The position numbers and the translations under genes were made by a program. A stretch of DNA of 43,891 bases from Acidimicrobiales bacterium (GTDB taxonomy: Bacteria; Actinomycetota; Acidimicrobiia; Acidimicrobiales; RAAP-2), in NCBI GenBank assembly GCA_025362585.1, contig JANYFR010000005.1, forward strand, positions 1-43,891, in the 5' to 3' direction. A model generated the notes under the pieces. That model searched no databases, was not told the DNA's origin, and saw only the letters and a list, made by a program, of their open reading frames with translations. Shown here piece after piece: positions 1-43,891 of the stretch. The number at the start of each line of letters is the position of its first letter. Positions within the stretch are counted from its first letter, which is position 1.

Positions 1-172
1 CCAGGCTCCGCAGGAATTTCTGCGTCAACCCCATGGACTTGGCGTAAACCTTACGTCTCGCGTATCGCTTGGCGTAGGAGCCTGGCCCCTTGAATGCCGC
101 CTCCACATTCCCGAGTAGTCGTGCGGAGCGATATAACTGGAGGGACTGTCCCAACCATCCAACAACATTCAA
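1..172 (-). CDS. Partial small basic protein (hypothetical), cut by the window edge
   Basis: Reading the minus strand from a TTG at 172 gives an open frame of 57 codons that runs off the left edge. It has a coding-like, Lys/Arg-rich composition, with stretches such as SARLLGNVEAAFKGPGSYAKRYARRK and then QKFLRSL. The frame is closed upstream by an in-frame TAG near 220, so the N-terminus lies between about 217 and 172. No ATG or GTG is available in that stretch and no Shine-Dalgarno is obvious, so the start is uncertain. A plausible promoter lies upstream on the same strand (TTGACC at 264-259, 17-nt spacer, TAAGTT at 241-236). No family is recognised. A competing frame starting at an ATG near 168 terminates inside the window and has poorer composition. 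Confidence is limited by the missing C-terminus. Confidence 0.42.
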   Translation of the reverse strand, partial: MNVVGWLGQSLQLYRSARLLGNVEAAFKGPGSYAKRYARRKVYAKSMGLTQKFLRSL

Positions 173-235
173 AATGCCAAAGAAATGCTTCGTCCTGGCT
201 GAAAAGTCTCCGAGGGAGTTAATCTAGTCACTTTC

Positions 236-281
236 AACTTACAATCCCCTTTGACGTCGGTCAAAGGGGGCTAACTGTACT
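236..281. promoter_or_regulatory. Divergent promoter/operator built on a perfect 10-bp dyad
   Basis: Positions 246-255 (CCCCTTTGAC) and 260-269 (GTCAAAGGGG) are perfect inverted repeats separated by GTCG. Each arm contains a -35-like hexamer facing outward. On the minus strand TTGACC (264-259) is followed after exactly 17 nt by TAAGTT (241-236), pointing at the gene at 172. On the plus strand TTGACG (251-256) is followed at 19 nt by TGTACT (276-281), a weaker match, pointing at the ferritin-like gene at 342. There is no T-run, so an operator fits better than a terminator. A dimeric regulator bound here would cover both -35 boxes. The regulator's identity is unknown. Confidence 0.5.
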
Positions 282-341
282 GAAGGTGAAGCTAGACCCG
301 ACTAGACCTATTGTCGAGCAACTTACGAAAGGTGAACGTAA

Positions 342-872
342 ATGGAAGAGTTCTTGATTGACGTGGAGAAGTTGAGGGAGAACGCCAGAAAAAACATGAA
401 AAAAGGTCCAGTCACCGACGCCTACGGCGCCGATGTGAAACGAGTGGTCGAAGTGCTAAATGACTCGCTGGCGACCGAATTCATCTGTGTGCTCCGCTAC
501 ACGCAGCACCACTTCGCCGCCAAGGGACTGGAATCCGAGTCAGTCGCGGCCGAGTTCTTGGCGCACGCGAATGAGGAGCGCGCCCACGCGGACTCGCTCG
601 CGGCACGAATAACTCAGCTCGGCGGAGAACCAGATCTCGATCCGTCGACCCTAAGCGAACGGGCGCATTCGCAGTACCAGACGGCGGATTCGCTCATCGC
701 GATGATCAAGGAGAACCTGGTCGCCGAGCGAATCGCCGTAAGTGTCTACACCGAAATTGTGAAGTGGCTTGGTGACCGCGACCCGACGACGCGACGACTC
801 ATAGAGGAGATCCTCGCCGTGGAGGAAGAGCACGCCGACGACATGGCCAATCTGCTGGGCTCGACTAAGTAG
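342..872 (+). CDS. Ferritin-like diiron protein (Dps-like/bacterioferritin superfamily)
   Basis: 176 residues, a four-helix ferritin fold. Diiron ligands are placed as expected: E46 in LATEF, E79 and H82 in an ERAH motif, E129 in LVAER, and E161/H164 in EEEH. These are the two EXXH pairs of bacterioferritin-type centres, and the length suits the DPS-like (DpsL) branch better than classical Dps (metal sites between subunits) or full bacterioferritin. No heme-binding Met is evident. Role by family: cytoplasmic iron oxidation and storage, protecting DNA from peroxide. The ATG is preceded by GAAAGGTG about 8 nt upstream. It is probably monocistronic and controlled from the dyad at 246-269. The exact subfamily is inferred from motif spacing only. 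Confidence 0.85.
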   Translation: MEEFLIDVEKLRENARKNMKKGPVTDAYGADVKRVVEVLNDSLATEFICVLRYTQHHFAAKGLESESVAAEFLAHANEERAHADSLAARITQLGGEPDLDPSTLSERAHSQYQTADSLIAMIKENLVAERIAVSVYTEIVKWLGDRDPTTRRLIEEILAVEEEHADDMANLLGSTK

Positions 873-1118
873 CGCACTATCCCTCTCGAACTATCCGATC
901 GCAACCCGATCGCTCGATAACAAATGGAGTGGCGACCGACGAGGCCATTAACGATACTGTCGGCACCCTTCGTCACATCAATGTCTATTCCAAAGAGTTT
1001 ACTAATTTGTCGTATCACTCTTTATTTTCCCAAGCATTGCGTGTACCATCCCAGTCACGTTTCGAGATAGTTCGATTTACTAGCGAGTCAATTGACACTT
1101 TCAAGGAGTGATTCTGTG

Positions 1119-2168
1119 ATGGCGAGAAAGGTTGCAGCCCACCGTTTGGCCAACCAGGAAGGCGTCAAACAGTCTGGAATCGCTTCATACATGCCCGCCG
1201 ATCCAGAAGGGAACCGAATCGATCAGGTCAAAGCTTCCTTCATCCGCCTAGTCGAGTCGCGCGCGTTGCATCTTCCTCTTCCCGGCAGTGGCCGAACGAT
1301 TGTGCGATGGAACTACCTCGCCGAAGTCGCCAGTGACGATCTCTGCGTCGCGCGACTTTGCGAAGCCCACTTGGATGCGGGGGCAATCCTCGCCGAACTT
1401 CACGGTCCGGTCCCTCCTCGTCGTTCGCGATGGGGCGTGTGGGCCGCTCATCCAGCACAGCCGTCGCTGTTCGCCCATCGCGTTGGCGACGAATGGCAGC
1501 TCAATGGCACGAAGCCCTTCTGTTCAGGGGCTCGTGTCTGCACTCACGCGCTCGTGAGTGCAGACGCGAACGACGGCTACCGACTGTTTGCTGTCGAGCT
1601 CAGCAATGGCATTTCACCACGGAAAGGTACGTGGCCGGCAGTCGGTATGGCTGCCTCCGACAGTCTGACCGTCGACTTCGATCAGGTGGCGGCGATCGGC
1701 GTTGGCGAGTCCAACGACTACCTTCACCGACCGGGATTCTGGTACGGGGCTAGCGCGGTGGCCGCTTGCTGGTATGGAGGCGCGGTCGGACTGGCGAGAT
1801 CGTTAGTGAAGGCTCACTTCGACCGCCCACTGGGACCACACGCACTAGCCCACCTCGGGGCTGTCGACGCGGCGCTGCACTCCTTCGCCAACAATATGCG
1901 AGACCACGCCGAAGAGGTTGACCAGGACCCGCTGGACAAGATAGGGGCAGCGGAAATTCGAGCACGACAGCTCCGTCACCAGAGTGAACTGGTCGCAATG
2001 GACGTCATGGATCGAGTTCGGCGCGCCCTGGGTGCCCGGCCATTGGTGCATGACGCTCGTCATGCCGCCCTGGCCGCCGACCTTCCCGTCTACCTCGCCC
2101 AAAGCCACGGTGAGTCCGACTTAGAGATATTGGGAAAGCTTGTCGCAGAGAGAGGGACATTATCGTGA
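1119..2168 (+). CDS. Acyl-CoA dehydrogenase-like flavoprotein, first gene of a four-gene operon
   Basis: 349 residues, somewhat short for an acyl-CoA dehydrogenase (usually about 380). The middle strand region carries the family-like GTKPFCSGA motif, and the C-terminal helical part contains the acyl-CoA-dehydrogenase-like RRALGARPLVHD and a terminal LAQSHGESDLEILG. The catalytic Glu cannot be assigned by eye. Expected activity is FAD-dependent oxidation of an acyl chain on CoA or a carrier protein. AAGGAG at 1103-1108 precedes GTG 1116 (7 nt) and ATG 1119 (10 nt); I chose ATG, though GTG is equally defensible. The stop overlaps the GTG of the following PIG-L gene (GTGA), so the two are translationally coupled. 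About 240 nt of AT-richer DNA upstream should hold the promoter. Confidence 0.75.
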   Translation: MARKVAAHRLANQEGVKQSGIASYMPADPEGNRIDQVKASFIRLVESRALHLPLPGSGRTIVRWNYLAEVASDDLCVARLCEAHLDAGAILAELHGPVPPRRSRWGVWAAHPAQPSLFAHRVGDEWQLNGTKPFCSGARVCTHALVSADANDGYRLFAVELSNGISPRKGTWPAVGMAASDSLTVDFDQVAAIGVGESNDYLHRPGFWYGASAVAACWYGGAVGLARSLVKAHFDRPLGPHALAHLGAVDAALHSFANNMRDHAEEVDQDPLDKIGAAEIRARQLRHQSELVAMDVMDRVRRALGARPLVHDARHAALAADLPVYLAQSHGESDLEILGKLVAERGTLS

Positions 2169-2938
2169 ACATTGAAGATCGTGGCGACGTATCGCCGCAA
2201 ATCTCAGGTTGTGGCACGCCCGAGTCCGCGTGGCGCGACTGCGAGACGCTACGTCAATTGCCAGAGTTCACCCTCCCGAGAACCGACCTCGCGATCGTCC
2301 TAGCACCCCACCCGGACGACGAGACACTGGGCCTCGGTGGGACGATTGCTTCGTTGCTAGACCGAGGGTCGACGGTCCTCGTATTGACGGCCAGCGACGG
2401 TGAAGCGTCGCACCCTCACAGCGTGACGACGTCACCAGAGCAACTCCGCGTGCGGCGTCAAGAAGAGTTGCGGCGCGCAATTGACACGCTGAGCGACGGT
2501 CGCCCGGGCCAGGCACTGAACGTGAAGCTCCATTTGCCCGATGGCGGGCTCGCTGGGGTGGAACGTGAGCTGGGTGAACATCTCTATCGATTTCTCGATC
2601 CGGGCGTCCTCTGCTTCTCGACGTGGGCCCAGGATGGCCATCCGGATCACGAAGCGGTTGGTCGAGCTGCCCACGTCGCCTGCGCGCGCTCCGGGGCAAG
2701 ACTCATTGAATACCCCGTCTGGACGTGGCACTGGGCGGTGCCGAATGAAGAGACCGTGCCATGGTGGAGAGCGCAGAAGGTTAATTTGTCGCCCCGAACA
2801 ATTAGTACCAAGTGGAGCGCGATCAAGCACCATGAGTCGCAGATCAACCCCCTGAGTGAGCGGCCGGGCGACGAGGCCGTGGTTCCACCCTTTGATCTGC
2901 TTCACTTCGAGCGCAGCTACGAGGTGCTCTTCGTATGA
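2165..2938 (+). CDS. PIG-L (LmbE-like) zinc-dependent N-deacetylase
   Basis: 257 residues. The zinc motif HPDDE is at residues 49-53 (APHPDDETLGLGG), and the second metal motif GHPDH is at about 158-162, followed by the helix of the family. Members remove N-acyl groups from N-acetylglucosamine-type sugars (PIG-L, MshB, LmbE). The 40-residue N-terminal extension before the first strand has no recognisable signal peptide, so the enzyme is presumably cytoplasmic. GTG start within the GTGA overlap with the upstream dehydrogenase; its own stop overlaps the next ATG (ATGA). In this operon the natural inference is deacetylation of an amino sugar made or transferred by the glycosyltransferase at 3558. 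The substrate is unknown. Confidence 0.85.
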   Translation: MNIEDRGDVSPQISGCGTPESAWRDCETLRQLPEFTLPRTDLAIVLAPHPDDETLGLGGTIASLLDRGSTVLVLTASDGEASHPHSVTTSPEQLRVRRQEELRRAIDTLSDGRPGQALNVKLHLPDGGLAGVERELGEHLYRFLDPGVLCFSTWAQDGHPDHEAVGRAAHVACARSGARLIEYPVWTWHWAVPNEETVPWWRAQKVNLSPRTISTKWSAIKHHESQINPLSERPGDEAVVPPFDLLHFERSYEVLFV

Positions 2939-3561
2939 CGATGCCCGCCGAATACTTCGAAAGTCTGTACCAAGCCAGTCCCGACCCTTGGGGATTCGCG
3001 GACCGGTGGTACGAAGAGCGTAAGCGCGCCGTCACGCTTGCTGCACTCCCCGAACCGCGTTACCTCAGCGCCTTTGAACCCGGTTGCTCGATCGGCCTGC
3101 TGACTCTCGGACTGGCCCAACGATGCGATTCTTTGCTCGCCAGCGACCTGTCCCCCTTCGCGCTGCGCGAGGCCTCTGAACGACTTCGTGGTTGGAATAA
3201 CGTGTATCTCGAACACCAGTGTCTTCCCCGCGACTGGCCTCCTGGAAAATTCGACCTCGTCGTACTCTCCGAGATTCTCTACTATCTCAGCCCAACGGAC
3301 CTCGACAATTTGATCGCGCTGGCGTCGAATTCAATTCTGGCGGGGGGCACGCTGCTGAGCGTGCACTGGCGTCGATACGTCCCCGACTATCCGCTGGGGG
3401 GAGACGAGGTACAACGCAGGGTCGCGACATTACGCGACAGGTCGCTCGTGCAAACAGTGCACCACGTCGAAGCCGATTTCGACTTGACGGTCTACGTGAA
3501 ACGACACGACGTCAATGGCTTCGAAGAGCTGTCCGTCGCTGGCAAGGAGGGACTGCGATGA
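2935..3561 (+). CDS. NodS-like SAM-dependent methyltransferase
   Basis: 208 residues. Class I methyltransferase with motif I at 48-54 (EPGCSIG), the acidic motif LLASDLSP following, and motif IV FDLVVLSEILYYL. The N-terminal YFESLYQASPDPWGFADRWYE segment is characteristic of the NodS family, whose founding member N-methylates the deacetylated non-reducing glucosamine of Nod factors. ATG overlaps the PIG-L stop (ATGA) and its own stop overlaps the glycosyltransferase ATG, so all four genes are coupled. The likely substrate is the free amine exposed by the preceding deacetylase, which would match NodB-NodS logic; this is inference, and an O-methyltransferase role cannot be excluded. Confidence 0.82.
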   Translation: MTMPAEYFESLYQASPDPWGFADRWYEERKRAVTLAALPEPRYLSAFEPGCSIGLLTLGLAQRCDSLLASDLSPFALREASERLRGWNNVYLEHQCLPRDWPPGKFDLVVLSEILYYLSPTDLDNLIALASNSILAGGTLLSVHWRRYVPDYPLGGDEVQRRVATLRDRSLVQTVHHVEADFDLTVYVKRHDVNGFEELSVAGKEGLR

Positions 3562-4280
3562 TTCGGACTTTCGGCGTAGTCGTTCCCGCGCATAATGAGC
3601 AAGAGCTCCTACCCACTTGTCTCGAAGCCCTCAAGATCGCGGCGAACCAGGGTGGTGTCGCCGCCGTGCGCATCGTCGTCGTCGCCGACGACTGCTCTGA
3701 CGCCACCGCGGACGTCGCTCGAGCGGAAGGGTGTGAAGTTATTGAAGTGCGTCGGCGCAACGCGGGAGCGGCACGCTCGATGGGCCTTGAGTTGTTAGTG
3801 AAAAGCGCGGAGGTGGACCTCGAGCACCTGTGGCTCTGTACCACCGATGCTGATAGCCGCGTACCGAATCATTGGTTCCTACACCAGGCGCAGAAGGAGG
3901 CGGAAGGATACGACGCGGTCGTCGGAACCGTATTCGTGGACGACTGGTCTGAACACAGTGAGTTGACTAGACGCCGATTCCTGCGACATTACGGCCGCCC
4001 GGGCGAGGACCACGAACACGTGCACGGCGCCAATCTCGGTTTCTCGGGTATCGCCTACCGTTCCGTCGGGGGCTTCCCTCCGTTGGCGCTGGCTGAGGAT
4101 CACGCCCTTGTTCATGACCTCACCCACCATGGGCTTCGAATCTGTCGAACCGGCAACGCGCCGGTCGTTACGTCAGCTCGTCGAAATTGGCGAGCGTCGG
4201 GCGGTTTCGGATCTCTACTCAATGCAATGGACGCACCAGATTGGGAGAGAGCTGTATCGACGGGTGCCGCGCAGAAGTGA
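3558..4280 (+). CDS. Family 2 (GT-A) glycosyltransferase
   Basis: 240 residues. Start fixed by AAGGAGG at 3544-3550 and the ATGA overlap with the methyltransferase; a longer in-frame reading from 3219 is only read-through into the upstream gene. GT2 hallmarks: VVVPAHNE at 7-14, VVADDCSDAT at 41-50, the metal-binding DAD at 97-99, GANLGF at 157-162, and the catalytic-base ED at 180-181, followed by a TSARRNWRASGGF segment. No membrane segment, so probably cytosolic and distributive rather than a processive synthase like NodC. Last gene of the operon; the next 185 bp carry no gene, then IS remnants. Sugar donor and acceptor are unknown. Confidence 0.85.
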   Translation: MIRTFGVVVPAHNEQELLPTCLEALKIAANQGGVAAVRIVVVADDCSDATADVARAEGCEVIEVRRRNAGAARSMGLELLVKSAEVDLEHLWLCTTDADSRVPNHWFLHQAQKEAEGYDAVVGTVFVDDWSEHSELTRRRFLRHYGRPGEDHEHVHGANLGFSGIAYRSVGGFPPLALAEDHALVHDLTHHGLRICRTGNAPVVTSARRNWRASGGFGSLLNAMDAPDWERAVSTGAAQK

Positions 4281-4465
4281 CCAGACCACATTCCTGAGTT
4301 CGAGAAACACTGCGATTCTTGCGGCAGAGACGAAATTGTCTTGAAATTAAAGAATTTAGGCGGTTGCCCTGGCCGGATCCCCGTGAACTGATCCAGGGGG
4401 GCTGCCCCGCCCCATCAAGTGCACCGGCATCTCCCACGTGTTCCAAAATGGAGCGAGAAGGAAGC

Positions 4466-4743
4466 ATGAAGCAAAGGCATCACACTCCCGAATAGGCGAT
4501 CAGGAAACTCGCCGAAGGCGAGAAGCTGCTGACCAGGGCGACGACATCGCCGAGGTCTGCCGCCAGCTCGAGATCACCCAGTCAACGTGGCACCGCTGGA
4601 GAAATCAATACGGCGGCATGAAGGCCAACGACGCCAAGCGTTTGAAGGAGCTCGAGAAGGAGAACGTTCAGCTCAAGCGCATCGTGGCGAACCAGGCACT
4701 CGACATCGACTTGTTGAAGTTCGTCGCCGAGGGAAAATTCTGA
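4466..4743 (+). pseudogene. IS3 orfA (helix-turn-helix transposase subunit), disrupted
   Basis: The ATG at 4466, behind a GAAGGAAG sequence, starts the recognisable orfA N-terminus (MKQRHHTPE). Codon 10 is TAG (4493-4495), probably from CAG. A frameshift between about 4528 and 4545 then moves the homology into another frame, where it continues as DDIAEVCRQLEITQSTWHRW and the leucine-rich KRLKELEKENVQLK to a stop at 4741-4743. The family product is about 90 residues with an N-terminal HTH and a coiled coil. Two independent lesions make it non-functional. Confidence 0.82.
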
Positions 4744-5302
4744 CCCCGAACCGCCGGCGTCAAGCAGCGGCGCTGCTTGAACTGGAGTTCGGGGTGTCGG
4801 AGCGCAGAGCCTGGGTCGTCGTTGGTCAGAGTCGCTCCGCCCAGCGCTTACCCGCACCGGTCCAGTCTGAGCTCGAAGAGGAGATCCGAGCCTTCTTGCG
4901 CGACTTCGCCAAGCGCCACCCGAGGTGCGGTTGGCGCCGCGGCCTCGACGCCCTGTGCGACGCCGGCTGGCCCGTGAACCACAAGAAGGTGCAGCGTCTC
5001 TGACGTGACGAGGGCCTCAAAATCCCCTACCGCAAGAAGAAGAAGCGCTTGACCAGCGTTGGCGTGGTCGTGGGCGCCATGCGGCCAATCGCCCCCAACG
5101 TCATCTGGGCCTTGGACTTCCAGTTCGACCAGGCGAGCGACCTGCGCACCGTGAAGCTGCTCAACATCGTTGATGAGTTCACTCGGGAGTGCGGCACCAT
5201 CGACGCCGCATGCTCCATCACCGCCGACGACGTCGTCAAACGTTTTGGATCAACTCGTCGCCGAGCGCGGCGCCGTGCTACCTGCGCATGGACAACGGTC
5301 CC
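4737..5302 (+). pseudogene. IS3 orfB (DDE integrase), disrupted and truncated
   Basis: Homology opens at LTPNRRRQAA overlapping the orfA end and continues through PRCGWRRGLDALCDAGWPVNHKKVQRL to an in-frame TGA at 5001-5003 that replaces a Trp codon. It resumes as RDEGLKIPYRKKKKR and the first catalytic segment VIWALDFQFD, then LLNIVDEFTRE. At about 5236-5275 at least two frameshifts occur before CYLRMDNGP, which holds the second catalytic Asp. The third catalytic residue (Glu) and the C-terminus are missing. No functional transposase can be made. Confidence 0.82.
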
Positions 5303-5473
5303 GCCGTCGAGATCGACGTCGTTGACACGACCGGCGCGGGCGATAGCTACATTTCGGGCTTTCTCAGCGCGTACTGCAATGGAGCTGACGTGCGCGAGTC
5401 AATGTTGGTGAGGTCGGTTAGCACCAGCGAAACATGTCGACACCACGGTGCTTGGCCGCGATTGGGAGTATGA
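5303..5473 (+). pseudogene. C-terminal remnant of a PfkB-family sugar kinase
   Basis: Immediately after the truncated IS, 56 codons encode the PfkB signature VDTTGAGDSYISGFL, with the anion-hole GAGD and catalytic Asp, then the helix NGADVRESML and a C-terminal SETCRHHGAW that resembles fructokinase/fructoselysine-kinase-like members. The stop is at 5471-5473. The N-terminal 200-250 residues (sugar-binding lid and most of the ribokinase fold) are absent. The reading frame is accidentally continuous with the last IS codons, producing a chimeric ORF from about 5189 that should not be annotated as a gene. The convergent dehydrogenase next door suggests this was once a sugar or polyol utilisation locus. 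Confidence 0.75.
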
Positions 5474-5510
5474 GTATTCAACCGAACCTGGTTGACATTG
5501 CGCTACTCGC

Positions 5511-6275
5511 CTAGTCCATATACGCCCCGCCATTAACGGAGATCGCCTCGCCCGTGATGAAGGCGGCGTCGTCGCTCACGAGAAACGCGACAACTTTCGC
5601 CACGTCCTCCGCTGTTTCTAAGCGCCCGAGGGGCGTGTTCGCGATGTAAGACGTGCGTACCGTCGCTTCATCCAGATTGCGAAGTTCTGCTTCCCACGCC
5701 AACTCACGAGTCTGCATGGGAGTGGCGACGTAACCAGGGCACACGCAGTTGACGCGAATGTTATGAGCAGCGAGTTCCGCCGCCATTGCCTGGGTGAGAC
5801 CGAGTACCGCGAACTTGCTCGCGACGTAGTCCGCTAGGAACGAGACACCGCCTTCCTTCGCCGCCATGGAGGCCGTGTTCACGATACTGCCAGACATGCC
5901 GAGCCCGATCATTGCTCTTGCCGCGGACTGGCCACAATAGAAGACTCCGAAAGTGTTGATATCGAAATTCCACTTCAAGTCGGCTGGGGATATATCGAGG
6001 AATCGTTGCATCTTTGAAACGCCAGCGTTGGAGCACCACACGTCAAGTCGCCCATGTTCGGCGACAATCGCTTTCACCACTCGTTCACAGTCATCGGGGT
6101 CAGTGACATCGAGCTTCAGTGCCTGCGCACTTTCAATCCGTTTTGCTATAGCGTCGGAACTCGTCGGGTCGACGTCAATCACTACGACGTGGTATCCGCG
6201 CTCTCCGAGCTTGGTCGCTATGGCGGCACCAATACCGGATCCAGCGCCGGTCACAGCTGCAACAGGTCTACTCAC
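5511..6275 (-). CDS. Short-chain dehydrogenase/reductase (SDR), possibly polyol or sugar specific
   Basis: 254 residues from GTG 6275, chosen over GTG 6281 because GGAG (6284-6281) sits 5 nt upstream of 6275 but touches 6281. Classical SDR features: TGAGSGIG at 9-16, an Asp after strand 2 (VVVIDVD) favouring NAD, NAG at 83-85, catalytic Ser136, Tyr150 and Lys154 (YVASK), and the C-terminal SVNGGAYMD. The CPGYVATPM segment follows the usual pattern. General SDR resemblance to sorbitol/galactitol or glucose dehydrogenases, plus the adjacent kinase remnant, hints at a sugar alcohol substrate, but this is weak. Single gene, convergent with the IS/kinase debris. Confidence 0.85.
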   Translation of the reverse strand: MSRPVAAVTGAGSGIGAAIATKLGERGYHVVVIDVDPTSSDAIAKRIESAQALKLDVTDPDDCERVVKAIVAEHGRLDVWCSNAGVSKMQRFLDISPADLKWNFDINTFGVFYCGQSAARAMIGLGMSGSIVNTASMAAKEGGVSFLADYVASKFAVLGLTQAMAAELAAHNIRVNCVCPGYVATPMQTRELAWEAELRNLDEATVRTSYIANTPLGRLETAEDVAKVVAFLVSDDAAFITGEAISVNGGAYMD

Positions 6276-6281
6276 AATCAC

Positions 6282-6663
6282 TCCATCAATTGGATGTCGA
6301 TGAAATGATAGACGTCACACAAATTTCACGTAGTCCTCAAGTTTCGTCATCACAAACTTGGCTGGACCATTGCTCTTCCACGTGTTCCGGCATCGTCCCG
6401 AAGCCCACGGTGACCTATTTTATGGGTGAAAGTGTCGAGAAGGCCCAATCGAGTTGGACAATTTGAGCCGAATCAGTGTGTTGCTCACATTCTCGTCAGA
6501 GGCGATCGATTCGCCAATGGAGGGATTGCTTTTCAAGAACATGAGCTGACCGCGCTCACCCGTCGGACCTGATTGGGGCGCACGAATGAGAACGGGGGGC
6601 ACTTCCACCGATAACGCCCCCACGGCTAATGCGGGCCGACGTCCGGCGGCCCTTTCCAATCCA
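6282..6663. other. Intergenic stretch with no supported gene
   Basis: About 380 bp between the divergent SDR and surface-protein genes. It must hold the SDR promoter at its left and the surface-gene promoter at its right, but I see only the -10-like element at 6664 with confidence. A minus-strand open frame (6420-6737) exists with mixed composition and no ribosome binding site; I do not call it. No repeats or RNA elements are recognised. Confidence 0.5.
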
Positions 6664-6669
6664 TAGAGT
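6664..6669 (+). promoter_or_regulatory. Candidate -10 element for a leaderless surface-protein mRNA
   Basis: TAGAGT fits the actinobacterial TANNNT -10 and lies 6 nt before the ATG at 6676, so transcription would begin at or next to the start codon. There is no Shine-Dalgarno sequence before this ATG. No convincing -35 is visible at 16-18 nt spacing. Confidence 0.4.
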
Positions 6670-6675
6670 GGGCCG

Positions 6676-9600
6676 ATGAGACAACGCAAATTGCACCTCA
6701 ATCGCTCCGTCAATGCGGCGGTGACTCGTCTCGCCACGGCACTCGCTACCGGGATTGTCTCGACACTGGCCGTCTCGACCGCCGCCTATGCGGTGCCCAC
6801 TCCTCTACCCACGCCGGCCCCACCTTCGATCAGCCAAGCTTCGACGACGTCAATTCTCGTCAATTACACACCATTCGCCGCGATGGGTGCGAGCACCATC
6901 AAACTGTACGACACGACCTCTGGTGCTCCACCACTGACGACGAATGACAGCACGGGGTCTTCCACTTTCACCGGCCTGACCGTTCATGACACGTACCATG
7001 CAACAATTACTTCGCTCGGCGACAATATCACTACGTCCGACTCTGCGGAGAGTGCGAATTCCAACGTCGTGATCCTGACGCCTCCCCAACTGGCTCAACC
7101 ATCGGCGCCATCCCTTGCTCAGATCTCGCCCTCGTCACTTCGTGTCACGTTTTCCCCTGACGGCAACGCGAGCTCTTCCACGATCACCCTCTTCGACACG
7201 AACTTGAACACGAGCACCTCGAACTCCGTGAGTGGCAGCACCACTTCGTCTACCTTCACTGGACAGACCACCGGGCACGCGTATCGAGCGACAATCACCT
7301 CGATTGGCGACGGCACCACCTTCTCCAGTTCGGTGGAGAGTAGTTCTTCCAACACCGTGACTCTCACCCTGACGCGACTGCCGACGCCACCGCCCCCCGT
7401 AATCTCTCAGGCGTCCACCACCTCCATTGCCGTCAGTTACACACCCGCCCCGAACGCAAGTGCCAGCCTTATTGGCCTGCGCGATGTGACCGCGAGCACG
7501 TCGACTTCCTTCAGCGACACGACTGGGGGTCATACGTTCACCGGCCTCACCGTTGGCCACGTCTACCACGCCACAATCATCTCGGAAGGCGATGGAATTA
7601 CGTATTCCGACTCAGCCGCGAGTGCTGCTTCAAATTCCGTCCGACTGACTGCACCGAAACTCCCCACTCCCGCGGCCCCGGTCGTGAACATCGTGACACC
7701 GACGATTCTCATCGTTACCTACACGCCAGATTCCCTTGCCAGTTCCAGCACCATCACCCTCTACGATACGACCGCGAGTACATCGACGTCCTCGAACATC
7801 ACGACTGGGAGCCACTCGTTCACTGGCCTCACCACGGGTCACACCTACCGCGCTACAATCACCTCGGTCGGCGACGGCATCAATTATGCCACCTCCCTCG
7901 AAAGCGCATTTTCCAACAGCATCACCCTGACCGTGCCACCACTGGCAACCCCGTTAGTCACATCGACGACTCCGGAGATAACGTCGGTTGCAATTCACTT
8001 CGCTGCCATAGCGAATGCCGTTTCGTACACTGCGACCGTTCTGCACGGTGCAGCGGTGCTCTTCACGAACTCGTCGTGCACTCCTGCAAGTTGCGATTTC
8101 GTGGGCTTGGCTGAAGGAACCTCGTACACCGTGCAGGTGCAGGCAATCAGCAACCACGGGGCCGCCGGCGATTCAGCGCCCAGTGCGCCGGTGACGTTCA
8201 AGACGTTTTCGACCGGCGTATGTGGGCCATCGTCTGTCCCCGCACCCGCCTCTCCGCCCCCCGGGGTCGCCGCTTCGTCGCTCGGGACTCCCATGTCGTG
8301 CAGCACGGGGGCAACGTCAGCGACGACTCTCAAACTGACGACGCCGAACACGACGAGTACCTACCTCGTGCCGCTCGGTGCACTGCCAGTCGGGACGGTC
8401 GTCAGTGCGTACCCCATCACCAGCATCACCTCCCTCGCGAACTTGGTACCCAAGGGCCACTCCTACGTCGTCGCGGTCGCCCTCGCGTGGCAAGCGCCTG
8501 ATGGCTCAACGCCCGTTGCCACGTTACCAATCACGTTGACGATCAGGGACGCGAGTATCGTCGCTGGCGACTCGGTCACCCGCCTGAGTTCTACTGGCCT
8601 AGTCACTGTGGGAACCGCAGTCACCAAGGGCGCCATCACCATCACCTTCACGACCGATCCGATCATTGTTGTCACGGCCATCGCGAAGAGGCCCCAAGCC
8701 ACGTTGATGGTGAGGGCGGCAACTGCCCGAGTGGGCAAGGAGATTCCGCTCTCGACGCGTGGCGGCTCGGGATCGGGCGCCGTCGCGTTCAGCGTCCTCG
8801 ACGGTTCGGCAACCGGCTGCAAGGTCAGCTCGTCAAATCCACCGCGACTCACTTCCGCCAGTTACGGGACCTGTCGCGTCACTGCTCTCAAGGCGGCTGA
8901 CGTGAGTCACGGGGCAGTATCGGCGACCGCCGTGACGATGACTTTCGCCCCGAATCCACAGCGACCGCTCCGACTCAATTCGACGAAGGGCCGCGTGGGC
9001 AAGGCGCTAGTGCTGACCATAAGTGGCGGTTCAGGGTCTGGCGCATTGAGATTTAGGGTGCGCAATGGCACGTCGGCCGGCTGCGCCCTCGGTGCGCTGC
9101 GGCCCGTCACCCTCAGGGCAAGCAATCCGGGCTCCTGCCTCGTGGAAGTAGTGAAGTCGGGCGACGCTTCCTTCGGTCCAATGGCGTCGGCGACGACGGC
9201 GGTGCTCTTTGTTCGCGTCAAGGTGCCCGGGCCAGTGGTGGCGGCCACGACAGGTGTCGTGAAGTCGGGCACCCAGTCCACACTGTTCATTTCCGGATCG
9301 GGATTCGGGGTTGGCACCCACGTCAGCTCCACAACTGGCGGCGTCAGTCTTTCGGTGTTGTCGTCGACCCCGACATCAATCGTGGTGTCAATCAACGTTG
9401 CGAAGAGCGTCGCGTCAGGACCCCATCAACTGACCGTGTCAAACCGCAACGGTACGGCCCTCACGACTTACCGCGTGGTCAAACCACGAGTTCAAATCAA
9501 CGTAGCGGCACTCGTCACCGGTCTTTTGGCGGGCTATCGCCAGGCCTGGGCCTCCAGCCCCGCGGCGGGAATCGCCTACGCCTTCGCTCACGACTACCCA

Positions 9601-9900
9601 GGTTCGGCGACCACCCTGAGTGCATTCCTCGCGTGCAACCAAAAGGTCGGTGCGGGACAGACCGGTGAGACCGATACCCCGCAACTGGGCACCCTGCGCG
9701 CCGACCCCGCCTGGCGGGGCAGCGGTCCCGACACCCGAACATGGAACTTCGCCGGGAAGAAACCCAGCGGCGCCACCTATTCGGTCACCGACGCTGAAAC
9801 GACGAAATTCGCCGGCGGGAGCACCCAGAACTATCAAAAAGTGATCCACATCACGATCCTCAGTGGAACGGCATACTTTTACTTCACGCCGGCCTGCTAA
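6676..9900 (+). CDS. Secreted Ser/Thr-rich surface protein with FN3 and Ig-like repeats
   Basis: 1074 residues. Signal peptide 1-39 (basic start, hydrophobic core, cleavage after AYA). Residues about 44-510 form five tandem FN3-like units of 94-96 residues, each opening with a Pro-rich LPTPxPP linker and carrying FTGLTxGHxYxATITSxGDG. A non-repeated region (about 510-675) is followed by two Ig-like units that share GKxxxLxxxGGSGSGA (about 686-755 and 774-845), then an IPT/TIG-like unit (SGSGFG, about 853-935). The last 130 residues are a separate domain with two Cys (CNQK and terminal TPAC). No LPXTG, TM anchor or S-layer-homology motif is seen. Very rich in Ser/Thr, hence a plausible O-glycosylation target for the three glycosyltransferases downstream. 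Function is probably adhesion or envelope structure; substrate unknown. Confidence 0.78.
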   Translation: MRQRKLHLNRSVNAAVTRLATALATGIVSTLAVSTAAYAVPTPLPTPAPPSISQASTTSILVNYTPFAAMGASTIKLYDTTSGAPPLTTNDSTGSSTFTGLTVHDTYHATITSLGDNITTSDSAESANSNVVILTPPQLAQPSAPSLAQISPSSLRVTFSPDGNASSSTITLFDTNLNTSTSNSVSGSTTSSTFTGQTTGHAYRATITSIGDGTTFSSSVESSSSNTVTLTLTRLPTPPPPVISQASTTSIAVSYTPAPNASASLIGLRDVTASTSTSFSDTTGGHTFTGLTVGHVYHATIISEGDGITYSDSAASAASNSVRLTAPKLPTPAAPVVNIVTPTILIVTYTPDSLASSSTITLYDTTASTSTSSNITTGSHSFTGLTTGHTYRATITSVGDGINYATSLESAFSNSITLTVPPLATPLVTSTTPEITSVAIHFAAIANAVSYTATVLHGAAVLFTNSSCTPASCDFVGLAEGTSYTVQVQAISNHGAAGDSAPSAPVTFKTFSTGVCGPSSVPAPASPPPGVAASSLGTPMSCSTGATSATTLKLTTPNTTSTYLVPLGALPVGTVVSAYPITSITSLANLVPKGHSYVVAVALAWQAPDGSTPVATLPITLTIRDASIVAGDSVTRLSSTGLVTVGTAVTKGAITITFTTDPIIVVTAIAKRPQATLMVRAATARVGKEIPLSTRGGSGSGAVAFSVLDGSATGCKVSSSNPPRLTSASYGTCRVTALKAADVSHGAVSATAVTMTFAPNPQRPLRLNSTKGRVGKALVLTISGGSGSGALRFRVRNGTSAGCALGALRPVTLRASNPGSCLVEVVKSGDASFGPMASATTAVLFVRVKVPGPVVAATTGVVKSGTQSTLFISGSGFGVGTHVSSTTGGVSLSVLSSTPTSIVVSINVAKSVASGPHQLTVSNRNGTALTTYRVVKPRVQINVAALVTGLLAGYRQAWASSPAAGIAYAFAHDYPGSATTLSAFLACNQKVGAGQTGETDTPQLGTLRADPAWRGSGPDTRTWNFAGKKPSGATYSVTDAETTKFAGGSTQNYQKVIHITILSGTAYFYFTPAC
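6805..8205 (+). repeat. Array of five tandem FN3-coding units, period about 285 bp
   Basis: Units begin at 6805, 7090, 7378, 7660 and 7942, giving spacings of 285, 288, 282 and 282 bp. The first four share a clear consensus in both protein and DNA, for example the FTGLTxGH segment. The fifth is more diverged and has a Cys pair (SSCTPASCDF). The pattern suggests internal duplication followed by drift; unit number may vary between strains. Confidence 0.8.
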
Positions 9901-9919
9901 CCCCGAGACGTTCTCCGTT

Positions 9920-9946
9920 CCGACCACCGTGGCAAAGGGTGGTCGG
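9920..9946 (+). terminator. Stem-loop after the surface-protein gene
   Basis: CCGACCACC (9920-9928) pairs perfectly with GGTGGTCGG (9938-9946) across a 9-nt loop, starting 20 nt after the stop codon at 9898-9900. No continuous T-run follows (the next bases include CTTTG), so it may be a factor-dependent terminator or a 3' stabiliser. It separates the surface gene from the glycosyltransferase operon. Confidence 0.5.
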
Positions 9947-10015
9947 GAACTAGTCTTTGTACTCACTTGAAGGACTCGACCCGAACCGGAATGAGCGAGA
10001 GGAACACGTGGTCCC

Positions 10016-11473
10016 GTGAACATGACTAGTGTTCACGCGCACCTGCTTCGAAGGCCCTGCGGATTCTGGGTACTGGTGGCCGTTGGCACCATGGGTTCAC
10101 TCGGCGCGGTCCTCACCGGTTCAACCATTGGTTCGGCCCCGCGGCCCCCCCGTTATCTATGGTGGCTACACACGCCCGGCGGCGGCTACCTATTGGCGCA
10201 CGTGCTCTTCTATGTTTCCGTCGCATTCCTTACGTTGGCGTGGCTCGGCGTGGGCCTCTACGCATTCGAGAAGAGACTGACAGTGTCGCGTTCGTGGAAG
10301 GTACTAGCCCTCTGGGCCACGCCCCTACTGGTCGGGTCGCCCCTCTTCGGCCGCGACGTTTACAGCTACGCCGCCCAGGGTGCACTCGCACGTCGGGGTT
10401 TCAATCCCTACTTCGTCGCACCGCGATCGCTGGGTGCGGGCCCCCTGCTGTCGTCGGTCGCGGACGTTTGGCATAACACCACGTCGCCGTACGGGCCCCT
10501 CTTCGTTGCGTTGACCCACGCCACCGCGACCCTCGCTGGCGGCTCACTCATTGCTGAGGTCCTCGCTTTTCGAGCGCTCGCTCTCGTGGGTGTCGTGTCG
10601 CTCATGGTCTTCATCCCGGTGGTCGCTCGACACTACGGCGCCAACGAGGGCGTCGCGGTCTGGCTCGCGGTCCTCAGTCCGCTCGCCCTCTTCAGCGCCG
10701 TGGGCTCCGCCCACAACGACGCGCTCATGTTGGGTCTCGTGGTGACCGCGATCGCCGTCGCACTCCGCGGGAGGCGCCGTTGGGCGGTCGCTCTCTTCGC
10801 GCTCGCCGCCACGATCAAGTTGCCCGCACTGGCGGGCGTCGTGTTCCTCTACGCCGGGGGGTGGCGCGACGAGTCTGCCCGTGGTCGAATTCGGTCGGTC
10901 GTCGAAGCCACTGTCGTCGTTGCCTTGGTGATAATAGCGGTGACCGAAACCGCCGGCTACGGGTGGGCGTGGGTCAGCGCCCGGGCGCTCAGCATCCCGA
11001 CCCGGCTGCGCCTGCTGACCTCACCGACGGTCTCATTGGGTGTGCTGCTCGCCACGATCGCGCACGCCGCCGGTCTGCACGTCGGGACTCGCCGAGTCGT
11101 TACGTTCGTGCAACACGCGAGTGAAGTCTTCGCGGTGCTGGCGATCGCGTGGATCACCTTTAAGACCAGGACCGGCAACGTCACCCGTCACTTCGGCGTC
11201 GCGTTGCTCGTGGTCGTCGTCGCCAGTCCGACGGTCTGGCCCTGGTACTTCTTGTGGGGCGTCACGGTACTCGCCCCAACAAGCGCTCAACGGTCGCGAT
11301 TGCTGATCTGCGTGGCCGGTGGGGCAATGTTGCTCGTTGGTCCAGGCGGAACGCCAATGATTGGTGGCAACGGTTTCTACGTTTCGGGCACCCTGGTGGC
11401 CTTCGGCGCACTCTGGTTCTTCGTCTCCGGTGCGTGGCGATCAGTGATCAGGGGGGTCGATCGTGCCGCCTGA
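10016..11473 (+). CDS. mptB: MptB-like polyprenol-phosphomannose alpha-1,6-mannosyltransferase (GT-C)
   Basis: 485 residues with about 12 hydrophobic segments. The first extracytoplasmic loop carries GRDVYSYAAQGALARRGFNPY (Asp114), which matches the catalytic-loop motif of MptA/MptB enzymes, and HNDALMLG in a later helix also fits. Family role: using polyprenol-phosphate mannose outside the membrane to elongate the alpha-1,6-mannan backbone of lipomannan/lipoarabinomannan. GTG start at 10016; an AGAGGAA is 10-15 nt upstream, and ATG 10022 is an alternative. The 3' end overlaps the next gene by 11 bp. The acceptor here could be a lipoglycan or protein; the neighbouring Ser/Thr-rich protein raises the second option. 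Confidence 0.78.
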   Translation: MNMTSVHAHLLRRPCGFWVLVAVGTMGSLGAVLTGSTIGSAPRPPRYLWWLHTPGGGYLLAHVLFYVSVAFLTLAWLGVGLYAFEKRLTVSRSWKVLALWATPLLVGSPLFGRDVYSYAAQGALARRGFNPYFVAPRSLGAGPLLSSVADVWHNTTSPYGPLFVALTHATATLAGGSLIAEVLAFRALALVGVVSLMVFIPVVARHYGANEGVAVWLAVLSPLALFSAVGSAHNDALMLGLVVTAIAVALRGRRRWAVALFALAATIKLPALAGVVFLYAGGWRDESARGRIRSVVEATVVVALVIIAVTETAGYGWAWVSARALSIPTRLRLLTSPTVSLGVLLATIAHAAGLHVGTRRVVTFVQHASEVFAVLAIAWITFKTRTGNVTRHFGVALLVVVVASPTVWPWYFLWGVTVLAPTSAQRSRLLICVAGGAMLLVGPGGTPMIGGNGFYVSGTLVAFGALWFFVSGAWRSVIRGVDRAA

Positions 11474-12599
11474 AACTGTCACCACTGTCCCCACCGAACT
11501 TCGGTGGTGGCGTCGAATCCCCTACTATCGCGCGGTCGCCGTCTACGTGACGCTGCGTCTCACGACGCTGGCGGTCACCTCGATTGCCGACATCTTCACT
11601 CATCATGGGCTCGTTAGCGACCTTTCGAATTGGGACGGTGTTTGGTTCTTAAGGGCCGTGTCGCACGGTTACCCGAGTCACCTGCCCATGGCCGCGGGCC
11701 ACGTACTTGCCAGTCCCATCGCACTGTTCCCGTTGTTTCCACTCCTGATCCGCACCATTGCCGACGTCACTTTTCTCTCGGCGTCAGTCGTTGGTCTGCT
11801 CATCAGCGGTGTCACCGGTCTGGGCGCGGTGGTCGCCATCGGGCGACTCACGAACGAATTCACCGACACCGAGCGGGCTGAGCGCGCGGCGTTGCTCTTC
11901 GCGGTCGCCCCAGGTGGCTTCGTTTTCAACCTGATCTACAACGAAGGGATTGTGATCAGCCTGGTCGCGCTCGGACTCATCGCACTGCTGCGGCGTCGGT
12001 GGCTCGTCGCCGGCGCTCTCGGAGCACTCGCGACCGCGGCGTCGCCGGTCGGACTCGTCTTCGTGGTCTGTTGCGCGGCGTCCTCGTTCGTCGCAGTACG
12101 GAGGGACCGCGACTGGCGATCGTTGTTCGCACCGATCCTGGCACCCACGGGTTTCGCGGCCTGGATGATCTATCTCTGGATCCATACCGGCAACGTACGC
12201 GCTTGGCAGCTGACCGAACGTGGCGGATGGAATAGCTACCCGTCCCTCGCCTATCCCTTTCGCATCGTGGGTACGTTCATCACCAACCCCCTTGCCCCGA
12301 CGATGACTGGCCAGATTCTGTTCTTCGGCACGCTCCTGAGCGTCGCGGGTCTCGTCATAGCGTTCAGAGAGCGTCTGCCCTTCGAACTGCTCAGCTACGC
12401 ATCTTGCTCCGTCGTGTTGTTCGCTGTCTCGTCGCCCGTCGGGCTGAGGCCCCGATTCGTCATGTTGGCCTTCCCACTCACGATTGCGGTTGCGTCCAAG
12501 TGGAGCGGGCGTCGATTTCGCCTCGTCGTCGCAGGATCTGTCATCTTGTTGTTGTTGATGACCTACGAAACGCTCACGTCGTTCGCCGTCTTCCCCTAG
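11463..12599 (+). CDS. PIG-V/Gpi18-like mannosyltransferase (GT-C)
   Basis: 378 residues, polytopic. The N-terminal loop SDLSNWDGVWFLRAVSHGYP holds the WDG motif typical of the PIG-V family, followed by ALFPLFP and later VAPGGFVFNLIYNE. PIG-V adds the second mannose to GPI anchors in eukaryotes; bacterial homologues are polyprenol-phosphate-mannose-dependent transferases, often for surface glycans or protein glycosylation. GTG start inside the last codons of the upstream mannosyltransferase, so the two are translationally coupled. No large soluble domain. Acceptor unknown. Confidence 0.77.
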   Translation: MPPETVTTVPTELRWWRRIPYYRAVAVYVTLRLTTLAVTSIADIFTHHGLVSDLSNWDGVWFLRAVSHGYPSHLPMAAGHVLASPIALFPLFPLLIRTIADVTFLSASVVGLLISGVTGLGAVVAIGRLTNEFTDTERAERAALLFAVAPGGFVFNLIYNEGIVISLVALGLIALLRRRWLVAGALGALATAASPVGLVFVVCCAASSFVAVRRDRDWRSLFAPILAPTGFAAWMIYLWIHTGNVRAWQLTERGGWNSYPSLAYPFRIVGTFITNPLAPTMTGQILFFGTLLSVAGLVIAFRERLPFELLSYASCSVVLFAVSSPVGLRPRFVMLAFPLTIAVASKWSGRRFRLVVAGSVILLLLMTYETLTSFAVFP

Positions 12600-12721
12600 T
12601 AGACGCCGTGATTGCCAGCTCGACGAAGAGCCCCAGGGATACTCGGCCAACGTCACCTAAAGTACATCTGACCTCGTGACCTCAACGTCTCGTGCGATCG
12701 ATTGGCCGGGTGAGGAGGCAA

Positions 12722-14383
12722 ATGGATCAATCACCGATCTCACTCGTGACCCGTGCGATCTGGACGTTCGTATGGTTCGCCATCGTCTCGGTTGGCACCC
12801 ACGCCTGGTGGTCGTGGGGTAGGTGGTCCGGATTTAGCTTCATTGCGCCGTTGATCACGGTCGTGGGGCTAGTGGGGATGGTCCTGGTCTGGACCTGGCC
12901 CGGCGCGCGGCACCGCCGATTTGAACACGTCACGTTCGGTGCGGCCCTCGCTGCCGTCGTTCTCACTAATGGCCCCGTCATTGCGGCAACGAGGTTCTTC
13001 AACACCGACTCGGCTGCGTTCAATCAGCTGGCGACGCAGATCCTCGTGAAGGGCCACAATCCCTACACCGCAACCTTTCGTCCGTGGATGCTGCAACTGC
13101 AGCACCCCGCCGACTTCTGGACCTACACGCTCAACGGCGGTCACGTCGACCGGGTCTCGTATCCGGCGGGATCGTTCGTCATCCAAGCCCCTTTCCACTT
13201 GCTCGGTCTCCACCACCTCGGGGCCGACTGGATTGACCTCCTCGCGTGGCTCGTCGCGGCAATCATCCTCTACGTCGTGTCACCGTCGTACGCCAAATGG
13301 CTTTCGCCACTGCTGGTGCTCACCTCACTCTTCACCTTGACTTTCGCGCACGGCGGTACCGACGCCCTGTTCGTCCCGTTCATGATGCTGGCGGCGCTAC
13401 GCTGGGACGACTTCGTCACGCGCCTCGGCCCGCACTGGACGAGATGGCTCGGACCCGTGGCACTCGGCGTGGCCTGTTCGATCAAACAGTCCCCCTGGTT
13501 TACGCTGCCCTTCTTCATCGTCGGCATCATCCTGGAGGCCGAGCACCACCGCGTCGCGATCTCCAAAACCGTGCTCCGCTACCTCGGCTACGTCGCCCTC
13601 CCCTTCGCGGCAATCAACCTACCGTTCTTCATCTGGTCGCCCGGTGCGTGGCTCCACGGCACGTTGCTGCCACTCACTGAGCCCCTCGTCCCGGACGGCC
13701 AGGGCTTGGTTACCCTGGCGACCCACGGCTTCGTACGCGTGGTCCACCCTAGGGACCTCCAGTTCGCGGGAGCCCTGATGATGCTGGCGCTACTGATGGC
13801 CTTCGTGGGCTGGTACCCCGTCATGAAACGCGCGTGGCTGTTCGCCGTGCCGATCGTCCTGTTCATACCAAGTCGCAGTCTGTCGAGTTACCTCGTGGAC
13901 TTCATCCCGGCCGCGTTCGTGGCAGTCCTCACGACCAGCCGGGTTCCCGAGGCCGTCGCCGTTCACGCGCGAGCGCTGTTACGTCGGGTCGCGCTCGCCG
14001 CCCCCCTGGTCCTCGCCGCGCTCTTTGTCGTTCGAGCGTTCACCGATCCGCCAATAAGCCTCAAGTTGGACCAATACGGCGTCATCGGCGTAGGACCGTT
14101 CATGGGCTCCATGGTGCTGACCGTCACCAACAACACCGCGTCGCCGATTCATCCCCACGTCATGGTCGTCATCGGCTCGAGCCACCCAGTCGGTTTCTGG
14201 TCGACGCCCTCGACGAATGACTTGGTCGTGCCCGCGCACGCGACCGTGACTACCACGTTCGTACCGCCAAAGTTCATGTGGGCCCCTCAGCAGTACGACA
14301 ACTGGTTGGTCGAAGCGTTGACGTCGTCCCCGGCGGCGCTGACGACGACACCGGCCTACTCGTGGCCCTATAAGTCACATTGA
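12722..14383 (+). CDS. Polytopic GT-C-type glycosyltransferase with C-terminal extracytoplasmic domain
   Basis: 553 residues from ATG 12722. GAGGAGG (12712-12718) lies only 3 nt upstream, which is tight; in-frame GTGs at 12710 and 12692 are alternatives with no Shine-Dalgarno. About ten hydrophobic helices are followed by a soluble C-terminal part (from about residue 450) of beta-rich composition. The first large loop NTDSAAFNQLATQILVKGHNPY has the Asp-containing pattern seen in GT87/DUF2029-like mannosyl- or arabinosyltransferases, and SIKQSPWF resembles the conserved Lys-Gln segment of that group. It follows the two mannosyltransferases by 122 bp on the same strand, so it probably extends the same surface glycan. 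Exact family is uncertain. Confidence 0.68.
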   Translation: MDQSPISLVTRAIWTFVWFAIVSVGTHAWWSWGRWSGFSFIAPLITVVGLVGMVLVWTWPGARHRRFEHVTFGAALAAVVLTNGPVIAATRFFNTDSAAFNQLATQILVKGHNPYTATFRPWMLQLQHPADFWTYTLNGGHVDRVSYPAGSFVIQAPFHLLGLHHLGADWIDLLAWLVAAIILYVVSPSYAKWLSPLLVLTSLFTLTFAHGGTDALFVPFMMLAALRWDDFVTRLGPHWTRWLGPVALGVACSIKQSPWFTLPFFIVGIILEAEHHRVAISKTVLRYLGYVALPFAAINLPFFIWSPGAWLHGTLLPLTEPLVPDGQGLVTLATHGFVRVVHPRDLQFAGALMMLALLMAFVGWYPVMKRAWLFAVPIVLFIPSRSLSSYLVDFIPAAFVAVLTTSRVPEAVAVHARALLRRVALAAPLVLAALFVVRAFTDPPISLKLDQYGVIGVGPFMGSMVLTVTNNTASPIHPHVMVVIGSSHPVGFWSTPSTNDLVVPAHATVTTTFVPPKFMWAPQQYDNWLVEALTSSPAALTTTPAYSWPYKSH

Positions 14384-14461
14384 ACGGACCTCGACCACGC
14401 GACTGCCATGATCGCGTCGCTCGACTTTGCCCACCGTTGCGTCGCGTCCGTACTCGCTCAG

Positions 14462-14767
14462 CTACTGACGTCCCGTCCGGACCATCCGGACATCGAGATT
14501 AAAAAACTTGGGTGGACCGTTCAGCAGTGAGGTCATCTCGGCGGCGTACTTCGCCATCTCGGGATCGTTCGAATTCCTCATCGCCGTCTCGTAGTCGTCG
14601 AATTCCACAATGATCATGTAGACACCCGGCCGGTCGCGGTCCGCGGTGAACGTTGCCTGATTTGCGAGGATGGCGTCACCACGCTCATCGGCCATCCTCT
14701 TTGCAAAGGCCTCCACCTCCTCAATTCTCGATGTCTCGACTTCCATTATCTGAAGGAATGCTGCCAT
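14462..14767 (-). CDS. Small dimeric alpha/beta-barrel protein
   Basis: 101 residues with the beta-alpha-beta pattern of the ferredoxin-like dimeric barrel (ABM/EthD-like): strand FLQIMEVE, helix VEAFAKRMADERG, strands ATFTADRD and VYMIIVEFDDYE, and helix AMRNSNDPEMAKYAAEMTSLL. ATG 14767 is preceded by a GGAAGGGCGGGGAG purine-rich stretch. Such proteins range from quinol monooxygenases to ligand binders; catalytic residues cannot be assigned. It is last on the strand after the crotonase, 194 bp away, so it may belong to the Liv/CoA operon or stand alone. Confidence 0.65.
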   Translation of the reverse strand: MAAFLQIMEVETSRIEEVEAFAKRMADERGDAILANQATFTADRDRPGVYMIIVEFDDYETAMRNSNDPEMAKYAAEMTSLLNGPPKFFNLDVRMVRTGRQ

Positions 14768-14961
14768 CTCCCCGCCCTTCCTCTGATGGTCACGGCAGTT
14801 CCGCTGACCACGTCACGAGCCAGCCTCATCCTGCCCGAAAATATCAGGCGCGTCCAACGGTTCTCCCGGAGTCGAGCTCGTCGAATCAACGTTCTGGAGA
14901 AGTGGTGCCACGGGGACCGTCGCTCTCAGGGGCCCCTATCGGCCCCGGTCTCACCGCGCGA

Positions 14962-15933
14962 TCAAGCGTCGGGGGCTTCGAGGTGTGCGCCGTGATCGAC
15001 CGTCACGTCACTGAAGGTCCCGCTCAGCACGGACGAACGAGCCAATTCGGGCTCCGCGCCCGCCATTACCGGCACGGTGGCCGCACGCCGAGTCACGAAG
15101 TCGGTGATCGACTGGGAGAGGGCGCCCTTGGGAGCGAAGCTCGAGAGGTGGAGGGCGTCGGTGTCGGCCTCAATCCGGCCCGTGACCACGTCGAGGATCT
15201 GGCGGTTGCCCGACGTCGCCTCGGGCGACCACGAGGCGATCGCCGCCGCGAGGTCGAGCGCCTCGGCACGAAGTTGCTCGCGCCCGACGATCCTCGATAC
15301 GACGCCCAGACTGAGGGCCTCTTCGGCCGTGACGGCGCGTCCACCGAGGAACATCGCCCGGGCCGTACTCTCGCCAAAGGCGTCGACGACGAGTCGCGCG
15401 CCTGCCTCGGAATAGACCAGTCCCAACTTAGACGCCGGAATGGCGAATTTGGCCTCGGGCGACGCCACGCGCACGTCGGCGAGCAACGCCAGTTCCAGTC
15501 CGCCGCCGATCACGTTGCCCTGCAACGCCATGACGATGGGCACGAGAGAGGAACGCAGGGGCGCGAAGTTGCGCTCGTGGGCAATGAGTTGTTCGACGTC
15601 GCCGCGGCTCGCCTCCACGAAGTCGTAGCCGGCGCAGAAGTCCGGCGCCTCGGCGGTGAACACGATCACCTTGGTGCCGTGGGGCGGACTGGTCACTATC
15701 TCTTCGATTCGGTCTATCGTCGAACGACCGAGCACGTTGCGCCGTTCGCCGGCACTCAGTCGGATCTCCAAGACGCCGTTGACGAGGTGTTCGACCACTA
15801 CGGGCGTGGCCGGCGGGAAGGCCAGGCGCGGGCGACGGCGGTCGTGGAACCACGTGCTCGAACGACGGTAGCGATCCTCGACGCGCGTGACGAAGAGTGT
15901 CCAGGACCGCGCCAGGCGGGTGTTGAGGCTCAT
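14962..15933 (-). CDS. Enoyl-CoA hydratase/isomerase (crotonase) family protein
   Basis: 323 residues. The crotonase core starts at about residue 46 (VVEHLVNGVLEIRLS). Oxyanion-hole segments are DFCAGYDF and NVIGGGLELALLADVRVA, followed by the family-like FAIPASKLGLV and GGRAVTAEEALSLGVV. The first 43 residues are Arg-rich and atypical, so the true start may be further in, though no better ribosome binding site exists. ATG 15933 overlaps the stop of a 10-codon upstream ORF that does have a good AAGGAG. The gene lies 53 bp after the CoA transferase, suggesting that the CoA ester made there is hydrated, isomerised or cleaved here. Which reaction is not decidable from sequence alone. Confidence 0.8.
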   Translation of the reverse strand: MSLNTRLARSWTLFVTRVEDRYRRSSTWFHDRRRPRLAFPPATPVVVEHLVNGVLEIRLSAGERRNVLGRSTIDRIEEIVTSPPHGTKVIVFTAEAPDFCAGYDFVEASRGDVEQLIAHERNFAPLRSSLVPIVMALQGNVIGGGLELALLADVRVASPEAKFAIPASKLGLVYSEAGARLVVDAFGESTARAMFLGGRAVTAEEALSLGVVSRIVGREQLRAEALDLAAAIASWSPEATSGNRQILDVVTGRIEADTDALHLSSFAPKGALSQSITDFVTRRAATVPVMAGAEPELARSSVLSGTFSDVTVDHGAHLEAPDA

Positions 15934-15962
15934 CGAGTGGTTCGCACTGCAACGGTGTTCAT
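15930..15962 (-). other. Ten-codon upstream ORF overlapping the crotonase start
   Basis: AAGGAG (15972-15967), 4 nt, then ATG 15962 opens MNTVAVRTTR and ends at TGA 15932-15930, which overlaps the crotonase ATG (ATGA). The only good Shine-Dalgarno in the gap thus serves this mini-ORF. It may couple translation to the crotonase, or it may mark the real N-terminus followed by a frameshift. Confidence 0.35.
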
Positions 15963-15986
15963 GGTGCTCCTTCTACCAGTTTGGCA

Positions 15987-17213
15987 TCAATGGGGGTCGG
16001 GCGACACGTCACTGGCCATCTCCGTACGAATCGCGTCGGTATGTTCACCGAGGACCGGTGGAGCGAGTCGCAATGAGACGGGGCTGCGACCGAAGCGCAG
16101 GGGACTACCCGGCAGGTCGATGACGCCCAGCGTCGTGTGATTGGCCGTCCACACGAGGTTCTGTTGACGCACCTGTTCGGTGGCGTAGACGGCGTCGAAG
16201 GTCTTCACCTCACCCGCCGGCACGCCGACCTGGTCAAAGCGGACCAACCACTCATCCACACTTCGCGACGCGAGGACGGGATCCATGAGGGCACTCAGAT
16301 CGCTCGAGTGCTTGACGCGCACGTCGTTGGTCGCGAACCGGTCCTGCGTGGGATCGATGCCGAGCAGGGGGGCAAACCGACGCCAGATCGCGTCGTTGCC
16401 AACGGCGATGACGATCGGTCCGTCGCTGGCGCGAAAGGTGCCGTACGGAAAGATCGTCGGGTGCATGTTGCCCGATATCGGCGGCACCTCACCCGCGACG
16501 AGGTACCGAGTTCCCTGGAATGCGTGCAGCGCAATCTGGCCGGCGAGCAGCGACGTTGAGACCCGCTGGCCTCGACCGCTCGAGGCGCGATCGACGAGCC
16601 CGGCGAGAATACCGATCACGGCGTAGAGACCAGCGGTGAGGTCGGCAATCGGCACCCCAAACTTCACCATCGGACCCCCGACCGGACCGGTAATCGACAT
16701 GAGACCGCCCTCGGCCTGCAAGATGAGGTCGTAGCCAACACGACCCCTCTCGGGGCCGTCGTCGCCGAAGCCACTGATGGAGAGGCGAATCAGACCAGGA
16801 TTGAGTGCTTCGAGTTGGGCGTCACTGAGGTCGAGCCGGTCCATCACCCCCGGGCGGAAGTTCTCGACGATAACGTCGGCCCAGCGAACTAGTTGTTCGA
16901 TGAAGAGCCGCTCGCTCGGGTCCTTCAAGTCAATGGTGGCGCTGCGCTTATTGCGATTGGTCGAGAGAAAGTAGGTGCTCTCACGCCCCGCGTCGGTGTC
17001 GATGAACGGCGGGCCCCAGAGACGGGTGTCGTCGCCGGTGCCTGGTTGCTCCACCTTGATCACGTCGGCGCCGAGGTCCCCGAGGATCATCGTCGCGTAG
17101 GGTCCGGCGAGCACTCGCGAGAGGTCGAGTACGTGGACGCCCCGGAGCGGTCCCGACGGACCATCCTGGTTCGACGTGCGGTCGGCACTACTCACGGTGC
17201 GGTCCATTCTCAT
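15987..17213 (-). CDS. Class III (CaiB/BaiF family) acyl-CoA transferase
   Basis: 408 residues from ATG 17213. The frame is open to 17300, but that extension would run through the strong stem-loop at 17254-17301 and has poor composition; ATG 17207 is also possible. Family signatures: GVHVLDLSRVLAGPYATMILGDLGADVIKVE near the N-terminus, NKRSATIDLKDP, VENFRPGVMDRL, and GYDLILQAEGG with the catalytic Asp (about residue 162). The enzyme moves CoA between acyl groups through an aspartyl-CoA anhydride. Downstream of a Liv-type importer and upstream of a crotonase, it likely activates the imported carboxylic acid. Substrate unknown; carnitine, bile-acid, aromatic or dicarboxylate homologues are all possible. 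Confidence 0.87.
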   Translation of the reverse strand: MRMDRTVSSADRTSNQDGPSGPLRGVHVLDLSRVLAGPYATMILGDLGADVIKVEQPGTGDDTRLWGPPFIDTDAGRESTYFLSTNRNKRSATIDLKDPSERLFIEQLVRWADVIVENFRPGVMDRLDLSDAQLEALNPGLIRLSISGFGDDGPERGRVGYDLILQAEGGLMSITGPVGGPMVKFGVPIADLTAGLYAVIGILAGLVDRASSGRGQRVSTSLLAGQIALHAFQGTRYLVAGEVPPISGNMHPTIFPYGTFRASDGPIVIAVGNDAIWRRFAPLLGIDPTQDRFATNDVRVKHSSDLSALMDPVLASRSVDEWLVRFDQVGVPAGEVKTFDAVYATEQVRQQNLVWTANHTTLGVIDLPGSPLRFGRSPVSLRLAPPVLGEHTDAIRTEMASDVSPDPH

Positions 17214-17253
17214 TGAGCGTCGAGCACGCACGGTGCGGTTGTCGACGAGTGAC

Positions 17254-17301
17254 AGTGGGGATCTCGCGGCGCCGACGTACGGGCGTCGCGAGACCCCCAC
17301 T
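17254..17301 (-). promoter_or_regulatory. Intercistronic 20-bp stem-loop after the Liv binding-protein gene
   Basis: Arms 17254-17273 and 17282-17301 are complementary over 20 positions; in minus-strand RNA there is one G-U pair and one A-C mismatch, with an 8-nt loop (17274-17281). It begins about 10 nt after the binding-protein stop. No U-run follows, so it fits a partial terminator or a 3' barrier that stabilises the abundant binding-protein mRNA relative to the distal genes. Confidence 0.65.
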
Positions 17302-17311
17302 CACAACAGAA

Positions 17312-18637
17312 CTACTTAATGCCATCTGCCTTCAACAGCGCCTTGCAGGCCGAGGTTGAGGTGCAGTTGGTCACGTCGGAGAGGAGCTTCGCCGACAGTG
17401 GTGTTCCCTGCACTTCGAGCCCCGTCGACGCGTTGGCGACGAACGGGGCGTAGGGACCAAAGGTGTTGTTGTGCTTATTGAAGTCGATGCTGCCACTGGC
17501 GCCCTCGTAGTTGATCTTCTTCCCCTTTTTCAACAGCGCCAGACACGTGCCGTACGAGTAGCACGCCGTCCCGGGCGGGTTCGTGACCATCCTCATGTCC
17601 TTGGCGACCACGGATCCCTTGGTCGTGTGCGCGTAGGAGTCCGCGAGCGCCAGGGTGATCACCGCGTCGTAGGCGTAATTGGCACCCGAGAGGACACCGG
17701 CCTTCACCGTCGCTGCCGGCAGCTTGTTGAAGCCCGCCATGAAGTAGGTGGTCGCCTTGCCCGCCAGCGACGTCCCCATCACCGAGGTCAAGACGGCGTG
17801 GGCGTTGGCCGTGCCGAAGGCCTTGATGTAGTCCGCACTGGTGGTGACGTCGGTGCCGATCCACGGGATCTTCGATCCAAGTTGCTTGAACTCGTTGGAC
17901 AGCACGCCCGCCGTCGGCGCGTCAGTCTGGGAGAAGATGACCTGCGGCTTGTCCCCGATGACCTGGCTCACCGTGTTGGTGTAGGAGGAGAGTCCGCCCT
18001 GGACGATATAGGTGTGGATCACCACGCCACCGAGCTTCTTGTAGATCGTCTGCACCGGCTTGATGATGGTCTGGGCTGCGGCGTCCGAATAGAACAGCAG
18101 GTCGGCCTTCTTGTAGCCCTTCTCGTAAGCGTAGGTCGCCATCGCCGTGCCGAGTTGACTGTCGGACGGGCTGTCGCGGAACAGGTACGGGTCGGTCTGG
18201 TTGTCACGGCCGACGTCGCCGCCCTGGAACTCGTCAATGATCTTGTTCGCCATGAGAACCGGCTCCACCGCATTGATCTCCTGCGTCGTCGGACCGATGA
18301 TGCCGGCGATTCCGCCGCCCGAGATCAACTTCAAGAGCGCGGTCTTGCCCTCCACCGGGTCACAGCCCGTGTCACCAGTGGGCACCAGCAACCGCTTGCC
18401 CAAGACGCCACCGGCCGCGTTGACGGCGGCCGCGCCAATGACGGCACCCTGATCGATGCCCTGTCCCAGGCTCGCGAGAGGACCGGTGAAGCAGGACAGG
18501 ACGCCGTAGGAGATCGTGGCGCCGCTCGCGCCCGCCACGTTGCCGGCACTGATTATCACCCCGCCGCCGAGTGCCGTCACCAACGCCAGGACGCCGGTCA
18601 CGGAGCGCATCGAACGCTTTCGTTTCGATATTCCCAC
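17312..18637 (-). CDS. Branched-chain-amino-acid-type ABC transporter substrate-binding protein
   Basis: 441 residues from GTG 18637, chosen because AAGGGGGAAC lies just upstream (18650-18641); the frame extends to 18667. Signal peptide with a Lys/Arg-rich start (SKRKRSMRS), hydrophobic core LALVTALGGGVII and likely cleavage near AGASG. No lipobox Cys, so it is secreted or bound by the membrane complex. The type I periplasmic-binding fold of the Leu/Ile/Val family is visible: CFTGPLASLGQGIDQGAVIGAAAVNAAGG, DTGCDPVEGKTALLKLI, and IIGPTTQEINAVEPVL. Ligand not predictable; such proteins take amino acids, amides, aromatic acids or dicarboxylates. Encoded 50 nt after livF and followed by the stem-loop at 17254-17301. 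Confidence 0.87.
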   Translation of the reverse strand: MGISKRKRSMRSVTGVLALVTALGGGVIISAGNVAGASGATISYGVLSCFTGPLASLGQGIDQGAVIGAAAVNAAGGVLGKRLLVPTGDTGCDPVEGKTALLKLISGGGIAGIIGPTTQEINAVEPVLMANKIIDEFQGGDVGRDNQTDPYLFRDSPSDSQLGTAMATYAYEKGYKKADLLFYSDAAAQTIIKPVQTIYKKLGGVVIHTYIVQGGLSSYTNTVSQVIGDKPQVIFSQTDAPTAGVLSNEFKQLGSKIPWIGTDVTTSADYIKAFGTANAHAVLTSVMGTSLAGKATTYFMAGFNKLPAATVKAGVLSGANYAYDAVITLALADSYAHTTKGSVVAKDMRMVTNPPGTACYSYGTCLALLKKGKKINYEGASGSIDFNKHNNTFGPYAPFVANASTGLEVQGTPLSAKLLSDVTNCTSTSACKALLKADGIK

Positions 18638-18687
18638 TTTGTTCCCCCTTTTCAGTACTGCTCTCATATGAGATCTTCCAGTCCGCG

Positions 18688-19425
18688 CTACGACAGCCGA
18701 CCGACGTACAGGTCGATCACCTCTTCGTCGTGCAAGAGCACTTCGGCCGGACCGTCTAGCCGATTCTTACCCAGAACGAGGACGTAGCCCCAGTCGGCGT
18801 GGCGCAGCGACCGTCGGGTGTTCTGCTCGACGACGCAGATTCCGACGCCGGTCGCGGCCACCTTCTCAATCTGCTCCCAGAGCGCCGTCTGCAGGAGCGG
18901 GGAAAGTCCGGCACTCGGTTCGTCGAGCAGCATCACGGCCGGGTCGAGCATGAGGCCCCTCGCCATCGCCAGCATGCTGCGCTGACCGCCGCTCAGCGCG
19001 CCGGCCTTTCGGCGCAGCGACGCGTGCAGGTCGGGGAAGAGCTCGCAGAGCTCTACAATCCGTTCGGCGGTGCCGTCCTTGCGGGTGTAGCCACCCATCT
19101 CCAGATTCTCTCGGACGGTGAGGTCGGGGAAGGTGTTGGCGACCTGGGGTACGTAGGCCAGCTTTCGGCGGACCATCTTCTCGGGGGCGAAGTTCGTCGT
19201 CTCGTCATCGAGCACGAAGACGTGACCGCCCGAGACCTTGATGACGCCGACAATGGCCTTCAACAAGGTGGACTTACCGGCGCCGTTCGGTCCCACGATC
19301 GCGGTGATCTTGCCGGCGAAGACCTCGATGGAGACATTTTCGATGATGGGCGATCCGCCGTAGCCGGCGGTGAGCCCCTCGACGCGCAAGACCACGGCGG
19401 CGTCGAACTTCGCGCTACTCATCAT
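18688..19425 (-). CDS. livF: Liv-type ABC transporter ATP-binding protein LivF
   Basis: 245 residues from ATG 19425 (or ATG 19422), overlapping the livG stop (19417-19415); the frame is open to 19503, but that part only shadows livG. Walker A GPNGAGKST, Q-loop near YVPQVANTF, signature LSGGQRSMLAMARGL, Walker B VMLLDEPSAGLSP, and the H-loop replaced by the family-typical VEQNTRRSL. LivF forms the ATPase heterodimer with LivG. Third overlapping junction in the operon. Confidence 0.9.
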   Translation of the reverse strand: MMSSAKFDAAVVLRVEGLTAGYGGSPIIENVSIEVFAGKITAIVGPNGAGKSTLLKAIVGVIKVSGGHVFVLDDETTNFAPEKMVRRKLAYVPQVANTFPDLTVRENLEMGGYTRKDGTAERIVELCELFPDLHASLRRKAGALSGGQRSMLAMARGLMLDPAVMLLDEPSAGLSPLLQTALWEQIEKVAATGVGICVVEQNTRRSLRHADWGYVLVLGKNRLDGPAEVLLHDEEVIDLYVGRLS

Positions 19426-20188
19426 CGTTCCCGAGGTAGGCGTCAACGACGCGCTTGTTGTCACGCAACTGGTCAAAGGGGCCCTGCGCGATGACCGTGC
19501 CAAGGTCCATCACGACGACCTCGTCACACGTGCGCTCGATGAAGGGAAGGTTGTGTTCCACGACAACGACCGTGCTACCCGCCGTCCGGAGGTCGCGAAT
19601 GGCCTGACCGATTCGTTCGCCGAGGACCGGGTTCACGCCACCCATCGGTTCGTCGAGAATAGTAAGCCGCGGTTTCGCGGCGGCGATCCGCGCGAACTCG
19701 AGCAGCCGCTTTTGACCGCCACTCAGTCCCACTGCACGATGATTGCGTACCTCGTCGAGCCGGTACTTGGTCATCAGCGCCGAGATCTCCTCGTTCTCAC
19801 CCTCTTCCAGGTGCCGAAGTCGTCGCGCCGAGGCGAGCGAACGCCAGAGAGACTCGCGGCGCAGCTCCGATTTTCCAACGCGGACGTTATCGATGACCGA
19901 GAGATCGCGCCACTCCCGGGGCGTCTGGAACGTTCGGATAAGACCCATCCGCGAGATCACGTCGGGGCGCTTCCCGATGACCTCGACACTGTTGAAGCGC
20001 ACGCTGCCACTATCGGGTCGTTCGAATCCTGAGACCAAGTCAATGACGCTGCTCTTCCCCGCGCCGTTGGGTCCAATCAGACCAACGACCGTGCCCTCGC
20101 GAATCGTCATCGAGCAGTCCTTCACCGCTACGACGCCCCCGAAGGTCTTGGTGATGGCGTCGATCTCGAGCAGGGGGGCGCCGCTCAC
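19415..20188 (-). CDS. livG: Liv-type ABC transporter ATP-binding protein LivG
   Basis: 257 residues from GTG 20188, which overlaps the livM stop (GTGA); the open frame to 20305 is livM shadow. Walker A GPNGAGKSS, RTFQTPREW Q-loop, signature LSGGQKRLLEFARI, Walker B LTILDEPMGGVNP and H-loop VVVVEHNLPFI. The inserted region between the Q-loop and signature (RRESLWRSLASARRLRHLEEGE) is usual for LivG. ATPase partner of LivF energising the LivHM permease. Confidence 0.9.
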   Translation of the reverse strand: MSGAPLLEIDAITKTFGGVVAVKDCSMTIREGTVVGLIGPNGAGKSSVIDLVSGFERPDSGSVRFNSVEVIGKRPDVISRMGLIRTFQTPREWRDLSVIDNVRVGKSELRRESLWRSLASARRLRHLEEGENEEISALMTKYRLDEVRNHRAVGLSGGQKRLLEFARIAAAKPRLTILDEPMGGVNPVLGERIGQAIRDLRTAGSTVVVVEHNLPFIERTCDEVVVMDLGTVIAQGPFDQLRDNKRVVDAYLGNDDE

Positions 20189-21249
20189 GTCCCCGCCTCG
20201 GGCCGTGGCTCGGCTGGAACCACCGTCTCCATGGAGGGTCGGGCCTCGTGCCAGGCGAGCACGCTGGTGGGCGGGGCCGACGATCGGGCAAAGAGGTATC
20301 GCCACGAACGACGTCCCTCGGTCCCGTCGGTGCCCAGCCTCTCGGGGATGATGCCGCTGGGTCGAAAACGCAGCATCACAATGATCAGGACCCCGATCAG
20401 AATCTGTCGCAACGCCGGACCGAGCTCGGGACGCGCCGCGGGCGACGGGATGTAACGCGTCATCTCGACGAAACCAACGTAGACGATGAACGAACCGAGG
20501 ACCACCCCCTTGGGGTTACCGCGCCCGCCTACGAGAATCGCGGCGTAGAGAACGAAGATCTCCGTTGGCTTCCAGTCGAGCGGGCTAAAGGCGCCAATGT
20601 AGGCGGCGAAGAGACCGCCCGCGAGACCCGCCAGGGCCGCGCCGAACAGGTACGTTCGATACTTCGTCCCAAAGACGTTGCGCCCGTAGACCGACGCGGC
20701 CTTCTCGTCGTCGCGTACGGCGCGGACCATTCGTCCAAAGGGGCTGCGCGAAAGACGCTGGACGAGCAAGTAGACGCCGAAGAGCGTGACGGCACAGAAG
20801 GCGAGAAAGACGTAGTGATAGGCGGCGTACGACATGCCGTACCCCATCGGGTCGAAGAGTCCGTACACGCCGTTGTACCCGTTGAAGAGTGGCGTGTAGT
20901 TCTCGACGAAGTAGTAAATTGCCCACACGGCGCCAAAGGTCGTGATGGAGAAGTAGACCTCGCGAAGACTGCGCAGCGCAATCGCCCCAATGATGGAGGC
21001 GAAAGCGATGACCACGACGACCGCGACCGCGATCGCGAGGAGATAGGGCAGATGCCATCCGAGCACGTACTCGACTGGTGACTTCGCCTTACCGATGGTG
21101 AGCACCATCGTCATGTACACCCCGAGCGCGAAGTAGGCGTAGGCCGAAAGGTCGAAGTCGCCGGCCCAGCCCCAGATCATGTCAATGCCCAGCGCGAGAA
21201 TCGCGAAGATTGACGCTTCGGTGAGGATGGCCGTCCAGTACTGCAGCAT
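20185..21249 (-). CDS. livM: Liv-type ABC transporter permease LivM
   Basis: 354 residues from ATG 21249, which shares its A with the livH stop (TGATG). About nine hydrophobic segments. The family core is visible in WGWAGDFDLSAYAYFALGVY, RSLREVYFSITTFGAVWAI, GRMVRAVRDDEKAASVYGRNVF (the cytoplasmic coupling segment) and GGRGNPKGVVLGSFIVY. A cytoplasmic tail of about 45 residues after RPSGIIPERL is rich in Arg/Pro. Inner-membrane half of the permease with LivH. Confidence 0.9.
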   Translation of the reverse strand: MLQYWTAILTEASIFAILALGIDMIWGWAGDFDLSAYAYFALGVYMTMVLTIGKAKSPVEYVLGWHLPYLLAIAVAVVVVIAFASIIGAIALRSLREVYFSITTFGAVWAIYYFVENYTPLFNGYNGVYGLFDPMGYGMSYAAYHYVFLAFCAVTLFGVYLLVQRLSRSPFGRMVRAVRDDEKAASVYGRNVFGTKYRTYLFGAALAGLAGGLFAAYIGAFSPLDWKPTEIFVLYAAILVGGRGNPKGVVLGSFIVYVGFVEMTRYIPSPAARPELGPALRQILIGVLIIVMLRFRPSGIIPERLGTDGTEGRRSWRYLFARSSAPPTSVLAWHEARPSMETVVPAEPRPEAGT

Positions 21250-22184
21250 CAGGCACGCACCGTCGCGCGTCGACCCCGTACGAAGATCCCGCTGGGCTTG
21301 ATCAGCAGCATGACGGCCAAGAAGGCGAAGGCAATGACCAACTGGTAGGCCGAGCTGGTGTAGGTGCCGGCGACCGCCATCACCAAACCGAGCACGATGG
21401 CCCCGCCGAGCGTCGCGTAGGGCCGACCGAGTCCTCCGCCCACGGCCGCCGTGATGGAGAGAAGCAGAAATCCATTGCCGATCGAAGGGGTGATCGATCC
21501 AATGGTCTCGCCGTAGAGGAATCCGGCAAAGCCCGACACCGCGCCGGCGACCATCCAGGTCTGCATCACCACCCGGCGAGCGGGGATTCCGCTCACCTGG
21601 GCCAGCTCGCGATTCTGGGAGACCGCGCGCAGGGCCTTGCCGAGCTGCGTGCGCTGCAAGAGGAAGTAGATCAGGATCGCGACGACGACCGCCGACACCA
21701 TGACCTTGATGGTGATCGTCGTCCACAGAAAGGGACCAACGTGCAAGAGGGTCCCCTGGTCAAACTGGTAGGAAACACTCGCTCCCCCGAACGCGATCAG
21801 GATGAGGTTCTGCAAGATGAGTGACGCGCCGAGCGTCGCGATGAGCGTGGAGAGCGACTTCTGACTACGAAAGCGCTCAATCAAGAAGAAATTGAGTGAC
21901 ATGGCCGCGACCGCCCCGGTGATCGTCGCGACCACCGCGCAGAGGTAGAGATTCAGGTGAAAGGTCGTCTCGGCGACGTACGCGCTGTAAGCGCCGATGG
22001 TCAGAATCTCACCGTGGGCCAGATTGACGACGCGACTCACCGCGTATTCGAGAGTAAACGCCACCGCGGAGAGGGCCAGGATCGCGGCCGTCGAGAGTCC
22101 CAATCCGACGCTGATCCAGAAAATGCTCATCTTGCCCCAGATCTTCAAAAGCGGAGTCTCCGTCGGCGTGGTGGTGCCCGCCAC
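21249..22184 (-). CDS. livH: Liv-type ABC transporter permease LivH
   Basis: 311 residues from GTG 22184; ATG 22130 (SIFWISVGLGLSTAAIL) is a shorter alternative that begins right at the first membrane helix. Motifs: VVNLAHGEILTIGAYSAYV, LGKALRAVSQNRELAQVSGIPARR (coupling segment), AAVGGGLGRPYATLGGAIVLG and the terminal LLIKPSGIFVRGR. First gene of the liv operon. The 170 bp upstream, between it and the peptide-importer operon on the same strand, should carry its promoter, although a TAATGT at about 22 nt upstream is the only -10-like word noticed. Confidence 0.88.
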   Translation of the reverse strand: MAGTTTPTETPLLKIWGKMSIFWISVGLGLSTAAILALSAVAFTLEYAVSRVVNLAHGEILTIGAYSAYVAETTFHLNLYLCAVVATITGAVAAMSLNFFLIERFRSQKSLSTLIATLGASLILQNLILIAFGGASVSYQFDQGTLLHVGPFLWTTITIKVMVSAVVVAILIYFLLQRTQLGKALRAVSQNRELAQVSGIPARRVVMQTWMVAGAVSGFAGFLYGETIGSITPSIGNGFLLLSITAAVGGGLGRPYATLGGAIVLGLVMAVAGTYTSSAYQLVIAFAFLAVMLLIKPSGIFVRGRRATVRA

Positions 22185-22354
22185 GAGAAACGCTGCGGTG
22201 CGACATTAACAGGAAGCGCGTCATTTACGTCAGCAACATTGGTCGGGTTGGGCCTCCAGTCTCTCACGACCGAGGTCGGTCCATTCTGCGTCGTCAGGCA
22301 GCGTTTCGGCGCCACCGCGCTGGAACGTCGGGCGACGGATCGACCATCAGATGA

Positions 22355-23338
22355 TTAGGCGACGTTGCGTGGATGGTGACAGGCGACGAGGTGTCCAGGA
22401 CGCAACTCAATGAGCTCGGGCTTGTCGCTACGACAGAGTTCGGTCGCCGCTGGGCAGCGCGGGTGGAACGAGCACCCGGTCGGGCGATCCGAGGGGTCGG
22501 GCACGTCGCCAGTGATGATGATCCTCTCGCGCCGGGGCGCGTCGGTGTCGTTCAGTTCGGGCACCACGGAGAGCAGCGCCTCAGTGTAGGGATGCATCGG
22601 GGCGTCGTAGATCTCCTCGGCGTCACCGATCTCCACGATCTCGCCGAGGTACATGACGCCGACCCGGTCCGAGACGTGTCGCACGACACCGAGGTCGTGG
22701 GCAATGAACAGATAGGTGAGGTTCAGGGTCTCTTGGAGGTCGGCCATGAGGTTGAGCACCTGCGCCTGCACTGACACGTCGAGCGCCGAGACCGGTTCGT
22801 CGGCGACGACCAGCAGGGGGTTGAGCGCGAGGGAGCGAGCGATCCCGATGCGTTGGCGCTGGCCCCCGGAGAACTCGTGAGGGTAGCGACGTAGCGACGA
22901 GGGGTCGAGGCCCACCGTGACGAACAGCTCACGCACTCGCTCACCGATCTCATCCTCGGTGCCCACTTTGTTGATCTTCAACGGGTCGGCGACAATATCC
23001 CCGACCGTTCGCCGGGGATTGAGCGAGGCGTAGGGGTCCTGGAACACGAGCTGCATCTCACGCCGGTGCGGTCGCAGCTGGCGCCGCGAGAGGCCGGTGA
23101 GTTCGACGCCCCGGAACTCGACGGTGCCCGACGTCACCGGCAGCAGTTGGACGAGGCAGCGCGCGAGGGTCGATTTGCCACACCCCGACTCTCCGACGAT
23201 GCCCAGCGTCTCGCCCCGCCGGACTTCGAGCGACACGCCGTTCACCGCGGTCGCGACACTACGAACGCCAAGCTTCTTGCCCCTCGAGGTAAAGGTCTTC
23301 ACGACGTCGGTCGCCCGAAGGAGAACTTCGTCGCTCAC
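22355..23338 (-). CDS. Peptide ABC transporter ATP-binding protein, OppF/DppF type
   Basis: 327 residues; GTG start overlapping the oppD-like stop (GTGA). Walker A GESGCGKST, Q-loop VFQDPYASLNPRRTV (typical of OppF), signature FSGGQRQRIGIARSL, Walker B LVVADEPVSALDV and H-loop FIAHDLGVV. The C-terminal oligopeptide/dipeptide extension contains GCSFHPRCPAATELCRSDKP, with the Cys cluster that can hold an Fe-S centre in some relatives. Last gene of the peptide importer operon. Confidence 0.9.
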   Translation of the reverse strand: MSDEVLLRATDVVKTFTSRGKKLGVRSVATAVNGVSLEVRRGETLGIVGESGCGKSTLARCLVQLLPVTSGTVEFRGVELTGLSRRQLRPHRREMQLVFQDPYASLNPRRTVGDIVADPLKINKVGTEDEIGERVRELFVTVGLDPSSLRRYPHEFSGGQRQRIGIARSLALNPLLVVADEPVSALDVSVQAQVLNLMADLQETLNLTYLFIAHDLGVVRHVSDRVGVMYLGEIVEIGDAEEIYDAPMHPYTEALLSVVPELNDTDAPRRERIIITGDVPDPSDRPTGCSFHPRCPAATELCRSDKPELIELRPGHLVACHHPRNVA

Positions 23339-24363
23339 GGTCGTGCCTCGGGACCCTCGGGGGTGGGGCGAATCTGAAGACGCTGTTCGTCACTGAGCCA
23401 ACAGGCGTCGAGGTGGTCATCACTCCCGTGCAGGGGCGGGCGTTGGTCGCAGATCGTCATCCGGTACTCGCAGCGCGGAGCAAAGGGACAGCCGTCAGGG
23501 ACGTCGAGCGGCGAGACCGGTGTACCGGGAATCGTGACGAGCCGGGAGTTCTTCGAATCAACGCGCGGCACGGCACCGAGCAGCCCCCAGGTGTAGGGGT
23601 GGCGGGGATAGCGCACGACGTCGATCTCTTTTCCAATCTCGGCGGGACGTCCGGCGTACATGACGACCACCCGGTCGGCCATCTCGGCAATCACCCCGAT
23701 GTCGTGGGTGATGATCACAATCGACGAGCCGTAGGACTGCTGCAACCTCTCCATCAGGTCGAGGATCTGGGCCTGGGTCGTGACGTCGAGCGCGGTCGTC
23801 GGTTCGTCGGCGATGAGCAGTTTTGGGTTGCACGATAAGGCCATCGCGATAACGACGCGCTGACGCATGCCGCCCGAGAATTCGTGCGGGAACTGGTTCA
23901 CGCGGCTACGAGGATTGGGGATGCCGACCTCGCCGAGTAACTCGATTGATCGGGCCGTGGCCTGCACTTTGGTCATCTCGGTATGGGCGCGGATCTGCTC
24001 CACGATCTGCCAACCCACGGTATAGACCGGCGTCAGCGCCGTCATGGGGTCCTGAAATATCATCCCGACTTCGCCACCGCGGACGCGTTGCATCTCCCGG
24101 TCCGAGAGTCCGAGGATCTCGCGCCCCTCGAATTTGACGCTGCCCGAAATCGACACGTTCGCGTCGCGCACGAGCCCGAGCATCGAGTACATCGCGACGC
24201 TCTTGCCGGACCCCGACTCGCCGACAATGCCGAGTACTTCTTTGGCGCCCACGTCGAATGAGAGGCCATCGACGGCACGCAACTCGCCCTGGCGCGTGGC
24301 GAACGAGACCTTCAGGTCGCGAACGCTCAACACGGCGTCGGGAGCTGCGGTGGGGTCAGGCAA
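23335..24363 (-). CDS. Peptide ABC transporter ATP-binding protein, OppD/DppD type
   Basis: 342 residues. TTG start at 24363 overlaps the permease stop by 8 bp; no ATG lies near. Walker A GESGSGKSV, MIFQDPMTALTPVYTVG (OppD-type Q-loop), signature FSGGMRQRVVIAMAL, Walker B LLIADEPTTALDV, H-loop ITHDIGVIAE. C-terminal Cys motif GCPFAPRCEYRMTICDQRPPL. Works as a heterodimer with the OppF-type subunit. Confidence 0.89.
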   Translation of the reverse strand: MPDPTAAPDAVLSVRDLKVSFATRQGELRAVDGLSFDVGAKEVLGIVGESGSGKSVAMYSMLGLVRDANVSISGSVKFEGREILGLSDREMQRVRGGEVGMIFQDPMTALTPVYTVGWQIVEQIRAHTEMTKVQATARSIELLGEVGIPNPRSRVNQFPHEFSGGMRQRVVIAMALSCNPKLLIADEPTTALDVTTQAQILDLMERLQQSYGSSIVIITHDIGVIAEMADRVVVMYAGRPAEIGKEIDVVRYPRHPYTWGLLGAVPRVDSKNSRLVTIPGTPVSPLDVPDGCPFAPRCEYRMTICDQRPPLHGSDDHLDACWLSDEQRLQIRPTPEGPEARP

Positions 24364-25324
24364 CGCGCACTCTCGGATCGAGCAGTGCGTAGACCACGTC
24401 GACGACCGCGTTCGCGAAGACCACGAAGAAGGCGGCGTACATCACGCAGCCCATGATCACGGGAAGATCAAGGTTCTGGAGCGAATTGTAGGTGAGCTGT
24501 CCAATGCCCGGCAGTCCCATCACAATCTCGGTGAGCAGTGCCGCGCCGCCAACCAAGGCTCCGAAGTCGAGCCCGAACAGCGAGACAATCGAGATCAGCG
24601 AACATCGCAGTGCGTGGCGCAACAGAATGCGACGTTCGGACAGCCCCTTTGCCCGTGCGGTGCGCACGTAGTCCTCATTGAGGGCGTTTACCAGTTCGGC
24701 GCGAAGCACCCTCGCGTAAATGCCGGCGAAGAGTGCGGCGAGCGTCAGCCAGGGAAAGAGGAGATGCAGCGCCCACTGCCAAGGATTAGTGAGCGGCGAC
24801 ACGTAACCCGACGAGGGCACCCACGAAAAGACCGACGAGTGAAACTTGCTCTGCGTGAAGTAGTTGACCACCTCCCCGAGCCAGTACGCGGGGACCGACA
24901 CCGCCGCAATGCCCACGAACATGATCAACGGGTCGATGAACTTGCCGCGATTGGCCGCAGCGATGACGCCTCCGAGCACGCCGACGATGATCCAGATGAC
25001 GGCCGCACCAAGGACGAGCGAAAGGGTCACCGGGGCCGCGTGCAGGATCTGCGGGATGACTGGGGTGTTCACGTTCACGTAGGACGTGAGGTCGTGCTTG
25101 ATGAAGAGGTGGTCCATCATCAAGAGGTACCGCACTGGCAGCGGACGATTGAGTCCAAAGGCGGCCCGCACGGCCGCGACGACCGCCGGCGACGCACTTC
25201 GTCCAGCAATCCTTGCCGCCGGGTCGACACCCGGCGTCGCGAAGAAGATCAGGAAGACCATCACGCTGATCGCGAAGAGCACCAGGACCGCGGAGATCAG
25301 GCGACGGATGATGAACGAGAGCAT
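24356..25324 (-). CDS. Peptide ABC transporter permease, OppB/DppB type
   Basis: 322 residues with six predicted helices. N-terminal MLSFIIRRLISAVLVLFAISVMVFLIFF is typical of DppB. The EAA coupling loop is RTARAKGLSERRILLRHALR, and the end GCVMYAAFFVVFANAVVDVVYALLDPRVRVA is also characteristic. The start codon directly follows the oppC-type stop with no gap. Gene order is unusual in that the C-type permease precedes the B-type. Confidence 0.9.
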   Translation of the reverse strand: MLSFIIRRLISAVLVLFAISVMVFLIFFATPGVDPAARIAGRSASPAVVAAVRAAFGLNRPLPVRYLLMMDHLFIKHDLTSYVNVNTPVIPQILHAAPVTLSLVLGAAVIWIIVGVLGGVIAAANRGKFIDPLIMFVGIAAVSVPAYWLGEVVNYFTQSKFHSSVFSWVPSSGYVSPLTNPWQWALHLLFPWLTLAALFAGIYARVLRAELVNALNEDYVRTARAKGLSERRILLRHALRCSLISIVSLFGLDFGALVGGAALLTEIVMGLPGIGQLTYNSLQNLDLPVIMGCVMYAAFFVVFANAVVDVVYALLDPRVRVA

Positions 25325-26386
25325 CTAGATCGATCCTCGCAGTTTGGCCTTAGGGTCGAACGCGTCGCGAAACCCGTCGCCGAGGACGTTGAGGGCCCCC
25401 GCCGTCAACACGAGGCCCAATCCGGGCGCGATGGCGACCCACGGGCGGGTGTAGAGAAGGCCCAGACCGTCCTGGATGATCGTGCCCCAACTCGCGGAGG
25501 GGGGCTGGACGCCGATGGAGAGGAACGACAGTGCCGACTCGGTCAGCATGTCAAAGGCGACCATCAGCGGCAGGAACACAATGATGGTCGGCGCGACGTT
25601 CGGCAGGATCTCTCGCGTGATGATGTGCCAGTCGGACGCCCCCGAGCCAATGGCTGCCTGGACGAACTCGCGTTCCTTCAGCGACAACACGATACCGCGC
25701 AGCGGCCGTCCGACGTAGGGAACAAAGACCGCCGCAATGATGATGATCGGCAACAGCAACGATCCCGCACCGATGTGAATGGGTCCGACGTTCAGTCCGC
25801 TGGTGAGCAGGATGACCGACAGCGAGATGGCGAGTAGGTAGATGGGAAAGGCCCAGACAATGTCGAAAACGCGTGAGATGATCCAATCGATGACACCGCC
25901 GAAGTACCCCGCGGCGAGGCCGAGGACGGCGGCGACGAGACAGCAGATGACCGCGGACGTGGTGCCAATGAGCAGGGTCGCACGCCCACCGTACAAGAGC
26001 CGCGTGAAGACGTCGCGGCCCTGGTTGTCCGCACCGAGGAAGTAGTTGGAAAAGTGCCACGTCGGACCAATTGGCGTGACCCCGAGGCCCAGTCCCTGGG
26101 TATTGGCCTGCAGGACACTCACCCACTTGCCGTTGAGTCGAATCTGTCCGTTGAGGTTCGACGAGAAGGCGTCGACGTGAGCGATGTCGTGGGCGTAGAA
26201 CGGAGCGAGCAGGCAGGCACTGACAACCAAGAGAACGACTCCGAGTGCGGCCATGGCTGGGCGGTTGCGGCCAAGTTGGCGAAGTGACGACCGCCAGGGG
26301 CTTTCGGAGCCCCTGGCGGTCGTATTTCGGCTGGTCAGCCCCTTGAGTGATGTTGCTGACTCGCTTAGCGGCGCTACTTCACCCAA
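25325..26386 (-). CDS. Peptide ABC transporter permease, OppC/DppC type
   Basis: 353 residues if started at TTG 26386, which overlaps the binding-protein gene by 13 bp. Core motifs: FLGADNQGRDVFTRLLYGGRATLLIG, AAIGSGASDWHIITREILPN (coupling loop), MLTESALSFLSIGVQPPSASWGTIIQDG and NVLGDGFRDAFDPKAK. The start is doubtful: there is no clear Shine-Dalgarno, and a 16-bp stem-loop (26287-26323) lies in the first 35 codons. ATG 26254 would begin after it, but would drop the SPWRSSLRQLGRNRPA segment that usually precedes the first helix in this family. TTG with translational coupling is therefore preferred. Confidence 0.87.
   Translation of the reverse strand: MGEVAPLSESATSLKGLTSRNTTARGSESPWRSSLRQLGRNRPAMAALGVVLLVVSACLLAPFYAHDIAHVDAFSSNLNGQIRLNGKWVSVLQANTQGLGLGVTPIGPTWHFSNYFLGADNQGRDVFTRLLYGGRATLLIGTTSAVICCLVAAVLGLAAGYFGGVIDWIISRVFDIVWAFPIYLLAISLSVILLTSGLNVGPIHIGAGSLLLPIIIIAAVFVPYVGRPLRGIVLSLKEREFVQAAIGSGASDWHIITREILPNVAPTIIVFLPLMVAFDMLTESALSFLSIGVQPPSASWGTIIQDGLGLLYTRPWVAIAPGLGLVLTAGALNVLGDGFRDAFDPKAKLRGSI
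26287..26323 (-). promoter_or_regulatory. Perfect 16-bp stem-loop between the peptide-binding protein and permease genes
   Basis: Arms 26287-26302 and 26308-26323 are perfect reverse complements around a 5-nt loop (26303-26307). The core is CCGCCAGGGGCT paired with AGCCCCTGGCGG. It starts about 50 nt after the binding-protein stop on the minus strand. No U-tract follows on either strand. It probably limits read-through or protects the upstream mRNA 3' end, as in other importer operons where the binding protein is needed in excess. It lies inside the N-terminal codons of the permease if TTG 26386 is the start. Confidence 0.7.
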
Positions 26387-28077
26387 AGTTGGTCCACGTA
26401 CATGTAGAACTGACGTGAGAACTGGTAGTTGCCGACTCGGCTAGAGATGAAGTCGATCTGTTTCGGGTTAAACAGTGGTACCCATGGCGCGTACTTCGAC
26501 ATCATCTGCTGGTCGATCTGGCCCCAGAGTGCGTTGGCGCCTGTCGGGTTGACGAGTTCCCTTGTCTCGGCGGTGTTCATCTTCGTGTCGAGAGGCTTAT
26601 TGCAGAATCCGGCAATATTGATGCTGTTGTCACTGGCGGGGTGGAACTCCGCGCAACTGAGTAGCACCTTCAAGAAGTCCGATGCCGCAGGGTAGTCCTG
26701 ATACCACTGCGTCAAGCTGATCTGCACCTTGTTTTTGGTATTTTGGATGTAGGTGAATTGGATGTTCGCCGACAGGGACTTCACCGTGGCTTTGTAGCCA
26801 ATCGAGTTGAGGACGCTCTGGACGTACTGGCCTACCGCCGAATTGACCGGGTCATTTTGTACGACGATCGCGACCGCGGTGCCCTTGGTTCCCGACGCCG
26901 CAACGAGAGCCTTGGCCTTCGCGAGGTCCGGCCCGGCGTACGAGGCGCTACCACCCTTGTTGTACGCACAGGACTGGACGTAGCCGGGAAATCCCGGCGG
27001 AAGGATCGTGCAGGTCGGCTGAGCGAGCAGCTTTCCACCGAACAACTTGATCGCCGCGTTCTTGTCAATGGCGTAGTTGAGTGCCTGGCGAGCCTTCAAA
27101 TTGTTGAAGGGCGCGAGGTTCGTGTTCATCGGCAGGTACCAGTCCGCGGTGAGCGAGTGGATATTCAGCTGCTTCGCGAACTTGGTCGACAACTGCTGGA
27201 GGCGGTCCGCCGGCAGCGGGTCGAAGACCCAGTCGGCCTGCCCGTTCTGCACGGCGGTGACCTCAGATTCGACCGTGGCGCCAAAGGTCATATCGATCTC
27301 GTTGGGGTAGCCCTGGGGCTGAGCGGCCGCCGACCACACCTTGAAGTAGGGATTGCGCGTCATGACGATGCCAGTGTTGGGGCTGTACGACTTGAACTGA
27401 TAGGCCCCAGTACCAGGTATCGGGGTCGAGCCCGAGTCCTTCGTAGGTGCGCTCGCCGGCAGGACCGAGCCAAAGGGCACGGCCAACTGGTCGAGGAACT
27501 CCGCATCCGGGTGCAAGAGTTTCACGGTGATGGTGTTGGTGGCCGCGTTGAGGACCACCCCACCCTTTAACGTGCAGGTCGCCGGCGTCGTCACGCAGGC
27601 TGGCCCGCCGACAATCACGTTGTACCACGAGCCCGAGTTGGGGTTGGAGACTTTGAAGAGACGCTGGAACGAAGACAAGACGTCGTTCACGGTCACCGGC
27701 TTACCGTTGGAGAATTTGATGCCCTTGCGCAAGACGAACGTGTACGTCTTGCCCGCGTTGGTCACCTTCGGCATCGCGACGGCGAGGTCGGGCACCACCT
27801 GAAATGAGGCGGCGCCGCTCACCTTCTGGAAACTGACGAGGCCGTCGTAGGAGGCCTGGTACAACTGCCAGTACTGAAGGGTGTAGTTGACCTGCGGGTC
27901 GAGCGTCCCCCCGGCCGTTGACGCCAGCAACTTGAGCGTTCCTCCGGCGTGTTGGGACTGGTACGTCGAGCTCGCCCCCGCCGGCGAGCCCGGCAGCACG
28001 CTGACGACACCGAGGGTGCTCAAGGCGAGGGCCGCCAATGACGCGCCAACGCTCTTCATGGTCTGATTACGCAACAT
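26374..28077 (-). CDS. Peptide ABC transporter substrate-binding protein (SBP family 5)
   Basis: 567 residues. Signal peptide about 1-35 (MKSVGASLAALALSTLGVVSVLPGSPAGA), no lipobox Cys. Family 5 pattern: GGTLKLLASTAGGTLDPQVNYTLQYWQLYQASYDGLV, YTFVLRKGIKFSNGKPVTVNDVLSSFQRLF, TGAYQFKSYSPNTGIVMTRNPYFK, and ARQALNYAIDKNAAIKLFGG. ATG 28077 is preceded by GGGAGAG. Family members bind di- or oligopeptides, nickel, or other solutes. A peptide ligand is favoured by the proline-iminopeptidase-like gene 53 bp upstream on the same strand. Confidence 0.88.
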   Translation of the reverse strand: MLRNQTMKSVGASLAALALSTLGVVSVLPGSPAGASSTYQSQHAGGTLKLLASTAGGTLDPQVNYTLQYWQLYQASYDGLVSFQKVSGAASFQVVPDLAVAMPKVTNAGKTYTFVLRKGIKFSNGKPVTVNDVLSSFQRLFKVSNPNSGSWYNVIVGGPACVTTPATCTLKGGVVLNAATNTITVKLLHPDAEFLDQLAVPFGSVLPASAPTKDSGSTPIPGTGAYQFKSYSPNTGIVMTRNPYFKVWSAAAQPQGYPNEIDMTFGATVESEVTAVQNGQADWVFDPLPADRLQQLSTKFAKQLNIHSLTADWYLPMNTNLAPFNNLKARQALNYAIDKNAAIKLFGGKLLAQPTCTILPPGFPGYVQSCAYNKGGSASYAGPDLAKAKALVAASGTKGTAVAIVVQNDPVNSAVGQYVQSVLNSIGYKATVKSLSANIQFTYIQNTKNKVQISLTQWYQDYPAASDFLKVLLSCAEFHPASDNSINIAGFCNKPLDTKMNTAETRELVNPTGANALWGQIDQQMMSKYAPWVPLFNPKQIDFISSRVGNYQFSRQFYMYVDQLWVK

Positions 28078-28130
28078 CGAACTCTCCCCTGCTCGGCACC
28101 ACCTGAAGTGCTTTCCTTATTACTACAGAC

Positions 28131-29033
28131 TCATCCATCGTGCTCGGCGAGGAAGCTCTCAACCACCTCAATGTACCGGGCAGGCTCTTCAACGAAGGGC
28201 ATGTGGCTGGAGTTCTCGAAGATCTCCCAGCGCACGTCGGGAATACCGTCAAAGAAGGGCTGGACCGTCGCCGGGGTTGCCTCGTCGAAACGACCCGAAC
28301 AGAGCAACGTCGGCGCAGTGATCTGGTGGACTTGGTCCACGACCGACCAGTCGCGCAAAGTTCCGATGCAGAAGAACTCGTTGGGGCCGTTCATCACGTT
28401 GTACACGTGGGCATCCTGCTCCATGTAGTGCTCGGTGGCGAGCACCTCGGGCGGATTCGGTACGACGCGACAGACGTGCAGGTCGTAATAGACCTTTTGC
28501 GCTGCCAAATACGCGGGGTCGCTGTAGGTGCCGTCCTTCTCGTGGCGACGGAGCGTGTCGTCGACGTCGCGAGGCAGCTCGGCACGCAGAACCTCGGCCT
28601 CACTGGCCCAGAGCGCCATCGACGCGGGCGAATTGCTGATGACAAGCGCCTTCAGTCCAGGTGGTCGACGGATGCCGTGCTCGGCGCCGAGCATGCCGCC
28701 CCACGACTGGCCGAGCAGAAAGTAGCGGTCCTTGATGCCGAGGTGACCAAGCAGGTTGTCGAGTTCCCCGAGGAAGAAGTCGACCGTCCAGAAGTCGCCA
28801 CCCTTGTCGGGCAGTTTCGTCGAGCGACCATTGCCAATCTGGTCGTAGTGGATTACCGGTCGCCCAGTCTCGGCGATCGACGCAATAGCGAGAACGTAGT
28901 CGTGCGTGCAACCCGGTCCGCCGTGCGCGACCACCAGAGGCGTCTTGGTCGACGAGAGCTCTCCGGTGACTCGATACCACGTCTGCCAGTCGCCGTAGGG
29001 TGCGAAGCCCTCCACCACATTCGTTGATTGCAT
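28131..29033 (-). CDS. Proline-iminopeptidase-family alpha/beta hydrolase
   Basis: 300 residues. HGGPG oxyanion motif at 37-41, nucleophile elbow GQSWGG with Ser110, catalytic Asp250 (GRFDEATP) and His277 (NSSHMPF). The family-typical YDQIGNGRST segment is at 63-72. No signal peptide, so cytosolic. Family members cleave N-terminal proline or other residues from short peptides; some are amino-acid amidases. First gene of the peptide-import operon, which suggests that imported peptides are trimmed by this enzyme. ATG 29033 has no Shine-Dalgarno but lies 6 nt after a TACTGT -10, so the mRNA may be leaderless. Confidence 0.85.
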   Translation of the reverse strand: MQSTNVVEGFAPYGDWQTWYRVTGELSSTKTPLVVAHGGPGCTHDYVLAIASIAETGRPVIHYDQIGNGRSTKLPDKGGDFWTVDFFLGELDNLLGHLGIKDRYFLLGQSWGGMLGAEHGIRRPPGLKALVISNSPASMALWASEAEVLRAELPRDVDDTLRRHEKDGTYSDPAYLAAQKVYYDLHVCRVVPNPPEVLATEHYMEQDAHVYNVMNGPNEFFCIGTLRDWSVVDQVHQITAPTLLCSGRFDEATPATVQPFFDGIPDVRWEIFENSSHMPFVEEPARYIEVVESFLAEHDG

Positions 29034-29068
29034 GGCTCGACAGTAGATGAACTCGGCACCTCGCGCAA
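29034..29068 (-). promoter_or_regulatory. Promoter for a leaderless hydrolase/peptide-importer mRNA
   Basis: On the minus strand TTGCGC (29068-29063), a 17-nt spacer, TACTGT (29045-29040), then 6 nt to ATG 29033. Spacing of both hexamers is canonical and the start codon would coincide with the +1. This is the clearest promoter in the window. The further upstream stretch to 29234 shows nothing recognisable. Confidence 0.6.
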
Positions 29069-29234
29069 CCTAGCGGCCCACTCGAGGCTCACAACGCTGC
29101 CCACGACCACCCGAGTTCACTGACGAGAAACACCGGCCCTCGAACGAGTGACGAAACTCGGACGAGTGGGACCGTGTGAGGAGACACCAGGGACAGGTAT
29201 CAAAGGTCACCTGACCGGTGAGTGCGTCGGATGA

Positions 29235-29594
29235 TCAGCCGTCCGAGGGGGGCACGGTTCTCGTGGTGGCTGAACCCCCCGAGCCCGAATCGTCGACGTA
29301 AGTGGCGACCGTGCGAACGACGGTTGGGGGCGGCGACACCGGCGGCGGGGCCGCGGGAGTTGTCGCGGGAATCGTTGGTGTCGGCGGCGATGTCGTCGTT
29401 GTCGGGGGTGTCGTTGGTGGAGGCGCTTGTGACGTTGGTGTCGTGGCAGGTGTCCGCGCCACCGAGGTCACTGCCGAGAGCGACGATCCGACGACCACGT
29501 CCTTCGCAGTCAATAGTACGACTCCGCTGCTCAACCCCAGCGTCAATAGACCACTCATGGTCCAAGAAACGATGCCACGTGATGTGCGCCTCAT
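29235..29594 (-). CDS. Small exported Pro/Thr-rich protein (hypothetical)
   Basis: 119 residues from ATG 29594, with GGGGGAG (29606-29600) 5 nt upstream, which supports a real gene. The basic N-terminus (MRRTSRG), one hydrophobic helix (WTMSGLLTLGLSSGVVLLT) and then a low-complexity tail (TPTSQAPPPTTPPTTTTSPPTPTIPATTPAAPPPVSPPP) indicate a signal-anchored or secreted wall-spanning peptide, ending in GSGGSATTRTVPPSDG. No catalytic domain. Low-complexity tails like this often span the cell wall or carry O-glycans. The overlapping Gly/Val-rich plus-strand frame is its shadow. Confidence 0.6.
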   Translation of the reverse strand: MRRTSRGIVSWTMSGLLTLGLSSGVVLLTAKDVVVGSSLSAVTSVARTPATTPTSQAPPPTTPPTTTTSPPTPTIPATTPAAPPPVSPPPTVVRTVATYVDDSGSGGSATTRTVPPSDG

Positions 29595-29716
29595 GGTCAC
29601 TCCCCCAATTGATTACCAAACTCATTCTGGCTGCTCGGCGTAATGGGTCGATAAGGGCATCGTGAGTTTCCGTTAGTAATGAATTAGGGGAGCATTGGAC
29701 TAGCCTCGAATGCTCT

Positions 29717-30799
29717 ATGGGACTCTCAATTGGCATTGTCGGCCTGCCCAACGTCGGCAAATCGACGGTGTTCAACGCCCTGACCCACAACCACGTTCTG
29801 GCTGCGAACTATCCCTTCGCCACCATCGAGCCCAACGTCGGTGTCGTCGCAGTGCCCGATGAGCGCCTCGCCCAGCTCGCCCGTATCTACGACTCCGTGA
29901 AGATCCTGCCCGCAACCGTCACCTTCGTCGACATCGCCGGCATCGTGCGTGGCGCCTCGGAGGGCGAGGGTCTCGGCAACCAGTTCCTCGCGGCGATCCG
30001 GGAGTGCGACGCGATATGCGAGGTCGTGCGCGTCTTCGACGATGACGACGTCATCCACGTTGACGGCAAAATCGACCCGGCAGGCGACGTTGCCACCATC
30101 GAGACCGAACTGATCCTCGCCGATCTGCAGACGGTCGACAAGGCCCTCACGCGCCTCGAGCGGGAAGCCAAACGCGGTGCCAGCGACGTCGCGACGAGAC
30201 TCGCCGAAATGAGGAGAGCGCATGACGCCCTCGACAGCGGCCAGGTGATCTCGAAATTCGGTAAGGAGTTGGACCGCGCCGTGCTCTTCGACCTGCACCT
30301 CCTGACTGATAAGCCCTTCATCTACGTCTTCAATGTCGACGAGGAGACGCTCTCGAACAAGGCGCGCCAGGACGAGTTGCTCGCCTCGGTGGCCCCCTCG
30401 CCCGCCGTGATCCTCTGCGCGAAGGTGGAGGCCGAGCTCGCGGATCTGAGCGATGGCGAGGCCCTCGAACTCCTGCAGTCCTACGGCCAGGAGCAGTCCG
30501 GCCTCGCTCAACTTTCGAAGGTCGGCTTCGCGACCCTCGGACTGCAGACGTTTCTTACGGCCGGTCCAAAAGAGACCCGGGCTTGGACCATCCATCGGGG
30601 GGCGACGGCGCCCGAGGCGGCGGGCGAGATCCACACCGACTTCCAGAAACACTTCATCAAGGCGGAGGTGGTGGCCTTCGACGATTTGATGGTGTCGGGC
30701 ACGATGGCGGGCGTGCGCGCCGCGGGCAAGGCCCGAATCGAGGGCAAAGAGTACGTGATGCGCGATGGGGACGTCGTGGAGTTCCGGGTGAACGCCTAG
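29717..30799 (+). CDS. ychF: YchF/OLA1-family ATPase
   Basis: 360 residues, matching the family length (about 363). P-loop GLPNVGKST at 9-17, switch region [20 protein letters not shown], the NVDE motif that replaces NKxD and gives ATP preference, a central coiled coil ([12 protein letters not shown] onward), and the C-terminal TGS domain ending [13 protein letters not shown]. Ribosome-associated ATPase linked to stress and redox responses. No Shine-Dalgarno; TAGCCT at 29701-29706, 10 nt before the ATG, suggests a very short leader. It ends 69 bp before ahcY on the same strand. Confidence 0.95.
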
Positions 30800-30868
30800 T
30801 TGCTAACATTCAGTCGGGCGTGAGCGACAGAGGTCGGCGCCTGGACACTTCGAACTCTTAGGAGCACC

Positions 30869-32314
<1,446 letters not shown>

Positions 32315-32315
32315 A

Positions 32316-32399
32316 GGGCGGTGGGCGAAGGCCGGTGGCCTTGGTGTCAACGCGAAAGGACGCGAATCAGCCATTCGACGTCGGCCACGGCCACCGCCC
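32316..32399. terminator. Convergent 3' region with nested stem-loops
   Basis: Between the convergent ahcY and PIG-L genes, GGGCGGTGG (32316-32324) can pair with CCACCGCCC (32391-32399). Inside it, AAGGCC-GGT-GGCCTT (32328-32342) forms a 6-bp hairpin right after the ahcY stop. No T-run follows either, so a bidirectional, possibly Rho-dependent, termination region is the best guess. Confidence 0.4.
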
Positions 32400-32478
32400 A
32401 GTTTCGAGTGGTCGTTCACTCTCTCGATAATGCGGTTTGACGCTGGTTCGACCGGTACCGGAGTTCACTCCGCAACCT

Positions 32479-33339
32479 CTAGCGATAGCCCGCAAAGATG
32501 TCGTCCACCTGACCGGTGAGGCCTTGGGGATTGGTGACGCGCAGGAACCACTCCGTGCGCATCACTTCAATGAACTGCTCGCGGCCCATCTTCATCCAGA
32601 ACGAGTCGGCAATCTGAGATTGGTGTGCTTCGAGTGCATCGAACTTGGCGCCGTTGACCGAGCCGATGTCGACCGCCACACTGATCTCGTCGTCGGGCGT
32701 GCCCATCTTGATGTCATCCTCTTCGGGATCACGCTCTTCGAGCGTGCGCACGATGCCCTTTGCGGCGTCTGCCTCCGCCCGTTCGCGGTCCTCCTGCTCC
32801 CATCGCTGACGCCATAACACCATGACCGAATCAGGAACCGCGTTGTAGTACAGCGTTGGCTCGTAATCCAGAAGTTCGAGCGCCGCCCGCGTAATGCGGT
32901 TCGCCTGGATGTGGTCGGGGTGGCCGTAGAAGCCGTCCTCGTTGTAGGTCACGACGACCTGAGGCCGTTCTTCCATCATGATCTCTGCGAGGCGCGCCGC
33001 CGCGACCTCAACCGGCGTCGCCCAGAACGACTCCGGGTCGTCGTTCTGCGGCCAGCCCTTCATGCCCGAGTCGCGGTACCCGAGCCGCACGAGGCGGCTG
33101 ACGCCGAGGATCTTGACGGCGTGGTCCAGCTCGACGGCGCGCACCGCCGCGACCTCGTCGCCATCGTGGTGGCCGGCGTCGGGCTTCGCTCCGTCGAGGG
33201 CGTCGCCGCACTCGCCGTTCGTGCAACAGACGAGAACGGTGCGCACCCCCTGGTCGGCGAGTAGTCGGTAGAGGCCACCGGTCGAGCTCGCCTCGTCGTC
33301 GGGGTGGGCGTGCACCGCCAAAAATGTCAGTTGCTCCAT
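32479..33339 (-). CDS. PIG-L family amidase, mycothiol-conjugate amidase (Mca)-like, copy 1
   Basis: 286 residues from ATG 33339, which overlaps the upstream PIG-L stop (TGATG); the frame is open to 33393, but only as shadow. Zinc motif AHPDDE at 11-16, VLVCCTNGECG, RLGYRDSGMKGWPQN, and YNEDGFYGHPDH near 132-143. The layout (GYxDSG, HPDH) is that of Mca/MshB enzymes: Mca cleaves mycothiol S-conjugates in detoxification, MshB deacetylates GlcNAc-inositol in mycothiol synthesis. Which of the two cannot be decided by eye. The C-terminus (AHQSQIADSFWMKM) aligns with the region that carries the Mca catalytic Asp/His. Confidence 0.82.
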   Translation of the reverse strand: MEQLTFLAVHAHPDDEASSTGGLYRLLADQGVRTVLVCCTNGECGDALDGAKPDAGHHDGDEVAAVRAVELDHAVKILGVSRLVRLGYRDSGMKGWPQNDDPESFWATPVEVAAARLAEIMMEERPQVVVTYNEDGFYGHPDHIQANRITRAALELLDYEPTLYYNAVPDSVMVLWRQRWEQEDRERAEADAAKGIVRTLEERDPEEDDIKMGTPDDEISVAVDIGSVNGAKFDALEAHQSQIADSFWMKMGREQFIEVMRTEWFLRVTNPQGLTGQVDDIFAGYR

Positions 33340-34151
33340 CACAGTCCTCCAAATAGGTCGGTCTCGTCGCCGCTCGCCGGCCCTCGGCTCCACGCGCGCT
33401 CGTAGTACTCGGTGCCGAAGAGCAACTCGAACAACTGCTCGTTCATCGTCACCAGGTCGGCGTTGTCGACCTGAGAGGCGTGCGTGGCGATCGCCTGTTG
33501 CTTGACTTTAGCGAAGTGCCGCACGTCCATCGTCGTCGCCACCATCTCGTCGGGCACGTGCCGGCCCGCGTCGAGCACCCACGCGGGCAGGGAGAGTCCG
33601 AGGGCTCTCGCCCGCTCGACGAACTCGACAAGGACCCGGCTGGGCACTACCGGATAGTAGAGGCGTGCCGGCGTTGACGCGAAATCAAGTGACCGACGGG
33701 TGACCCTGTTCGCCATGATGTGATCGGGATGACCGTAGAATCCGGTCTCGTCGTACGTGACGACGACGGTGGCGCCGACTTCGTCCAACATCGTGGCCAG
33801 CGTGCGAGCCGTGGCGTCAATGTCGACGTTGATGAAGGCGCGGGGACTCTTGTTCTGGGGCCAGCCCTTCATGCCCGAGTCGTCGAAGCCGAGAGTGACC
33901 ACTCTGCCATAGCCAATCAACGAGGCGGCGCTTTGCAGTTCCGCAGCGCGAACGCTTCGCGTGAGGGCAGGGTCGTGCTGAGGGTCAGATCCGGGCCGCT
34001 GCTCGCTGTCGATGCCCAACTGGCCGTTGGTGCACGTGACGAGCACGACCCGGTAGCCGAGTTCGCAGTAGTGCGTCGAGATGCCCGCCGTAAACAGGGA
34101 TTCGTCGTCGGGGTGCGCGTGCACGCATACGAGAGTGGGTGTCGAGACCAT
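33339..34151 (-). CDS. PIG-L family amidase, Mca/MshB-like, copy 2
   Basis: 270 residues from ATG 34151 (TTG 34154 also in frame). HAHPDDE at 12-18, LVTCTNGQLG, LGFDDSGMKGWPQN, and YDETGFYGHPDH. The C-terminal HFAKVKQQAIATHASQVDN and final ETDLFGGL strongly resemble the end of mycobacterial Mca (ETELFAG), so this copy is the better Mca candidate. It is clearly paralogous to copy 1 just downstream and translationally coupled to it. No Shine-Dalgarno; TAATCT at 34163-34158 lies 6 nt before the ATG, suggesting a leaderless mRNA. Confidence 0.83.
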   Translation of the reverse strand: MVSTPTLVCVHAHPDDESLFTAGISTHYCELGYRVVLVTCTNGQLGIDSEQRPGSDPQHDPALTRSVRAAELQSAASLIGYGRVVTLGFDDSGMKGWPQNKSPRAFINVDIDATARTLATMLDEVGATVVVTYDETGFYGHPDHIMANRVTRRSLDFASTPARLYYPVVPSRVLVEFVERARALGLSLPAWVLDAGRHVPDEMVATTMDVRHFAKVKQQAIATHASQVDNADLVTMNEQLFELLFGTEYYERAWSRGPASGDETDLFGGL

Positions 34152-34157
34152 CAAGAG

Positions 34158-34163
34158 AGATTA
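34158..34163 (-). promoter_or_regulatory. Candidate -10 element for leaderless PIG-L pair
   Basis: TAATCT on the minus strand, 6 nt upstream of ATG 34151, matches TANNNT at the spacing expected for a start codon at +1. No convincing -35 is seen at 16-18 nt. Confidence 0.4.
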
Positions 34164-34239
34164 CGAGATGGATGGAGAAACGAGCCGCGGCGCGGCCCCG
34201 CGTGGGGATCGCCGCTCCAATTTACCCACGGCCAACGGC

Positions 34240-35874
34240 TCACCTGATTGCCACTTGGACAATCTTCACGACGACCAGTGCGAACGCAATCAGTAGGTAC
34301 ACCCTCATCGTGATCATGCCCACCTTGCGCTGGCGCGACATCTCGGGACGAGTCAATCGGTTGAGCGGCGGCATCCGCCACGTAGCCCGATTCATCGATG
34401 ACTCCGGTTCCTCGCTCGGCGTGCTCAACGTCTTGCGGGACTTCACGAGCAGATAGAGCCCCACGAGCAGCCCGAGCAACGAACCGCCCCCAAGGATGCT
34501 GACGATCTGCCCACCGGTGATGTGGGGAAATAGGACGCTGGCGGTGAGGATGATGGACAACAACACCAGGATCCAGACGACCGCCGACGTGAAAATATTG
34601 AGCAAGGTGGAGTTCACCCACGGACCGAGGACGCCCTTGTCGTTGCAGAGCAGCAACAAGAACACGGTGGCACTCGGTAAGAGGACGCCGGCGAGCGTCT
34701 GGACGCCGAGGGTGAGCAGGCCGAGCGGGACACCGGGCGTCAAGACGAGCGCCGCCGCCAGCGCCATTAGTCCGGCGTAAGAGACGTAGAACGCCTTGGC
34801 TTTGCTCACCGATCGGTGCAGAGAGTGGTTGAACCCAAGGACGTCGGAGAGGGCGTAAGACGTCGAAAGTCCGACGGCCGAAGCGCCAATGATGCTCGCG
34901 TCCAATAACGCGATCGCGAAGAGGTCACCAGCGATGGGCGAGACGTACTTGCGCAGTCCGTTCGCCGTCCCTTGAGCGCTCGTGAAGTGACCGAACTCCG
35001 GGTGACCCTTGAAGGTGGCCGCCGCGAAGCCAAACATCACGGCGGCCCCGACAATGACGATCGCAATGCCAAGGAGGAGGTCGACCCGTTCGTAGTTGAT
35101 GAAGCGCGGCGTGATGCGCTTGTCAATGATGTAGGACTGCTGGAAGAACAGCTGCCAAGGAGCGACCGTCGTTCCCACTATCGCAATGATGAGTAACATG
35201 ACCGTCGAGAGCGAACCGTGCGGCAGTCCCGGCACGATGAGGCTGCGCACCATGGAGCCGGCCGGTGGGTGGACCATGAGGTAGATCGGTATCAACACTA
35301 GGGATCCTGCGACAAGTATCAGGGAGACGCGCTCAAATCGACGAAAGCTCCCGGTGCTCGCCGTGCCGATGATCGCGACTGCCGCAAGGATGACGGCCGG
35401 TACCTTCGGCAGTCCTAGGTACCCCACCGCGAGCGTCACGCCGATGAACTCCGTGACGATCGTGAGGGCGTTCAGGAGGAAGAGGTCGATCACACTGAAG
35501 GCGCCCCAGAACTTGCCGAAACGCTCCATGATGAGCCGGGCGTGGCCGACGCCGGACACTGCGCCCAGCCGTAGGACCATGTCCTGGTTCACGTAGAGCA
35601 CGGGAACCAGGAGTATCAGCGTCCACATGAGGGCAAGCCCGTAGTTCTGGCCGGCCTGGGTGTAGGTGCCGAACGCGCCGGCGTCGTTGTCGCCCACCAT
35701 CACGATTAGCCCGGGACCGACGATGGCGAGCAGGGTCTTGAACTTTGCTGAGAGACCCCGCCGGGGCGCAACGTCGCCGCGGGTAATGCTGCCGAGCGCG
35801 CCACGAATGTCGCCCGAGTGGGCGCTGTCGAGAACGGCCGACTCGCTCGACGTCGGACGGTCGTGCGTGGTCAT
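34240..35874 (-). CDS. Nramp-fold metal transporter with non-canonical metal-site motifs
   Basis: 544 residues, about 11-12 helices, from ATG 35874 (GTG 35883 also in frame). Overall Nramp pattern: GPGLIVMVGDNDAGAFGTYTQAG in helix 1 and GTTVAPWQLFFQQSYIIDKRI in helix 6. In canonical Mn/Fe transporters these are DPGN and MPH; here they read DAGA (Asp64 kept, Asn replaced by Ala) and APW (Met and His lost). The Met that selects against Mg and Ca is therefore absent, as is reported for Nramp-related magnesium transporters. The 45-residue N-terminal tail and a long loop before the last helix are cytoplasmic. Neighbour of a PRC-MgtE_N-CBS protein, which supports a Mg link. Substrate is inferred, not shown. 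Confidence 0.78.
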   Translation of the reverse strand: MTTHDRPTSSESAVLDSAHSGDIRGALGSITRGDVAPRRGLSAKFKTLLAIVGPGLIVMVGDNDAGAFGTYTQAGQNYGLALMWTLILLVPVLYVNQDMVLRLGAVSGVGHARLIMERFGKFWGAFSVIDLFLLNALTIVTEFIGVTLAVGYLGLPKVPAVILAAVAIIGTASTGSFRRFERVSLILVAGSLVLIPIYLMVHPPAGSMVRSLIVPGLPHGSLSTVMLLIIAIVGTTVAPWQLFFQQSYIIDKRITPRFINYERVDLLLGIAIVIVGAAVMFGFAAATFKGHPEFGHFTSAQGTANGLRKYVSPIAGDLFAIALLDASIIGASAVGLSTSYALSDVLGFNHSLHRSVSKAKAFYVSYAGLMALAAALVLTPGVPLGLLTLGVQTLAGVLLPSATVFLLLLCNDKGVLGPWVNSTLLNIFTSAVVWILVLLSIILTASVLFPHITGGQIVSILGGGSLLGLLVGLYLLVKSRKTLSTPSEEPESSMNRATWRMPPLNRLTRPEMSRQRKVGMITMRVYLLIAFALVVVKIVQVAIR

Positions 35875-36005
35875 CGCCGACACCGGCTCGGCTTCGAGCG
35901 TGCACCGCGCCGATCACGGTTCCAATCCACCAGTCGTTGATTGACAGGGGACGTGACGGACCACGGTCGGTGGCCAACGAACTCCGCTGCTATTGAGATA
36001 GACAT
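35871..36005 (-). CDS. 44-codon upstream ORF overlapping the Nramp-like start (leader peptide candidate)
   Basis: AAGGAG, 6 nt (CACCAG), then ATG 36005 opens a 44-residue ORF (begins MSISIAAEFVGHRPW, ends SKPSRCRR). Its TGA at 35873-35871 overlaps the transporter ATG (ATGA). It has the only good ribosome binding site in the 340-bp gap, whereas the transporter has none of its own. Arg-rich at the C-terminus. It could be a regulatory leader peptide whose translation controls transporter synthesis, or a small membrane-independent protein. No homologue recognised. Confidence 0.45.
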   Translation of the reverse strand: MSISIAAEFVGHRPWSVTSPVNQRLVDWNRDRRGARSKPSRCRR

Positions 36006-36162
36006 CTGGTGCTCCTTCGAGGGACGAGCGTACGCGGACCGGACTACTTCAGAGGGGCTCTCGCTGTGACTCGAGCGAGGATCGGCGCGACGGCAGCGAG
36101 TCGAAGTACGGAACTAGGGACGTCGCGGCCGGTCGGGCCGGTGGGGCGTGACAGGACGGGTA

Positions 36163-36190
36163 CTAGGGGGTTTCAGGAGAGCCCCCTTAG
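36163..36190 (-). terminator. Stem-loop downstream of the PRC-MgtE_N-CBS gene
   Basis: CTAGGGGG (36163-36170) pairs with CCCCCTTAG (36182-36190) with one bulged base and an 11-nt loop, about 27 nt after the stop codon on the minus strand. No U-tract follows. Probably a terminator or 3' stabiliser separating the sensor-like gene from the transporter gene; alternatively part of the transporter leader structure. Confidence 0.4.
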
Positions 36191-36216
36191 AACGTGAACG
36201 CGCAAGTGACGTCCGG

Positions 36217-37476
36217 TCATTCTTCGACCGCCGTCATTCCGAACTCGCGGCGCCACCCGTGGGGCAGCATCTCGTCGAGTAAATCGTCGACCGTGACCAC
36301 TCCCATCATCTTCTGATGATCCTCGTCGAGGACCGGCAGAACAATCAGGTTGAAGTCGCTCATCTTGCGCGCCGTCTGGTGCACGTCCCAGTGGGCGTGC
36401 ACGTGCGCTAGGTGAGTCCGCGCAACGCTCAGAGCGGTCTCGGTCCCCCGGGCCCTCACGAGCGAGGCGATCGATGCTTCGCCAATTGGCTGCTCATTCT
36501 CGTCGAGGATGAATACCATATGCAACGCTTCGGCCGGTACGTGCGACTGACGAATCGCGTCGAGCGTCTCGGCAACGCTTGCGCTCGAGGGCACCGACAC
36601 GAAATCGGTGTTCATCAGTCCCCCGGCGGTGTCTGAACTGTAGGACAGGAGTTGGCGGACCTTCAGCATCTGGGCTTCGGGCAGGCCCTCGAGGATCGGC
36701 AGGCGACGCTCCTGGTCAATTTCGTTGATGAGGTCGGCCGCGTTGTCGGGCTCCATCCGCGAAAGCAACCGTGCCGCCTCGACGTCGGTGCGCGATTCGA
36801 GGAACTCCAGCTGGTGCGTCACGTCGAGCTCCTCGAAGACGTCGGCCTCGAGTTCGCGGTCGAGGCCAACCGCTTCGATGAGCTCCTCACCCTCCTCATG
36901 GCTGGCCTGCTCGACCATGTCGGCAATCTGCGCGGGGTGCAGTTTCGCCAGTTTGCGGTAGGGGATGCGCAGGCGCGCCGTCGGCACGTGGCTCACGAAG
37001 GGTTCTATTGACGCGAAGTCGACAATCGCCTCGGTCTTGACGCGCTGGCCAAACCTCTGGCCCAGGACTCGGCGCACGAAGGAGCGGCGACCGGGGTCGA
37101 CGCCCACGACTTCCCATCGGCCGTCTATCTGGGCGATCTCAATCTCGTTAGCGATAATCAGTCGGCCCCGCACGAGGTTGATGAGGTGGCGCGCGAGCAG
37201 GTCCTCGGCGAGCAGGAGTTCACCGGGACGCCGCTCGAATCGGCGAAGGTCGACGCGCCGTCCCTGAAACGCCATCCGTCCCTCGGCGAGGCCACCAATC
37301 TTTCTGATCGGCACGAAGAGGTTGCGCCCCTCGATACGAATGACTGCGCCGACGATCGGGGGATGGGAATCATCGCCGAGTCGCGCGACGAGGTCCTGGA
37401 CGCGGCCGATCCGGTCACCGTCCGAATCGAAGATCGGTCGGTGCAGGAACGTGGAGAGGTGGAGAATTTCAGTCAT
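36217..37476 (-). CDS. PRC-barrel, MgtE_N and CBS-pair protein without the MgtE channel
   Basis: 419 residues from ATG 37476 (AAGG 8 nt upstream; the frame opens at 37527). N-terminal two PRC-barrel-like segments (HRPIFDSDGDRIGRVQDLVARLGD; LLARHLINLVRGRLIIANEIEI). Next comes a superhelical MgtE_N domain (LHPAQIADMVEQASHEEGEELIEAV, DVEAARLLSRMEPDNAADLINEI). Then a CBS pair, starting SYSSDTAGGLMNTDFVSVPSSASVAETLDAI and ending GVVTVDDLLDEMLPHGWRREFG. The SSDTAGGLM junction is the MgtE hallmark. There are no transmembrane helices, so it is a soluble Mg-sensing gate without its channel. Encoded 340 bp upstream of the Nramp-like gene on the same strand; a regulatory partnership is inferred. Confidence 0.85.
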   Translation of the reverse strand: MTEILHLSTFLHRPIFDSDGDRIGRVQDLVARLGDDSHPPIVGAVIRIEGRNLFVPIRKIGGLAEGRMAFQGRRVDLRRFERRPGELLLAEDLLARHLINLVRGRLIIANEIEIAQIDGRWEVVGVDPGRRSFVRRVLGQRFGQRVKTEAIVDFASIEPFVSHVPTARLRIPYRKLAKLHPAQIADMVEQASHEEGEELIEAVGLDRELEADVFEELDVTHQLEFLESRTDVEAARLLSRMEPDNAADLINEIDQERRLPILEGLPEAQMLKVRQLLSYSSDTAGGLMNTDFVSVPSSASVAETLDAIRQSHVPAEALHMVFILDENEQPIGEASIASLVRARGTETALSVARTHLAHVHAHWDVHQTARKMSDFNLIVLPVLDEDHQKMMGVVTVDDLLDEMLPHGWRREFGMTAVEE

Positions 37477-37498
37477 TTGGAGCCTTGAACGTCGACCT

Positions 37499-37527
37499 AG
37501 CCTACCCGCCACGACGTGGCGCACCAA
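37499..37527 (-). promoter_or_regulatory. Candidate promoter of the PRC-MgtE_N-CBS gene
   Basis: TTGGTG (37527-37522), 17-nt spacer, TAGGCT (37504-37499) on the minus strand, giving a leader of about 15-20 nt that contains the AAGG site. A small palindrome CGCCAC-GAC-GTGGCG (37507-37521) fills the spacer and could be an operator. Confidence 0.42.
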
Positions 37528-37578
37528 GTGGCTGCGGTGAACGTGGTGCGAACGGCGAGCGAAGGACCGGGGCGTCGA

Positions 37579-38607
37579 CTAGCGCACGGTCGGCTTGAAC
37601 TGCGCGAGACGGTCCTCCACGTAGGTGAGGTCGTCGTCAGTGACGTCGGCGTGAGTCACGAAACGGGCGCGGCGCGGCGCGATGGTGCCGCCGTGCACGC
37701 CAAGGGCGTCGAGCTCGTCGACGATTTGGCGCGCCTGGGGATGATTGAAGGCCACGATGTTGGTTTGACAGGTGCTCGGGTCGTAGAGCGACTCGGGAAA
37801 CGTTGCCGCGAAGAGGTCGGCCAGCCGTCGAGCACGAGCGTGGTCCTCGGCCAACCGCTCGATCATCGTGTCGAGCGCCACCAGGCCGGCGGCCGCGAGC
37901 ACGCCGCTTTGGCGCATGGCGCCCCCCAGCCGCTTTCGCTCGATTCGAGCCTCGTGCATCAGCTCGCGCGGTCCCGCGAGCAACGACCCGACGGGCGCAC
38001 AGAGGCCCTTCGAGAGACAGCACATGACGGTCGTCGCCGGCGCGGAGAATTCGGCGGCGCTCGTACCGGTCGCCACCACGGCGTTAAAAAGCCGCGCGCC
38101 GTCGAGATGCAGCGGCCGGCCCTCGATCGCGCCGGCGAGCGCGACTAGGTGATGCACGTCGAGCGGCGTTCCACCCGAAGGCATGTGCGTATTCTCAGCC
38201 GACACCATCGCGATGTGGGGGTGGTGACTCTGCACGGCGTCAATGGCGTCGATGACGGCAGCGACGTCCATTGGACCGTTCGTGTCGTCGACCAAGGTGA
38301 ACTGGACGGACGAGTTGCGCGCCGCCGCTCCCATCTCGAAGCTCACGACGTGGTTGTTGCGTCCCGCGACGATGACGTCGCCGGGCCTCGTGAGGATGCG
38401 TATGGCGATCTGATTGGCCATGACGCCCGACGGCACGAAGAGCGCCGCCTCCTTGCCGACCAGTTGCGCGAACCGCAACTCCAGGGCGTTGACCGTCGGG
38501 TCCTCTCCGAAACCATCGTCGCCCACGACTGCCGTCGCCATCGCTTCACGCATGGCCGGTGTCGGCTGGGTCACCGTGTCACTCATCAGATTTACTCGTC
38601 GCGTCAT
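37579..38607 (-). CDS. Low-specificity L-threonine aldolase-type PLP enzyme
   Basis: 342 residues from ATG 38607. Fold type I, beta-eliminating-lyase family: [19 protein letters not shown] at the N-terminus, [55 protein letters not shown] (Asp169 and Arg172 contacting PLP) and Lys200 in [12 protein letters not shown]. Splits threonine or allo-threonine into glycine and acetaldehyde. TAGCCT (38620-38615) is 7 nt upstream of the ATG and no Shine-Dalgarno is present, so the mRNA may be leaderless. Divergent from the thioesterase gene by 37 bp. Confidence 0.9.
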
Positions 38608-38644
38608 TAATGAGAGGCTATCGGCCCACATCTAGACTGACCCC
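38608..38644. promoter_or_regulatory. 37-bp bidirectional promoter between two apparently leaderless genes
   Basis: Minus strand: TAGCCT (38620-38615), 7 nt, ATG 38607. Plus strand: TAGACT (38633-38638), 6 nt, GTG 38645, with a weak -35-like ATGAGA at 38610-38615. Neither start has a Shine-Dalgarno. The two -10 boxes lie 12 bp apart and face outward, so RNA polymerase can serve only one direction at a time. Confidence 0.5.
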
Positions 38645-39064
38645 GTGAGCGACGATGTGGTGGCGAGAATGAACGAGTCCGACGACGTGCACCAACAACT
38701 GGGTGTGCGCATGGTGCTCGTGACCCCCGAGAAGGTGACGCTGCAAGTAGAGGTCGGTCCCAAAGTGCACCAGGCCCACGGGATACTGCACGGTGGAGTC
38801 TCTGCGCTGCTCGCCGAGAGTGCGGCGTCGATCGGCGGCACCGTCAGTGTGGGACCCGACCACATCGTCGTCGGCACCGAACTCAACTGCTCGCACCTGC
38901 GCTCCATGCAGAGCGGCACCCTCACGGCAACCGCGACGCCGATCCGCAAGGGTCGCACGGTGCACGTGTGGGCCATCGAACTCACCGACGAGCGCGGCCG
39001 TCTGATCTGCGTCGCGCGCTGCACCCTCCAAGTCCTCGCGGCACCGCCGTCGTCGAACCCCTAG
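38645..39064 (+). CDS. PaaI-type hotdog-fold acyl-CoA thioesterase
   Basis: 139 residues, GTG start. Hotdog signature VHQAHGILHGGVSALLAESAAS at 41-62, with the HGG motif at 49-51 and the catalytic Glu58 of the PaaI group, then the GTELNCSHLRSM strand and the GRTVHVWAIELTDERGRLICVARCTLQVL C-terminal strands. Hydrolyses aryl- or acyl-CoA esters. Followed 44 bp later by fabH on the same strand, suggesting shared expression and a fatty-acyl context. Confidence 0.85.
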   Translation: MSDDVVARMNESDDVHQQLGVRMVLVTPEKVTLQVEVGPKVHQAHGILHGGVSALLAESAASIGGTVSVGPDHIVVGTELNCSHLRSMQSGTLTATATPIRKGRTVHVWAIELTDERGRLICVARCTLQVLAAPPSSNP

Positions 39065-39108
39065 GACCTAGACTCGGCGCGGAGCTAGCCAGCGAAGGAG
39101 CTGACCTA

Positions 39109-40029
39109 ATGGGCGTTCGTTTCAGGGGCTGGGGAATCGCGTTGCCGGACCGGATCGTCACCAACGATGAACTCTCCAAGACCCTCGACACGTCCGACGA
39201 GTGGATCACCGAGCGCACCGGCATTCGCGAGCGCCGGATCGGCGGGTCGGCGATGTCGCTCGGCGTCGTTGCCGGACACCAGGCGCTCGAGGACGCCGGT
39301 TTCGCTGCTGCCGACATTGACTTTTTGGTCGTCGCCACCACGACGCCGGACCGACTCTGTCCCGCGACCGCGCCGATGATTGCCCACGAGATGGGCCTCG
39401 ACTGTCCGGCGATGGACGTCAACGCCGCCTGCAGCGGGTTCATGTTCGCGGTGCGCACCGCCCAGGGGCTCCTCGAGACCGGGAATCGACGGATCCTGGT
39501 GATTGGCTCGGAGCACCTGTCGCGCTGGGTCGACTGGAGCGATCGCAACATGGCGGTGCTGCTCGGCGACGGCGCCGGCGCGGCGGTCCTCGAGTACGAC
39601 CCCGACGGCACCGACGTGCTCTCCTTCTGCCTCGGCGCCGACGGCTCGGCGGCCGACCTGCTCACCTGTGAGCACGGCGGCTACTTCGACATGAATGGTA
39701 AGGAGATCTTTCGCCGCGCGGTGCGCGTCGTCGTGGACTCCGCCGAGCAGGCCCTCAAGGGTGCGGGGATCACCGCCGACGAACTCAGCCTCGTCGTCCC
39801 CCACCAGGCCAACATCCGGATCATCCAGGCGGCGCTCCAGCGCCTCGGCGTTGGTATGGACCGCGCGGTGATCACCCTCGATCGCTACGGCAATACGTCG
39901 AGCTCGTCGATTCCCCTCGCCTACTACGACGCTCGCGAGAACGGTCGGGTGAGACCGGGCGAGTACGCCCTCCTGACGGGCTTCGGTGCCGGGATGACCT
40001 GGGCGTCGGCGATCGTGAGGTGGTCGTGA
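39109..40029 (+). CDS. fabH: 3-oxoacyl-ACP synthase III (FabH/KAS III family)
   Basis: 306 residues from ATG 39109, with GAAGGAG (39094-39100) 8 nt upstream; the frame extends back to 38968, but only over the thioesterase. KAS III triad Cys108 (VNAACSGF), His232 (VPHQANIRI) and Asn262 (YGNTSSSS). N-terminal TSDEWITERTGIRERRI and GDGAGAAVLE are typical. Condenses an acyl-CoA with malonyl-ACP to begin fatty-acid synthesis. TAGACT at 39069-39074 could be its own -10. The stop overlaps the next ATG (TGATG). Confidence 0.93.
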   Translation: MGVRFRGWGIALPDRIVTNDELSKTLDTSDEWITERTGIRERRIGGSAMSLGVVAGHQALEDAGFAAADIDFLVVATTTPDRLCPATAPMIAHEMGLDCPAMDVNAACSGFMFAVRTAQGLLETGNRRILVIGSEHLSRWVDWSDRNMAVLLGDGAGAAVLEYDPDGTDVLSFCLGADGSAADLLTCEHGGYFDMNGKEIFRRAVRVVVDSAEQALKGAGITADELSLVVPHQANIRIIQAALQRLGVGMDRAVITLDRYGNTSSSSIPLAYYDARENGRVRPGEYALLTGFGAGMTWASAIVRWS

Positions 40030-40874
40030 TGGCCAGCGCTCCCTCCCTGGTGATCCTCGCCGCCGGTCGCGCCCGCCGCTACGGCGGGGTGAAGCAGCTG
40101 GCCCCGATTGGCAAGCACGGTGAGGCGGTCATTGACCTGCTCGCGTCAGACGCCTACGCCGCGGGATTCGACGACATCGTGATCGTGGTCAACTCGGACT
40201 CCGGACCGAAGATCGAACAGCACGTGGCCTACCACTGGCCCAAGGACCACAAGGTCACCTTCGCCGTGCAGGACCAGCCACGCGGCACCGTGGACGCGGT
40301 CCTCGCCGCCGAGGACGTCCTCGATCTCACCAAGCCGTTCGGCGTCTCCAACGCCGACGACCTCTACGGGCGCGCCGCGTTCATGCTGCTCGGCGAGCAC
40401 CTCGCGTCGAGCCCCCACCACTGCCTCGTCGGCTTCGAGCTGGACCGGGCACTGGTCGGCGACCTACCGGTGTCGCGCGGCACCTGCATGGTCGTCGACG
40501 GCGTCTTGACCGAGATCGTCGAACGTCGCAACGTGCACTCCACTCTCGAGGGCTACGACGCCGACGACGGGCTCGAGCCGGTATCGCTCTCGCCGCTCGC
40601 GACGGTGTCGATGAACCTCTGGGGCTTTCAGCCCTCGATCACGCCCCTGATGCACGTCGCGATCGAGCAGCACGACTTTTCCGAGGATCCCGAGATCCAG
40701 CTGTCGACCTTCGTGGGACAGATCCTCTCGACCACGGCCATTCCCTTCGACGTGCTCCCGACGCGCTCGCGCTGCATCGGGATCACCCACGCCAAGGATC
40801 TGCCGGTGGCGCAGCTGCTCGTGCGTCTCGAGATCGAGTCCGAGAAGCGCCCCGAGTACGCCTTCGCCGAGTAG
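40029..40874 (+). CDS. Sugar-phosphate-type nucleotidyltransferase
   Basis: 281 residues from ATG 40029, overlapping the fabH stop. GT-A-like nucleotidyltransferase start LVILAAGRARRYGGVKQLAPIG, with the LAAG..R.GG.KQL nucleotide-binding loop, IVIVVNSDSGPKIEQHV, a QDQPRGTVDAVLAAEDV segment, and VSNADDLYGR holding the metal-binding Asp in place of a DAD. No acyltransferase or hexapeptide tail. Substrate unknown (NDP-sugar synthase or related). Translationally coupled to fabH, which is an unusual pairing. Its stop (40872-40874) is separated by a single base from the convergent dnaE2 stop. Confidence 0.75.
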   Translation: MASAPSLVILAAGRARRYGGVKQLAPIGKHGEAVIDLLASDAYAAGFDDIVIVVNSDSGPKIEQHVAYHWPKDHKVTFAVQDQPRGTVDAVLAAEDVLDLTKPFGVSNADDLYGRAAFMLLGEHLASSPHHCLVGFELDRALVGDLPVSRGTCMVVDGVLTEIVERRNVHSTLEGYDADDGLEPVSLSPLATVSMNLWGFQPSITPLMHVAIEQHDFSEDPEIQLSTFVGQILSTTAIPFDVLPTRSRCIGITHAKDLPVAQLLVRLEIESEKRPEYAFAE

Positions 40875-40875
40875 T

Positions 40876-43800
40876 TCAACGCCAGTCGCGTGACGGTGCC
40901 GTCGCGCCGAGGACGAGGGGCTCGACGAACTCGGCCGACAGCGCCACGCTGCCCTGGCCGCGCTGTAACGAGCCGCGGATGAGCAGGGCCGGCGAGCCGC
41001 GCGCCACCGACGACCACCGGGCCCACGCGCCCTTGGAGAAGATCACGTTGACGTGACCGGTCTCGTCCTCCAAATTCACGAAGACCGCGCCGTTGGCCGT
41101 CTCGGGGTGCTGGCGGTGCGTCACGACCCCCGCGACGAGGACCCGGGGACCCTCCACCGCGAACAGCGCGTCGGCCCGGGTCACCCCGCGCGCGTGGAGC
41201 GAGTCGCGCACCAGCGCGATGGCGGTCGCCTCGGGCGTGAGTCCCATCGACCAGAGGTCGTCGGCCACCCGCTCCATCTCACTCGGGCTCGGCAGCGCCG
41301 GTGCGACGAGGCCCGTCACCACCCCGGCCAGTCGGTCGGGGGTCGCCTGCGCGGCGGCGCCGGCCGACCACGCGAGCGCGCGACGACTGGCGCCGAACGA
41401 GTCGAGGGCGCCGGCGGCCGCGAGCACCTCGAGGTGGTGCTGCTGGGCGCCGGCACGTCGCACGAGGTCCGGGCCGTCGCGCCACGGCGCACCCTCGACG
41501 ATGCGCGTCGCCAGTTCGGTGCCGATCGAGCGCAGGGCGCCGAGGCCGAGGCGCACGACGGGACTCTCGGGTGCACCCTCGAGCGCCGCGCCGAGCGCCG
41601 AGCGATTCACGTCGGGACGCTCGACCACCACGCCGTGGCGCTGAGCGTCGGCGACCAGGCTCTGCGGCGACCAGAAGCCCATGGGCTGGGCGTTCAACAG
41701 CGAGACGAGGAACGCCGCCGGGTAGTGGTGCTTCAGCCACGCCGAGCAGTAGACGAGGTGGGCGAAGGAGACGGCGTGACTCTCGGGGAAACCGAAGTTC
41801 GCGAACGCCGACAGCGCGTCGAAGAGTTGGTCGGCCGCGGCCCCGGTGACCCCGTTCTGCGCCATGCCCGCGTAGAAACGGCTCTTCAGCTTCATCATGC
41901 GCAGCTCCGAGCGCTTCGCGGCCATGGCCTGGCGCAGTTCGTCGGCCTCGGCCGGCGAGAAGCCCGCGATCGCCACCGCCATCTCCATCAGCTGCTCTTG
42001 GAACAGCGGCACGCCGAGCGTGCGCCGAAGAATCGGCTCGAGTCGGGGGTGCAGGTAGGTGACGGGCTCGTCGCCGCGTCGTCGTCGGATGTAGGGGTTG
42101 ACCGCGTTGCCCTGGATGGGACCCGGGCGGATCAGCGCCACCTCGATGACGAGGTCGTAGAAGCAGCGCGGGCGCACGCGCGGCAACGTCGCCATCTGCG
42201 CGCGCGACTCCACCTGGAAGACGCCCACCGTGTCGGCCTCGCAGAGTAGGTCGTAGACCGCGTCCTCCTGGGCGAGCGCCCCGAGGTCGATGGTGACGCC
42301 GTGGAACGACTCGACCTCCTTGACGGCCTTGTGCAGCGCGTCGAGCATCCCCAGTCCCAGGAGGTCGAACTTCACGAGACCGATTGCCGCGCAGTCGTCC
42401 TTGTCCCACTGCAGCACGGTACGCCCGGGCATCCGACCCCACTCGATCGGACAGACCTCGATGACCGGCCGATCGCACAGCACCATGCCGGCCGAGTGGA
42501 TACCGAGGTGACGGGGCCGGTTCAGCAGCTGGGTCGCCATCGTGGTCACCATGGCCGGCACGTCGGGACCGAGGGCGGTCATCGTGTGACGGTCGACGCT
42601 GTCGCGCAGCGTGGTGGCCTGCTCCTCGGTGAATCCGAAGGCCCGCGCCACGTCGCGCAGCGCCGAGCGTGGACGGTACGTGATCACCGCCGCCACCTGG
42701 GCCGCGTGGCGACGACCGTAGCGCTCGTAGACGTACTGGATCACCTCCTCGCGCCGACCCGATTCGATGTCGACGTCGATGTCGGGGGGACCGTCACGCG
42801 CCGGGGAGAGGAAGCGCTCGAAGAACAGGTTGAGCTTCACCGCGTCGGCGTTGGTGATGCCGAGCGAGAAGCAGACCGCCGAGTTCGCCGCCGAGCCGCG
42901 GCCCTGACAGTAGATGTCGTGACGCCGACAGAACTCGGTGATGTCCCAGACGGTGAGGAAGTAGCCCGCGAATCCGAGACTCCCGATGACGCCCAGCTCG
43001 TGGTCGATCTGACGCCACGCCCCCGGCACGCGTTCGTGCTCGCGCGTGCCGTAGCGCGCGGTCGCGCCTTCGGCCACGAGCTGTTCGAGGTAGGACTGCT
43101 CGTCCAGACCGGCCGGCGTCGCGAACGGCGGCAGGTTCGGCGCGACGAGGCGCAAATCGAAGGCGAGCGTGCTCGCGACCTCGCCGGCGGCGTCGACCAC
43201 GCCGGGCCAGCGCGCGAAACGACGACGCTGTTCGGCGTCACTGCGCAGGTGCGCGAGCGGTGACGCGTTCAGCCAGCCCTCCATCTCCTCGAGGCTCTGG
43301 CGCGCGCGGATTGCCGCGAGGACGTTCGCGCGCGCGAACCCGTCGGGGGTGGCGGAGTGCACGTTGTTCGTCGCCACCAGCGTGACGTCGTGGCGAACGG
43401 CGAGCTCGGCCAGCACGTCGTTGCGCGCCACGTCGTCGGGGGCACCGTGGTCCCAGAGCTCGACCGCCACGCTGTCGCGTCCGAAGGCCCCGACGAGACG
43501 TTCGAGGGCGCGCTCGGCGGCGCGCGGGCCCTTCGCCATCAGCGCGCGGGTGAGCGGTCCCTTACGACATCCACTCAACACCAGCCACTCCTTGGCGTAC
43601 GAGGAGACCTCGTCGAGGCTGAATCGCGGCGCGCCCTTCTCCCCGCGCGCTAGGTGCGCCTCGCCGAGCATCGTGGCGAGACGGCGGTACCCGTCGGGCG
43701 AACGGGCCAGCACGACGAGGTGCTCGCCGGAGGGGTCGGGCACGCCAACGCGATCGTCGTCGCCGTCGATGGTCTCCTCACTACCGAAGATCGTGGCGAG

Positions 43801-43891
43801 CCCGAAGGCCCGCGCGGCCTCCGCGAAGCGCACCACGCCGTAGAGGCCGTGGTGGTCGGTCAGGGCAAGTCCCGACAGACCGAGGCGCTGC
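40876..43891 (-). CDS. dnaE2: Error-prone DNA polymerase DnaE2 (ImuC), N-terminus beyond the window
   Basis: About 1004 residues are visible; the frame is open through the right edge (GLSGLALTDHHGLYGVVRFAEAA, the PHP domain start), so only a short N-terminal piece is missing. Palm motif GPPDIDVDIESGRREEVIQYVYERYG carries the catalytic Asp pair. CQGRGSAANSAVCF precedes it, and the finger segment FVSLLNAQPMGFWSPQSLVADAQRHG is typical of DnaE2. The C-terminal HhH and OB-fold end with GVVTHRQHPETANGAVFVNLEDETGHVNVIF. The about 1050-residue size and lack of the long DnaE1 C-terminus favour DnaE2, the lesion-bypass polymerase of the ImuA'-ImuB-DnaE2 mutasome. No imuA/imuB is visible here, and LexA control cannot be judged without the promoter. 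Confidence 0.92.
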   Translation of the reverse strand, partial: QRLGLSGLALTDHHGLYGVVRFAEAARAFGLATIFGSEETIDGDDDRVGVPDPSGEHLVVLARSPDGYRRLATMLGEAHLARGEKGAPRFSLDEVSSYAKEWLVLSGCRKGPLTRALMAKGPRAAERALERLVGAFGRDSVAVELWDHGAPDDVARNDVLAELAVRHDVTLVATNNVHSATPDGFARANVLAAIRARQSLEEMEGWLNASPLAHLRSDAEQRRRFARWPGVVDAAGEVASTLAFDLRLVAPNLPPFATPAGLDEQSYLEQLVAEGATARYGTREHERVPGAWRQIDHELGVIGSLGFAGYFLTVWDITEFCRRHDIYCQGRGSAANSAVCFSLGITNADAVKLNLFFERFLSPARDGPPDIDVDIESGRREEVIQYVYERYGRRHAAQVAAVITYRPRSALRDVARAFGFTEEQATTLRDSVDRHTMTALGPDVPAMVTTMATQLLNRPRHLGIHSAGMVLCDRPVIEVCPIEWGRMPGRTVLQWDKDDCAAIGLVKFDLLGLGMLDALHKAVKEVESFHGVTIDLGALAQEDAVYDLLCEADTVGVFQVESRAQMATLPRVRPRCFYDLVIEVALIRPGPIQGNAVNPYIRRRRGDEPVTYLHPRLEPILRRTLGVPLFQEQLMEMAVAIAGFSPAEADELRQAMAAKRSELRMMKLKSRFYAGMAQNGVTGAAADQLFDALSAFANFGFPESHAVSFAHLVYCSAWLKHHYPAAFLVSLLNAQPMGFWSPQSLVADAQRHGVVVERPDVNRSALGAALEGAPESPVVRLGLGALRSIGTELATRIVEGAPWRDGPDLVRRAGAQQHHLEVLAAAGALDSFGASRRALAWSAGAAAQATPDRLAGVVTGLVAPALPSPSEMERVADDLWSMGLTPEATAIALVRDSLHARGVTRADALFAVEGPRVLVAGVVTHRQHPETANGAVFVNLEDETGHVNVIFSKGAWARWSSVARGSPALLIRGSLQRGQGSVALSAEFVEPLVLGATAPSRDWR

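Follow-up and report, generated by a model that had tools for sequence, protein, structure and literature searches.

What could be made by four overlapping genes that bring together a glycosyltransferase, an N-deacetylase, a methyltransferase related to NodS of Nod-factor synthesis and a flavoprotein with the fold of acyl-CoA dehydrogenases? The question is raised by positions 1119-4280 on the forward strand of the window (the whole stretch of 43,891 nucleotides that was analysed), where each adjacent pair of these genes shares 4 nucleotides (Table 1). The GTGA and ATGA junctions, from which the preliminary description read a single pathway, were confirmed for all four genes from the start and stop codons. 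For the glycosyltransferase, the longer open reading frame of the mechanical list, starting at 3219, was rejected and the ATG at 3558 was taken. No published description of this cassette was found in the open-access literature searched.

Table 1. Position and reading of the cassette genes and of the gene upstream
Feature	Position	Strand	Length	Remarks
Dps/ferritin-like gene	342..872	+		upstream, outside the operon; PF00210, 92.9 bits
Flavoprotein gene (acyl-CoA dehydrogenase fold)	1119..2168	+	349 aa	ATG at 1119; AAGGAGTG upstream
PIG-L N-deacetylase gene	2165..2938	+	257 aa	GTG start; GTGA overlap with the flavoprotein gene
NodS-related class I SAM methyltransferase gene	2935..3561	+	208 aa	ATGA overlap
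GT2 glycosyltransferase gene	3558..4280	+	240 aa	ATG at 3558; ATGA overlap

Linkage of the four families across genomes

It had been set out beforehand that homologues lying apart, with no co-occurrence, would speak against a shared pathway. The search went the other way: among 80 relatives that were collected via the methyltransferase alone, all four families are present at 73 loci. In a draw of 396 genomes from the same phylum as the source, the methyltransferase family, which serves as the marker, occurs in about one genome in eight (52 genomes, 54 places), with the flavoprotein no more than 4 kb away at 48 of these places and the glycosyltransferase within the same distance at 45. Among 398 genomes of Pseudomonadota, the family is found in about one in nine (43 genomes, some of these occurrences being nod genes or fusions), and the flavoprotein accompanies the methyltransferase at 32 of the 37 places in that draw. 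None of 20 arbitrary control windows contains any cassette gene. A repeat draw that overlapped the 396 phylum genomes was excluded from the counts; the pooled set comprises 185 loci, 181 of them distinct, and the methyltransferase family, nod genes included, is also carried on 141 plasmid records. The grouping of the four families is far beyond chance, the four genes are a real cassette, and the claim of one pathway is borne out in that the families travel together across phyla.

Deacetylase exchange and the relation to Nod-factor synthesis

The deacetylase of the window belongs to the PIG-L family by score (PF02585, 75 bits against a cut-off of 28.2) and by its HPDDE and HPDH motifs. In the 133 PIG-L proteins encoded in cassettes, H.DDE is present throughout, HP[DE]DE in 130 and H[PASG]DH in 111, the remaining 22 being without the second histidine motif in the pattern used. 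The window protein has the family and the HPDDE metal motif in common with the MshB/BshB branch and shows weak but significant matches to BshB1, BshB2 and MshB (44.7, 38.5 and 26.8 bits in NCBIfam), but it lies far from that branch, all three scores being below the curated cut-offs of 182, 195 and 224. Two other PIG-L genes in the window score 154 and 164 bits to MshB, below the cut-off of 224 as well.

In other lineages, the place of PIG-L is taken by a CE4 deacetylase, the class to which NodB belongs. PIG-L is found at 133 of the 185 loci and CE4 at 32 (including the nod operon at L266 and the nod-operon-looking L267), and no locus has both. The 54 places of the phylum draw divide into 29 with CE4, 20 with PIG-L and 5 with no deacetylase, again with none that has both, and 4 of the 54 are bare pairs of a CE4 and a methyltransferase gene; in Pseudomonadota, 8 of 37 places have no deacetylase gene, one of these being a fusion with a CE4 domain of its own. 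The N-deacetylase is exchangeable, PIG-L or CE4 by lineage, and members of both families deacetylate N-acetylglucosaminides. When three CE4 proteins were scanned, one from a cassette and two from bare pairs, NodB was the top NCBIfam model for all of them, with scores of 105-120 bits where the cut-off is 240. Descent of the CE4 proteins from NodB finds no support either way in a quick tree, in which long branches meet and which took in 10 further CE4 rows, part of them identical to rows already present.

So how close is the cassette to the synthesis of Nod factors, the rhizobial signals that call up root nodules? In the nod operon at L266 (nodA-nodB-nodC-nodS-nodU), as in the cassette, a GT2-type synthase, an N-deacetylase and a NodS-family methyltransferase are encoded together, and the deacetylase superfamily is the same as in the CE4 cassettes. 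In Nod-factor synthesis, N-methylation by NodS comes after deacetylation and is not seen in a nodB mutant, according to PMC5080398. The window differs from nodBCS in that PIG-L stands in place of CE4, a flavoprotein is added, and the glycosyltransferase has no membrane segment and is about half as long as the NodC protein of 485 aa; furthermore, the NodS-like protein of the window and the scanned CE4 proteins do not reach the respective equivalog cut-offs for NodS and NodB. The genome itself (96% complete) has no match to NodA (PF02474), the N-acyltransferase of the Nod-factor pathway, with the positive control G476 scoring 340 bits. The same three kinds of domains, GT2, NodS-like and CE4, also meet in a single chain in some Pseudomonadota, in 4 of the 4 proteins scanned (L264, L312, L314 and L316), although no flavoprotein domain was found in these chains and their methyltransferase domain falls beside NodS in the tree rather than among the cassette enzymes. 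The parallel that the preliminary description drew between this locus and the sugar transfer, N-deacetylation and NodS-type methylation of Nod factors is thus upheld, and the CE4 variant, the NodB-like scores and the fusions tighten it. As a logic read from protein families, the order of adding an aminosugar, deacetylating it and methylating it is well supported by the linkage, the deacetylase exchange and the one-chain fusions.

The methyltransferase is indeed related to NodS (PF05401, 42 bits against a cut-off of 24), but the earlier family label does not extend to NodS proper: on the curated equivalog NF041650 the window protein reaches 47.4 bits against a cut-off of 300, the genuine NodS of L266 scores 333, and the flanking genes on both sides are of families other than those of a nodABC operon. 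A profile search of the PDB yields 4isc (219 bits), NodS 3ofj (105 bits) and then phosphoethanolamine N-methyltransferases, and we propose that the enzyme is probably an N-methyltransferase. The NodS label is no proof of N-methylation, because MMAR_2193, which aligns with NodS-like proteins, O-methylates polyketides (PMC8730385). In an unrooted tree, the cassette enzymes are separated from a group made up of NodS and the fusions by a 98/83 branch; nesting of NodS inside the cassette family is not supported, the tree being unrooted. The first tree had 102 rows, among them 22 random further PIG-L cassette rows and 12 of 23 CE4 cassette rows, and the later tree was made after removal of 14 random PIG-L cassette rows and of the long branches L091 and L221, with L266 trimmed to 160 residues. 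As for the NodS rows, the equivalog check covers L266 only, L311 scores 274 bits with the Pfam NodS model, and L267, L309 and L310 were named by position and similarity.

The glycosyltransferase belongs to GT2 by score (PF00535, 48.5 bits against a cut-off of 23.3) and by the presence of a DXD motif. The motifs TDADS (the DXD) and ED are nearly invariant, and the DAD of TDADS is invariant in 32 aligned rows. The predicted model (pLDDT 93.9) has WrtF as its top Foldseek match, and the chain contains no hydrophobic, membrane-like segment (maximal 19-residue hydropathy, 1.40).

The flavoprotein and its catalytic column

What, then, does the first gene of the cassette contribute? The preliminary description took its product for an acyl-CoA dehydrogenase-like protein that would desaturate an acyl chain. 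The score to Acyl-CoA_dh_M (PF02770) is 32.5 bits, slightly below the cut-off of 33.3, so that the label of dehydrogenase leans on the fold more than on this profile, and a scan of NCBIfam gave no match at E<=0.001. In the AlphaFold model (pLDDT 91.2), the acyl-CoA dehydrogenase fold is predicted across most of the chain, with VIA Z values of 30.5-32.6 over 322-337 residues among the 50 entries listed. Monooxygenases and acyl-CoA dehydrogenases alike appear there at similar Z, so fold comparison is uninformative as to which of the two the protein is; KijD3 and DnmZ, present in the Foldseek list, are absent from the 50 VIA entries listed, which is no evidence against them.

Profile matches in the PDB are headed by the flavin monooxygenases DszC (2e-16) and KijD3 (5e-14), the latter a sugar N-oxygenase, followed by the dehydrogenases 2dvl (3e-13) and CarC (4e-12), the nitrososynthase 3mxl (2e-11), SCAD (2e-10) and MCAD (3e-4); ColB1 (7xp7) is high in both the sequence and the structure rankings. 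The sequence and the predicted fold are compatible with a group D flavin monooxygenase: the enzymes of this group (DszC, KijD3, 3mxl and DnmZ) have the fold in common with the cassette protein and provide its top sequence-profile matches, and the stretch FCSGA occurs in DszC too. The cassette protein is, however, shorter, at about 14-19% identity, and an adjacent reductase gene is found in CE4-type cassettes only. There, a Pyr_redox_2 reductase is encoded in 23 of 25 cassettes of the phylum draw, which a partner such as a two-component oxygenase could use; a similar reductase is matched near only 5 PIG-L loci and is not adjacent in these.

In all 37 cassette flavoproteins aligned, glutamine occupies the column of the catalytic glutamate (EGT motif) of acyl-CoA dehydrogenases, and this residue sets them apart from the acyl-CoA dehydrogenase enzymes. 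Four reference reading frames from the same genome have glutamate in three cases and aspartate in one (of 10 own-genome dehydrogenase loci, those 4 whose frames matched the motif were used and 6 were dropped). By itself, loss of the glutamate is no demonstration of a new activity, because L302, a dehydrogenase-family frame of the same genome (PF00441, 150 bits) that stands outside the alignment, is without it too, having alanine instead (IYAGT); in some other acyl-CoA dehydrogenases the catalytic base is located elsewhere. Acyl desaturation was nevertheless rejected as the default, given the glutamine at this column, which is not proof, and the oxygenases at the head of the match list.

What the cassette may make

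It is quite possible, if still short of probable, that the four enzymes together build a small, soluble aminosugar glycoside with an N-methyl group, on which the flavoenzyme then carries out an oxidation. We infer the following for the substrates, the position that is methylated, the oxidation and the role. With a nucleotide sugar as donor, a cytosolic GT2 would attach an N-acetylated aminosugar, GlcNAc being the likeliest, to an acceptor; PIG-L, or a CE4 deacetylase in other lineages, would strip the acetyl group and leave a free amine; the NodS-related enzyme would methylate this amine with SAM; and the flavoprotein, an oxygenase or oxidase that depends on flavin, would attack the amine or a nearby position and not an acyl-CoA. 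The product might perhaps serve survival of stress or desiccation. A bolder and improbable version would be a widespread system for an N-methyl-N-hydroxy (or nitrone) aminosugar glycoside, redox-active and made under stress: GlcNAc added by GT2 would lose its acetyl group to PIG-L or a NodB-class enzyme, be methylated by the NodS-related enzyme and be hydroxylated by the KijD3/DszC-like flavoprotein, and Nod-factor decoration by NodB and NodS would have specialised from a far older module of deacetylation and methylation.

Other products have to be weighed against this glycoside. The presence of GT2, N-deacetylase and NodS-related methyltransferase, and NodB as the top model of the scanned CE4 proteins, would also suit an aminoglycan or glycolipid resembling Nod factors, N-acylated as well as N-methylated, whose acyl chain would come from an unlinked enzyme and be desaturated by the dehydrogenase; this is doubtful to the point of improbable, given the glutamine column, the lack of NodA in the genome and a GT2 that is small and without a membrane segment, unlike the membrane enzyme NodC. 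Moreover, 41 neighbour clusters are recurrent, and no acyltransferase is present among the 15 of them that were scanned for family, so that the N-acylated glycolipid of the preliminary description finds no positive evidence. It is rather unlikely, too, that the flavoprotein really works as a dehydrogenase, on an unusual substrate that is small or bound to a carrier, with the other three genes decorating the same scaffold: the fold and its Z-scores suit dehydrogenases as well as monooxygenases, ColB1, high in both rankings, oxidises a carrier-bound cysteine, and L302 is without the glutamate, but the top sequence matches are oxygenases, and families of carrier proteins, adenylation enzymes and thioesterases are all missing from the same 15 clusters.

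A thiol of low molecular weight or a cofactor-like glycoside, built like mycothiol or bacillithiol by glycosyl transfer, deacetylation and further steps and with methylation and oxidation as variations, could draw on the weak matches of PIG-L to BshB1, BshB2 and MshB and on the oxidative-stress genes near some cassettes; we regard it as very unlikely, these matches being far under the cut-offs, MshA and BshA being GT4 enzymes whereas that of the cassette is GT2, and no cysteine ligase appearing among the neighbour clusters scanned. Finally, the target of the methyltransferase might be an oxygen or carbon atom and that of the deacetylase an amide outside sugars, the cassette being a tailoring set for some other small molecule. 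The O-methylating MMAR_2193 would fit here, and the cassette has no sugar-nucleotide gene as a constant member; the exchange of PIG-L for CE4, with aminosugar deacetylases in both families, and the fusion of GT2 with NodS-like and CE4 domains make this unlikely.

If the N-methylated aminosugar glycoside is real, the cassette would point to modified aminosugars that have gone unrecognised as a family, with a possible link to the survival of stress, in bacteria from soil and clinic alike. For the deacetylation and N-methylation steps of Nod-factor synthesis there would be a broad range of relatives beyond nod operons, and the origin of these steps would become testable.

As to stress, catalase, trehalose, Dps and Ku/LigD genes are neighbours at some loci, a minority (catalase at 13 of 185), and the control for their enrichment, 20 windows, is too small. 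A strict SigF-like motif lies upstream of 26 of 118 loci and on the opposite strand at 6 of 118, the loci being related and not independent; the window has no strict site. PMC4694148, PMC5445863 and PMC7174638 describe MSMEG_1097 of M. smegmatis as a SigF-dependent GT2, which as a counterpart of the cassette enzyme is a lead only. Enrichment is seen for the strict SigF motif only, a loose one being enriched slightly or not at all (41 of 74 against 33, 22 of 44 against 18.8), and in the Pseudomonadota-plus-plasmid set the strict EcfG motif (1 of 39 against 0.2 expected) is not convincing and that of AlgU is absent (0 of 39). Relatives of the Dps gene of the window occupy comparable positions at 7 further loci, 6 of them distinct (L052 and L227 are the same contig); as neighbour cluster 17, they lie about 1.7-2.4 kb ahead of the methyltransferase gene on its upstream side.

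The four-gene cassette across genomes

The flavoprotein, PIG-L, methyltransferase and GT2 genes of the window, which belongs to contig C37 of a 2.09 Mb assembly, lie on one strand and overlap by 4 nt at each of the three junctions (GTGA, ATGA and ATGA, in this order), so the reading of start and stop codons bears out the overlapping operon of the preliminary description.

Features of the window and the matches that identify them
Feature	Position	Strand	Identification
Flavoprotein gene (acyl-CoA-dehydrogenase-like)	1119-2168	+	start and stop codons read from sequence
PIG-L gene	2165-2938	+	Pfam, 75 bits, above curated cut-off
Methyltransferase gene	2935-3561	+	Pfam NodS, 42 bits, above curated cut-off
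GT2 gene	3558-4280	+	Pfam, 48.5 bits, above curated cut-off
Apparent insertion-sequence remnant downstream of GT2	4438-5411	+	HTH_Tnp_1 transposase ORF, 50.5 bits, then frames broken by stops; 5049-5408 without Pfam match
Gene for 1074-aa protein	6676-9900	+	fibronectin type III similarity, little else recognised
Three consecutive hydrophobic-protein genes	10016-14383	+	first, MptB, 138.7 bits (cut-off 40); second and third, no NCBIfam match at E<=0.001
Two overlapping PIG-L genes	32479-34154	-	nearest MshB, 164 and 154 bits (cut-off 224)

This cassette is a genuine, widespread unit, for which no description was found in the literature searched. A pattern-based scan of species genomes with the methyltransferase alone yielded 160 stretches, and in 73 of the best 80 of these, profiles of all four families matched within 6 kb. 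The order is GT2-flavoprotein-PIG-L-methyltransferase in 36 of the 73 full loci and that of the window in 35, with two other arrangements found once each; in two of the 73 (loci L007 and L066) a contig end truncates the flavoprotein. The remaining seven loci comprise four without a PIG-L match, one without GT2, one with PIG-L and methyltransferase only and one with the methyltransferase only.

Two further draws of genomes, not selected by the other cassette genes, agree with this picture. In the window's phylum, the methyltransferase matched in 52 of 396 genomes at 54 places, all of which were examined, the window's own (L098) included; within 4 kb of it, the flavoprotein was found at 48 and GT2 at 45 places. 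In Pseudomonadota (43 of 398 genomes, 49 places), all four families were present at 24 and the flavoprotein at 32 of the 37 places examined; the other 12 (that of the query genome, three that are NodS-like and eight with long chains) were not counted here, and ten of them were retrieved afterwards. The co-occurrence across genomes, proposed as a check in the preliminary description, is thus found, and 20 arbitrary 13-kb control windows from genomes with the cassette or its methyltransferase gave zero matches to six profiles. The distribution is patchy even inside the window's own genus (5 of 25 genomes). The methyltransferase also matches 141 plasmid records (Rhizobium, Acinetobacter, Sulfitobacter and Deinococcus among them; eleven of the records were read), which include nod genes, so that not all of them represent cassettes. 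The Acinetobacter plasmid matches H21-H25 and H27-H37 are relatives of the cassette methyltransferase, several from human samples.

Deacetylase exchange and the parallel with Nod-factor synthesis

Members of both the PIG-L and the CE4 (polysaccharide deacetylase, NodB class) families can deacetylate N-acetylglucosaminides. Cassettes of one actinobacterial family (among them the Rubrobacter plasmid locus L094) and of a single genome from another (L190) lack the PIG-L gene; they have a CE4 gene in front of the flavoprotein gene and, between the methyltransferase and GT2, a pyridine-nucleotide-type flavin reductase. Among the 54 phylum places, the CE4 profile matches 29 (25 with flavoprotein, 23 of these with the flavin reductase, plus four bare deacetylase-methyltransferase pairs) and PIG-L 20; none has both deacetylases and five have neither. 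The totals for the 185 loci (181 distinct) are 32 with CE4, a count that includes a nod operon (L266) and what looks like another (L267), and 133 with PIG-L, with no overlap. The metal motifs of CE4 are intact (TFDDG and HxxxH, 32/32 each), and the cassette PIG-L proteins carry H.DDE in 133/133 and the second motif, H[PASG]DH, in 111/133. Because two such families replace each other in one place, this exchange is the strongest evidence here for an N-deacetylation step in the pathway. The bare pairs (L182, L195, L204 and L208) form one clade, in which the flavoprotein and GT2 profiles have no match. The PIG-L pair further along the window differs from the cassette PIG-L; the whole genome has six PIG-L matches.

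The preliminary description likened the operon to Nod-factor synthesis, and the parallel holds for the logic of the enzymes. Chains of about 750-1200 residues are among the weaker methyltransferase matches of the Pseudomonadota draw. All four that were scanned (L264, L312, L314 and L316, about 1000 residues) carry a GT2 domain, followed by a NodS and then a polysaccharide deacetylase domain, and NodS-like genes are also present in two of the four genomes (G476 and G484). Locus L266 is a nodA-nodB-nodC-nodS-nodU operon with every gene above its curated cut-off. In an unrooted tree of 88 sub-sampled methyltransferases, with bootstraps short of full settling, five NodS sequences and seven fusions group together, split from the cassette family by a 98/83 branch. 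Given these fusions, the nod operon and the tree, we regard the parallel as real, and arrangements found independently in genomes support the core logic (aminosugar transfer, N-deacetylation and methylation). According to a passage of PMC5080398, N-methylation in Nod-factor synthesis follows deacetylation and was not observed in a nodB mutant. The curated models do not, however, classify the window's proteins as NodS or NodB (the methyltransferase reaches 47 bits with the NCBIfam NodS model, where 300 is the level for true NodS), and the genome search found no NodA. The three CE4 proteins scanned (from the L094 cassette and the L182 and L195 pairs) have NodB as their top NCBIfam model, at 105-120 bits (cut-off 240); with the NodS model, the methyltransferases next to the L094 and L182 CE4 reach 75 and 84 bits.

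Predicted activities of the cassette enzymes

What could the flavoprotein contribute? The preliminary description suggested desaturation of an acyl chain. The structural model of the window protein, predicted with confidence (pLDDT 91.2), has the acyl-CoA dehydrogenase fold; the only Pfam match, to the middle domain of these dehydrogenases, scores 32.5 bits (cut-off 33.3), and there is no NCBIfam match. Foldseek lists DszC, MsuC, DnmZ and KijD3 alongside acyl-CoA dehydrogenases, and VIA places TdsC, DszC and MsuC level with them. The sequence profile ranks 5z8t/5gj7, DszC (2e-16), TdsC and KijD3 (5e-14) as the best solved relatives, followed by ColB1, the dehydrogenases 2dvl and CarC, and nitrososynthase 3mxl (2e-11), as against 2e-10 for short-chain and 3e-4 for medium-chain acyl-CoA dehydrogenase. 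DszC and the window flavoprotein share an FCSGA stretch. The column of the catalytic Glu holds Gln in 37/37 cassette flavoproteins, whereas dehydrogenase ORFs of the same genome have Glu (3/4) or Asp (1/4); this loss is suggestive rather than proof because a fifth such ORF, outside the alignment, has Ala in the motif. Part of a review (PMC6165268) assigns ACAD-fold oxygenases to group D, with reactions including N-hydroxylation, and its reference list holds a paper on a sugar N-oxygenase; a passage of PMC7347517 discusses a putative acyl-CoA dehydrogenase for an N-hydroxylation. From the profile ranking, the FCSGA stretch, the Gln for Glu and these articles, we infer that the flavoprotein more likely oxidises the sugar amine or a position close to it, as an oxygenase or oxidase, than desaturates an acyl chain. 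On two Deinococcus plasmids (L087, 3448-5820; L096, 1193-3532), the cassette flavoprotein forms the C-terminal portion of a longer protein (779-790 aa), whose N-terminal part resembles, by eye, a glycoside hydrolase (a candidate only); its 430 residues in L087, the one of the two scanned, have no Pfam match.

Among solved structures, the methyltransferase profile has a single close relative, 4isc (219 bits), then NodS 3ofj (105 bits) and, after it, phosphoethanolamine N-methyltransferases, a ranking that somewhat favours nitrogen as the atom methylated. The NodS label would not by itself prove N-methylation since, in part of PMC8730385, an O-methyltransferase is grouped with NodS-like proteins. 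The GT2 model (pLDDT 93.9) is closest to WrtF in Foldseek and hydropathy reveals no hydrophobic segment, so that a small soluble product appears likelier than a polymer.

Genomic setting

In the one Acinetobacter plasmid match that was read (H27, locus L088), the cassette is complete and has annotated catalase and trehalose genes in its vicinity. Annotated neighbours elsewhere are Ku and LigD (Bradyrhizobium), trehalose-phosphatase and GH65 genes (Legionella lytica), and catalase with a GlgE-type gene (Cupriavidus); the unannotated fourth gene in L. lytica is a divergent flavoprotein (profile, 229 bits). Such stress-type neighbours are absent in other records read, e.g., that of Roseomonas and those of the Deinococcus plasmids. 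Catalase was found at 13 of the 185 loci, topoisomerase IB at 10, Dps at 8 and OtsA at 5, and none of them in the 20 control windows, which are too few to decide the matter. Of 118 cassettes, 26 have a strict SigF-like motif upstream, and almost all of these are actinobacterial; the opposite strand has it in 6/118, and none of 100 dinucleotide shuffles gives more than 3. The window's cassette lacks the motif. These neighbours and the motif enrichment make a stress role plausible. A neighbouring protein family of about 736 aa (cluster 20), whose representative has no Pfam match, recurs at L077, L232, L233, L234, L235, L236 and L251, and a GlgX-type gene is also present in five of these seven loci.
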